DNA of 37,659 bases, taken from the IMG/VR virus record IMGVR_UViG_3300037628_000290, positions 1-37,659 of that record; one strand, written 5' to 3'. Both the position numbers and the translations under genes were made by a program. Below, piece after piece: positions 1-37,659 of the stretch. Positions within the stretch are counted from its first letter, which is position 1. Each line of letters opens with the position of its first letter. The notes under the pieces were generated by a model. The model worked only from the letters and a program-made list of their open reading frames with translations. It was not told the origin of the DNA and searched no databases. The stretch comes from a virus.

Positions 1-316
1 TATAGGTATCGGCCTCATCAAGCAGCAATGAGTGTCTTTCTTTGTCTCTTTTAATTGCTGCTGCACTGGCCTTATTGAAAAATTTAGTATTAAAACCCAA
101 AGCATCTATTATCTTCATTAGGGTGCTTTTACCACTGTCTGGCAATACAGAGCTGATTAGAAATATTGGGAAATAATCAAAATGATCATGGAAATACATG
201 CCAAAAATCCAAAGAGCAGTGACGATTAATTCCGCCTTAATCATAGAGCATCGGCCTTCAATAAACCGATAACACTCATCAGCCAGCTTTCTACCATCTA
301 TAATTGCGTCACTCAT
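1..316 (-). CDS. P-loop NTPase/helicase, N-terminal part, cut by window edge
   Basis: The frame opens at ATG 316 and runs off position 1 after 105 codons without a stop. It carries a Walker A-like loop (LPDSGKST, about residues 61-68) and a Walker B-like LLLDEAD about 35 residues later. This spacing and the Pro-rich P-loop resemble DUF3631-type helicases fused or adjacent to phage and plasmid primases. The first glycine of the classical P-loop is missing, as is common in that group. The start overlaps the primase stop by ATGA (313-316), so the two are probably translationally coupled and unwind and prime DNA together. The family name is inferred; ATP binding is well supported. Confidence 0.75.
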   Translation of the reverse strand, partial: MSDAIIDGRKLADECYRFIEGRCSMIKAELIVTALWIFGMYFHDHFDYFPIFLISSVLPDSGKSTLMKIIDALGFNTKFFNKASAAAIKRDKERHSLLLDEADTY

Positions 317-1188
317 AGCTTTACTCCATCATTTGCTAAATCATTAAAATCAAAGCCAACTTGCTTAGGCATAATGAACGTAGCATCAATAGCTTTCATC
401 GCCTCTCTAGCCTTAATTTCTCCTGTGCCCATGGTTTCACCTATCATCGGCGTATCATTATCTGCTGCGATAGTTATTTTACCCTCTGGATATTTCTTCC
501 TGATGTTAATGCTAACCGGTTTTAGGTTGTTAGCATCAAAGGCAACCACAACCAGGCCTTTGTAGGCTTCATATATGGAAGCTCCAGTCGCATACCCCTC
601 GCAGATAAAGATATTATCAGAATAAAGTGCCCCGAATTCGAAATAATTTCCCTTCTTGGGCGTGCCCTTAATGAAGTATTTATCACCATTAGGAAAGATT
701 CTCTGTAAGCCGACAAGCTTTTCATTATTGTTTCTTATGGGTACGAGAAGCTCACCCATCATTCCAACCTTAAGACCATAGCTCTTAACCTTCTTTGATT
801 GTAAGTAGGCATGACCAGAATACGCCTCACATGGAGCTGACTCCCACATTTCAACAGCTGAAAGGGCAGCTTTCTTGTGTCGCAAATGGTCATCTTTCTT
901 CCTTCTGAGCATGGATGCCCTCTGGAGAGATTTCATAGCAATGAGTTCTTTTGAAGATGAATTCTGAGCTGACTTAGATTGCCATGACTTTTTAAGCCCG
1001 CGCTTCCAGCAGCCATATGTGGCGTGGGCGAGATCAGTTGATGTATCGATATTTAGAACATACCAACACGGATAACCATTGTCACCACGCTGGGCAAATC
1101 TGTGAATTTCCCCGTCGGCAATTATTTCAGGTGGCGTTAATCCAGCTGCTAAGATTGCTTTCTTAAACTCGGTAATGTTATCATTCAT
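313..1188 (-). CDS. Toprim-domain DNA primase
   Basis: 291 aa. The C-terminal half has Toprim hallmarks: FICEGYATG (about 194-202, catalytic Glu197), VAFDAN (about 215-220) and AADND (241-245, the metal-binding D-x-D). The middle (about 120-180) resembles the conserved block preceding Toprim in plasmid and phage primases. No N-terminal CHC2 zinc finger is visible. The role would be RNA primer synthesis for phage replication, with the overlapping helicase downstream. A purine-rich Shine-Dalgarno (AGGAGG) lies about 10 nt before the ATG. A candidate promoter and a dyad precede it, so it probably heads the replication operon. Toprim assignment is firm; priming activity is inferred. Confidence 0.88.
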   Translation of the reverse strand: MNDNITEFKKAILAAGLTPPEIIADGEIHRFAQRGDNGYPCWYVLNIDTSTDLAHATYGCWKRGLKKSWQSKSAQNSSSKELIAMKSLQRASMLRRKKDDHLRHKKAALSAVEMWESAPCEAYSGHAYLQSKKVKSYGLKVGMMGELLVPIRNNNEKLVGLQRIFPNGDKYFIKGTPKKGNYFEFGALYSDNIFICEGYATGASIYEAYKGLVVVAFDANNLKPVSINIRKKYPEGKITIAADNDTPMIGETMGTGEIKAREAMKAIDATFIMPKQVGFDFNDLANDGVKL

Positions 1189-1245
1189 TTAATTGGTTCC
1201 TCCTTAACGAACTAATTAAGTCATGTTACAAAGATGACGCAAACT

Positions 1246-1286
1246 ATAACTAATGCGGTTATGATTACCTCAGCCGCTTTAGTTAT
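1246..1286. repeat. 13-bp inverted repeat upstream of primase
   Basis: Arms 1246-1258 and 1274-1286 (ATAACTAAtGCGG and its complement) match at 12 of 13 positions around a 15-nt loop. The right arm lies at the predicted transcription start of the primase operon, so it could be an operator or a hairpin in the 5' leader. There are no G-U wobbles to show which. Confidence 0.75.
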
Positions 1287-1288
1287 TT

Positions 1289-1316
1289 ATTCTACTCTTC
1301 AACTAAAAAATCTAAA
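1289..1316 (-). promoter_or_regulatory. sigma70-like promoter for primase-helicase operon
   Basis: On the minus strand, TTTAGA (1316-1311), a 16-bp spacer and TAGAAT (1294-1289, one mismatch to TATAAT). Predicted start about 1282, leaving a leader of about 95 nt containing the inverted repeat. Confidence 0.5.
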
Positions 1317-1337
1317 ACACTTATTTATATTTAAAAA

Positions 1338-1370
1338 AATGTCCCGGCTAATGTCCCGGCTAATGTCCCA
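1338..1370. repeat. tandem 12-bp direct repeats (iteron-like)
   Basis: Two perfect head-to-tail copies of AATGTCCCGGCT (1338-1349, 1350-1361) and a third partial copy (from 1362), just upstream of the primase promoter. Its last bases also form a small TCCC/GGGA dyad. The placement suits a protein-binding array, either a replication origin or an operator. The stretch 1189-1609 has no convincing gene; apart from this repeat it holds the promoter, the dyad and the RNA candidate listed separately. Confidence 0.7.
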
Positions 1371-1385
1371 TCGGGAAGTTTTAGG

Positions 1386-1424
1386 TAAAAAAAAGCACCG
1401 CGGAACGGAATAACCACAGTGCTT
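1386..1424 (-). terminator. rho-independent terminator
   Basis: On the minus strand, AAGCACUGUGG (1424-1414) pairs with CCGCGGUGCUU (1403-1393) over 11 bp, two of them G-U, with a 10-nt loop and a run of eight U. The G-U pairs would be C-A mismatches on the other strand, so it works leftward. It ends transcription from the 1610-2041 gene or the candidate RNA. Confidence 0.85.
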
Positions 1425-1529
1425 CAAACATACTAACAAGGACATACTATTTATTATAAGGACACTGCCGAGATACAACCTCTATCTCCACCCATTAGTG
1501 TCTTAAAGGTGGGGTCGTCCCGGCACCAA
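1386..1529 (-). ncRNA. candidate small structured RNA
   Basis: On the minus strand a weak promoter (TTGATT 1565-1560, 18-bp spacer, TGATAT 1541-1536) would start an RNA near 1529. The first part folds as a three-way junction: TGCCG/CGGCA (1525-1521 with 1470-1466) closes two arms, CCACC/GGTGG (1512-1508 with 1492-1488) and GAGATA/TATCTC around 1470-1488, sharing boundary bases. An intrinsic terminator ends it near 1386. Alternatively this is a structured 3' UTR of the gene ending at 1610. No open frame fits. I know no named family that matches. Confidence 0.45.
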
Positions 1530-1609
1530 ATAAGAATATCATCCTGTAAAGAATTTGCAAATCAAATAAAACAAAGCCATAACTATGATAAATCTCACCG
1601 CGGGATCCA

Positions 1610-2041
1610 TTATCCTAGCTCCGCAATGCCTTTGAGCTTAAGCAATGAGTTATATAAAACGGTAAAACAATCTGCAGTATCTTGCTCATAGCACGCTGCA
1701 TCCTCATATTCACTGGCAATCACTTCTATCCTCTCCAGCATATCATCAATCTCTTTTTGGGATATTTCCTCCCAAGAAAAGTCTAGCATCTCTCCAATTT
1801 CAAGACTGAGACGTTCAGCTTTTTTCAAAACTAGAGGTGTCATAGCTTCCAGGGCTGCACTCTTAGCCTCAATGATCTCATCCTTATACATAAGGTAGTG
1901 CTCATTGTTATCTAATTTAAAAAACTTATCTCGGTTTAGTAGGTCTACGCAATCTCTATTCACAGAGGGATTGCTTAGCTTGGCTGGCTCCTCGCCCTCA
2001 TCATATTGCGGGCTATATTCATCTCTTGATGGCTCATTCAT
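1610..2041 (-). CDS. hypothetical acidic protein
   Basis: 143 aa, acidic and largely helical, with a disordered N-terminus rich in Asp, Glu and Pro (first 30 residues). AGGAG stands 7 nt before the ATG. It is transcribed away from the recombination operon across a 69-bp intergenic region with a dyad, a position where phages often keep a regulator. No helix-turn-helix is visible in the protein, so calling it a repressor is not justified. No family recognised. Confidence 0.7.
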   Translation of the reverse strand: MNEPSRDEYSPQYDEGEEPAKLSNPSVNRDCVDLLNRDKFFKLDNNEHYLMYKDEIIEAKSAALEAMTPLVLKKAERLSLEIGEMLDFSWEEISQKEIDDMLERIEVIASEYEDAACYEQDTADCFTVLYNSLLKLKGIAELG

Positions 2042-2054
2042 TGTATTTCTCCTG

Positions 2055-2086
2055 TTGTATTAGTTGTTACATTGATGTATCATAAC
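2055..2086 (+). promoter_or_regulatory. promoter and operator-like dyad for recombination operon
   Basis: TTGTAT (2055-2060), a 17-bp spacer and TATCAT (2078-2083) form a sigma70-like promoter for the rightward operon. A 21-bp imperfect palindrome, GTTAC...CATAAC with core TGATgtATCA (2066-2086), covers its -10 box, the position expected for a repressor site controlling the rightward gene and possibly the leftward one. Confidence 0.5.
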
Positions 2087-2110
2087 ACGAGTAAATTAAG
2101 GAAGTATTAA

Positions 2111-2434
2111 ATGAGCACAAAGAAAGATTACGTATATAAATATAAAATGAGGCAAGGCGACCTAAGCCCTCAGCACCAGGAGCTAGAAAAAGCATTCTCG
2201 TATTTTGGCTCAATCAGAAAGACTGCCAAGGTTGCTGGTATACCTGCTTCGGGATTAGTTTTCCATAAGTATAAGGCAATTGAAAATGGCGAAGACTTAC
2301 TGCCTATCATTAGATCGTTAAAATTAGCCATCGCCTCAAATGGTTATATTAAGCCATCAGTACTAAGCCCCAAGACCCTTAAACTCTTTGATGAATGGGT
2401 CAAGATTGATTCAGGCTTGCCTTCAAACTACTAG
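2111..2434 (+). CDS. small basic protein, possible DNA-binding regulator
   Basis: 107 aa, first gene of the rightward recombination operon; AAGGAAG precedes the ATG. Residues about 34-55 (SIRKTAKVAGIPASGLVFHK) look like a helix-turn-helix: an Ala/Lys-rich first helix, a Gly turn and a second amphipathic helix. Being promoter-proximal, basic and next to an operator-like dyad, it could be a Cro-like or other early regulator. No family recognised; the DNA-binding role is inferred. Confidence 0.65.
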   Translation: MSTKKDYVYKYKMRQGDLSPQHQELEKAFSYFGSIRKTAKVAGIPASGLVFHKYKAIENGEDLLPIIRSLKLAIASNGYIKPSVLSPKTLKLFDEWVKIDSGLPSNY

Positions 2435-2476
2435 TCTGTTATGCTGATGCAACACTTACTAACTTGGATGTGAAAA

Positions 2477-2731
2477 ATGAAGATCGATATCAACGAATTC
2501 GCTGCCGCTCTAAGCAGGCAATCCTCAGCCAACTACAAATTAGCTAAAGACATTACTGAGCTTAGACTCACTGGTGTTTTAGTTAACAACCTAATCACTG
2601 AGGCTGAGTTCTTCCAAAGAGAGGAAGAATACCAAGCTACGATTGATGCGTATTTTGCTTACAACTACGAGTGCTGTAATGGCTACGAGAGAACCGATAT
2701 AAATAATTATTGTGACATAAGAGGAGTTTAA
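2477..2731 (+). CDS. hypothetical protein
   Basis: 84 aa, second in the rightward operon, two bases before the ERF gene. The N-terminal two thirds look helical. The C-terminus is rich in Tyr, Asn and Cys (YNYECCNGY). No domain recognised. Its place suggests an early accessory function. Confidence 0.65.
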   Translation: MKIDINEFAAALSRQSSANYKLAKDITELRLTGVLVNNLITEAEFFQREEEYQATIDAYFAYNYECCNGYERTDINNYCDIRGV

Positions 2732-2733
2732 CT

Positions 2734-3429
2734 ATGACCGAAGTAAATAAAGCATTATTGAAAATCAAAGCTGTTGCAATGGAAGTATCTTACTTACAGT
2801 GTGATGCTCTCAACAAAGATCAAAAGTTTAAATATGTAAAAGCATCAAAGGTAATGGCTGCATGTAGAGCGTCCATGCTTATGCACAACTTAATAATGAC
2901 CACAACTATGCTTTCACATGAGGCAGGCAAATATACCTCAGCGAGAGGAGGCAATCTGTTCATGGCTACAGTTAAGATCGAAGTTACGTTTCACGATCTC
3001 GATTCTGGTGAGTCTATATCCTTTTCCTATTATGGCACTGGCATGGATGTATCGGATAAGGCTGTTGGTAAGGCTACAACTTATGCTGTTAAGTATGCGC
3101 TCTTGAAGACATTCTTAATTGAAACTGGCGAAGATGATCCAGACAACGAAACACTGGAATCAATAAGCGATAAACAGCTGGAATCAGTTGTAATAGACAA
3201 GTACGGCCTAAACGATAAGTTAAAAGCTGCCGCAGAGGAAGGCATCGACCATCTAAAGGAAGTATGGGAAACAGAGTTTAGCGCAAATGAGAAAAAACTA
3301 ATGATGTCGCAATTGATTAAGCATATAGAAGAAGCCACAAAGGAATCAAATCGCCCAATGACTCAAGAGGAAAGAGACATTGTAGAGATGGAAAGGAATG
3401 CGATGACGCCACCAGAACTGAGGAAATAA
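2734..3429 (+). CDS. erf: ERF-family single-strand annealing recombinase
   Basis: 231 aa. The N-terminal domain (about 1-140) matches the ERF family: a leading helix, FKYVKASKVMAACRASMLMHNL, a basic/Gly loop (KYTSARGGNLF), then VTFHDLDSGESISFSYYGTGMD and the family hallmark KAVGKATTYAVKYALLKTFLIETGEDDPD. Such proteins form rings that anneal complementary single strands, for recombination and for concatemer or circle formation. The C-terminal tail (about 140-231) is charged and variable, as is usual. Gp157 and SSB lie in the same operon, a common association. GAGGAG precedes the ATG. Confidence 0.92.
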   Translation: MTEVNKALLKIKAVAMEVSYLQCDALNKDQKFKYVKASKVMAACRASMLMHNLIMTTTMLSHEAGKYTSARGGNLFMATVKIEVTFHDLDSGESISFSYYGTGMDVSDKAVGKATTYAVKYALLKTFLIETGEDDPDNETLESISDKQLESVVIDKYGLNDKLKAAAEEGIDHLKEVWETEFSANEKKLMMSQLIKHIEEATKESNRPMTQEERDIVEMERNAMTPPELRK

Positions 3430-3431
3430 AA

Positions 3432-3683
3432 ATGAAATTAACTGACGAAGAGGTTTATAAAATACGAATAAAAGCCTGCAACAGAGTAGGGAGAAATATC
3501 AATTACACTTTAAATGTTCTTGCGGGAGAGCGGTCGGTATTGCCAGAAGACGCAAACGAGGAGAGCGAATTCTTAACAACTACCATCAATATATATGGGC
3601 AGATGTTACATACTTTAGATGACATAAGAGACCATATAGAAAAACTATTTAACAACGAGGTAACTAAAAATGAAACTTTATAA
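3432..3683 (+). CDS. hypothetical protein
   Basis: 83 aa, between ERF and Gp157, overlapping Gp157 by 14 nt. Predominantly helical and charged, with no cysteine cluster or membrane segment. No family recognised. Overlapping starts and stops imply coupling with the recombination genes. Confidence 0.65.
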   Translation: MKLTDEEVYKIRIKACNRVGRNINYTLNVLAGERSVLPEDANEESEFLTTTINIYGQMLHTLDDIRDHIEKLFNNEVTKNETL

Positions 3684-4164
3684 AATAAAAAATGACATCC
3701 TTGATCATTTAGATTCTATGCTTGAACTAGAGCCAGAATCTTTCGAATACAAGGAAAAACTGGTTGACCTAGGAAAGCTAGAGGAAGACTTTGATGCTAA
3801 AGTTAGGAACGTAGGGGCTTATTATAAGAATATAAAATCTGATATTGAAGCCATGAAAGAATACGAAAAAAGCATGAGAGCAAAAAGGACTGCAGCTGAA
3901 AATCATATTAAAAGATTGAAAGAGTATCTTAAGTTCAATATGGAAGAGGCCGGGATTACCAAAATAAACAGTCTTGAGTTTAATATATCTATTAGAAAAA
4001 CACCGGAAAGGGTGGTAATAGATAATCCTTTTGAAATTCCCAAGGAATACATCTCGTCAACTGATGTTCATTTTGATAAAAAGGCCATCAAAAGTGCCAT
4101 CCAAGGTGGCGATATGCTGCCCGGAGTGCACTTGGAAAATGGCAATACAATAATTATTAAATAA
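3670..4164 (+). CDS. Siphovirus Gp157-family protein
   Basis: 164 aa. The N-terminal 100 residues are a long helical, probably coiled-coil segment (KLEEDFDAKVRNVGAYYKN...EKSMRAKRTAAENHIKRL). The C-terminal part has the Gp157 signature: an EYLKFNMEEAGI turn, strands around SIRKTPERVVIDN, IPKEYI, and a closing 'DKKAIKSAIQGGDMLPGVHLE' type segment. The family is linked to phage resistance in Streptococcus thermophilus phages and usually sits next to ERF, RecT or SSB genes; its biochemical role is unclear. Start and length are normal for the family. Confidence 0.85.
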   Translation: MKLYKIKNDILDHLDSMLELEPESFEYKEKLVDLGKLEEDFDAKVRNVGAYYKNIKSDIEAMKEYEKSMRAKRTAAENHIKRLKEYLKFNMEEAGITKINSLEFNISIRKTPERVVIDNPFEIPKEYISSTDVHFDKKAIKSAIQGGDMLPGVHLENGNTIIIK

Positions 4165-4176
4165 GGGATAAAGATA

Positions 4177-4503
4177 ATGACTGATAATACCTGCAAGATT
4201 GACTATAAAAAGCTTTACGGCAACGCGGCTAAAGCGCGAGCAGATGAGATTGTGCTTAAATATCTTAGACAAATGCTTGTGGACTCCGAAGGAATCGTTG
4301 ACAAAAATCTCGAGAAGCTGGGAGCCGAGGAGGTAGACCTAGGGATAATGATTCCTGTGACAAAGAGCACAGATTTAATGCATCTTTTTGTAGCAATGGA
4401 GGTTAGAGCCAAAATGAGACATATTGTGGAAGGAGTTGAAGAAGCTGATGCAGCTGTAGCGGCTGAAGACGATGAAAAAGAGGAGAAAAACAATGTTACC
4501 TAA
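4177..4503 (+). CDS. hypothetical protein with acidic tail
   Basis: 108 aa. The N-terminal 85 residues look like a compact helical domain; the last 20 residues are almost all Glu, Asp, Ala and Lys. GGGATAAAGATA precedes the ATG. It overlaps the next gene by 11 nt, and the next gene's Shine-Dalgarno lies inside its acidic tail. No family recognised; position suggests a replication or recombination accessory protein. Confidence 0.65.
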   Translation: MTDNTCKIDYKKLYGNAAKARADEIVLKYLRQMLVDSEGIVDKNLEKLGAEEVDLGIMIPVTKSTDLMHLFVAMEVRAKMRHIVEGVEEADAAVAAEDDEKEEKNNVT

Positions 4504-4999
4504 AATAACAAAAGAAGAGCAAGCGCTAATCGACTGGACTAATGGGATGACAGCCAGGTTCGAGAAGATAGCTGAAACGGAGGACATTGATAATCTAGAA
4601 AAAGCGTGGGATAAGCTTTCGCCACCAGAACAAAGGCAACTAGACCCGTATTTAAAAGATGCTATAAACACGGCTCTTGAAAAGAACATAAAAGAAGAAA
4701 TGGCGGGGAGGTTTGACGATCATCTTTTTACCCAAGAAGAGTTAGATAAGATTATAAATGACGGCATAGATAAGGCCGAAGAAGAAGTTAAAAAAGAAGA
4801 ACAGACGCTAATAGCTAAATTTGAAGCAATAGCTGTAGCTCACGGTGGCGATGCAATCGATGACGCATGGTATAACCTCATGCCAGAACAGCGATCACTG
4901 CTCAAGCCGTATTTGAGTGGGTTTCACCAAATAGCAACCGATGTCCACGCTGACTTTTCTCCTCTTGTACAGATTAAAGAGGAGAGAGATAATGCTTAA
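4493..4999 (+). CDS. hypothetical protein with internal duplication
   Basis: 168 aa from ATG 4493, chosen because GAGGAG lies 8 nt upstream; an ATG at 4472 has no such site. The protein has two diverged copies of a 40-residue helical unit: about 21-61 (ARFEKIAE...AWDKLSPPEQRQLDPYLK) and about 108-149 (AKFEAIAV...AWYNLMPEQRSLLKPYLS), joined by a charged helix. The shared pattern is A-K/R-FE-x-IA, then AW, L, PEQR, L and PYL. Highly acidic overall. No family recognised. Overlaps the next gene by 8 nt. Confidence 0.7.
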   Translation: MLPKITKEEQALIDWTNGMTARFEKIAETEDIDNLEKAWDKLSPPEQRQLDPYLKDAINTALEKNIKEEMAGRFDDHLFTQEELDKIINDGIDKAEEEVKKEEQTLIAKFEAIAVAHGGDAIDDAWYNLMPEQRSLLKPYLSGFHQIATDVHADFSPLVQIKEERDNA

Positions 5000-5507
5000 G
5001 AAATTTACAGACTGGCTCAGAAGACGGCCAGCAACGCCGGTTTCGAGGGGTTCGAGTTCTTCCGAGGGAAGCATAGAACACGCCTCGTTCGCCGAGCCTG
5101 TTGGCAGCTATCAAAGCATACACTTGTCGCAAATTAGTGACACAAGTTTGTCACAAGTTAGCGCGGCAGAACCTGTCGGCTCTGGTCGCTCTAATCCAAT
5201 ACCCATCCCCCACAGCGATCAGAAAGATCATGAGCCTATGTGTTCAGACGGTGAATACAGCGATGCAGAACCGATGCCGCAACCACCAGGACATGAGCTA
5301 CTGCAGGTACCGCGCATCCCTAGATCAGAAATACCATGGCCTCTGGAGTGGCTCGATGATTACGATTCTGACAACACTGACGCCCCCACAATTGCAATGC
5401 CGCAACCACCAGCATCGGAAAGCGTAGATGAAAAAGAGCTGAGCAATCAGTCACAGGCTGATGTAGACTCAGGCAAAGCTGAATTAAGAATAAACATACC
5501 TAATTAG
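4992..5507 (+). CDS. Ser/Pro-rich, mostly disordered protein
   Basis: 171 aa from ATG 4992, preceded by GAGGAGAGAGATA and overlapping the previous stop. A short basic amphipathic N-terminus (KKFTDWLRRR, 3-12) is followed by about 155 residues rich in Ser, Pro, Asp and Glu, predicted disordered. It has short internal repeats: AEPVGS twice, MPQPP twice and EPM twice, with many SQ/SD steps. The third-codon-position pattern and the perfect operon spacing to SSB argue it is real. No domain recognised. The basic head could bind membrane or nucleic acid; the tail could be a protein-interaction platform. Both roles are speculation. Confidence 0.65.
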   Translation: MLKKFTDWLRRRPATPVSRGSSSSEGSIEHASFAEPVGSYQSIHLSQISDTSLSQVSAAEPVGSGRSNPIPIPHSDQKDHEPMCSDGEYSDAEPMPQPPGHELLQVPRIPRSEIPWPLEWLDDYDSDNTDAPTIAMPQPPASESVDEKELSNQSQADVDSGKAELRINIPN

Positions 5508-5516
5508 GAGAACGAC

Positions 5517-5966
5517 ATGCATTCAATGGCAAAGATACAACTGATAGGCCGCTCTGGTCAGGACGTTAAAATGATCGATTGTAAAAATGGATCGCGAATG
5601 GCAGCCTTTTCTGTTGCCGTAAACAAGAGCAAGAAAGATACAGAAACCAACGAGTGGAAGACGAAAACTATTTGGTTTAATTGTATTGCCTTTAAATACA
5701 CAGCAGAAAGTGCTGAAAGGATCGTAACCAAGGGTGCGTACATCTATGTTGACGGAAACTTGGATAGCAAATTTACAGATGTCGGCGGAATCCAGCAAGA
5801 GTCTTTTACTGTTATTGCAAATGAAGTTAAGCTGCTCGAAAAAAGACAGATGGATAAGCAGCAGTCATTTGATGAGCTTCATTCAAAAGCTACTGCGGCA
5901 AAGAAAGCCGACGCAGTCGATCCAAAATTCGACGACAATCTTGACGACATAGCATGGCCACAATAA
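5517..5966 (+). CDS. ssb: single-stranded DNA-binding protein
   Basis: 149 aa with a bacterial-type OB fold: KIQLIGRSGQDVKM (about 5-18), AAFSVAVNKSKKD, WKTKTIWFNCIAFKYTAESAERIVTKGAYIYVDGNL and SFTVIANEVKLLEKR, the usual SSB order. The C-terminus is acidic (DDNLDDIAWPQ) but lacks the exact DDIPF tip used by host SSB for partner binding. It coats single strands in replication and in ERF-dependent annealing. AGGAG lies 7 nt before the first ATG, favouring it over the ATG at 5526. It overlaps the next gene by 13 nt. Confidence 0.92.
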   Translation: MHSMAKIQLIGRSGQDVKMIDCKNGSRMAAFSVAVNKSKKDTETNEWKTKTIWFNCIAFKYTAESAERIVTKGAYIYVDGNLDSKFTDVGGIQQESFTVIANEVKLLEKRQMDKQQSFDELHSKATAAKKADAVDPKFDDNLDDIAWPQ

Positions 5967-6265
5967 AAGTTCTTAGCGATATAAAGATTGCTAAATCCAG
6001 GGCATCGTATGGCAAAGCCCTTACAGCATCGCGCAAGGCATTTGAAGATTTTCTTGAGTCCGTCTTTGATGAATATGAAGAACATTTTAATAATTTTCCA
6101 GAGCTAATGAGCGATGAAGATAGAGCTTGGACAGTTAACGTCTGGCATGATCAAAATGAACTTCTCGGAACATTCACTATCAATTTGGATATACTAAGGC
6201 AAGGATGTTTGAGGGATGACATGATGTGTATTTGCGATGGCGAGGATGATAAACGGGAAACATAA
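5954..6265 (+). CDS. hypothetical protein
   Basis: 103 aa, starting inside the last codons of ssb. The N-terminus is basic and helical; the C-terminal half is acidic with an IxLDILRQGCLRDDMMCICDGEDD segment. No metal site is obvious from three scattered Cys. No family recognised. It is the last small gene before the terminase, after a 74-bp gap. Confidence 0.6.
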   Translation: MATIKVLSDIKIAKSRASYGKALTASRKAFEDFLESVFDEYEEHFNNFPELMSDEDRAWTVNVWHDQNELLGTFTINLDILRQGCLRDDMMCICDGEDDKRET

Positions 6266-6339
6266 ATTATGCTGTATTTGCCTGATTACGGAAAAAACAG
6301 AATATAAAATGTAGTAAATAATACTAAGCAAGGACGCTT

Positions 6340-7701
6340 ATGACGCAGGTAATTCAATTACCAAAAGACATACAACTTCGAAGCTACCAGCAGGAAGCAT
6401 TCAAAGCTTATTTCATAGACGGCAAAAAACGTATTATACAAATCTTGCACCGCAGAGCCGGGAAAGATTATGGAATTCTTAATCTCTGTGCTTCGGCTGT
6501 GTTAAGAGAGCCAATGTATTGCCTGTATTTATTTCCAACACAGCGACACGCAAGACGTGTAATTTGGAATGGTATGGATAAGTCCGGGAGAAGATTTTTA
6601 GAGGCATTTCCAGCTGAGGCCATTGTTAAAAAGAATAACATCGAGATGATGTTAGAGTTCAGTAACGGAAGTATCTTCCAGCTTGGAGGGTCAAACGATT
6701 ACGACAGTCACCGGGGAGTTGGAGCTAAGCTTGTTGTCTTTTCAGAGTATGCAGATTCAAATCCAGCAGCATGGGAAGCAATCTTTCCGATGCTTGATGA
6801 GACCGGTGGTGCGGCAATATTTGTCTATACGGTCAAGGGTATGAACCACGGCTATACACTCTATAATACCAACAAAGACAATCCCAACTGGTATATTCAA
6901 AACCTTACAGTTGATGATACCAGGGATAATGAAGGTAACAGAATCATCACAGAGGAAATGATTGTGAACGCAAAGAATTCTGGCATACGTCAGGACGTTA
7001 TCGATAGAGAATACTATAACGACTTCTTCGCAGCCATACCCGGCAGTGTATATGGTGATCTTCTCGATCTGGCCAGAGAAGAAAGACGCATAACAAACAT
7101 TGCTATCGATCCATCTGTTGTTGTCTATACAGCATGGGACTTAGGATATCGGGATAGCACCGCCATATGGTTTGTTCAATCTGTTGGTAAAGAGATTAGG
7201 TTTGTCCATTATTATCAGAACAGGGGTCACGCTATGACGCACTACATGGACTACGTAAATGCATATGGATTCAAAAACAATATAAGATATGGAGGGCATT
7301 TTGCTCCTCACGATTCTAAAAAACACGAGCTCCAGCTTGGCAAGACGATGATTGAATTTGCTGCGGAGCAAGGATTTATGTTTAATCTGGGCTTCCCAAA
7401 CAATCGAATACCTGATGTCAGCATTGATAGCGGAATAAATGCTACAAGAGAATTTTTCAATCGCTTTTGGTTTGATGAAAACGAATGCGCAATGGGGCTA
7501 TCAGCCCTTAGAAGTTATCACAGAAAGTACGATGCCAAGCTTGATATATATTCAGAAAAGCCAGAACATGACTGGGCTTCAGATGGGGCAGATGCTCTCC
7601 GATACTTCTCGGTAGCTTGGCAGGATCGCTTTGGGACTCCTCGCAATGGTTTTCAGCGCGTTTCCAAGCCTATCAATCCTTACGCTTATACCTCAGGCTA
7701 G
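6340..7701 (+). CDS. terL: terminase large subunit
   Basis: 453 aa. The N-terminal ATPase has the terminase Walker A variant HRRAGKD (37-43), a FPTQ motif III-like segment (65-68) and Walker B region LVVFSEYAD (131-139). The C-terminal RNase H-like nuclease has TAWDLGYRDS (264-273, Asp267), APHDSKKHE (322-330) and HDWASDGADALRY (410-422), giving three acidic metal ligands. It packages DNA into the prohead through the portal and cuts concatemers. AAGGA precedes the ATG. It ends the rightward recombination operon, is oriented against the virion genes, and meets the lysis genes tail to tail with a 9-bp overlap. No small subunit is adjacent. Confidence 0.95.
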   Translation: MTQVIQLPKDIQLRSYQQEAFKAYFIDGKKRIIQILHRRAGKDYGILNLCASAVLREPMYCLYLFPTQRHARRVIWNGMDKSGRRFLEAFPAEAIVKKNNIEMMLEFSNGSIFQLGGSNDYDSHRGVGAKLVVFSEYADSNPAAWEAIFPMLDETGGAAIFVYTVKGMNHGYTLYNTNKDNPNWYIQNLTVDDTRDNEGNRIITEEMIVNAKNSGIRQDVIDREYYNDFFAAIPGSVYGDLLDLAREERRITNIAIDPSVVVYTAWDLGYRDSTAIWFVQSVGKEIRFVHYYQNRGHAMTHYMDYVNAYGFKNNIRYGGHFAPHDSKKHELQLGKTMIEFAAEQGFMFNLGFPNNRIPDVSIDSGINATREFFNRFWFDENECAMGLSALRSYHRKYDAKLDIYSEKPEHDWASDGADALRYFSVAWQDRFGTPRNGFQRVSKPINPYAYTSG

Positions 7702-7923
7702 ACGATGTGCATTATCTTTGGATATATCAGAAAGTATTAATTGAATATGATCAATGAAGTCATTAGTCCCCTTTTGGATTTCATCAATTCTCTTGTCTTC
7801 AAGATTGTATGACAACCTTAGCTCATTGATATGTCCGGCATTGATAAAGTGAAGCGGGCCAAGACCAATAAGTACCACTAGTAAAACTACGTGCTTTTTA
7901 ATAAAATTTAATACTATATTCAT
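7693..7923 (-). CDS. single-span membrane protein, possible spanin or holin
   Basis: 76 aa from ATG 7923, chosen because AAAGGA precedes it; an upstream ATG at 7971 has no ribosome site. One hydrophobic segment (about 11-28, VVLLVVLIGLGPLHF) follows a short basic N-terminus, then about 45 polar, helical residues. This is the topology of an inner-membrane spanin (N-in, C-out), though it is short, and it could also be a one-span holin. It directly follows the lysozyme in the late operon, so a lysis role is likely. No lipoprotein partner is visible. Confidence 0.65.
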   Translation of the reverse strand: MNIVLNFIKKHVVLLVVLIGLGPLHFINAGHINELRLSYNLEDKRIDEIQKGTNDFIDHIQLILSDISKDNAHRLA

Positions 7924-7976
7924 GTCTTCCTTTAATAATATTTCCCTGTCGTTTTCGTCCAATTTAAACATATCAA

Positions 7977-8411
7977 TTAGTCTTTTAAGCTTACTGAGTC
8001 TTTGAGCTTGTCTACAAGGTCTCTCATCCTTCGCGGATGAGTTCTAGCGAACCTGGAGTCTAGCATTTCACGTATAGTCTTTGTAATATTATTTTCATCA
8101 ATTGCTGCAAGCATCTTCTTGAACCGCAGCAACTTAGTTATACCAAGAGCAAAGACCATGTCGAGCAATACAGTCTGCATTGGAGCAGAAAGAATCTGGA
8201 AGTCTTTGACGTTTCTATTTAACTCCGAAGAGAATCTATCAATATCATTGCTTAATAACATCAATGCTTCTCTCTTGTTGATTCCGCATTCCTCTATGTT
8301 CCTGCCATATCCAATAGTAAGCTTACCAGCTGTACATTTATAGGGCATAATACGCAAGCCCTCATGCTCCATGATTAGCTTTGTAGCTTCTTTTTTGGAT
8401 ATGTTTTTCAT
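7977..8411 (-). CDS. T4-type lysozyme (GH24 endolysin)
   Basis: 144 aa. It begins with the GH24 core: helix IMEHEGLR with catalytic Glu17, then YKCTAGKLTIGYGRNI. The triad spacing Glu-8-X-5-Thr is Glu17, position 26 and Thr32, but position 26 is Cys where T4 lysozyme has Asp20; the D/C alternative is known in the family. It cleaves the glycan strands of peptidoglycan at the end of infection. No signal peptide or SAR segment is present, so a holin is needed for release. It overlaps the tail-fibre stop (TAATG). The length is normal for a globular GH24 enzyme. Confidence 0.9.
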   Translation of the reverse strand: MKNISKKEATKLIMEHEGLRIMPYKCTAGKLTIGYGRNIEECGINKREALMLLSNDIDRFSSELNRNVKDFQILSAPMQTVLLDMVFALGITKLLRFKKMLAAIDENNITKTIREMLDSRFARTHPRRMRDLVDKLKDSVSLKD

Positions 8412-11400
8412 TAGCTAGTTGTCAATCCATAGAGTACAAATTGTCCTTCATCAATATTATTTGCACTCATTATAATTCTAATAGCATCATTGTCTTCGGC
8501 ATTAGCGCGTTCGGCAAAAGAATGAACTATAGCCCCGCCGCCTGTTTTTATAGTACCCATGATCTGCCCCTGCACTCTAGTTCGATAAGAGGCATTTGTT
8601 GGCCGAATAATAATAATCTCACCGGAAAGTAAATCTAATCCACCGCCGCCGCCTACATCAAAGAACAGATCAACATAGGCAGCTGTTCCCCCCGAGTCAC
8701 CCGGAACTTTCCATGTATATTTATCATAGTCTGCCCCTCCGGTTGACCAGGAAGAAGCATTATCAGTGCTGGTCTGCAGACCCAAATGCACGCCAGCATT
8801 ATCAGTAGTTTGCTGGGTATAGAATATTAGTAGCTTATAAGCGTCATAGGTATCGGTTATATATGTATTATCAAATACAATAGATGCGCTGTTGCTTGCA
8901 GTCTGAGAATTTAAAAATACCCAACCCTCTCCACCGCCAGTTGCAGATATAGTTACTGCATTGGTTCCATTTACAATGCCGATTCCAGCTCCAGCTGTTA
9001 GGGTTGCAAGCTGCAAGTCATTACTCGCCGTACCACCAACAAGCAACTGTCCATCGGTTGCGCCACTAGCATCAATCTCTGTCCCACCATCTGCAAGCTC
9101 TAGCTGAGCACTAACAGTAAGAAGTCCAGAACCATCAATCTTGGCAACACCGTTAGTTGTTAGCTCAGTAAAGATGTAGTCACCTTTGGTGCCGTGACTG
9201 GTTGTCTCAAGCGTCATATCATCATTAGCACCTGTCCCACCGATTAGAGTCTGACCACCAGCACGCCCTGTAAGCAGTGCGAATTGCGTATGACCCGCAT
9301 CAGTAGTTGTAAGACCTGCTAGGTTCACATGATCTGTAACGTTCGACGCAGCAAAGGCGGTATCAAAAGCGCTATCTATCTGCAGAGGTACTGTATCATC
9401 CCTTTGGAAAACAATACGTCCGATCAATAAAGAATGAGATTCAAGGCGCGGCGGAACACTTGCGGGCGGTGCTTCGTCCAATGCTCCAGCTAAAGTAACA
9501 TGCTGCGCCTGACCATATAGATGAACCAGCTCATCATCTGCATCAATATAAAAATACTGGCTAGCGTATCTATTAGGCGTCAGGGTAGTAGTGCCGCCAG
9601 TGTCGTTATCAAAATAGAGATTGCTCCACCTGGTACCGCCGGTAGACTTATTCCAGCCGACGCCACCGTCACGCAAATAACTATCAAAAGTATCCCCGCC
9701 GCCGCCAGGGTCTGTATCTTTTGAAGTCATGACGAGTGGGTCTAGCTTTATCCAAGCCCTACCAGCCGACATCAAAACCCATCTGTTTGTGTCAAGAGAA
9801 CTGCCTAAGATTAATCCACCTTCGGCATCTGCACGCTCGATTTTGTTTTTGGAATATAAATATTGCTGGAGCATTCCAGGAATATTTATCATCTTCTGCT
9901 GGTGATCTGCTATATGTAATACCGTTCCTTCGCGGACAACCTCATATAATTCGAATTCAGTGTTGTAATCGAGATTAGAGCTAGAGCCAGTAAGAACAAC
10001 TTGCGGAGTGCCAGCATTATAATCAACATAAATATAGGTCTCAGCACCATCGGTCATGGTAAGACCCGGAGTTGCCGGCCATTCAAACGTTATGAGCCTT
10101 CCTGTAGCTGAATCTGTCGTCCTGACAAATCCTTCACCAGCATCAATATCAACAGTTCCATCAACATTATCTGTAATGGCTCCGCCCTCGATATATCCAG
10201 CTGATCCAAAAAAATCTATGACATCTTGGACATCGGTATATGTTGCGCCAGCAAGATTATCAATGGTGATGTCAGATGCGTCCAGGCTGCCAGCAATAGA
10301 GCCAAGAACTCCGGATGTTGTTGTAACAAACCCATCAACTGCAAGACCACTTAGCGTCATCCCGGTAAATGTTGGACTACTCGCAGCTGCTATGTCTTGC
10401 GGCGTAGCTAAGGTAACGCTATTAGTTCCATTAGTTACTGCTATCTGATTGGCAGTGCCAGTTAATGCAGCAAGTTGCATGTCGTTACTAGCTGTCCCGC
10501 CAACATATAACTGACCATCAGTTACTGCAGATGCATCAATACCAGTTCCACCATCGTCCAGTATCAATTGAGCTTCGGAACCTAAAATACCAGATGCAGT
10601 TTTGACTACTCCGTCTGTAACAAGACCGCTCAGAGTTAATCCTGTGAATGTAGGACTACTCGCAGCAGCTATGTCCTGCGGAGTGGAGAATGTAATACTG
10701 TTAACTCCATTAGTTACATTGAGTTGATTTGCAGTTCCAGTTAGCGTAGATAATTGAAAATCATTTAATGTAGTCCCGCCTACTAATACTTGTCCATTTG
10801 TTACAGCAGACGAATCTATCCCTGTTCCACCATAGTTTTGAGCTACAATAGTTCCCTGCCACTCACCGGTACCTGTTATATCACTGCTGTTTAAATCTAA
10901 ATTCCCACCCAATTGTGGAGTTGTATCTTGGACAACGTCAGTCAAATAATCAGACCCAGCAGTTGCTGCACTAAGCACACCAGATACAGTTTTAACCATT
11001 TCATCCACAGCTAAGCCGGACAAGGTTAATCCCGTAAACGTCGGTGAACTTGCAGCAGCAATATCTTGCACTACTCCAACGGTAATAGTATTTGTCCCAT
11101 TGGTTACCGTGGTTTGATCGGCTGTTGCAGTCAATTCAGCCAGCTGGAAATCATTAGATGATGTCCCGCCAACCAAAAGCTGACCGTCCGTTGCGCCGGA
11201 CGAATCTATACCAGTTCCGCCATAGCTTTGCGTTACAATGGTTCCCTGCCATGCGCCGGTGCCTGTTACATTTTTACTATTAAGATCAAGATTTCCGCCA
11301 AGTTGAGGGGTCGTATCCTGGACAATGTCAGTTAAGTAATCAGTCCCTGCTGCTGCTATGCTGACAATCCCTGTTCCAGTTGCGCTTTTTAATATCCCGC

Positions 11401-12001
11401 TTGCAAGATCACCCAAAGCCTGGGAATTAGTTAGAGCAGAATCTAATGTCTGCGTTATATAGGTTGATCTACGCGGTGCCGCTGTTGATGTGTCAACAAG
11501 CTCATATTGTACTAAAGCAGTTCCGCCATCATTCATGCGCCAACAATTATTTGGGTCTAATATTGGCAGTCCTCTGTCTTTGTCGGCAACAGTTTCTGAA
11601 TTCTGATAGGAAAGCATGCGCTCCCCGCGCAGAGTTTCATTCAGAAGATTAAATATTGTCTGCTTTTCAAAGTCTTCATTGAAGGCATCAATCGTAGGAT
11701 TGGTTGTATAGTATGATGTACGCTCTATAGGATCATCACCAAGGACAGTAATAAAGTCTCCAGTTGTAGCCCCAACAGTTAGCGTCATAGTGCCGCCACC
11801 AGAAACGCCAGCACCAGTTAAGGTAAAGTCAACTCCATTAATTAAGATATCAGTAGGATCATCGCCGGCTGTTCCAGCCGCTCTTTGGTAAGCTGTGACG
11901 TCTGTATCTTCCAAAAATGTAAAAGGGACTGTAAATTGAGTCTGTCCCGATGTGGCAGTATATTGCCTTATGCGACTTACGTCTGGTATTGAAATGCTCA
12001 T
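8411..12001 (-). CDS. tail fibre with T7 gp17-like N-terminus
   Basis: 1196 aa, the largest gene. Residues about 1-135 match the T7 tail-fibre attachment domain (RQYTATSGQTQFTVPFTFLED..., YTTNPTIDAFNEDFEKQTIFNLL). The middle has several rounds of a fibre repeat combining DGQLxVGGTxxNDxQL, NGTNSxT, DIAAASSPTFTGLTLSGL and TTPQLGGNLDLNS, typical of beta-structured trimeric shafts. The C-terminus (about 1040-1196) is a separate domain that probably binds the host receptor. AAAAGGAG lies 7 nt before the ATG and an extended -10 promoter lies just upstream. It attaches to the tail tube and determines adsorption. Confidence 0.92.
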   Translation of the reverse strand: MSISIPDVSRIRQYTATSGQTQFTVPFTFLEDTDVTAYQRAAGTAGDDPTDILINGVDFTLTGAGVSGGGTMTLTVGATTGDFITVLGDDPIERTSYYTTNPTIDAFNEDFEKQTIFNLLNETLRGERMLSYQNSETVADKDRGLPILDPNNCWRMNDGGTALVQYELVDTSTAAPRRSTYITQTLDSALTNSQALGDLASGILKSATGTGIVSIAAAGTDYLTDIVQDTTPQLGGNLDLNSKNVTGTGAWQGTIVTQSYGGTGIDSSGATDGQLLVGGTSSNDFQLAELTATADQTTVTNGTNTITVGVVQDIAAASSPTFTGLTLSGLAVDEMVKTVSGVLSAATAGSDYLTDVVQDTTPQLGGNLDLNSSDITGTGEWQGTIVAQNYGGTGIDSSAVTNGQVLVGGTTLNDFQLSTLTGTANQLNVTNGVNSITFSTPQDIAAASSPTFTGLTLSGLVTDGVVKTASGILGSEAQLILDDGGTGIDASAVTDGQLYVGGTASNDMQLAALTGTANQIAVTNGTNSVTLATPQDIAAASSPTFTGMTLSGLAVDGFVTTTSGVLGSIAGSLDASDITIDNLAGATYTDVQDVIDFFGSAGYIEGGAITDNVDGTVDIDAGEGFVRTTDSATGRLITFEWPATPGLTMTDGAETYIYVDYNAGTPQVVLTGSSSNLDYNTEFELYEVVREGTVLHIADHQQKMINIPGMLQQYLYSKNKIERADAEGGLILGSSLDTNRWVLMSAGRAWIKLDPLVMTSKDTDPGGGGDTFDSYLRDGGVGWNKSTGGTRWSNLYFDNDTGGTTTLTPNRYASQYFYIDADDELVHLYGQAQHVTLAGALDEAPPASVPPRLESHSLLIGRIVFQRDDTVPLQIDSAFDTAFAASNVTDHVNLAGLTTTDAGHTQFALLTGRAGGQTLIGGTGANDDMTLETTSHGTKGDYIFTELTTNGVAKIDGSGLLTVSAQLELADGGTEIDASGATDGQLLVGGTASNDLQLATLTAGAGIGIVNGTNAVTISATGGGEGWVFLNSQTASNSASIVFDNTYITDTYDAYKLLIFYTQQTTDNAGVHLGLQTSTDNASSWSTGGADYDKYTWKVPGDSGGTAAYVDLFFDVGGGGGLDLLSGEIIIIRPTNASYRTRVQGQIMGTIKTGGGAIVHSFAERANAEDNDAIRIIMSANNIDEGQFVLYGLTTS

Positions 12002-12040
12002 GGCTAAACTCCTTTTAACCTAGTAATTGTTCCTAACTAT

Positions 12041-12049
12041 ATTATAACA
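12041..12049 (-). promoter_or_regulatory. extended -10 promoter for tail fibre and lysis genes
   Basis: On the minus strand TGT-TATAAT (12049-12041), a consensus -10 with the TG extension; no convincing -35 lies 16-18 bp upstream. Start about 12034, a short leader before the tail-fibre ATG at 12001. It would let fibre and lysozyme be made apart from the upstream virion operon. Confidence 0.55.
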
Positions 12050-14569
12050 TCATCCAAACAGTTGCTGCTGTCCAGACTCGCTTAATCTGTGCTGCAATCT
12101 TCTCTTATATCCCGGGCTAATGCTTTCTTTCATATCGTCCAAGAACGCATAGTCTAGAGCCACATGAAATCCATACAAATTAGGCGTTAGTTTTTCAGCA
12201 GTATTCAGGGCTGCCATTCCCGGTTTGTCTTGTGCAACGATTTTATATGCAGTCTTTACAACATCATCAAGCGTTCCAAAAACGGGGCCTGCTACTTTGC
12301 CGGTAAAGCTTTGACCATATTTATTATATTGATCAACGAGGAATTCACCATATATTCCCAACGCTCCAATACTAAATGCTCTGCTAAATGCCTGAGCACT
12401 ATCCGGCCGCTCTGGTGTATAGCCCCTACCAAGGTCCTTAACTGCATTACCGATGTAGCCAAGTATTGTCCCGCCAACCATAAACCTCGCCATACCCCAC
12501 GCATCCTTACCGCGCATATCAAACATCTTCTGTCCTTCTTCTGCGCCCATCATTAACCTGCCGCCAACACGCCTAGTCATAGCAACAGAGAACGTCTTAA
12601 ACATCGCAAACGATCTTGCAAATTCACCCTCTAATGTTCCCGGTTTTGTACCCCGAATGAGCCACGCCCTATCTGCAGCTGTTGGCCTGATCAATGACTC
12701 ACCAGTTTCATTGATATAAAACGTTCTCAATCGAGTTTCCATATCCCGTCTTACATCTTCTACTTCAAACTTAGATGCATCCTTATTACCGAGATAATCC
12801 TTGATTGAATCTTCTGTAAAATACTTAGCAGCATCTGGAGCAATCATCTTCTTATTGGCAAACGGAGTCATGACATTGTCTTTGTGTCTGATTAAGTCCC
12901 ACTCCTTATCTTCAATACCGTAAAGCTTTAAGTTACGCTGCATGGTTGTTGGCATCTTTGACAGTTTATCGCCACTTCTCATGGCAAGCTGTCGTGAATA
13001 ACCCGTAGATGCTCCGCTTTCTTGAAACTGATCATGCCAATTCATACCGGTAAGTTTCCAATAAACTTTTTGCGCCTTAGATATAGTTCCAGACGGCGAA
13101 TCACCAGCAGACATATATCTTATTGGATGACCAATCATTGAATTGGCAGTAAGGCCAGTTGAATCTAAAAATATCTTTTTCTCTTTTGGTGATAAGCCAG
13201 ACATGTTATTTGTTATGGCATCTGCATAAGCCTCAAGCGGCCCTACGCCATACTCCTCCATCTTCGATGCCCTTATGGCAACATCATTGAACGATGTCGG
13301 TAAGACAAAGCCAAGCTTTGCCATTCCCAAATACGCACGAATGGCCTGCATTGATTTAGCCATGACATGATTTACAGGAATGTTTGTCTGACCCGAAACC
13401 TCTCTGTATATAAGGTCTGCATGATGAAGCCCCCCTTTTGATACATTAGGCTGATCTTTCTTAGCCTTCTTAACGAGCCTGTGATACATCTCTTCTGGTT
13501 CGGGGCCAAGTATTTTCATTGTCCCTATATCTCTACCAGCAGTTTCCATAGTATTTACTATTGCATTCTGCACTGTTCCCTGACCATAGTTTTTATTATG
13601 CAGAACCCAGCTGTGACCATCACTCTTATAATGTATGATTCTTTGCTTGACCCAGCCTGGCCTGCCTCCGCGTTGGGTTTTGCCAGTTTCAGCATCACGA
13701 TGATGATCCCCGGCCACCTTATCATCATACATCTTGCCTAAGATTTTATTTACTTCTGCCTCGCTTATGCCCTCGCCAAAAGCTCTATCAATATCCATCA
13801 GCGGGACTTCATTCTTAAGCCATCGTTCTTTAGCCATGTTATATAATTTGTCTTTGGCGTCGAAATAGTTTGATGTTGATTTTCGGGCTTTCCACCACTC
13901 TGCAAAATCACCCCGCGTACTTCCAGTCTGGCTCATCATCTTTACAGGATCGTGTGACTGGTGTGCAATATAGTCGGCCAATTCTGGGACTTCATAGCCA
14001 CCAGCTTCGTAATAGCCCTTTCTTATATCGTTATAAATATCCTTAACGTGCACTGCCAATTGTTTCGCCTGTGGGCTAACGTCGTCATGTCCAAGCATAG
14101 CCTTTGCTATATCAGTTTCATTATGGACATCTTTGAAAAATTCATGCAGATTGTCTTTAGAAAGCAATGAATTAAACTTACCCATCAGCTTTAGAGTTTC
14201 TGATTTTTGTACAGCACCAACGGAGAACTTAGCGTTTTTTATATTTGTCTGGGTGCCATCCATTATCGACATGACGGCCTTTGCCTTATCGCGAAAACTA
14301 TCCATCCTTCCGTCTAGCTTAACAGCCCTTACGACCTGTATTTGCGCAACTCTCATTGCCTCAGCTCGTGCCTTTTGCTTTTCTGAGAGTAAGTCTTTTG
14401 CTGACTGTTCTAAAGCATCACTCATTGATGCAAGCTTTTTCTTAGCATAGGTATCAGCTCTCGATTGGAGCTCGTCCATCAAGGCCTTTGCTTCATCTTT
14501 TGATAATAAATCACCAGCAGCTTCGCTTATAAGATTTATACAATAGCCACGTCTTGAATTCTCTGCCAT
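12050..14569 (-). CDS. large internal virion (ejection) protein, gp16-like position
   Basis: 839 aa from ATG 14569, preceded by GGGAGG and sharing a base with the previous stop (TGATG). The first 120 residues are helical and Lys/Ala-rich. The C-terminal third has hydrophobic stretches (GGTILGYIGNAV) and a motif rich in Arg and aromatics (PGTLEGEFARSFAMFKTFSVAM) seen in very large phage polyproteins and T7-like internal proteins. It is the third large gene between tail tube and fibre, the place of T7 gp16, which enters the envelope with the DNA. I see no lytic transglycosylase motif. Role from synteny. Confidence 0.75.
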   Translation of the reverse strand: MAENSRRGYCINLISEAAGDLLSKDEAKALMDELQSRADTYAKKKLASMSDALEQSAKDLLSEKQKARAEAMRVAQIQVVRAVKLDGRMDSFRDKAKAVMSIMDGTQTNIKNAKFSVGAVQKSETLKLMGKFNSLLSKDNLHEFFKDVHNETDIAKAMLGHDDVSPQAKQLAVHVKDIYNDIRKGYYEAGGYEVPELADYIAHQSHDPVKMMSQTGSTRGDFAEWWKARKSTSNYFDAKDKLYNMAKERWLKNEVPLMDIDRAFGEGISEAEVNKILGKMYDDKVAGDHHRDAETGKTQRGGRPGWVKQRIIHYKSDGHSWVLHNKNYGQGTVQNAIVNTMETAGRDIGTMKILGPEPEEMYHRLVKKAKKDQPNVSKGGLHHADLIYREVSGQTNIPVNHVMAKSMQAIRAYLGMAKLGFVLPTSFNDVAIRASKMEEYGVGPLEAYADAITNNMSGLSPKEKKIFLDSTGLTANSMIGHPIRYMSAGDSPSGTISKAQKVYWKLTGMNWHDQFQESGASTGYSRQLAMRSGDKLSKMPTTMQRNLKLYGIEDKEWDLIRHKDNVMTPFANKKMIAPDAAKYFTEDSIKDYLGNKDASKFEVEDVRRDMETRLRTFYINETGESLIRPTAADRAWLIRGTKPGTLEGEFARSFAMFKTFSVAMTRRVGGRLMMGAEEGQKMFDMRGKDAWGMARFMVGGTILGYIGNAVKDLGRGYTPERPDSAQAFSRAFSIGALGIYGEFLVDQYNKYGQSFTGKVAGPVFGTLDDVVKTAYKIVAQDKPGMAALNTAEKLTPNLYGFHVALDYAFLDDMKESISPGYKRRLQHRLSESGQQQLFG

Positions 14570-16347
14570 CACTCGCCTCCCAATAAACAATCACGCAACT
14601 TCTCTAAATACTTCTCATTACTCTTGCCCTTCTTATCTGCTTTCTCTGCTTCTTCTAATATAGCTTTTTGTTCTTCGTTCAAAAGGTTATCTCTCTCTAA
14701 ACGATTAACTCTGTCTTGATGCAGCTCTGATGATTTTTCAGCAGTATCCGGAAGGTCTTCCATCTCGCGATTAAAATCATCTAATGCTGACTGATCATGG
14801 GTTAAATCACCCTCGGGGCTGCTCACTCTATTTGCAATATTATCCAGTTCATTCTTGTCCACCGGAGTGCCGGGGTTTTTATCCATCTCTTGGTCGGCTT
14901 TGATTTCGGCAATAGCATCACTATTAGCCTCCAGTTGTTTGGCCAAAACAGAAGTCTTATTGCGCGCTAATTCATATTTCTCACGATCTGAAAGATGCTT
15001 ACCCTTTTCCCAACGCGCCTTAATATCTTTTATATCTTTTTCCACACGCTCTTTTTCCATCTGGGCTTTTAGCTCTTCGTACTTCTCTCTGGCTTCTGGT
15101 GTTTCTTTATTGCGTAACTTTTCATATTTGATGTCATCTGGCTGCGATGGTCTTAGCTCAGAATGATGATTGGCATCTTCCATCTCTCCCGACTCACGCA
15201 TTCTGTGGATTTCTTTGCTCATTTCATGCGCCTCACGATCAGTCAGCTGCTCTCCCGCCTTCCACCTTTTCTTTATAGAGGAAATATCTTTGTCGCGGAT
15301 ATCCTTGAAGACGTCATTACGTGCGCGCTCCCATGCTTCGATTTCAGCTGGAGTATCTTTGACCTTACCCTTTTGTTTTTTTTCAAATTCTTTGGCCAAT
15401 TCGTGGTCGCTCTTTAGCCCTTCATTTTGCTTTTCTAATTCTTCTATTTTTTTATCGCGAATCTCTGTCTTTTGTTCTCGGGTTACTGGCTTTTGGTCGG
15501 CAGCAAGGGTGGGGTCATTATCTTTTTGCATGTCAGCAGCCCTAGCCCTTCTATAGCCATCCTGAACAATAGGGCCGACCTCAACAGTCTTACCGTTCGA
15601 TAACTGCTCAACTGCTGTAGCCCGCATGTTGGTAAAGGCATCTTCTTTCATAATGTTTCTTCTACCAAAAACACCGCCTATCGCCCCGCCAATTCCTGCG
15701 CCCCACGCAAGAGTTGCCAAAGCAGCTATGCCATCAGGATTTTGATCTAATGCTTTATCAGCTAAATATCTGGAGCCAACATCTGGGGCAAGACCACCAA
15801 CACCAATAGCAGCGCCGCCTACAGCATTAGCTGCAATTGCCGCCTTTTTATATGCATTGTATCCGACCTTTGATTCTTCAAGGCCATTTAAAACTGCTGA
15901 CGTTCCCTTACCAACAAGCATTGCAGCACCAGTGAAGGCAAGTAAATTTACTGGATTCAACATAAATCCCATGTAGGAAGAACCAAAAGTGCTAAGAGTT
16001 GTTGTTAGGCCTTCTGGTGCCCCAGACATAATGGCATTGTGCATGGTCTTTGAAGTATGTCTTTGGAAGTCAACAGATGCTTGGGCTTCTGATTTGGGAG
16101 CGACAGTTGCCCCTTGATAATTATACGATGAGTCTTTAAATTCATCGGCACTCATCATCTTCGATGGTAGTTTTGATCTAGCGTAATCATATACTGCTGT
16201 ATACATCCCTGTTGCAGCATCAACTGCGGCCTCTGCAGCGGCAGACCCAGTTGCAACCTGTGCCGGCCCTTCGAACTCGTCAGTTTTTTGATCTACCTTA
16301 TCTGGCAGAGCAGGCCCATAATTAAATCTATCTTGAGAATTAGCCAC
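14569..16347 (-). CDS. internal virion (ejection) protein with hydrophobic centre and coiled coil
   Basis: 592 aa if started at GTG 16347, which overlaps the previous stop (GTGGCTAA) and has GAGAGG upstream; ATG 16389 would add 14 residues but has a poorly spaced site. Residues about 110-235 are Ala/Gly-rich and hydrophobic and could cross a membrane. The C-terminal half is very charged and probably a coiled coil. It carries a diverged repeat: SIKKRWKAGEQLTDREAHEM and DIKARWEKGKHLSDREKYEL. Likely part of the ejectosome that conducts DNA across the envelope; role from synteny. Confidence 0.72.
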   Translation of the reverse strand: MANSQDRFNYGPALPDKVDQKTDEFEGPAQVATGSAAAEAAVDAATGMYTAVYDYARSKLPSKMMSADEFKDSSYNYQGATVAPKSEAQASVDFQRHTSKTMHNAIMSGAPEGLTTTLSTFGSSYMGFMLNPVNLLAFTGAAMLVGKGTSAVLNGLEESKVGYNAYKKAAIAANAVGGAAIGVGGLAPDVGSRYLADKALDQNPDGIAALATLAWGAGIGGAIGGVFGRRNIMKEDAFTNMRATAVEQLSNGKTVEVGPIVQDGYRRARAADMQKDNDPTLAADQKPVTREQKTEIRDKKIEELEKQNEGLKSDHELAKEFEKKQKGKVKDTPAEIEAWERARNDVFKDIRDKDISSIKKRWKAGEQLTDREAHEMSKEIHRMRESGEMEDANHHSELRPSQPDDIKYEKLRNKETPEAREKYEELKAQMEKERVEKDIKDIKARWEKGKHLSDREKYELARNKTSVLAKQLEANSDAIAEIKADQEMDKNPGTPVDKNELDNIANRVSSPEGDLTHDQSALDDFNREMEDLPDTAEKSSELHQDRVNRLERDNLLNEEQKAILEEAEKADKKGKSNEKYLEKLRDCLLGGE

Positions 16348-18691
16348 TTTCTCCCTCTCTCTTTCTTGGTACAACCTCTCCAGTATCATCTATCCTAAAT
16401 CTAGATTCGCCTGTTAACTCTTTTTCTCCAAAGGCTTTAACTTCAGCTGTGGTAAATATCTTGGTGAAATAATTTCTTTGATATGGCGATCCCATCTTTA
16501 GCATGGTAGTTTCAGTCTTAGGTCTTGCAGGCATGCCCTTATTTAACTTGGATAATGGATTTGAAATATCTTCAAATGAAGCTGTGTACTTATCCAAATT
16601 AGGCCCTCGCACAGGGATGCCGCTACTATCGACAATTTCTATCCCTCTATTGTCTTTTGTCGTTCGCACATAACCAGAATTCATTACATCAATCTTATAT
16701 AAATCCTTTAGCCTATCTGCAGGTAAATCTCTATACTGAGCTTTGAAGCCCTCTGGGACTGTAACATCACTTATTAAGGCCTGAGCCATCATATAATTAC
16801 CAGTCTTTCTAGTATCATAATTGCTCACGCCTTTCGGCATTCTGTATGTGCGGCCATTCATAGTCCCATAATCATAGAAGTTGTTTACTGTTGCATCTGC
16901 TGCTTTCTTATATGCCTTCTTAGGATCCATGCCCTTTTGAATAAATTCCATTGCCAAGAGTTTTGCAGTGTCAGATGTGTCACTTATAGCACCAGTAATA
17001 TCACCGCTATGTGCTCCAAGCGAATCATTGTAGGGATGTAGATTTTTCCTTATTCCGTCATCAATATCAGATTCTTGAATTGCTCGTGTTGACGATCCAA
17101 ATACATCAGCCCAGATGCCAGTACTTTGTACCCCAACATCCTTAATTGAATCCATCATCTTTTGCTTGCCCTGCCTTTGTGCGGCAAACAGAGCTGGCAG
17201 ATATTGCTTGGACAATGGATTTGTCGACATAGCATAAGAACCATTTGTTGCGGACTCCAGGCCATATCTTTTTAAATCGGATAATACTATATTCTGGTGC
17301 TTGCCAGATGGATCGTATTCCTGCATGACAGCATTCATTGTAGCTAGCTGATCCGCTGGGTCTTGACCATGAGCCTGACCAACAAGAGCGCTTCCAACAG
17401 CTTGCGGAACCAAGGCCAAAGGAGCCTGACCCTTAATTGGATCGTCTGATGCTCCCATCTGCTTCTGCACTGATAGCTTGGCCGCTGCAGGATCACCCGA
17501 ACCATACATCTTAAAATTTCTATCAGCAGCAGCGACATTTTGATTTGCAGCAACATATCCAGCAGGGTCTTTAGCAAAGTCCTTTTGGTTTTGATCGATC
17601 ATCTTAAGAGCAGCTTCATAATATTTCGTTCGAAGGGCAAGGTCTGGTGATTTATCACTAGGGCCATATTGTGCAGCAAGCTTTGCAGAGTCAAGAGGAT
17701 TCATGTATTTACTTGCATCCGACACGCCGCCATAAACCTTGGCAACACCCAGTTCTTTTTCTATAGCTTCAGCATCATTAGGAAACCACTGCTGCGCTTT
17801 GGCAACAACTGCAGCATTACCAGAAGAATCACCATGCTGATTTCTGATAAGTTGATCTTGAAAGTCGGACTGAACGCCAGAAAGAGTTATGTGATTGGCT
17901 TGCTCATACTGGCTGCGCTGCTTTTCCAAATTAAGAGCGATTGTCGTACGCTGTGATGGCGACATATCTGCATGCTTAGCTTGATTGTACTTATCTATAT
18001 AGTCCTGCGGCTTGCCACTAACTAGAGCATCACGCATACCGCCCATATAAGTTTCACTCTGCAGTGTCTCACCAAAGTCTTTATCTTTTTGGGCTGCATA
18101 TTGACCGGTAATTATCCCGTGATTTAAAGCAGCTTGTGTTGCCGAATAAGCTCTTGCCTTAAACTTAGCTGCATTATCTCGTGCGATCTGACTGTCATCA
18201 TCATCATTCATTCCAGCCTTATATGCTGAATTAGCTCCATCAAGTGAAAAAGCATCCATTGACTGTTCATAATGAAATCTAAGTTTTTTCTCATCTAACT
18301 TTCTTACAGCAGATGCAACAGTAGTTCTTTGCTTGAATGCATAGTATTCAGCATTGTTTTTAACTTTTGCTCTGATTCTAGGATCAATGTTTTGAAGCGT
18401 TCCATTAATTACCGCTTCTGTACTTTTATCATACTGTTCAAGTGCTCCCGAACCAAAATTTTGTGGTTTTAAAACATGATCAGTCGCCGCATATATACCC
18501 TTGCGTACCTGCAAGATTTGATCCTCAGCATGAGCATTTAATCTCTGCTTCTCTGAATCCCGAAAGCCTTTTTCCACAGCAGAAGTAAACTCTTGCATTC
18601 CAGCTGCAGCTTTTTCATAACCGCTTTGAACGTCAGGTGCGCCAACCGGTGTAATGTTAATAGATGATTGGTACTTTAATCCTTCAGGCAT
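16340..18691 (-). CDS. large internal virion (ejection) protein, gp15-like position
   Basis: 783 aa, almost entirely helical, with Gln, Ala, Asp and Lys richness and no long hydrophobic segment, as in T7 gp15. AGGAGG lies 7 nt before the ATG, inside the 3' end of the HNH gene, with an 8-nt overlap. In T7-like phages the equivalent protein stacks in the core above the portal and is injected to form a periplasmic tunnel. The assignment rests on size, composition and order between tail tube B and tail fibre; sequence similarity is not obvious by eye. Confidence 0.72.
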   Translation of the reverse strand: MPEGLKYQSSINITPVGAPDVQSGYEKAAAGMQEFTSAVEKGFRDSEKQRLNAHAEDQILQVRKGIYAATDHVLKPQNFGSGALEQYDKSTEAVINGTLQNIDPRIRAKVKNNAEYYAFKQRTTVASAVRKLDEKKLRFHYEQSMDAFSLDGANSAYKAGMNDDDDSQIARDNAAKFKARAYSATQAALNHGIITGQYAAQKDKDFGETLQSETYMGGMRDALVSGKPQDYIDKYNQAKHADMSPSQRTTIALNLEKQRSQYEQANHITLSGVQSDFQDQLIRNQHGDSSGNAAVVAKAQQWFPNDAEAIEKELGVAKVYGGVSDASKYMNPLDSAKLAAQYGPSDKSPDLALRTKYYEAALKMIDQNQKDFAKDPAGYVAANQNVAAADRNFKMYGSGDPAAAKLSVQKQMGASDDPIKGQAPLALVPQAVGSALVGQAHGQDPADQLATMNAVMQEYDPSGKHQNIVLSDLKRYGLESATNGSYAMSTNPLSKQYLPALFAAQRQGKQKMMDSIKDVGVQSTGIWADVFGSSTRAIQESDIDDGIRKNLHPYNDSLGAHSGDITGAISDTSDTAKLLAMEFIQKGMDPKKAYKKAADATVNNFYDYGTMNGRTYRMPKGVSNYDTRKTGNYMMAQALISDVTVPEGFKAQYRDLPADRLKDLYKIDVMNSGYVRTTKDNRGIEIVDSSGIPVRGPNLDKYTASFEDISNPLSKLNKGMPARPKTETTMLKMGSPYQRNYFTKIFTTAEVKAFGEKELTGESRFRIDDTGEVVPRKREGESG

Positions 18692-19163
18692 CAGAAACCT
18701 CCTTTAGGTGTCCCCACGATTTCCCTCTCTTAATGTCACTAATGGTTTGATGCCTTACGCCATATCGCTCAGCAACTATTCTATGAAGCTCATCTGATGC
18801 CAATATCTCCAGCACTTGCTCTTCTGTTAGCTTGGCTCCCGGGCCTTTTTCGCCTCTTTGATCTTGGCAGCGTCCTGCTTCTACCATTTCTCTGCTGTTA
18901 TCAGCGTTTGTTCCCAGATGTAAATGCAGCGGGTTTACACATAGTCTGTTGTGACACTCATGGAGCACAAGCAGACCCTCGGGAATTTTTCCAACGAAAG
19001 CCTGATACGACATTCTGTGAACTAAATTCTGTTTGTTATTCCACCAGATTTGTCCGTAGCCACCGCCATCAAGACCATTTTGCCAATTCCAGCACTTAGT
19101 AACTTCATTGATCTCGGCGTTATCTATGATTTTTCTTTGTAGTTTAGTTTTGTTCATGGCCAT
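18684..19163 (-). CDS. HNH endonuclease with C-terminal HTH (free-standing homing type)
   Basis: 159 aa. A W-rich N-terminal strand (CWNWQNG...GYGQIWW) is followed by the HNH/zinc segment HRMSYQAFVGKIPEGLLVLHECHNRLCVNPLHLHLGTNADN (about 49-89), with His50-region and LHEC/CVNP ligands. A C-terminal helix-turn-helix (KLTEEQVLEILAS...RYGVRHQTISDIKRGK, about 110-148) probably reads the target. It is clearly paralogous to the HNH gene at 28985. It sits between two ejection-protein genes, without its own promoter, and its last codons contain the ribosome site of the next gene. Typical selfish nuclease inserted into a late operon. Confidence 0.9.
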   Translation of the reverse strand: MAMNKTKLQRKIIDNAEINEVTKCWNWQNGLDGGGYGQIWWNNKQNLVHRMSYQAFVGKIPEGLLVLHECHNRLCVNPLHLHLGTNADNSREMVEAGRCQDQRGEKGPGAKLTEEQVLEILASDELHRIVAERYGVRHQTISDIKRGKSWGHLKEVSDA

Positions 19164-19169
19164 AGTTTA

Positions 19170-19688
19170 TCACGACTCAAACTTATCTACGTCACCAGGC
19201 AGTCCGGACTCATCTGCAAAAAAGCCTCCAGCTATCTTCCCCCCAGCACCAAAGAATGACCCCAATGTGCCAACATTTACGGCTGTAATCTTGCTCTTTA
19301 GAGCAGATTCAGTAAACGAAAGATTGAGATTATCTCTTGCCTGATCTTCATGAAAGGAATCAAACGATGATTGCGAAACCTGCCTGAATGTTGACCCCCC
19401 TCCGGAACCGAGACCCTTTGCAGCACTAGATACCAATTGCCTTGATATAACATCATTCAACTGCTTACTTCTATCAGCACCGCGGGCTGCATTTGCTGCT
19501 TTTTCTTCTTCCATTTGTGTATTGATCTGGTTCTTCTGCGCCTCGCCTCCGGCTACTTTTGTAGCAAGAGATAGACCGGCACCTATAGCTCCCATAGTGC
19601 CCAAACTCATTCCGCCAGTTGACGAAGCCAGTCCTATTTCTGCCGCCGTACCCAGCACTCCGCCCTGACCTCCAGCACCTTTGTCCAT
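19170..19688 (-). CDS. small internal virion protein, gp14-like position
   Basis: 172 aa. The N-terminal 50 residues are Gly/Ala-rich and hydrophobic (GTAAEIGLASSTGGMSLGTMGAIGAGLSLATKVAGG), then comes a polar helical centre, and another Gly/Ala hydrophobic stretch (TLGSFFGAGGKIAGGFF) near the C-terminus. T7 gp14 and its relatives, which insert in the outer membrane at ejection, have the same size and glycine zipper-like ends. It follows tail tube B directly, the T7 order. Role from synteny and composition. Confidence 0.75.
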   Translation of the reverse strand: MDKGAGGQGGVLGTAAEIGLASSTGGMSLGTMGAIGAGLSLATKVAGGEAQKNQINTQMEEEKAANAARGADRSKQLNDVISRQLVSSAAKGLGSGGGSTFRQVSQSSFDSFHEDQARDNLNLSFTESALKSKITAVNVGTLGSFFGAGGKIAGGFFADESGLPGDVDKFES

Positions 19689-19690
19689 AA

Positions 19691-21724
19691 TTATTGCTCC
19701 TCTAAATCTGCATCAACGCTATATCCTATAGCTCTTATTGTCATAGGATATGGCTCGTCTTGTGTTATAGATACCGCCTGTCTTGGATTCCAGCCGCCCA
19801 TTAATGTCATTGGGACAACTCCGCTTTGCGGCACTGGATCAGATAAAGAGCCAGCATCTCCAAACTGTCTATATGGCACTGTTACGCCATTTAGCTTTAT
19901 ACCAAGTGATTCATAAAAATCTACATATACAGTATTTATGTGCTTAGTCCCGTAAATATCCATCTGCTCTGAATCTTTACCGCCAGATATAACCATAGGC
20001 ATTGGATCGAGCCTAGTCTCAAAGTTTAACCCAACTTGGTAATCTTCGATTGCTTCGTCTAATGTTACTTCACCGCCAGATACAGTAAGAGTATCAACAA
20101 CTCTATATCCAGATAGGATTTTAACTTCTTCGCCTTCTAAGTGACTAAGCCCAGTTATAGTCGCACTGGCCGGTGAGTTTGTCCCTGTAACCGCACAATC
20201 TGTGACAAGACTAAAGTCGATCGTTTCTAAATAATAAACATCATTACCATCAATATTGCGCTTAACAATAAAATGACCATCACCATCACTTGTAGCTACT
20301 TCTAAAAATTCACCGTTAGTTTCTGACAGAGTCCAGGCAAGTATTTTTTGTTCCTCTATTACCTGGAGCGTTGCCAAAGTTCCATCATCATCATTTATAC
20401 AGAATAAAAACTTACCATCAACTACAGCTGGATTTTTATAAGTAGCTAATCTTCTGGGAGTTCTGATTAAATGGCTAGCCAAAAGGCTTAGATTAGATGC
20501 GCCAAAACCCTGGCTATCATTTGAATACGTAAGGCCGTTTATTACTCTACCACCAGCTTCTGCAAAGATAACTTTGCCATCGAGTTCTTGTGGTTCCGCC
20601 CACTCCATAATGCCGATTTTAGCTTGAGGAACTAAAGCAGCATTTTCAAATGAATAACCATTATCGTTATATACATTTGTTGTATATACGGCTGTCCTTG
20701 TGAAGACAAATAATGAAGAGCCGCCATAAATTGCTCGCACTTCTGACGCATTACCATCGCCAACCTGAATGGTAAATGCAGCAGTTGCATCATCTGAACC
20801 ATCATCAAAGTCTAATTCATTATTATAAAAGCCATTAAATGCACCATTAAATACAGCATCGTGAATACTTTCTGTATTTCCAAATATAATCCTATTTTGA
20901 AAAGAACTGACTCTTGTCGGCCAGCCTCTTAAAATGCTAAAGCAAGGCTCTGTAAGAACTACATCATCACCATAAAATTGATTCGGCCAAAATGAATAAG
21001 TATTGGAACTAGTTACATCAAGAACTTCCTTGACATAACCAGCCATCGCGGTTGCGCTGACAAGACTTGTAAAAGCAATCACCCCGCCAAACATAACGCA
21101 AAGACCGCCAACCATATCTGCAGTAAATATGCCGGTATTAGATTGCAATTGACAGGCAACACCAGACAGATTGTCCCCAACCTGCATAACATTGACGCCA
21201 TTTGCCTTCATATATGCAAAAGTAGTACCAGTATTAAAACCGATATCTCTATTGAAATCATATGTTGGCTCCCGCTTAAACGCAGCTCCGTTTATAGCCC
21301 AGCTGTCATGCAATGCAGTAACGCGCGTTAAAGAACGCGGTGTATGAGCTTTCTGTGCAATTAATAAAGCATCTGTTGACTGAGTATATTGAAGTTCCTG
21401 TATCTGCGCTGCAGCATATGGACTGATTAAAGTCTGAACTAAAGCTTCGTTATGATAGATTAATATCTGCAATGCCCTAAAGACCATGCGATATCGATTG
21501 CCATCTGAATGATCAAATATATATGTTTTTAATTGCTCATCAGATGCAGGTGCTGCAATTGATGCAACGTATCTAGTTCCAAAACGTCTTGTAGCTCCAC
21601 CTTGCGGTATGACCAGAAGATTTCTAAGATATTGCGCACCCTTAAAATAACCATCAAAATCAGCGCGCGCAAGCATCAAAGGATGTAGCTCACCCTGAGT
21701 GAATGAACTTTGCATCTTAAACAT
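19691..21724 (-). CDS. tail tubular protein B (nozzle), gp12-like
   Basis: 677 aa. It opens with the family hallmark FTQGELHPLMLARADFDGYFKGAQYLRNLLVIPQGGATRRFGTRYV, where MLARAD, Y-x-x-GAQ...N and PQGGATRRPG-like text are diagnostic. It continues with beta-rich text to the end (EQLKTYIFDHSDGNRYRMVF and later propeller-like repeats). It forms the tail nozzle below the tubular A ring. The start shares a base with the tubular A stop (TAATG). Confidence 0.92.
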   Translation of the reverse strand: MFKMQSSFTQGELHPLMLARADFDGYFKGAQYLRNLLVIPQGGATRRFGTRYVASIAAPASDEQLKTYIFDHSDGNRYRMVFRALQILIYHNEALVQTLISPYAAAQIQELQYTQSTDALLIAQKAHTPRSLTRVTALHDSWAINGAAFKREPTYDFNRDIGFNTGTTFAYMKANGVNVMQVGDNLSGVACQLQSNTGIFTADMVGGLCVMFGGVIAFTSLVSATAMAGYVKEVLDVTSSNTYSFWPNQFYGDDVVLTEPCFSILRGWPTRVSSFQNRIIFGNTESIHDAVFNGAFNGFYNNELDFDDGSDDATAAFTIQVGDGNASEVRAIYGGSSLFVFTRTAVYTTNVYNDNGYSFENAALVPQAKIGIMEWAEPQELDGKVIFAEAGGRVINGLTYSNDSQGFGASNLSLLASHLIRTPRRLATYKNPAVVDGKFLFCINDDDGTLATLQVIEEQKILAWTLSETNGEFLEVATSDGDGHFIVKRNIDGNDVYYLETIDFSLVTDCAVTGTNSPASATITGLSHLEGEEVKILSGYRVVDTLTVSGGEVTLDEAIEDYQVGLNFETRLDPMPMVISGGKDSEQMDIYGTKHINTVYVDFYESLGIKLNGVTVPYRQFGDAGSLSDPVPQSGVVPMTLMGGWNPRQAVSITQDEPYPMTIRAIGYSVDADLEEQ

Positions 21725-22317
21725 TAATATACAACTCCAGTCCCGCGAGCGTAGATGTATTTAATGTTTCTAACTCGCCTGTATGGGACAGAATAGCCAT
21801 CAATGTTTTGGCTGATAGCGTATGCCTTGTCGGCTTCTTCGGTATTTATTTTTGCAAGATTCTTGTCACGAGATATTGCATAAGCCAATGATGCTGCCAA
21901 CCTATAGGAAAGATATTTTGCAAAATGAGGCGGCAAGCTGGATTCGTCTGGTAGCGAATGATATTCCAAAACCAGAGCACCATTGTAATTACTATAGAGT
22001 TGCTTGCTCTGATAGATCATATAATCAAGGGCTGGGTCTAAACGCTCTAACTTTAAATAATCAGCTGGAAGCAGATAGACATATCGCCAGTAGTCAACCT
22101 GCGGCGTCACACCGGTTAGCAAAGCTAATTCATGTGTCTTTACTGAAAAACGCCAATTACCGCGCGCTATTTCAGATGAATATAGAAGATCATAGAGGTC
22201 GCCAGCAGCTTCGGCGTAGTCACCACCTTCGGAAAGGCTATTGATCGGACCCTTGCCATTGTGAATTAAGGCCAGAGAGATAATTTTTATTTTCGAATAT
22301 ACAGGAATAATGGCCAT
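21724..22317 (-). CDS. tail tubular protein A (adaptor), gp11-like
   Basis: 197 aa, the usual family length. Hallmarks include ALIHNGKGPINSLSEGGDYAEAAGDLYDLLYSSEIARGNWRFSVKTHELALL, the VDYWRYVYLLPADYLKLERLD strand pair and LPPHFAKYLSYRLAASLAYAIS in the C-terminal helix. It forms the dodecameric adaptor between portal and nozzle. AAGGAGG precedes the ATG. It is the first member of the tail module, immediately upstream of tubular B. Confidence 0.92.
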   Translation of the reverse strand: MAIIPVYSKIKIISLALIHNGKGPINSLSEGGDYAEAAGDLYDLLYSSEIARGNWRFSVKTHELALLTGVTPQVDYWRYVYLLPADYLKLERLDPALDYMIYQSKQLYSNYNGALVLEYHSLPDESSLPPHFAKYLSYRLAASLAYAISRDKNLAKINTEEADKAYAISQNIDGYSVPYRRVRNIKYIYARGTGVVY

Positions 22318-22337
22318 CCTTGGCCTCCTTAATTTTG

Positions 22338-22514
22338 TTATTTAGCCGTACTTGGCTTTTTAGCTGCATCTTTTTCAGCTTTAACTTTGTTCCTTAGCTC
22401 TTCGTTCGCAACTCTGCGAGCTTCAAATATCGCACCTTCTATGCGATGAACATTACTCTGTGCTTCTTCGTATTTTTGTTGAAGTTCTATAATACGATCT
22501 TTTGAATCAGTCAT
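22338..22514 (-). CDS. small coiled-coil protein
   Basis: 58 aa from ATG 22514, preceded by AGAGGATTTTTT; an ATG at 22535 has no such site. Heptad-like text (RIIELQQKYEEAQSNVHRIE...ARRVANEELRNKVKAEKD) indicates one long coiled coil ending in a Lys/Ser/Thr tail. It sits between head fibre and tail adaptor, following a structured intergenic region. No family recognised; a minor virion or assembly component is plausible. Confidence 0.65.
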   Translation of the reverse strand: MTDSKDRIIELQQKYEEAQSNVHRIEGAIFEARRVANEELRNKVKAEKDAAKKPSTAK

Positions 22515-22536
22515 AAAAAATCCTCTTTTAAACATT

Positions 22537-22617
22537 AAAAAAAGACATCCCTGTCGGTACTATCCGCGTCCTTTCGGTAGAATCAGCCGCCCCAAAACAA
22601 GGAGGTTTTAAAGCGGC
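22537..22617 (-). promoter_or_regulatory. structured intergenic element: 13-bp hairpin and U-tract
   Basis: On the minus strand 22617-22605 pairs with 22598-22586 over 13 bp without mismatch (GCCGCUUUAAAAC with GUUUUGGGGCGGC). Three of the pairs are U-G, which would be A-C mismatches on the other strand, so it is a leftward RNA. The 6-nt loop is CUCCUU. A short GACA/UGUC hairpin (22555-22544) and seven U (22543-22537) follow, like a weak terminator. It separates head genes from tail genes and may tune readthrough. Confidence 0.6.
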
Positions 22618-22653
22618 CAAATCTCAATATAACCTAAGGGCTATATTTTTTTA

Positions 22654-23943
22654 CTAAGTTGTTGCTCTAACTATCTGATAGGTAAAGATCGTATCATTCT
22701 GTGGATCAGCAGAGAATATTACGGTCAAAGTATCAGTTGTTGTAGCGACAGATAATATCGAAACATTACCAGTTCCATCATCAACCAACGTTACAAAGGC
22801 AAGATCAGTAGCTAAAACTCCGCTAATAGTAAATGCCTCAGTAGCTGAACTACCTGCAGTAGTTTGCTCAGCAGCATATACAATCATGTGCGATGGACGC
22901 ACAGTTGCAGCTAGCATTGACTTTTCAACTGCACTAGCTTGAATAGTCACTGCGCCAGCATTGTCCATAGCAACATCATTGCTCATAGCAACTGATGTGA
23001 TAGTAGTTCCGTTACCAACCATAATCTGGGTAGTAGTTGAAGCATCTAGTAATACGCCAACATTAGAACCATTACCAACTAAGACATTACCTTCGGTAAT
23101 AGCTGCCATCGCAGGTTCAACGGCGCCGCCAGCAATAGTCACTGCCCCAGCGTTATCCATTGTCACATCGTTAGACATAGCTACGGAAGTAATAGTAGTT
23201 CCATTACCAACCATGATTTTAGTATCGTCAGAGGCGTCGAGTACAACAGCAGTTGTATCATTACCAACAAGCACATTACCGCCAGCAGATAGATCAACTA
23301 AAGCCGCAGTTGTAGCATTACCCACTAAGAGGCTACCGCCAGCAGATAGGTCAAGAGCAGCAGCAGTTGTGCCATCTCCAACCATGATGTTACCAGCACC
23401 GGACATATCAAGAACAACGGCAGTTGTGTCGTTACCAATAACAATGTTTCCACCAGCACTTAAATCTAATGCAGCAGCAGTTGTACCGTCACCGACCATA
23501 ATATTACCGGCTCCGCTCATGTCGAGCGCAACAGCAGTAGTATCATTACCGATAGCAATGTTTCCACCAGCACTTAAATCTAATGCACTACCAAACCCGG
23601 AAGCATTTCCGATCATTATGCTACCTTCTGCTAAGGCAATTTTTGCAGCAGTTAATTGACCGTCAGAGATAGAAGAACTATCAATGAAGTCAGCAACTGT
23701 AACATTTGTAGTTATAGCAGTTACCATGACAATAGACTGATCGTCAGATGCCTTTATGAAGATAATGTCCCCTATTGAAAGAGTTCCAACGCCATTAGTT
23801 AAATCTAATATGTGATCATTAAAATAACCACTAGCTAAAACTGTTGCTATTGCATCATCGTCATCTTTATACGTGAATATCCTGTGCGAAAGGTTATTTC
23901 GCCCAGCAGATACTAGGTTCCATCCGTCTGAGTTATAAGACAT
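22654..23943 (-). CDS. repeat-rich head fibre or decoration protein
   Basis: 429 aa. A unique N-terminal domain (about 1-105) is followed by seven tandem units of about 19 residues, typified by GNIMVGDGTTAAALDLSAG (about 107-240). Then comes a longer duplicated block, IMVGNGTTITSVAMSNDV (about 243-270 and 307-334), and a beta-rich C-terminal domain (about 350-429). This is the design of trimeric fibres with a capsid-bound head, repetitive shaft and tip. It lies directly downstream of the capsid gene, where phages keep head fibres or decoration proteins. No sequence family is certain. Confidence 0.72.
   Translation of the reverse strand: MSYNSDGWNLVSAGRNNLSHRIFTYKDDDDAIATVLASGYFNDHILDLTNGVGTLSIGDIIFIKASDDQSIVMVTAITTNVTVADFIDSSSISDGQLTAAKIALAEGSIMIGNASGFGSALDLSAGGNIAIGNDTTAVALDMSGAGNIMVGDGTTAAALDLSAGGNIVIGNDTTAVVLDMSGAGNIMVGDGTTAAALDLSAGGSLLVGNATTAALVDLSAGGNVLVGNDTTAVVLDASDDTKIMVGNGTTITSVAMSNDVTMDNAGAVTIAGGAVEPAMAAITEGNVLVGNGSNVGVLLDASTTTQIMVGNGTTITSVAMSNDVAMDNAGAVTIQASAVEKSMLAATVRPSHMIVYAAEQTTAGSSATEAFTISGVLATDLAFVTLVDDGTGNVSILSVATTTDTLTVIFSADPQNDTIFTYQIVRATT
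23224..23625 (-). repeat. tandem 57-bp coding repeats in head fibre gene
   Basis: Encodes the seven 19-residue shaft units. Two successive 38-residue pairs (residues about 127-164 and 165-202) differ at only two positions, so the DNA repeats are recent and could expand or contract by recombination. Confidence 0.75.
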
Positions 23944-23957
23944 AATTTATCTCCTTA

Positions 23958-24779
23958 TTATGTATAGCTAACTTCAACGATACCGGTGTTGTCGATAGCG
24001 ACAGCAGTACCCTTGAACATTGTGTTTACGAACCAGGAAGCATAATCAGCTAGATATTGCATATCAGCCCTGATATCCATTCCAACCGCAAAGCCCATGG
24101 CGTTTTTAGCCCATGCATATGCTTTACCAGCTGTTAGGCCGCCCTCAGCATTGGATGGGATAACTATCCAGTTATAGCCCATGACCTTTCTTCCATCTAA
24201 ACGACCGTCACCCAACAACATATTGTTCGTGTATCGTGAGTTGATGAATTTGTCATCATTTAAGATATCCTCTTCACCCTCGGCAGTTAAGATTACAAAT
24301 CTGTCTTCCGCTCTTGTTACACCAAGGTCAGAGAAGATTTTGTTCATAGATAAGAATTTGGCATAGTCAAAACCAGTACCACCGGCTGCAACAATATTAC
24401 CAGTACCAGAAGCTGCAACCGCATCAATTATGATCTGATCACATCTACGTCCGATAGCCATTGCGCCCATTTTTGCTAACTGTTGACGTTCCTCAAAGTT
24501 AACTTCCCTTTGCTTAAAGATGTCAGACATATCAGCAGCATCCCAGTCCTGCATAGTTGCAGTAACGGGAGTGTAGTCGATGTCCATCAATGGGATTTTA
24601 TTCTGTGGAACATGAAGGCTAGCCATGCCTTTGCTCACTTTCTGAAATCTAACCTGTGATCCAACGACGTTGGATTTTGTATAACAAGTGTTTCTGAGAA
24701 GGAAGCCTTCTGACTGATAAACAGCCTTAACCATTGCGTCAAATTCAATTACCGCAAGGTTTGGAAGATTAATTGACAT
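23958..24779 (-). CDS. major capsid protein
   Basis: 273 aa. It is short for an HK97-fold capsid protein but has that pattern: an N-arm, VVGSQVRFQKVSKGMASLHVPQNKIPLMDIDYTPVTATMQDWDAADMSDIF (E-loop and spine region), a central helix (LAKMGAMAIGRRCDQIIIDAVAAS), and a C-terminal A-domain with FVILTAEGEEDILNDDKF and VMGYNWIVIPSNAEG. It lies one small gene after the scaffold and before the head fibre. AAAGGAG precedes the ATG. It has its own promoter and a structured leader of about 190 nt, fitting the need for many copies. Capsid call from pattern and order. Confidence 0.88.
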   Translation of the reverse strand: MSINLPNLAVIEFDAMVKAVYQSEGFLLRNTCYTKSNVVGSQVRFQKVSKGMASLHVPQNKIPLMDIDYTPVTATMQDWDAADMSDIFKQREVNFEERQQLAKMGAMAIGRRCDQIIIDAVAASGTGNIVAAGGTGFDYAKFLSMNKIFSDLGVTRAEDRFVILTAEGEEDILNDDKFINSRYTNNMLLGDGRLDGRKVMGYNWIVIPSNAEGGLTAGKAYAWAKNAMGFAVGMDIRADMQYLADYASWFVNTMFKGTAVAIDNTGIVEVSYT

Positions 24780-24780
24780 A

Positions 24781-24967
24781 ATTTTCTCCTTTTAGTCAAT
24801 TATTAAAAAACAAATAATCCTTTTGTTTCTTTGTGAGGAGGTATCTTCCGGAAAAGGCGCCGCACAAAAATAACTATTTTGCGCGGGCAGAGAAATAAAA
24901 TTTCTGAGGTCTCCGCTTGCGTAAAAGCCAGTCAGCTATGCCTAAACATAACCAACTAGTTTACAGC
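24781..24967 (-). promoter_or_regulatory. structured 5' leader of capsid mRNA
   Basis: Gene-free stretch of 228 bp between capsid and the 59-aa gene. In the leftward RNA, stem A (GCGG 24916-24913 with CCGC 24886-24883, enclosing AGAAAU/AUUUCU with a UUU loop) and stem B (CCGCGCAAAA 24886-24877 with UUUUGUGCGG 24869-24860, 10 bp including one G-U) use the same CCGC, so only one can form. Downstream, ACCUCCUC (near 24843-24836) is complementary to the capsid ribosome site AGGAG (near 24790-24785). The layout suggests control of capsid translation or stability, not a simple terminator. Confidence 0.55.
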
Positions 24968-24973
24968 GGTTAA

Positions 24974-25002
24974 ATTGTGCTTATAAATAATACATTTGAC
25001 AA
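24974..25002 (-). promoter_or_regulatory. sigma70-like promoter for capsid gene
   Basis: On the minus strand TTGTCA (25002-24997; five of six), a 17-bp spacer and CACAAT (24979-24974; four of six). Start about 24967. It lies over the last bases of and after the 59-aa gene, so capsid and head fibre can be transcribed independently of portal and scaffold. Confidence 0.55.
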
Positions 25003-25007
25003 GTAGC

Positions 25008-25187
25008 TTATTCTTTGGCTACTTCTTTTTTCAGGAAATCAATAAGGGTACTGTCTTTTCCCTCACCCTCTTCGAGTGTATCTAGATATTCCTTAATAGT
25101 TTCTTTGGTAAATGAAAGTTCAGTCTCACCAATATCACTGAACAACTTATTCAGCTTTAAATACTTTTCATATGTGAATCCGCCCAT
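25008..25187 (-). CDS. small hypothetical protein between scaffold and capsid
   Basis: 59 aa, helical and acidic (FTYEKYLKLNKLFSDIGETE...IDFLKKEVAKE). Its ATG lies two bases after the scaffold stop, and GAGAGGGG at the scaffold end serves as ribosome site. No membrane segment or known motif. Order suggests a capsid assembly accessory or minor head protein, but nothing in the sequence proves that. Confidence 0.65.
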   Translation of the reverse strand: MGGFTYEKYLKLNKLFSDIGETELSFTKETIKEYLDTLEEGEGKDSTLIDFLKKEVAKE

Positions 25188-25188
25188 G

Positions 25189-26037
25189 CTATCCCCTCTC
25201 TACTGCTGCCTGTGCTTGTCCAAGTCTCTCAAAGAGGGCTTTTCTATAACCGACATCATTAGTATATTTTTCATAGTTATCGACAATTTCTTGTTGGAGT
25301 CGCTGGACTGTATCAACAGCACTTCTAACTGGCTGCATACTGTGTTCCGCAGGTCCTTCTACTGGCTCAGAAGCTTGTCTAAATGCCTCAAACATCATGA
25401 CAACTCTTTTATCTACAAGTTTGTCATCCACTATGCTTTTGATTATTTCAGCGTTTGTCTCATCCATGTGCATGTTTGCAAAGTTCTTAATGTTTTCAAC
25501 CATCTTAGTTCCAGCTTCACCCATAGCCTTGAATGCTTTTGATCCGGGAGCTATACGATCAATTTCTGAATCTCTATAAAAACTGAGGAGTTCATCAAAG
25601 GTTTTTTGCGGCATATTTTTTGCTTTGGCAATTTCTTTAAACTTAACCATTCTTGGGTCATCATCAATAAAATGAAGGCTGGCACCTTCAACATTTACAC
25701 CTTCCAAGTTGTAAGATTCCGGAGCACCAGAAAATGAACCAGCCATTTTTTGAAGACTGATATAACCATTTTCGAGGTCTTCAACAGATGCATATTTACC
25801 AGCGTACATTTTCTCTACTTCAGCAGCAGCGGTACCCTCTGGAGTTGCAGCTGCAGCTGCTCGATCTTTTTCGACCATAGCTAAAGAAAGTTCTGTCGGA
25901 TGAGCCAAGTCTATGGCGGCTATAGGCCCGCTATCCTCAGGCATGCCTGGAATAGATTGAGTTTCTGGGCTGGATGTTTCACGTGAAACATTGTTATCTG
26001 CTCCAGCTTCTACGGGGCTTCCTGCATCTTCGAGCAT
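25189..26037 (-). CDS. scaffolding protein
   Basis: 282 aa. It has the low-complexity acidic/Ala N-terminus, helical middle and no Cys typical of podovirus scaffolds (T7 gp9-like). The central part (EKMYAGKYASVEDLENGYISLQKM) is the conserved 'AGKY-s-VEdLE-kGY-elQK' motif of this group. The C-terminus (RLQQEIVDNYEKYTNDVGYRKALFERLGQAQAAVERG) is the likely coat-binding helix. It directs prohead assembly and then leaves. The DNA for residues about 16-21 (VSRET region) is an exact parS palindrome. Confidence 0.88.
   Translation of the reverse strand: MLEDAGSPVEAGADNNVSRETSSPETQSIPGMPEDSGPIAAIDLAHPTELSLAMVEKDRAAAAATPEGTAAAEVEKMYAGKYASVEDLENGYISLQKMAGSFSGAPESYNLEGVNVEGASLHFIDDDPRMVKFKEIAKAKNMPQKTFDELLSFYRDSEIDRIAPGSKAFKAMGEAGTKMVENIKNFANMHMDETNAEIIKSIVDDKLVDKRVVMMFEAFRQASEPVEGPAEHSMQPVRSAVDTVQRLQQEIVDNYEKYTNDVGYRKALFERLGQAQAAVERG
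25975..25990. promoter_or_regulatory. exact consensus parS site (ParB-binding palindrome)
   Basis: TGTTTCACGTGAAACA is a perfect 16-bp palindrome identical to the chromosomal parS consensus shared by most bacteria with ParABS. It lies within the scaffold coding region and encodes the disordered N-terminal VSRET text. No parA or parB gene is visible in the window, so the reader would be the host ParB. Confidence 0.8.
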
Positions 26038-26039
26038 AT

Positions 26040-26564
26040 TTAACTCCCTATATTATATTCAAGTTTAAATAATTCTTGTGGCTTGAAATGTCTGCGTCTT
26101 TTTGCATCTGCCTTATTAAGAGTCTTTCTGCTGATATTGAGTTGCTCAAGCAGTCCGCGAGGCTCAACCAAAAAGACAAATATTCTATATAGCTCTTGGT
26201 ATATCTTTGTAAGCCTTACTACCTGAGGAGTAGCATCGAACATTATTTCCTCATCATAATCGCCGCATTCTTCTTCTAGGAATAACTTGCGCTCTAAAAG
26301 CATTTTATTAATACCAATAAGATAATTAGCTTCTTTGCCCATAGTTCCTTTTAATTTTTCGATATCTTTGATAACTATTTTATAAGCTATACGTATATCA
26401 AGCGGAACATCTTTCAAGCCAAGCTTTTCAGCAGCCAGTGGATTACCAAAGTCCTCAGGCTTGATTACATCAGCACCAAACTTTTGGTATCTTTCATAGC
26501 CGCAGCCCGCTATAAGTTTTTTAATTTTATCTAAGAATTCGTTTCTAATCTCTTCGTAAGCCAA
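26040..26564 (-). CDS. hypothetical virion-region protein
   Basis: 174 aa, between portal and scaffold. Helical, basic at the C-terminus (KADAKRRRHFKPQELFKLEY). It has no hydrophobic span; a FVFLVEPRG segment is probably a buried strand. The start follows an AAAGGAG site. No family recognised; proteins encoded here are often minor head or assembly factors. Confidence 0.68.
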   Translation of the reverse strand: MAYEEIRNEFLDKIKKLIAGCGYERYQKFGADVIKPEDFGNPLAAEKLGLKDVPLDIRIAYKIVIKDIEKLKGTMGKEANYLIGINKMLLERKLFLEEECGDYDEEIMFDATPQVVRLTKIYQELYRIFVFLVEPRGLLEQLNISRKTLNKADAKRRRHFKPQELFKLEYNIGS

Positions 26565-26576
26565 TTTTAATCTCCT

Positions 26577-26846
26577 TTAATTAGTCCAATTGGATTCGTT
26601 TGTCATATCAAGAATTTTCCAACACAAGCCGTCGACAACTTCTGATACTAATTTTTGCTCCTTCTTATTTAGCTCGTCAAACTCATCCTCTTCAAGAAGG
26701 TTGGTATAAAGACCGTGCTTATGATACTGACGCATCATGTTTAGAATTTCGTTAAGAAGCCAGCCGGCATCTCTGTTTTTTTCAATCTCGAGGTAATCTT
26801 CTCTGTCACCATCTTCATTGAAATCAAATATGATTATTTTTTTCAT
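26577..26846 (-). CDS. hypothetical protein
   Basis: 89 aa, acidic. It starts with a beta strand (MKKIIIFDFNEDGDREDYLEIE) followed by helices. ATGA overlap with the gene upstream. No family recognised. Late-operon position between portal and scaffold. Confidence 0.65.
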   Translation of the reverse strand: MKKIIIFDFNEDGDREDYLEIEKNRDAGWLLNEILNMMRQYHKHGLYTNLLEEDEFDELNKKEQKLVSEVVDGLCWKILDMTNESNWTN

Positions 26847-27082
26847 GATTTTAATTCTCCAACTTTGTCATTACCTTTTTCTTGCTCAATCATCTGCATA
26901 AAGTCCAGTAGAATTGATCGTCTGCCTTCGAAATAGTAAATTGCATGTTCGTTAATGTGTGCGTTTGGGTTCCAAAGCCGATCTTTAAGAGCTTGAGCAT
27001 AAAGTGAATCGAAAAATTTCTTGCCAGGCTGCGTTTGATATGTAGCCCATAATAGATCACTTTGTTCAATACTTATAATCAT
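26843..27082 (-). CDS. hypothetical protein
   Basis: 79 aa from ATG 27082; a TTG at 27100 would add six residues. The text (TYQTQPGKKFFDSLYAQALKDRLWNPNAHINEHAIYYFEGRRSILLDFM) is characteristic of small proteins following the portal in podoviruses, with 'G+-x-Y-F-EG+R' near the C-terminus. Function unknown. It couples to the next gene by ATGA. Confidence 0.65.
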   Translation of the reverse strand: MIISIEQSDLLWATYQTQPGKKFFDSLYAQALKDRLWNPNAHINEHAIYYFEGRRSILLDFMQMIEQEKGNDKVGELKS

Positions 27083-27130
27083 AAGACTTATATTATCCAA
27101 AAGAATTAATAATTACTATGTTTTAGTGCG

Positions 27131-28735
27131 TTACTGCTGCTGTTGCTGCTGCTGTTGCTGCTGTTCGCCAGGGAGCGGAACGCCAGATATACCAGGAGCT
27201 TGCTGAGCTTGTAGAGCACCTTGTGCCGCCTCTGCTGCCTTCTGATGATCTGCTTGAACTTCGGCATCTGTTTTTACGATGCTAAGAGGAGTTCCGGTCT
27301 TTTCAGCAATCCATGATGGTAATTTATCAATGTGAATACTGTTCTGCGTGAACTCTGGACCGCCAGTACCATTCATCAACTCAAGGAATTGTTGGTAGCT
27401 TTCGAGTTCTGTATTGCTTTGAGCCTGAGAGAGAGGAGAAGTATATTGTAAGTCCACAATTTTCCCATCGATTGCAAAATTTTTGGGAAGTAAACGGCCG
27501 AACAATCCCTGCTTTTGTAAGACATAAACTATTCTCCTTGAAAGTCTTGGTAGGAATTCAACTTGAAGACGGCCAATAGCAGGCCCTATTTGCTCAAGTA
27601 ATACTTGTTTTTTATATATAGTTTCAGTTGCAGTCTGCGGAGGAGCATCAACAGGACGCAATATATCGGCGTACATTATCTTTAATACTTGTTCTCTTAA
27701 ATCACTCAGCACAAGCTGTGTAAATTGAGCATCTGATGCTGTTGGTAATTGCTGAAGCGGGGGCGCACCTCCGGGCAGGCCACCAACTTCTATAACCTTT
27801 CCAGGCTCAGGGTCGAACTTATTTGCATTAAAGACGTTATCACTGAACGCAAGCCACATAGGTCCAGCTTTAAATGCAGCCGATCGTAATTCATCTGCAG
27901 CCATAGCATTAATCGTCTTGAGTGTGGCTCGTGCAAATATTGCAGGACCCACTCCAAGCGTCTGACCAGGACGTTTCATCCATCTAAATGCTATCCACGG
28001 ACTAGATGGCGACCAGCTATCAAGAACTACATGCTTAGTAGCTTCTTCGATGACGATATATCTGTACTTATTTACTTTTTCTTTTGGATAAAATATTGAA
28101 GCCTCAAGCAGATTTGCCTTAACATTGGGATCGTTTCCATAAGAACGCTTTAGCTCGCCGCTCATCTTACCCGTAGGCCACAAAACTTCTATGTCTCGTA
28201 CTGGTATTTGCTCATAGTCATGAAAGACAGTACTAAGTATTCCATAGCTATCCTCTTCAAAGTACATCTTCGATATGGGATACGATCGGAATATTAAAGG
28301 ATGATCATCATCATATGTAACATATAAAGCAGCAGTCCCTACAGCTAAATCAAAATAAGCCTCACCACTAGCCGATGCAAAGTTTGATCCGTTTAAGTAC
28401 TTAAAGAATATCTCTGTAATTTCTTCGAGTTCTTCGTTTATACCGTCACGCTCTTCTTCGGGAACAAGCATACCAGCAGTAAGTTTTTGCCAGTTTTGAT
28501 ATGAAGGAGTTAATGACGATTGAAGTTTTGCAGTAAATGCAACAGTTGCAGATACTCCAACAGAATCAAAGATATCCTCACCCCTAACATTTCCTTCCCA
28601 GTCACGTCTGTAACTAGAGCGCTCTGGTTGGGTCACATTGTAAGCATCTTCGTATAAAGACCACCACGAAAGGGCGCGATCCCTAGCTTGATCTCTGCGC
28701 TTAATTACGCACTCAACTGATTTTGACTCAGGCAT
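27131..28735 (-). CDS. head-to-tail connector (portal) protein
   Basis: 534 aa, matching the podovirus head-tail connector family: the N-terminal RDQARDRALSWWSLYEDAYNVTQPER, DIFDSVGVSATVAFTAKLQSSLTP, the FDLAVGTAALYV segment, KRPGQTLGVGPAIFARATLKTINAMAADELRSAA and ETIYKKQVLLEQIGPAIGRLQVEFLPRLSRRI. It forms the dodecameric portal through which terminase packages DNA and to which tubular A binds. It ends in ten consecutive Gln, a DNA triplet repeat. The start follows a small gene by 2 bp. Confidence 0.95.
   Translation of the reverse strand: MPESKSVECVIKRRDQARDRALSWWSLYEDAYNVTQPERSSYRRDWEGNVRGEDIFDSVGVSATVAFTAKLQSSLTPSYQNWQKLTAGMLVPEEERDGINEELEEITEIFFKYLNGSNFASASGEAYFDLAVGTAALYVTYDDDHPLIFRSYPISKMYFEEDSYGILSTVFHDYEQIPVRDIEVLWPTGKMSGELKRSYGNDPNVKANLLEASIFYPKEKVNKYRYIVIEEATKHVVLDSWSPSSPWIAFRWMKRPGQTLGVGPAIFARATLKTINAMAADELRSAAFKAGPMWLAFSDNVFNANKFDPEPGKVIEVGGLPGGAPPLQQLPTASDAQFTQLVLSDLREQVLKIMYADILRPVDAPPQTATETIYKKQVLLEQIGPAIGRLQVEFLPRLSRRIVYVLQKQGLFGRLLPKNFAIDGKIVDLQYTSPLSQAQSNTELESYQQFLELMNGTGGPEFTQNSIHIDKLPSWIAEKTGTPLSIVKTDAEVQADHQKAAEAAQGALQAQQAPGISGVPLPGEQQQQQQQQQQ
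27134..27163 (-). repeat. CAG/CAA triplet repeat (polyGln at portal C-terminus)
   Basis: Ten Gln codons immediately before the portal stop: eight CAG with two CAA. Such runs slip easily, so the tail length may vary among phage isolates. Confidence 0.85.
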
Positions 28736-28737
28736 GA

Positions 28738-28902
28738 TTAGCCTAAAGTACTTGAAGTAGAGCTGCCGGCAAGCATTCCACCAGTAAATCTAGAGCGCAT
28801 AGCCTTCGTGCGCTTTTGCTCTACATCTTGAAGATTTGCCTTTTCCTGAGCCTCTTGCTCCTTCCTTGCTTCTTCGGCATCTTTTTGAGCTGAATCGTCC
28901 AT
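28738..28902 (-). CDS. small charged protein upstream of portal
   Basis: 54 aa. A charged helix (AQKDAEEARKEQEAQEKANLQDVEQKRTKAM) is followed by a Gly/Ser/Thr tail (RFTGGMLAGSSTSSTLG). Small genes of this composition often precede the portal in podoviruses. AAGGA lies about 10 nt before the ATG. It is the first gene of the leftward virion operon. No strong leftward promoter is visible upstream of it. Confidence 0.62.
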   Translation of the reverse strand: MDDSAQKDAEEARKEQEAQEKANLQDVEQKRTKAMRSRFTGGMLAGSSTSSTLG

Positions 28903-28942
28903 AATCTGCGTCCTTGCAATAATTAATTAAATAGGACTACTA

Positions 28943-28959
28943 ACCACACGTGGTATAAT
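28943..28959 (+). promoter_or_regulatory. extended -10 promoter with overlapping dyad
   Basis: TGG-TATAAT (28951-28959) is an extended -10 for the HNH gene at 28985; no -35 is evident. A perfect dyad ACCAC-ac-GTGGT (28943-28954) overlaps its upstream edge, so a regulator could block it. Confidence 0.6.
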
Positions 28960-28984
28960 AGCCCTACTAAAGTGAGGTTCAATT

Positions 28985-29449
28985 ATGTCTAATGATGCGC
29001 TGAAAAGCAAAATACTATTAAATGTGGAAAAAGATCCTGATCCAGACGGGTGTTGGCTGTGGCAGGGGTATTGCAATAAGAATGGCTATGGTCAGATTTG
29101 GTGGGAAGGTAAACAGCATTTAACTCACCGCATGTCGTATCAAGCCTTTATTGGTGATATTCCTGAGAGTATCTTCGTGCTTCATTGGTGCGATGTACGT
29201 AAGTGCTGCAACCCCAAACATCTATTTCTTGGGACACAGACTGACAATATAAGAGATAGGGTCAACAAAGGGCGCTGCAAAGGGGGAGAAAATAAAGGTG
29301 AAAAACATGGGCGCGCTAAGCTAACCAAAGAACAAGTACTTAAGATACTAGCATCCAATGAAAAGCAAAAAACACTTGCTGAACGATATTGCGTAGACCC
29401 ATCCACTATTAGTATGATTAAAACAGGGAAAAATTGGAAACATTTATGA
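28985..29449 (+). CDS. HNH endonuclease with C-terminal HTH
   Basis: 154 aa, paralogue of the HNH protein at 18684. The same order applies: W-rich strand (CWLWQGYCNKNGYGQIWW, 23-40), HRMSYQAFIGDIPE, LHWCDVRKCCNPKHLFLGTQTDN (66-88, Cys/His metal ligands) and helix-turn-helix KLTKEQVLKILAS...RYCVDPSTISMIKTGK (112-149). It lies on the plus strand between two leftward gene blocks, with its own promoter. The stop overlaps the next micro-ORF by ATGA. Probably a mobile nuclease; it may also mark the island for spread. Confidence 0.9.
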   Translation: MSNDALKSKILLNVEKDPDPDGCWLWQGYCNKNGYGQIWWEGKQHLTHRMSYQAFIGDIPESIFVLHWCDVRKCCNPKHLFLGTQTDNIRDRVNKGRCKGGENKGEKHGRAKLTKEQVLKILASNEKQKTLAERYCVDPSTISMIKTGKNWKHL

Positions 29450-29514
29450 TTGCCTTTTTATTGATCCTCATGTTTATAATAATTCTTTATTTTAATACGG
29501 ACGGAGACGAATAA
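29446..29514 (+). CDS. hydrophobic Ile/Leu-rich micro-ORF
   Basis: 22 aa: a single hydrophobic stretch rich in Ile, Leu and Phe followed by NTDGDE. ATG overlaps the HNH stop (ATGA), and its end contains the GGAG site used by the next gene's TTG. It may be a tiny membrane peptide or a leader that couples translation of the downstream gene. The opposite island has an Ile-rich ORF in the same place. Confidence 0.45.
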   Translation: MIAFLLILMFIIILYFNTDGDE

Positions 29515-29515
29515 A

Positions 29516-29842
29516 TTGAACAGAGCGCTGAACTTTTGGCTTTCGCTAATTGCAAAATCCTTACTATTTATAGCAACATCTATACTGGCAGTAGCAGTAT
29601 TTGCCCTGATGTCTGTTGGCAATCTCGTTGGTGCGATATTGTTTGGAATGTTTGCGATATTTGCGGCAGCAATACAATCGCCAAAGGATAAATTAATAAC
29701 ACCCCCAGGTAGCGACCACATGCGCACTTCGTCACCTTCGTATTATTGTGATAGTGGCAAGCCACCGCTCGCTGGTATCGTCGAGCAATCATCTTCGTCA
29801 GAAGAAGTTGAAGAAGTACCTAGTCCGCCTACGCTCACTTAA
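29516..29842 (+). CDS. two-span membrane protein with disordered Ser/Glu/Pro tail
   Basis: 108 aa, starting at TTG 29516 (GGAG 9 nt upstream; no in-frame ATG nearby). Two hydrophobic segments (about 14-35 and 36-52, LLFIATSILAVAVFAL and VGAILFGMFAIFAAA) precede a tail rich in Ser, Pro and Glu (SSSSEEVEEVPSPP). Same design as 36277 and 36698. It ends 8 bp inside the opposing gene. No family recognised; small two-span phage proteins include superinfection-exclusion factors and holins, so either is possible. Confidence 0.65.
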   Translation: MNRALNFWLSLIAKSLLFIATSILAVAVFALMSVGNLVGAILFGMFAIFAAAIQSPKDKLITPPGSDHMRTSSPSYYCDSGKPPLAGIVEQSSSSEEVEEVPSPPTLT

Positions 29843-30272
29843 TTATCTTTACTGCTTTGATTCCATGCTTAGCTCTTCCTCTTGCGTCTAGATTCAGTAG
29901 CTTTCGATAGAGGCCGAAAGGGGTGATACACCAAACCTTGAGTGCCATACAATAAAGCACCAAGTTCACACACGACGGTATATAATATTTGTGCTTTTTG
30001 CTTCTTTTATCATCTAATTCTACCCTCAGAATTCTATATGGTTTCTTTAGATGGTCGAAGACTCGCATGTATCTCTGCATGGGATCATCAGTATTGAGCA
30101 AGGGGAGGATAGTAATGTTCAGGAGGGCGGTTCCTGGGTCGATCTCGATGAAGTTATGTTCATCTCCTGTTACTAAAAAGAGATGGGAGAAACCATACTT
30201 TAGTAAATGTCGCTTCCAGCCGTGACCGCTGGTGAAGAATATGTAATAGCAATTGTAGTTAAAGTTTCTCAT
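29835..30272 (-). CDS. hypothetical protein, possible permuted NlpC/P60-like fold
   Basis: 145 aa. Text pattern: FSHLFLVTGDEHNFIEIDP (His30, then acidic residues 43-45) followed by a helix opening with Cys101 in PSCVNLVLYCMAL and ITPFGLYRKLL. A His before an acidic strand, with the nucleophile Cys later at a helix start, recalls permuted papain-like (LRAT/NlpC-P60) proteins, and CV-x-x-V...TP-x-x-LY is seen in phage proteins of that kind. The assignment is tentative. It is the last gene of the leftward early block. Confidence 0.62.
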   Translation of the reverse strand: MRNFNYNCYYIFFTSGHGWKRHLLKYGFSHLFLVTGDEHNFIEIDPGTALLNITILPLLNTDDPMQRYMRVFDHLKKPYRILRVELDDKRSKKHKYYIPSCVNLVLYCMALKVWCITPFGLYRKLLNLDARGRAKHGIKAVKIIK

Positions 30273-30420
30273 TGCTTATCTTTAGGAGAAATACTATGTC
30301 TTCGTCATTAAAGTGTTTGTCTGCTGGCACTTCATCGATAAAGAAATACTGCTTGCGTGACTTGGCTACAGCCTTGAGCCTGAGCTCGCCCACTATCTTT
30401 TCAAGGCTGCGGCGGTTCAT
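30259..30420 (-). CDS. small hypothetical protein
   Basis: 53 aa. Basic N-terminus (MNRRSLEKIVGELRLKAVAKSRKQ) then an acidic beta/helix segment (YFFIDEVPADKHFNDEDIVFLLKI). It overlaps the upstream gene by 20 nt and the downstream gene by 14 nt, as expected for a real packed phage gene. No family recognised. Confidence 0.6.
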   Translation of the reverse strand: MNRRSLEKIVGELRLKAVAKSRKQYFFIDEVPADKHFNDEDIVFLLKISNEKL

Positions 30421-30682
30421 CGTCTTTCGCCCACAATTTGTACCTTTCTATTTCAGCCTCAGACTTTAATGATGCAGCTCTGTCTTCTTGTGTGACACCA
30501 TAAGAAACAATCCCATACACCACAAAAGCTATTATTAAGACTACAAAAACCCCAAAGGCATAACCTACAAGATGCAGAATAAAATAGTACTTGGCAAATA
30601 TCGCACAGCCACCCTTCTGGCCAATAGTTGACGACAACCAGGCAATTGTTTCTTTTGAAAGTAAAGCCTGATCTAAACTCAT
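30401..30682 (-). CDS. small membrane protein
   Basis: 93 aa. A soluble N-terminus (about 1-28) precedes a long hydrophobic stretch (about 32-62, IFAKYYFILHLVGYAFGVFVVLIIAFVVYGIV, one long or two short helices), then a charged helix and a PPQP end. ATGA-coupled to the gene upstream. No family recognised; it could be a holin-type or envelope-modifying protein. Confidence 0.65.
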   Translation of the reverse strand: MSLDQALLSKETIAWLSSTIGQKGGCAIFAKYYFILHLVGYAFGVFVVLIIAFVVYGIVSYGVTQEDRAASLKSEAEIERYKLWAKDDEPPQP

Positions 30683-30996
30683 CTTTTAACCTGAACATGC
30701 GGTGTTTCATAGCACCTGGTCTTAAGACACTTAACTACTCCAATCTTTTCAATTCTATACTTCGCATGCTCCGGAAGAAACAGGTACCACCCCATTCCAA
30801 TAATCATAGCTATCACAGCAATCATTACCCCTATCTTTGCAATTTCTTTCACTATACGGAGTGTGATCCCAAGAACTACAAGGAACCCAACAAATAAAGC
30901 TGCAATTCCAAGTCCTGTGAATACAGTTAATAACTTTGCCCAGTCCCACGCCCAACTGCTGACAATTTGTAACCGCTTAAACTTCTGATACATCAT
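30679..30996 (-). CDS. small membrane protein
   Basis: 105 aa. GAGGAG lies 7 nt before ATG 30996. Two strongly hydrophobic segments (about 23-47 and 54-73) follow an amphipathic N-terminus, with a basic C-terminus (YRIEKIGVVKCLKTRCYETP). No family recognised. Part of a run of coupled genes whose junctions share the AAGAAAGATGA sequence. Confidence 0.65.
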   Translation of the reverse strand: MMYQKFKRLQIVSSWAWDWAKLLTVFTGLGIAALFVGFLVVLGITLRIVKEIAKIGVMIAVIAMIIGMGWYLFLPEHAKYRIEKIGVVKCLKTRCYETPHVQVKR

Positions 30997-31288
30997 CTTT
31001 CTTCTCCTCAGCAGAAATCACTCTGTGTCCCGTCTTCATTATGGTAAACTCTTCAAAGGCTTCCCGGTGTACGGTTATATCAACTAGCGGCTTACCTTCC
31101 ACATGATAAGTAAATATATCATCCTCGTTCATGCCCTCAACAAGATTCCAGCCAATATAGCCTTTTAATATCTGCCTGCATTGATATGCTAAAAAGTCCG
31201 ATACGCCGTCAGTTCTACCACCCAAAGCAAAAGCCTCAGCTATCTTTCTGTTTTTTTCTTCGGCCATCTTTCTTTCTTCCTCAGTCAT
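30977..31288 (-). CDS. hypothetical protein
   Basis: 103 aa from ATG 31288, which overlaps the upstream stop (GATGACTGAG); ATG 31309 has no ribosome site. The N-terminal charged helix (EEERKMAEEKNRKIAEAF) is followed by a compact domain and a tail ending KKDDVSEV. No family recognised. Confidence 0.62.
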   Translation of the reverse strand: MTEEERKMAEEKNRKIAEAFALGGRTDGVSDFLAYQCRQILKGYIGWNLVEGMNEDDIFTYHVEGKPLVDITVHREAFEEFTIMKTGHRVISAEEKKDDVSEV

Positions 31289-31433
31289 CTTTCTTATTCC
31301 TAATTTCATTTAATTCAGTCTGACAGTCTTCGAGAATCTTAAGTTCAAAGCTATCCAAAAAGTTAGGCATGGCGATTGTTATAGCAAAGTTAATATTAGC
31401 AATCTCTTCAACTAGCGCTTCCTCCCTAGTCAT
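31281..31433 (-). CDS. small hypothetical protein
   Basis: 50 aa, acidic and helical (EEALVEEIANINFAITIAM...FELKILEDCQTELNEIRNKKDD). Both ends overlap neighbours through the recurring GATGACT junction. Too short for a family call, but the coupling supports it as a gene. Confidence 0.58.
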   Translation of the reverse strand: MTREEALVEEIANINFAITIAMPNFLDSFELKILEDCQTELNEIRNKKDD

Positions 31434-31617
31434 CTTTCTTTACCTCGGCAATCCAGCCACGCATACAATCTGTGTTCTCTCGTATATCTTTGAGCTTATA
31501 TTCAATTTCCCGCGTCGAATCCTCTATGTAACTCACAAGCTCTTTAATGTAAGCAATTATCTCTCTATGCCTCATTAAATCAACGATCTCTCTATGTTCT
31601 ATCTTGCAATCACTCAT
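31426..31617 (-). CDS. small hypothetical protein
   Basis: 63 aa, a helical charged protein (EIVDLMRHREIIAYIKELVSYIEDSTREIEYKLKDIRE) probably forming a coiled coil. GGAAAG precedes the ATG. It ends KKDD like its downstream neighbour, with the same GATGACT overlap. No family recognised. Confidence 0.6.
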   Translation of the reverse strand: MSDCKIEHREIVDLMRHREIIAYIKELVSYIEDSTREIEYKLKDIRENTDCMRGWIAEVKKDD

Positions 31618-31932
31618 TTAGCTTTCCATTATCCTATCGCTCTCTTCTTCGTATCTCTTATGCACTTCTTTTGTCCAATAACACATGTCTTCTTCAAAAC
31701 TATCTGGCTCAACAACAAAATCACTAGGCTTTTTAGTCTCTGCTATTCTTGGCCAAACTGGATGACATAATGATTCAACTGCCCAACGCTTAAACCTTTT
31801 ATCACTGTTCTTAAAATAACCTCTGTCATCATCAGTTAAAAACTTCTCCCAGATTTCTGTTGATGATTCCTTATCTTCTACAACCCTTCTAATTCCTTCA
31901 TTTACATTTTCTCTATCATAGACATCAGACAT
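31618..31932 (-). CDS. hypothetical protein
   Basis: 104 aa, acidic with many Trp and Arg (EIWEKFLTDDDRGYF, RFKRWAVESLCHPVWPRIAE). Helical prediction, no membrane span. GAGGAGG lies before the ATG inside the preceding gene. No family recognised. Confidence 0.62.
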   Translation of the reverse strand: MSDVYDRENVNEGIRRVVEDKESSTEIWEKFLTDDDRGYFKNSDKRFKRWAVESLCHPVWPRIAETKKPSDFVVEPDSFEEDMCYWTKEVHKRYEEESDRIMES

Positions 31933-32230
31933 CTAATACTTCCTCCTCTAATAACTCCGCTATCTTTTTAGAATCTAATAACTCATCTAACTTCTTAAAT
32001 AAGAATTCTTCTACTGAATCTAGTACAACAATTCCAGCTGTCCATAACTCTAGCTGCTCTTTGTTATCATCATTCCCGGGGGCTGCACAACATGCTTTTG
32101 TAGCTTCTTTTTCATAGTGCATCAGGCTGAAAATAGTAGCTACCGCTTGTATTTCCGGACTATCAGTACTGCTAACTTTCAATGTAGCACCGTCTCTATA
32201 AATTTCTGCAGTCTTAACCTCTGTATTCAT
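31925..32230 (-). CDS. hypothetical protein
   Basis: 101 aa. The N-terminus (KTAEIYRDGATLKVSST) looks like a beta hairpin; the rest is helical and acidic, ending EEEVLDV. Coupled to the upstream gene by ATGA and to the downstream gene by 8 nt. No family recognised. Confidence 0.62.
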   Translation of the reverse strand: MNTEVKTAEIYRDGATLKVSSTDSPEIQAVATIFSLMHYEKEATKACCAAPGNDDNKEQLELWTAGIVVLDSVEEFLFKKLDELLDSKKIAELLEEEVLDV

Positions 32231-32613
32231 GACAAAGCCTTTACTTTAAACTTCATCATCACTTCATCATCCTCAAGATCAGTCAATGTAACAGTCTGCT
32301 CACCACACTCATGATCCCAATCTTCATCTATATCCTCAGTACCAAATGTATCCTGACGTAAGCGTATAGTTTCATGTATATCATCAACAAATTCAGTAAA
32401 TGCCCCGTCCAGCAAGTCACTCCATTCATCTGCATTTCTTGAACCATAAGGAATCTTGATGTCTATTCGCATGTTTAAGTCTTGTATTGACTCATCATCA
32501 TCGTCATCATCGTCCAAATTATCTACACCTAGTCTTCGTAATACCTCTTTTACAAGCGTAGCGTCTTTTACAAAGCCTTCGATTAACTTTAGTTCTTCTT
32601 TGCTAATTTTCAT
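32227..32613 (-). CDS. hypothetical acidic protein
   Basis: 128 aa with a run of seven Asp (about 33-39) and an overall strong negative charge. The N-terminus (KISKEELKLIEGFVKDATLVKEVLRRL) is a helix. Very acidic small early proteins sometimes mimic DNA, but nothing specific supports that here. ATGA overlap with both neighbours. Confidence 0.62.
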   Translation of the reverse strand: MKISKEELKLIEGFVKDATLVKEVLRRLGVDNLDDDDDDDESIQDLNMRIDIKIPYGSRNADEWSDLLDGAFTEFVDDIHETIRLRQDTFGTEDIDEDWDHECGEQTVTLTDLEDDEVMMKFKVKALS

Positions 32614-33044
32614 TTCACTTCTCCAATTGTTTCTAAATCCATACCCTTACTATCTAAAAATGCCTTAATAATATTATTATCAAACTTTCTCCTACTGGCC
32701 GTAAATGCCTTGCTTCCTTTGTCTGTCCCTAAGTCCCAGACAAATCCTTCTCTTTTCCACTTAGCACAATCACATTCAAATTCCTGTATGATTTCTTTTG
32801 ACAATCTCACCCATTCCTTGCCCTTAACTACCTTAGTCTTACCATCATCTGCATCATAAAATACGTTGTATTCACCCGCTAACTTCATTTGAATGCTTTT
32901 TAATAATTCATATGTAGGAAAAAGCTCATGCAATATTCCAGGTTGCTTTAATTCCGGACAAACATCGAACATATAAAATATAACCTGCTTTATATCATAG
33001 ATATTTTCTGCAATGCTCTCTAGAACATCAGTTTTTTTGCTCAT
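32610..33044 (-). CDS. hypothetical protein
   Basis: 144 aa, mixed helix and strand, with CDCAKWKREGFVWDLGTDKGSKAF as its most distinctive text. No metal-site or nuclease motif is evident. Preceded by a two-span micro-protein gene. No family recognised. Confidence 0.62.
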   Translation of the reverse strand: MSKKTDVLESIAENIYDIKQVIFYMFDVCPELKQPGILHELFPTYELLKSIQMKLAGEYNVFYDADDGKTKVVKGKEWVRLSKEIIQEFECDCAKWKREGFVWDLGTDKGSKAFTASRRKFDNNIIKAFLDSKGMDLETIGEVK

Positions 33045-33047
33045 TAA

Positions 33048-33218
33048 CTACACCTTATCTGAATCAATAACAATTTGGGAAATAATACATCCAATTACAA
33101 AGCCAATTACTCCGTCTATCCACATAGAATGATCAGGATAAAAATACGTCATCAGTAACGACAAGCCAACTACTATCGGAGCAATGAATAATAAGGACTT
33201 AACAAATGACCAAATCAT
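33048..33218 (-). CDS. two-span membrane micro-protein, holin candidate
   Basis: 56 aa. AGAGG lies 7 nt before the ATG. Two hydrophobic helices (about 4-25 and 35-51) are joined by a short polar loop (YFYPDHSMWID) and end in ISQIVIDSDKV. Size and hairpin topology match class II holins, but it sits in the early block far from the lysozyme. Confidence 0.6.
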   Translation of the reverse strand: MIWSFVKSLLFIAPIVVGLSLLMTYFYPDHSMWIDGVIGFVIGCIISQIVIDSDKV

Positions 33219-33231
33219 GACTTACCTCTAA

Positions 33232-33543
33232 CTAATCCGGTTGCTGTACTGATAATGTTAACCCAATAAATAAACGTGGCTCTGTTCTCTTGCAGCTACT
33301 AACAAAATAGTCCGGAACCATGGATTGATGCTCTCTTCCATCCATATACTCTAATACATGTAGTGTTTCGCTCATGTAATATGCACTAAAATTAACAGCA
33401 TGCAGGTACTTGTTAAAGATAGTCCACCGCTGCTCTTTGGTTAATGACGCAGCCTTAAACCCAATCTTTCTCGCCAGTCCGTCCATGTCATATACTATCT
33501 TGTCTAACTCATCTATTAGTTCTTCAGTTAAATCATCACTCAT
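33232..33543 (-). CDS. hypothetical protein
   Basis: 103 aa. Helical N-terminus (DDLTEELIDELDKIVYDMDGLARKIGF), then a Tyr/His-rich part, then a beta end. It overlaps the upstream gene by 8 nt. No family recognised. Confidence 0.62.
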   Translation of the reverse strand: MSDDLTEELIDELDKIVYDMDGLARKIGFKAASLTKEQRWTIFNKYLHAVNFSAYYMSETLHVLEYMDGREHQSMVPDYFVSSCKRTEPRLFIGLTLSVQQPD

Positions 33544-33895
33544 CGCCTTTCTCCTCTATTTTCCTTAGATAACTTTTTTTCTTAACCCCTGTCTTTTTCT
33601 TAATACCATCTTCCCATCTTCTGTGAGCATCAGAATAATCAATGTTAAAAGCAGAATGGGATGGGTTTAAATGCGTGCGTGAATTCCACCCCCAGTTATC
33701 AAATCTCTTTGCAATATCCATTAATGCATTAATAACCCAAGTTAAATCAGAACATTCCTCATTCTTCAACACACGTTTATCAATAGCTTTATGGAATGTG
33801 CTAATAGCCATGCCAAGATCACTCCTCATTTTATCAAGCTCTTCCGGCTTAACGTCTAATGATTCTATAGTTACTATTGCATCTTCTTTGTCCAT
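33536..33895 (-). CDS. hypothetical protein
   Basis: 119 aa from ATG 33895, three bases after the upstream stop with GGTGA before it. The middle (ECSDLTWVINALMDIAKRFDNWGWNSRTHLNPSHSAFNIDYSDAHRRW) is conserved-looking, with Trp, His and Asn clusters; the C-terminus is very basic (KKKTGVKKKSYLRK). No family recognised. The basic end could bind nucleic acid. Confidence 0.6.
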   Translation of the reverse strand: MDKEDAIVTIESLDVKPEELDKMRSDLGMAISTFHKAIDKRVLKNEECSDLTWVINALMDIAKRFDNWGWNSRTHLNPSHSAFNIDYSDAHRRWEDGIKKKTGVKKKSYLRKIEEKGDE

Positions 33896-33898
33896 CAA

Positions 33899-34021
33899 TC
33901 ACCAACTGTCATATGTAAGCCAAAACCCTATGCCTAAAATTACTATCAATATAAGTAATCCAATGCCACCAAGTATTAGCTTGGTTAAAATATAGTATTT
34001 AAAGAACGTAAAGAATGTCAT
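33899..34021 (-). CDS. single-span membrane micro-protein
   Basis: 40 aa with one hydrophobic helix (about 12-35, LTKLILGGIGLLILIVILGIG) after an aromatic N-terminus (FFTFFKYY). ATGA overlap with the gene upstream. Function unknown. Confidence 0.55.
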   Translation of the reverse strand: MTFFTFFKYYILTKLILGGIGLLILIVILGIGFWLTYDSW

Positions 34022-34221
34022 TCCTCACTTAAGTCCTTGCCCCAATCTTCAAGCATCACTTGACACGCTGCAACGATGACCCAACACATTGGAATAGCCA
34101 ATAGACCACCCCAATTACCAGCAATCAACCATGCTCCATACAACAGCCCCAAGCAGCCAAGAAATATTACCAACGTAGTAAACATCAATGTGAGCTTTGT
34201 CTTTGTTATATTTGTCATCAT
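34018..34221 (-). CDS. two-span membrane micro-protein, holin candidate
   Basis: 67 aa. Two hydrophobic segments (about 11-33 and 37-56) and a charged end (DWGKDLSEE). GGAGG stands just upstream, inside the previous gene. Two adjacent ATG are possible starts. Topology fits a class II holin or an envelope-modifying protein. Confidence 0.62.
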   Translation of the reverse strand: MMTNITKTKLTLMFTTLVIFLGCLGLLYGAWLIAGNWGGLLAIPMCWVIVAACQVMLEDWGKDLSEE

Positions 34222-34415
34222 TCCTCCAACACCTTATCTAATCTTTTAACCAAGTCATCAAGCTCTATATCTATTCTTCCAAGCCAAACTGTCTTTATCT
34301 TACAGTCAACTTCAGCGCCCATAGGCTCATGACCCAATGCCACTGCAATAAAGCTGCGCGTCAAATCTAATGTTCCTATCACTTTTTTAAGATCATCACG
34401 AGTAAACATAAGCAT
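34218..34415 (-). CDS. small hypothetical protein
   Basis: 65 aa, amphipathic helical with WLGRIDIELDDLVKRLDKVLEE at the C-terminus. GAGGGA lies 8 nt before the ATG. No family recognised. The 81-bp gap upstream contains only a weak leftward promoter-like TTGGCA and an AT-rich stretch near 34450-34480. Confidence 0.6.
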   Translation of the reverse strand: MLMFTRDDLKKVIGTLDLTRSFIAVALGHEPMGAEVDCKIKTVWLGRIDIELDDLVKRLDKVLEE

Positions 34416-34496
34416 CTTCTTTGTCCCTCAGTCATTTTGTGTTATATATATTGTATCTCGTCTGCCAAGTGTAGAAAGAGTATTCGAGGTCGCATC

Positions 34497-34724
34497 TTAT
34501 GTGGCCTTAGCTATCTCTAACTTAAGACTCAGACTTACCGTTCTATCGCCCATTATTAGGTCTACTAGTTCGGCCTCACCATCTTCTATTAATATTTTAA
34601 TCAACCTATCTGTAGTTATAGTTGCAATCATACTTTCTAACTGAAACTTCATTGCAGCCATACCAACTTCTTCCTTTAATCCTGAACTCAGTATTAAATC
34701 AATAAGTGTATCTTTGACACTCAT
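34497..34724 (-). CDS. small hypothetical protein
   Basis: 75 aa, helical (KDTLIDLILSSGLKEEVGMAAMKFQLESMIATI). Start overlaps the upstream stop (TGATG), and GGAG precedes it. No family recognised. Coupled to the DUF5681 gene. Confidence 0.62.
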   Translation of the reverse strand: MSVKDTLIDLILSSGLKEEVGMAAMKFQLESMIATITTDRLIKILIEDGEAELVDLIMGDRTVSLSLKLEIAKAT

Positions 34725-35260
34725 CAGCTCTCCAACATCTTCTTGATGTTCTCTATTTCTTTCTTGAACTCGCTGAATTCACATATTTCTTGTGTAGATT
34801 TGATTCCAGCAAGTAACTCCTTGCCTTCCATGGGGGTTAATTGGCCGTCATCCATAGCCTTCATGACATTGTACGCCTGTTCATCCAATGTACCTACTAA
34901 TAATCCCTTCGGTGCTGGATTATCCTTGATCCTAGCCGGTAACACTCGCTCCATAATGAGTCTGATTATGCCTTCATCTCCATTAAGAGCCATCTCAATA
35001 GCTTTCTTAGTTATTCCAGAATAAGCCTCGTTTAACTTCTTGACGCACTCAACACGTTCTTTAGAGTTCCATATGCTAGCACCATTCGGATTACCACTGT
35101 GACCCTTCGTCCACCTGCCGTCCTTTTCTCTAACTACTTTCTTCTCATCATGAACAATTATATCTTGCTCAGACTGTTCTTTTTTTTTACTGTTCATTGA
35201 TTCTTTCTTGTCTGCTGGATCGTCAGAACAACGAAGCTTCTGAAGTAATTCCTTAGTCAT
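34724..35260 (-). CDS. DUF5681-domain protein, possible small terminase
   Basis: 178 aa. A basic/acidic lead-in is followed by GRWTKGHSGNPNGA (about 48-61), the DUF5681 signature (FxxGxSGNPxGRP type). Then come helices with KLNEAYSGITKKAIEMALNGDEGIIRLIMERVLPAR, also typical of the family. Such proteins often lie near terminase genes and are candidates for a DNA-recognition small subunit, but the role is not proven. Here it is about 28 kb from the large subunit. The start overlaps the VRR-NUC stop (GATGACTAA). Confidence 0.75.
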   Translation of the reverse strand: MTKELLQKLRCSDDPADKKESMNSKKKEQSEQDIIVHDEKKVVREKDGRWTKGHSGNPNGASIWNSKERVECVKKLNEAYSGITKKAIEMALNGDEGIIRLIMERVLPARIKDNPAPKGLLVGTLDEQAYNVMKAMDDGQLTPMEGKELLAGIKSTQEICEFSEFKKEIENIKKMLES

Positions 35261-35639
35261 CGTGACTTTCCGTTAATGTTCGAGAACGCTCTTTAACTTC
35301 TCTATCAACAACTTTAATAGCATCATCACATCCTTTACATACGTAGCATTTATAACCATATGACTCCAATTTATCCATAATGAATCTTTGTTTCTCAGTT
35401 GCATAAGACTCTTTAACGCGTTTCATCTCTATATACATAAACAATGATGGAAAGAATAGGTCAGGAATACCTGAAATCATACCCTCTGCCTTCATTCTAG
35501 CAGCAAACTTACCTGGTCGTTGACCCATATTTGTACTTGAATAGTAAAACAACAGCGGATGTCTCATGTGTAGATACTTAATGAAGTTAACTTGTTCTAC
35601 AGATTCCTTGGGGATCAGGGGTGCGTTTAGTTGTTTCAT
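35253..35639 (-). CDS. VRR-NUC domain nuclease
   Basis: 128 aa from ATG 35639; a longer frame from 35732 would read through promoter-like DNA and adds hydrophobic, unlikely text. The VRR-NUC core is clear: helix SVEQVNFIKYL, MGQRPGKFAARMKAEGMISGIPDLFFP (G-x-PD at about 57-60) and MYIEMKR (Glu71, Lys73), then a conserved QRFIMDKLESYGYKCYVCKGCDDAI end. Phage VRR-NUC proteins are stand-alone nucleases, possibly Holliday-junction or flap resolving. First gene of the leftward early block. -10-like TATAAT sits 7 nt before the ATG. Confidence 0.85.
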   Translation of the reverse strand: MKQLNAPLIPKESVEQVNFIKYLHMRHPLLFYYSSTNMGQRPGKFAARMKAEGMISGIPDLFFPSLFMYIEMKRVKESYATEKQRFIMDKLESYGYKCYVCKGCDDAIKVVDREVKERSRTLTESHDD

Positions 35640-35645
35640 AGCTCT

Positions 35646-35651
35646 ATTATA
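35646..35651 (-). promoter_or_regulatory. -10 box for leftward early block
   Basis: TATAAT on the minus strand (35651-35646) lies just before the VRR-NUC ATG at 35639. No good -35 is seen. Transcription from it would start at or near the ATG, giving a leaderless message, so the site or the start may be different. Confidence 0.35.
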
Positions 35652-35760
35652 TAGAAAAAGCAGACAAAAAAAATAGACATGATTGTGAATCGGATACCAC
35701 TCTGAAATACAACCACGTCTACTAAATAACAACCATTGGATGTATTGATTGTCATATCTT

Positions 35761-35769
35761 TGATATAAT
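35761..35769 (+). promoter_or_regulatory. extended -10 promoter for HNH island
   Basis: TGA-TATAAT (35761-35769), extended -10, no clear -35. The bases after it (TAGCCTA) resemble those after the promoter of the other HNH island (AGCCCTA). Confidence 0.6.
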
Positions 35770-35803
35770 TAGCCTATCACAAATAACTATATCGGAGTCC
35801 ATT

Positions 35804-36052
35804 ATGTCAAGAAAGCCAATCAATTTCAATGGGATTAAATATTACTATATGAAACCTTATTACCGTAGCCAGTGGCGGTCAGGGATTAAGTCAACATCGC
35901 TACACCGAGCTATATGGGTTCATCACCACGGAGAGATACCAAATGGTATGCTTATCCATCACATAGATCATGACAGGGTAAACAACGACATCTCAAACTT
36001 ACAGATGATGACCCCAAGAGAACACACCATACATCATAAGGGTAATCCTTGA
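35804..36052 (+). CDS. small HNH endonuclease (HNH_3 type)
   Basis: 82 aa. The HNH_3 core is LHRAIWVHHHGEIPNGMLIHHIDHDRVNNDISNLQMMTPREH (about 33-74), with HHIDHD as first motif, N-N-DISNL in the middle and REH at the end. No separate DNA-binding domain is present. CGGAG lies 7 nt before the ATG. It has its own extended -10 promoter and lies on the plus strand against the leftward block. Unlike the other two HNH proteins it belongs to the small intron/free-standing type. Confidence 0.9.
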   Translation: MSRKPINFNGIKYYYMKPYYRSQWRSGIKSTSLHRAIWVHHHGEIPNGMLIHHIDHDRVNNDISNLQMMTPREHTIHHKGNP

Positions 36053-36076
36053 CTTTTCTGCTAGAGGTGTTACTAT
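36049..36076 (+). promoter_or_regulatory. possible internal promoter
   Basis: TTGACT (36049-36054), a 16-bp spacer and TACTAT with a TG extension (36068-36076). It is good in form, but it would start transcription inside the following short ORF. Either it drives a leader RNA without that ORF's start, or the HNH transcript reads through. Confidence 0.45.
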
Positions 36077-36179
36077 GATGTTACAAGTCAAGAATAAAAA
36101 CAAACAAACAGACCCACCTGAGGCGCAAACGAGGGTGATAATAATAAGAAGATCGACAATAATAATAATAAATTTATAG
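36075..36179 (+). CDS. Ile-rich leader peptide candidate
   Basis: 34 aa from ATG 36075, with AGAGG 7 nt upstream. The C-terminal part is encoded by three ATA, two AGA, TCG, ACA and four ATA codons, giving RVIIIRRSTIIIINL. The stop (36177-36179) abuts the first segment of a four-segment pairing element with a U-tract. This is the layout of an attenuation leader peptide. It might instead be a tiny membrane peptide, comparable to the micro-ORF at 29446. Confidence 0.5.
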   Translation: MMLQVKNKNKQTDPPEAQTRVIIIRRSTIIIINL

Positions 36180-36250
36180 AGGAAGTGGGAAACCAACTTC
36201 AACCGAAGCCGAAAGGTGAGGGCGAGGTGGGAAAAGCTTCCTTTTTTTTT
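36180..36250 (+). promoter_or_regulatory. attenuator-like leader with U9 terminator
   Basis: Four complementary segments lie in order: 1 GAAG (36182-36185), 2 CUUC (36197-36200), 3 GAAGC (36205-36209), 4 GCUUC (36236-36240). 1:2 forms GAAGUGG-GAAA-CC(A)ACUUC with a GNRA loop. 2:3 forms CUUC-aacc-GAAG. 3:4 forms GAAGC/GCUUC and precedes nine U (36242-36250). A second CC-GAAA-GG hairpin lies between 3 and 4. The alternatives exclude each other. It precedes the membrane protein gene at 36277. Confidence 0.55.
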
Positions 36251-36276
36251 AAATTTTAACCATTGGAGCACACATT

Positions 36277-36630
36277 ATGAAACTTTCAATTAAACTTAAA
36301 TTACTTACAGCTGCAGCAGCGGCTCTATCGTGGACAATGATTGGCATTGGGTTCTTATTCCCTCCAGTCGCCATACCGTTTTTTGTTATCTCCTTTTTCT
36401 TTGGACTATTAACAATATTCGGAGCAGTTGATTTAGCTCGTTTACCAACAGATAAACTAACCGTTAATGATTTCCCACATCATGATAATGATAGCGATGA
36501 TCAAGCCACATTGAATGAACCATTGTTAACAGCAGAGCCATCAAGACTGCTTAGTTACGGTGAGGAAGCCGATGAACTTAGTGAACCTAATGAACTTGAT
36601 TATGAGGAAGTATATAGACTATACAACTAA
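36277..36630 (+). CDS. two-span membrane protein with acidic tail
   Basis: 117 aa. GGAG lies 8 nt before the ATG. Two hydrophobic segments (about 9-29 and 30-51, ALSWTMIGIGFLFPP and IPFFVISFFFGLLTIFGAV) are followed by about 60 residues rich in Asp, Glu, Leu and Pro (NDFPHHDNDSDDQ...EEADELSEPNELDYEEVYRLYN). Same design as 29516 and 36698. A terminator follows at 36645. Superinfection exclusion or another membrane function is possible; no family recognised. Confidence 0.68.
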   Translation: MKLSIKLKLLTAAAAALSWTMIGIGFLFPPVAIPFFVISFFFGLLTIFGAVDLARLPTDKLTVNDFPHHDNDSDDQATLNEPLLTAEPSRLLSYGEEADELSEPNELDYEEVYRLYN

Positions 36631-36644
36631 ACCAATCACTAACC

Positions 36645-36672
36645 AAGGGGCTTAATCGCCCCTTTTCTTTTA
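36645..36672 (+). terminator. rho-independent terminator
   Basis: AAGGGGC (36645-36651), loop UUAAUC, GCCCCUU (36658-36664), then U-rich UUCUUUUAUUU. Seven perfect pairs. It separates the two membrane protein genes, so the second may need its own promoter or readthrough. Confidence 0.85.
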
Positions 36673-36697
36673 TTTAAACTAACTGGAGTACTTAACT

Positions 36698-37075
36698 ATG
36701 AACTTTCTAGAACTTATAAACCAAGCACTAAAGATATCGTTTTTAGTATTTTTAGCAGCATGTCTTGCATCTTTATTCACTGCAGCACTTGTAGTCTCAG
36801 GCACCATTAGCTGGCCATTCTTTGTAGCACCAGCATTAGTATCATTTGTAACAATGATATTTAATCTATTCGCTCAAGATTATCTTGATCGTCATGCACC
36901 ACCTCTGCCAGTAATAATGGCACCACCAGCGGTAACAACTGACTCATCAGTATCATCATCGAGTGATGAACCAAGCAGCTCCGCTACGGAATCCAAAAAG
37001 AATGAATCATCACACAGTTTTGATCATGCTGAATTCTTCATAGACATCCCTAAGAACAATTCTAACAGTCGATAG
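36698..37075 (+). CDS. two-span membrane protein with Ser-rich tail
   Basis: 125 aa. GGAG is 9 nt before the ATG. Two hydrophobic segments (about 11-33 and 37-58, FLVFLAACLASLFTAALVV and FFVAPALVSFVTMIFNLF) precede a tail with SSVSSSSDEPSSSATESKKNESS. Third member of the two-span/disordered-tail group. It ends before a long convergent terminator. No family recognised. Confidence 0.68.
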   Translation: MNFLELINQALKISFLVFLAACLASLFTAALVVSGTISWPFFVAPALVSFVTMIFNLFAQDYLDRHAPPLPVIMAPPAVTTDSSVSSSSDEPSSSATESKKNESSHSFDHAEFFIDIPKNNSNSR

Positions 37076-37089
37076 TCTAAAACCTATCT

Positions 37090-37141
37090 AAAGGTACCAA
37101 GAAGAGTTAAAAACCTCACAAGGAGGCTCTTAGGTACCTTT
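37090..37141. terminator. bidirectional terminator hairpin
   Basis: AAAGGTACC (37090-37098) pairs perfectly with GGTACCTTT (37133-37141); inside are AAGAG/CTCTT and CCTC/GAGG. U-runs follow on the right and A-runs precede on the left, so it can stop the rightward island and the leftward gene that ends at 37130. Confidence 0.8.
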
Positions 37142-37498
37142 ATCTTTAAGCTTAGCATCTTCAATCAACGTGAGCATTACACCAGGAATATATTTATATC
37201 TATCATGTTCCATATATCTACCATCCTCAATAAGATCAAGCAATGTCATATAGAAGAATATCTTAAACTTACGTTCACCAAGGTAGTTAAAGTTTTTCTT
37301 GCACTCATAGAATGTTTTCTTTAATAGGTATTGGTGCAAATCAGCCCTAACTTTAATAGCAGGACTGATGAAATCAGCAATAATATCATCGGCATCTAGA
37401 TTACAATGTGGATTAAGTTGAAGTCGCTCATACTCCTCAAAATTTATCTCCAAGCCAAGGTAATCCCAAGCACACCATTTAGTTTCTTTATCAGTCAT
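37130..37498 (-). CDS. hypothetical protein
   Basis: 122 aa from ATG 37498, preceded by GAGGATATGAAA (ATG 37504 is too near the site). A helical protein with WCAWDYLGLEINFEEYERLQLNPHCNLDADDIIADF at the N-terminus and a Phe/Tyr-rich centre. It is the only leftward gene right of the second island. No family recognised. Confidence 0.62.
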   Translation of the reverse strand: MTDKETKWCAWDYLGLEINFEEYERLQLNPHCNLDADDIIADFISPAIKVRADLHQYLLKKTFYECKKNFNYLGERKFKIFFYMTLLDLIEDGRYMEHDRYKYIPGVMLTLIEDAKLKDKGT

Positions 37499-37579
37499 TT
37501 TCATATCCTCGTTATTAGTTGTTCAACGTATGTTACAGAAATCACCTGAAAAAGCCAGATTTATGACCTTATGAGCTTA

Positions 37580-37607
37580 TTAGGGGGTATAGGTAAGTAA
37601 CCCCTAA
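37580..37607. repeat. 7-bp inverted repeat hairpin
   Basis: TTAGGGG (37580-37586) and CCCCTAA (37601-37607) form perfect arms with a 14-nt loop. No U-tract follows, so it is not an intrinsic terminator. Confidence 0.65.
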
Positions 37608-37620
37608 ATGCACTAAGATA

Positions 37621-37655
37621 GTATAATATATATATATATATTATTATTATTATAC
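37621..37655. repeat. AT-rich (TA)n/(TTA)n dyad near right end
   Basis: GTATAATA (37621-37628) and TATTATAC (37648-37655) flank TA and TTA repeats, forming a low-melting dyad. It could be an easily unwound origin-type element or a sequence that stopped assembly. Confidence 0.6.
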
Positions 37656-37659
37656 AATA

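Follow-up and report, generated by a model that had tools for sequence, protein, structure and literature searches.

A chromosomal-type parS site in the capsid scaffold gene of a T7-like podovirus: a candidate loading site for host ParB

The locus and its phage context

The window, i.e., the whole 37,659-nt stretch of DNA analysed here, is an IMG/VR virus contig with the head and tail module of a T7-like podovirus. Its main features are:

6340..7701, + strand: terminase large subunit (phrog_2, E 3.3e-23)
23958..24779, - strand: major capsid protein gene (phrog_3437, E 7.6e-45), used as a query for finding relatives
25189..26037, - strand: capsid scaffold (assembly) protein gene (tblastn to the CKB-S2 scaffolding protein; alignment with relatives' scaffolds)
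25975..25990, no strand: parS site TGTTTCACGTGAAACA, a perfect 16-bp palindrome of the canonical chromosomal form
27131..28735, - strand: portal / head-tail connector gene (phrog_332, E 4.1e-75)

The scaffold ORF is flanked by the portal gene and the major capsid gene. By tblastn it is similar to the Vibrio phage CKB-S2 scaffolding protein, and it aligns to the scaffolds of capsid relatives around a PEWLPEKF...EDL..SY..L motif, so the site does lie inside a scaffold gene, as the first-pass annotation had it. Other genes in the window encode ERF, SSB, a Gp157-like protein, a Toprim protein and a lysozyme. HNH_3 gave three matches among the 50 window ORFs (the likely carriers by sequence are 18684-19163, 28985-29449 and 35804-36052), and these may be homing endonucleases. 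Adjoining the major capsid gene, 22654-23943 (- strand) encodes a protein with many near-identical GNxxxGNDTTAVxLDxSxGG repeats. A helicase-like ORF (2-316) is truncated by the left end of the record, which is thus slightly short of complete.

Searches of the window, whose record lacks its left end, found neither ParB_N (PF02195) nor HTH_ParB (PF17762), and none of the 50 ORFs belonged to a Par family. This agrees with the earlier observation that no phage parA or parB is visible, and a phage-encoded ParABS partition system, with neither gene found, was rejected for the window. The window also has no integrase (PF00589).

Cultured relatives are distant: the window portal is 25-29% identical to those of Methylophilales phage MEP301 and of Vibrio and Pelagibacter phages, with at least 80% of it covered by 124 of 146 matching INPHARED records. 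Relatives do not identify a host: portal and terminase have only weak matches, to Vibrio, Pelagibacter, Methylophilales and Stenotrophomonas phages, and genome-bin matches disagree, so this route was rejected.

The parS site and its coding context

Positions 25975-25990 are an exact, single copy of TGTTTCACGTGAAACA, and no further site with three or fewer mismatches occurs anywhere in the window. The site agrees with the parS consensus TGTTNCACGTGAAACA (PMC7022226) and, compared with TGTTNCACGTGNAACA, the 16-bp inverted repeat of canonical chromosomal-type parS, it matches TGTTTCACGTGAAACA at 16/16 positions. By base composition, 1.3e-5 copies would be expected in the window, and by a first-order Markov model 7e-6, i.e., approximately 1e-5 per window. 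Two claims made from the letters, that the site equals the ParB-binding consensus and that a chance 16-bp match in 38 kb is very unlikely, are thereby confirmed. The origin-proximal clustering of chromosomal parS sites is not seen in the window, where phage structural genes lie on all sides.

Within the scaffold protein, parS is translated as VSRET (residues 17-21, in the context ...GADNN-VSRET-SSPE...). AlphaFold2 gives residues 1-46, which include VSRET, a pLDDT of 33-37 and no secondary structure, in a model that is poor overall (mean 51), so this region is predicted to be disordered. With codons drawn according to the phage's own usage, the peptide NVSRET would have exactly the parS codon set with probability 0.0027. 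Where VSRET occurs in unselected phage DNA (838 kb), it is spelled as parS with the exception of one other spelling, and VSRET as a peptide motif was rejected for this reason. The suggestion that the protein does not require these codons is supported.

Relatives of the window

Relatives were sought in IMG/VR with capsid, scaffold and terminase queries, and the capsid query was also run against genome contigs. Those found by these queries are approximately 33-41% identical (capsid 35-41%, best approximately 41%), and the window's own relatives as a whole span approximately 20-40%. Neither the scaffold genes of these capsid-based relatives nor those of the cultured relatives MEP301, CKB-S2, ZCVPP1 and 1.138.O contain parS. 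Because its relatives, at no more than approximately 41% capsid identity, are without the site, conservation is not demonstrable in the window's lineage, and their lack of it speaks neither for nor against function there.

A second scaffold lineage (43-79% identity) carries parS in the same N-terminal stretch. Five IMG/VR loci resemble the window in having an in-frame VSRET, in its N-terminal position and in encoding a homologous scaffold protein, but their scaffolds are only approximately 20% identical to that of the window. The site is exact in four (L112, L143, L054 and L175) and has one mismatch in the fifth (L144); L112 and L054 came from the parS scan and L143, L175 and L144 from protein similarity. 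In this lineage, parS is retained at the DNA level: its bases are kept while the flanks have diverged, with indels. When the four exact carriers are compared, all four columns for V, S, R and T show one codon throughout (4/4), vs 6/32 other invariant fourfold/sixfold columns (hypergeometric p of approximately 0.004, hand-calculated), a value which is descriptive because the carriers were selected for possessing the site. The first-pass annotation had proposed aligning relatives' scaffold genes to see whether the 16 bp stay identical while their surroundings vary; this pattern is missing from the window's own relatives and present in the distant lineage.

Among 79 retrieved scaffolds, parS at two or fewer mismatches occurs in only four (L112's own contig, L143, L144 and L175), and 200 permuted palindromes gave a mean of 0.01 exact matches in the same set. 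On an 83-sequence scaffold tree, parS presence requires four changes at best, at least three of them via well-supported branches; the window's own position on this tree is unsure because of long branches. In the sister pair L054/L191 there is a short indel at the site, and L191 lacks parS. Retention of the site between diverged flanks, the indel and the spelling of VSRET together point to a small DNA element that is gained and lost, not to a peptide.

parS across phage collections

At least 120 stretches in IMG/VR contain TGTTTCACGTGAAACA, vs four (on three contigs) for a same-composition palindrome made by one symmetric swap and 11 for a permuted palindrome. Chance is therefore expected to account for at most approximately 3-9% of the parS matches, and since the parS count is a lower bound, the true share is below this. 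One control palindrome, TGTTACACGTGTAACA, is repeated on IMGVR_UViG_3300037423_000235 (23,269 bp; stretches L136 and L139, one with five sites and the other with three), resembling an array of binding sites for some other regulator.

In INPHARED, a 30-base query (7 N + 16-mer + 7 N) found TGTTTCACGTGAAACA in 286 of the 50,697 records (824 matches counted over both strands, or approximately 412 sites), whereas the swapped palindrome, the sole control run there, was found in none; the records are not independent events because they include near-duplicates and RefSeq copies. The TGTTTCACGTGGAACA form occurs in 147 INPHARED records, phi29 among them, the commonest names being Pseudomonas, Arthrobacter and Bacillus. 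The TGTTCCACGTGGAACA form, which is the P. aeruginosa consensus parS (PMC7022226), occurs in 58, with Pseudomonas the commonest name (17). Named carriers include Listeria phages P100 and A511, B103, phi29, Lactobacillus phage Bacchae, Ruegeria phage DSS3P8, Gordonia phage Woes and Vibrio phage phi 3, as well as microviruses and an inovirus. The occurrence of parS is thus non-random, and phages show a general enrichment for it.

Enterobacterales phages are absent from the ten commonest names and from the perfect-palindrome matches listed for INPHARED, although ten Klebsiella records, mostly jumbo phages, have the TGTTCCACGTGGAACA form. Enterobacteriaceae chromosomes are without par genes (PMC7022226); as a negative control, the missing Enterobacterales phages are suggestive only.

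Most carriers have no ParB of their own. ParB_N was not matched in 46 of 50 parS-bearing viral contigs (12-201 kb) or in 12 of the 13 records examined from cultured or complete parS phages, HTH_ParB exceeded the cut-off in 0/50 of the contigs, and control genomes behaved as expected in these searches. Integrases are also uncommon (PF00589 in 9/51 parS records), so most parS phages are without one.

Of the 146 sites in the 120 IMG/VR stretches listed, 57 fall partly or wholly outside called genes. Among the matches listed, in-gene sites give VSRET in one frame and MFHVKH-type peptides in another, and the third has a stop. Only approximately 4/89 in-gene sites among these matches fall in scaffold-like genes, which is not clearly above the scaffold gene's share of a phage genome, so we do not claim enrichment in scaffolds. 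Two homologous terminase large subunit genes (L044 8761-10575 and L075 166-1878, both - strand) have parS near their starts in different frames (MFHVKH and VSRET).

Some carriers have many sites or sites at genome ends. A 116,662-bp contig (IMGVR_UViG_3300037518_000322, G045, locus L087) has 24 parS-like sites at one or fewer mismatches across approximately 91.7-108.3 kb; those listed are mostly TGTTTCACGTGGAACA, the array looks like an actinobacterial-type one, and the contig has no ParB_N match and no HTH_ParB over the cut-off. The 5.9-kb genome of the filamentous phage bajarodino virus 6 (Inoviridae, PQ006149.1, L229) has six exact parS sites, mostly intergenic, at 635, 662, 1414, 2857, 4096 and 5628. 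In phiPsa374 (L248), parS lies at 389-404, within the direct terminal repeat (DTR) near the genome end. The T5-like Vibrio phage phi 3 (L228) has parS at 821 and 2934 within direct terminal repeats, the left repeat carrying a site, and one of its sites sits between the A1 and A2 genes.

Interpretation

A perfect parS, the lack of partition genes and the many other phages with parS together argue that the host's segregation protein is probably borrowed. Our preferred reading, to which we give a probability of roughly 0.6, is that this is a working site at which host ParB loads, acquired by the phage as a means of using the host's segregation machinery. The interpretation in the first-pass annotation is thus partly supported. 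In the known mechanism, ParB dimers that have loaded at parS with CTP become sliding clamps and engage ParA (PMC12704722), and a single parS is enough for positioning, plasmid stabilisation and host Par function (PMC7022226). The 16 bp would have entered the scaffold gene as a short cassette, in a stretch that is disordered and tolerates change. Host ParB, as a CTP-dependent clamp, would then load there and slide over adjoining phage DNA, and host ParA and/or SMC would handle the phage genome as they do an origin region. The most likely benefit would be that an injected or replicating genome is positioned and inherited when infection does not proceed straight to lysis. Binding of host ParB at the window site, and a gain in segregation or positioning, are suggested by analogy with phi29 and Spo0J.

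Two observations count against loading of host ParB: the window's relatives, the nearest at 35-41% capsid identity, are without the site, and the window's site is single and within a late gene, whereas 57/146 sites among the matches listed are not fully intragenic. A parB might also lie in the part of the record that is missing at the left end.

The late-gene position could instead mean a local effect, in which ParB spreading and SMC loading compact the phage genome or silence late (structural) genes, delaying lysis. The window's parS sits in a late operon, two of the four phi29 sites are in late genes, and phi29 couples capture by Spo0J to a delayed lytic cycle (PMC9437464). However, a late-gene position is not general, because the sites in phiPsa374 (DTR) and Vibrio phage phi 3 (left repeat) are in terminal repeats, and we consider a local effect unlikely.

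Replicating genomes with high-affinity parS might alternatively act as decoys, titrating host ParB (and SMC) off the chromosome, which would favour the phage by upsetting segregation or division of the host cell. The scarcity of integrases among parS phages, the window included, and the multi-site elements (24 sites on G045, six in the inovirus) would fit this, but most records have one to three sites, few for titration, and ParB loss is just mildly harmful in several hosts (PMC7022226), which makes a decoy rather unlikely.

A random 16-mer match, i.e., a neutral relic in a fast-evolving, unconstrained N-terminus, would account for the site's absence from the window's relatives, and control palindromes do occur in IMG/VR at a low rate. 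Against this are the expectation of approximately 1e-5 per window, the small chance share among the viral-contig matches (at most approximately 3-9% of at least 120) and the 286 INPHARED records vs 0 for the control, so chance is quite improbable. That VSRET is conserved as a peptide with the palindrome as a by-product is scarcely credible: several unrelated scaffolds do read it in frame, but the same DNA gives MFHVKH in other genes or falls outside genes, VSRET is nearly missing in other spellings and the region is predicted to be disordered.

Returning to the loading of host ParB, we see an even chance that takeover via chromosomal-type parS is a widespread, repeatedly evolved phage strategy, of which the window's site would be one recent gain. 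Such a strategy would be shared by lytic dsDNA phages, microviruses and inoviruses that infect many ParABS hosts, and it would allow their genomes to persist or to be partitioned although the phages have no par genes. Very different phages would then share a segregation or positioning route that depends on one motif. parS would also be a simple sequence marker for phages that possibly persist in a non-lytic carrier state and, on an uncultured phage, a hint of a ParABS host. Likewise, the narrowing of the window's host to ParABS bacteria in the first-pass annotation is an inference.

Comparison with known systems

The window's site has the same 16-bp sequence as the chromosomal parS of bacterial ParABS systems, but it is on a phage, away from a chromosomal origin and without linked par genes. 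P1, N15 and actinophages with parABS encode their own ParA and ParB, which act with their own, dissimilar sites. The window phage is like them in having a centromere-like site on phage DNA and unlike them in that no phage ParA or ParB was found.

The closest precedent is phi29: host Spo0J/ParB is reported to entrap its genome in spores while Spo0A suspends lysis (Meijer et al. 2005, cited in PMC9437464). phi29 has four exact TGTTTCACGTGGAACA sites (10445, 15903, 17243 and 18760), two of them within late genes 10 and 15, and B103 has two TGTTTCACGTGGAACA sites. Like the window phage, phi29 is tailed, is without ParB and has host-type parS, with some of its sites in structural or late genes. Two features of phi29-type recruitment, a host-type parS on the phage genome and the absence of phage ParA/ParB, are both found in the window, whose left end is cut. 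The phages differ in that phi29 has four sites of the TGTTTCACGTGGAACA form, a spore-forming host and an experimentally tested effect, whereas the window phage has one perfect-palindrome site and a T7-like podovirus gene set and is known from sequence alone.

The open literature that we searched contained no description of host-ParB recruitment through a phage parS outside phi29. parS in phages is of a kind already known from phi29 but sparsely described, to which the window adds one member; of greater interest is how widely parS occurs among phages that have no ParB.

What the first reader, a model, noticed from the sequence alone, without database searches (positions are those of the whole stretch)
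28943..37075. Two islands with the same plan: promoter, HNH, Ile-rich micro-ORF, two-span tail protein
Islands 28943-29842 and 35761-37075 both lie on the plus strand against leftward blocks. Each starts with an extended -10 promoter (TGN-TATAAT followed by AGCC-CTA-like bases) and an HNH endonuclease, then a short Ile-rich ORF, then one or two proteins with two hydrophobic spans and a disordered acidic/Ser tail. The HNH families differ, so this is not a simple duplication. It looks like a recurrent moron-type cassette in which a homing nuclease carries a membrane-acting cargo, maybe superinfection exclusion.
Basis: partly seen in the sequence, partly recalled or inferred. Interest (0 to 1): 0.82.

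Follow-up and report, generated by a model that had tools for sequence, protein, structure and literature searches.

The report
Orphan membrane proteins beside phage nucleases
A bacterial virus genome carries two small backward-facing gene islands, each with a DNA-cutting enzyme next to orphan proteins that probably sit in the bacterial membrane, but the pairing was not seen in the related viruses compared here, so it looks like a local collection of accessory genes rather than a travelling cassette.

Summary
Both plus-strand islands exist, each led by an exact extended -10 promoter and an HNH_3 nuclease, and all three long-tailed two-span proteins of the genome lie in them (A 29516-29842, B 36277-36630, C 36698-37075). 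The "same plan" is only partly right. Island 1 is a tight operon. In island 2 a strong terminator-like hairpin separates the nuclease from B, and a second one separates B from C. The second nuclease is 82 aa, against a median of 211 aa in its family. The two "Ile-rich micro-ORFs" are unlike each other. The recurrent-cassette reading failed its own test: 0 of 80 nearest IMG/VR relatives of the first nuclease and 0 of 75 of the second have such a gene downstream. The core-gene relatives examined lack it too. A, B and C have no recognisable homologue in the libraries searched. Best reading: lineage-specific accessory (moron-like) loci with host-type promoters, whose products are inner-membrane hairpins with acidic/Ser cytoplasmic tails, perhaps superinfection exclusion or host takeover (inferred). 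The nucleases are separate guests. Odd and unexplained: a Ser4-acidic cluster occurs in three window proteins but in 1 of 1737 comparison ORFs.

The parts
28951..28959 (+). exact extended -10 TGGTATAAT, promoter of island 1 (no good -35)
28985..29449 (+). HNH1, 154 aa, HNH_3 domain plus C-terminal HTH-like end; free-standing homing-endonuclease type
   Evidence: PF13392 E 1.5e-9; phrog_1872 and phrog_59; 46-47% to T7-group phage HNHs
29446..29514 (+). 22-aa micro-ORF, one hydrophobic span with acidic end, start overlaps HNH1 stop (ATGA)
29516..29842 (+). protein A, 108 aa, TTG start, two spans, 55-aa tail with SSSSEEVEE
   Evidence: no homologue
35761..35769 (+). exact extended -10 TGATATAAT, promoter of island 2
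35804..36052 (+). HNH2, 82 aa, HNH_3 domain only; lacks the C-terminal module of its relatives
   Evidence: PF13392 E 2e-15; relatives' median 211 aa
36075..36179 (+). 34-aa leader-like ORF with two runs of ATA (Ile) codons; may or may not be translated
36178..36252 (+). branched hairpin plus U9, terminator-like; alternative pairing CCCACCT 36113-36119 with AGGTGGG 36225-36231 possible
36277..36630 (+). protein B, 117 aa, two spans, 70-aa acidic tail (net -14)
   Evidence: no homologue
36645..36664 (+). intrinsic terminator between B and C
36698..37075 (+). protein C, 125 aa, two spans, 67-aa Ser-rich tail with SSSSDE
   Evidence: no homologue
37078..37145 (.). hairpin with AAAGGTACC/GGTACCTTT stem, probable two-way terminator at the end of island 2
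   Evidence: z -3.99

Best explanation
Two lineage-specific accessory loci of a podovirus lie at gaps beside its leftward gene blocks. Shown: each is read rightward, starts with an extended -10 promoter of host sigma-70 type, and holds an HNH_3 gene and one or two orphan proteins with a hydrophobic hairpin and a long polar, acidic or Ser-rich tail. Inferred: host RNA polymerase transcribes them on its own schedule (no RNA polymerase gene was recognised in the genome). The hairpin proteins sit in the inner membrane with both ends in the cytoplasm and change the infected cell's envelope, most likely excluding other phages or serving host takeover. The nucleases are independent homing guests, HNH2 probably a shortened remnant, that share the insertion spots rather than carry the membrane genes. 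In island 2, B and C are reached only by transcription that reads through, or is released from, the hairpins before them.
For: Promoters and placement. Nuclease identity. All three long-tailed two-span ORFs of 61 window ORFs lie in the islands (hypergeometric 0.0003, post hoc). Terminators. No linkage of nuclease and cargo elsewhere. HNH1 paralogue without cargo. HNH2 short. Positive or neutral N-termini and short uncharged loops fit ends-in topology.
Against: No homologue, so function is guessed from anatomy only. Both islands hold HNH next to two-span genes, which the independent-guest view must call coincidence or shared preference for the site. The codon-usage test does not separate A and C from an antisense frame. 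No island lacks a nuclease, and no empty site was found because relatives are too distant.
Confidence: 0.5

Rival explanations
1. One reading: homing-nuclease cassettes that carry membrane cargo between phages.
For: Two of two plus-strand islands hold HNH upstream of two-span genes; island 1 is translationally coupled. HEG islands with cargo are proposed in print (PMC10448857, abstract and passages), there with HEGs on both sides of essential genes.
Against: 0 of 80 and 0 of 75 nuclease relatives have such cargo; HNH1's paralogue has none; terminator between HNH2 and B; HNH2 lacks its C-terminal module.
Confidence: 0.12
2. A, B and C are class II type holins or antiholins or lysis regulators placed away from the endolysin.
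For: Two spans with both ends in the cytoplasm is the class II holin layout (an 88-aa two-TMD N-in-C-in holin-like protein is described in PMC13056207, abstract start seen). No holin was identified in the window by family search.
Against: Endolysin 7977-8411 (PF00959) already has a one-span neighbour at 7693-7971; the tails are long and acidic; three copies far from the lysis genes; no PHROG holin hit.
Confidence: 0.2
3. A, B and C are effectors meant for a eukaryotic cell that houses the bacterium (Inc-like hairpin plus acidic/Ser tail), carried by a phage of an intracellular bacterium.
For: Hairpin with short loop and long tail; SSSS[DE] clusters in 3 window proteins against 1 of 1737 comparison ORFs, with mixed TCN and AGY codons; an insignificant E 3.9 match of A to a Wolbachia TomO hydrophobic domain model.
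Against: Host unknown; the primase is nearest to phages of free-living Gammaproteobacteria at 34%; no secretion signal or homologue; the cluster pattern was chosen after seeing the tails.
Confidence: 0.07
4. The reading frame of A (and perhaps C) is not real; the DNA is antisense or untranslated.
For: The antisense frame scores as high or higher by codon usage; A starts with TTG and an 89-aa antisense ORF overlaps it.
Against: A has a GGAG site and follows the micro-ORF by one base; C's antisense frame is not open along the gene; the same hairpin-plus-tail layout occurs three times; Ser clusters use different codons.
Confidence: 0.06

Closest known systems
Free-standing HNH_3 homing endonucleases of T7-group and other phages (phrog_1872, phrog_59)
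   Same: HNH1 is 46-47% identical over nearly its whole length to HNHs between genes of T7-like phages
   Different: Known ones seen here lie mostly in the same direction as their neighbours with ordinary phage genes next; in the window HNH1 faces against both neighbouring blocks. An HNH facing against both neighbours does occur, e.g. Salmonella phage PhiSTP1 between portal and terminase
HEG islands (PMC10448857)
   Same: homing nucleases next to cargo genes, proposed to move together
   Different: there HEGs flank essential genes on both sides with high DNA identity between phages; here one HEG per island, orphan cargo, no second copy found
Morons with superinfection-exclusion membrane proteins (recalled as a kind)
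   Same: own promoter, contrary strand, terminator, small membrane product
   Different: no sequence relation found; island 1 has no terminator seen; function untested
Class II holins
   Same: two spans, probable N-in C-in
   Different: long acidic/Ser tails, not in a lysis cassette, no family match

Membership tests
Free-standing HNH_3 homing endonuclease | HNH_3 domain above the curated cut-off | tested here: met
   37.7 and 56.6 bits against 24.8
Free-standing HNH_3 homing endonuclease | DNA-binding module beside the HNH domain | tested here: inconclusive
   HNH1 aligns over its length with relatives and has a weak HTH match below cut-off; HNH2 lacks the module its relatives have
Free-standing HNH_3 homing endonuclease | cuts and copies itself into an empty site | not testable with these tools
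   no relative close enough to show an empty site
Moron | own promoter | tested here: met
   exact extended -10 sites 28951 and 35761 in the right place; consensus only
Moron | own terminator | tested here: inconclusive
   island 2 yes; island 1 none listed by the scan
Moron | absent from relatives at the same place | tested here: inconclusive
   two-span genes not found in 12 capsid and 36 portal relatives, but these are distant relatives (portal 21-31%, capsid 35-41%) and mostly fragments
HEG cassette with membrane cargo | nuclease and two-span gene co-occur in other genomes | tested here: not met
   0 of 80 and 0 of 75 located of 80
Class II holin | two spans with both ends inside | tested here: inconclusive
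   hydropathy and charge only
Class II holin | holin family match or place in a lysis cassette | tested here: not met
   no match; endolysin is at 7977-8411
Superinfection-exclusion protein | blocks a second phage | not testable with these tools
   no known family matched

The most novel reading that the evidence does not exclude
This podovirus infects a bacterium that lives inside or on eukaryotic cells. It encodes a small set of orphan, host-facing proteins (hairpin membrane proteins A, B and C plus the disordered protein at 4992-5507), of which A, C and the disordered protein carry Ser4-acidic clusters made to be read by eukaryotic kinases, with B's output set by a conditional terminator. 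That would be a lytic-type phage carrying Inc-like effectors.
Probability: 0.05. Interest if true: 0.85.

Novelty: new member of a known kind. Interest (0 to 1): 0.3.

Why it matters
If A, B and C act on the host membrane they are a new, unclassified group of phage accessory proteins, and the two islands give compact units to clone and test. If the nucleases really carried them it would extend the HEG-island idea to dispensable cargo, but the comparison here speaks against that. The Ser-acidic tails and the hairpin before B are the parts that remain unexplained.

Tried and rejected
Family searches of A, B and C in Pfam, PHROGs, NCBIfam and PADLOC gave nothing above cut-off. The PADLOC 2TM-effector match of C (E 2) and the PspM match (E 0.012, 15.6 bits against a cut-off of 80) were set aside as hydrophobic chance. 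tblastn of all three in 50,697 phage records gave no real hit; only B was tried on plasmids. The single IMG/VR hit for A (L003) overlaps a 536-aa terminase-like ORF and was dropped as chance.

Common descent of A, B and C was tested by region-preserving shuffles. A-B was reached by 13 of 300, B-C by 10 of 300, A-C by 117 of 300: suggestive, not shown. A profile of the three found nothing in 36 plus 12 relative records; the tool itself notes that an empty answer without a positive control shows little.

The idea of Ile-codon attenuation before B was weakened because ATA is common here (150 of 396 Ile codons in 14 genes). Alternative pairing of the leader exists, but the whole leader is not unusually stable (z -1.13), and there is no alignment to test covariation. 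Rfam gave no match at gathering level and only chance-level ones at E above 1. A CTACTAA repeat around the island 1 promoter (9 in the window, 4 of 100 shuffles as many) was not pursued. Host finding by capsid and primase in genome contigs found nothing.

Limits of the counts: relatives were the best 80 of 350 and the best 80 of 309. ORFs were called mechanically. In the six named relatives 1 of 314 mechanical ORFs would pass the later two-span-tail rule (L054 28566-28865, 26-aa tail, opposite to annotated genes). In the HNH1 set 1 of 822 passed (L092, opposite strand, upstream of the nuclease). Five of 80 HNH2 loci were dropped because the nuclease ORF was not found. The ten named-phage HNH regions were judged by annotation only. 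SSSS[DE] and the promoter-placement rule were chosen after seeing the window.
Full report
What the window is. The 37,659-base record is a viral contig (G000) with podovirus genes: portal (27131-28735, phrog_332), tail protein (19691-21724, phrog_376), internal virion protein (12050-14590, phrog_684), major capsid (23958-24779, PF19821), ERF, SSB, Gp157, Toprim primase, and a phage lysozyme (PF00959) at 7977-8411. By protein it is far from everything named: portal at most 29% in 50,697 phages and 31% in IMG/VR, capsid at most 41%, terminase 39%. Megablast of 14001-37659 finds no phage. The primase is nearest to gammaproteobacterial phages (34%), a weak hint at the host.

The islands. Between leftward genes, two stretches read rightward. 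Island 1 is HNH1 (28985-29449), a 22-aa hydrophobic micro-ORF whose ATG overlaps the HNH stop, and A (TTG, 29516-29842) one base after the micro-ORF's stop. Island 2 is HNH2 (35804-36052), a leader-like 34-aa ORF (36075-36179), B (36277-36630) and C (36698-37075). Each island starts with an exact TGNTATAAT. The third and last such site of the window precedes the tail-fibre gene (12041, minus), so the element is this phage's ordinary promoter type and not a mark of a cassette. Neither island promoter appears in the two-hexamer scan, which fits extended -10 promoters without a good -35.

Where the plan differs. In island 2 the DNA between HNH2 and B folds into a branched hairpin of about 75 nt with nine U (z -3.13, 1 of 200 shuffles as good), and between B and C there is a plain terminator (z -3.50); the end carries a third strong hairpin (z -3.99). 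The gaps left before B (about 25 nt) and C (about 33 nt) are too short for a separate promoter, so B and C need readthrough or a promoter further up; this is inference. Folding of growing transcripts shows a different structure (CCCACCT with AGGTGGG) before the last arm is made, which is what an attenuator would do, but the evidence is one sequence.

The nucleases. HNH1 is 55% identical to a third HNH of the same genome (18684-19163, minus, among tail genes), which has no membrane gene beside it. It is 46-47% identical to HNHs between genes of T7-group phages. HNH2 belongs to another group and stops after the HNH core, while relatives run on for another 100 aa or so; among 75 IMG/VR relatives the median is 211 aa and the minimum 90.

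I took the 80 best IMG/VR relatives of HNH1 (of 350) and of HNH2 (of 309) and looked for an ORF starting within 600 (HNH1) or 800 (HNH2) bases after the nuclease with two hydrophobic spans and a soluble tail of 25 aa or more. Results: 0 of 80 (76 with 600 bases downstream) and 0 of 75 located (69 with 600 bases). The nuclease faced against both neighbours in 6 of 69 and 1 of 16 judgeable loci, so contrary orientation is uncommon but known; PhiSTP1 is a named case. None of 12 capsid-gene relatives or 36 portal-gene relatives matched a profile of A, B and C. Five of the former, read in full, hold 168 mechanical ORFs and none of the tail type. HNH_3 rings in 2 of those 12 records, inside a 304-aa ORF in the one read.

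The membrane proteins. A, B and C are the only ORFs of 61 in the window with two spans and a tail of 50 aa or more. The loops are 2-8 residues and uncharged. The N-termini carry +2, +3 and 0. The tails carry -4, -14 and -5 net charge. This fits a hairpin with both ends inside. Similarity among the three is suggestive only. AlphaFold on A with the other two rows gave one long helix at pLDDT 65.6 and a disordered tail. No library or collection gave a homologue.

An oddity. SSSS followed by D or E (or SSS followed by two acids) occurs in A, in C and in the unrelated disordered protein at 4941-5507, against 1 of 1737 ORFs (353,741 aa) from the other loci then held. The Ser codons mix TCN and AGY in C and in the disordered protein and vary within TCN in A, so this is not a DNA repeat. 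It is the acceptor pattern that eukaryotic CK2 likes (recalled), which is the ground for the novel case, but the pattern was chosen after seeing it, and acidic Ser-rich disorder has duller explanations.

Verdict. Real, mostly as described, but the common plan is looser than claimed and it is not recurrent in the sequences reached. I read it as moron-like accessory loci of one poorly sampled phage lineage with orphan membrane proteins of unknown target, plus guest nucleases. Shown: positions, promoters by consensus, nuclease families, hairpin-and-tail layout by hydropathy, terminator-like hairpins, lack of linkage elsewhere. Inferred: host polymerase transcription, topology, function. Literature seen: PMC10448857 (abstract and passages), PMC4324299 (one passage on an Inc transmembrane hairpin), PMC13056207 (start of abstract in a listing). 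Searches for print on homing nuclease plus moron plus superinfection exclusion, and on small two-span exclusion proteins, gave nothing directly on this arrangement in their listings.

Noticed in passing
25008-25187 (-): 59-aa ORF just upstream of the major capsid gene repeats a capsid motif (12 of 20 identical to capsid residues 136-155, E 2e-7 for the single comparison); looks like a fragment of a capsid duplicate.
   Followed up: partly
4941-5507 (+), likely start 4992: Disordered Ser/Pro/acidic protein with an SSSSE cluster and no family match, between replication genes.
   Followed up: partly
18684-19163 (-): Third HNH_3, 55% identical to HNH1 and 67% in DNA over 343 bases, among tail genes and in their direction.
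   Followed up: yes
36113-36252 (+): Leader before B can form two exclusive structures, one a terminator; possible attenuator.
   Followed up: partly
10412-11223 (-): Three 143-nt repeats, 69-71% alike, inside the 1196-aa tail-fibre gene.
   Followed up: no
29835-30272 (-): 145-aa protein converging on A and overlapping its end by 8 bases; no match above cut-off in Pfam, PHROGs or phages.
   Followed up: no
28937-28970 (+): CTACTAA twice around the island 1 promoter and once (35719) upstream of the island 2 promoter; 9 in the window, 4 of 100 shuffles reach that.
   Followed up: no
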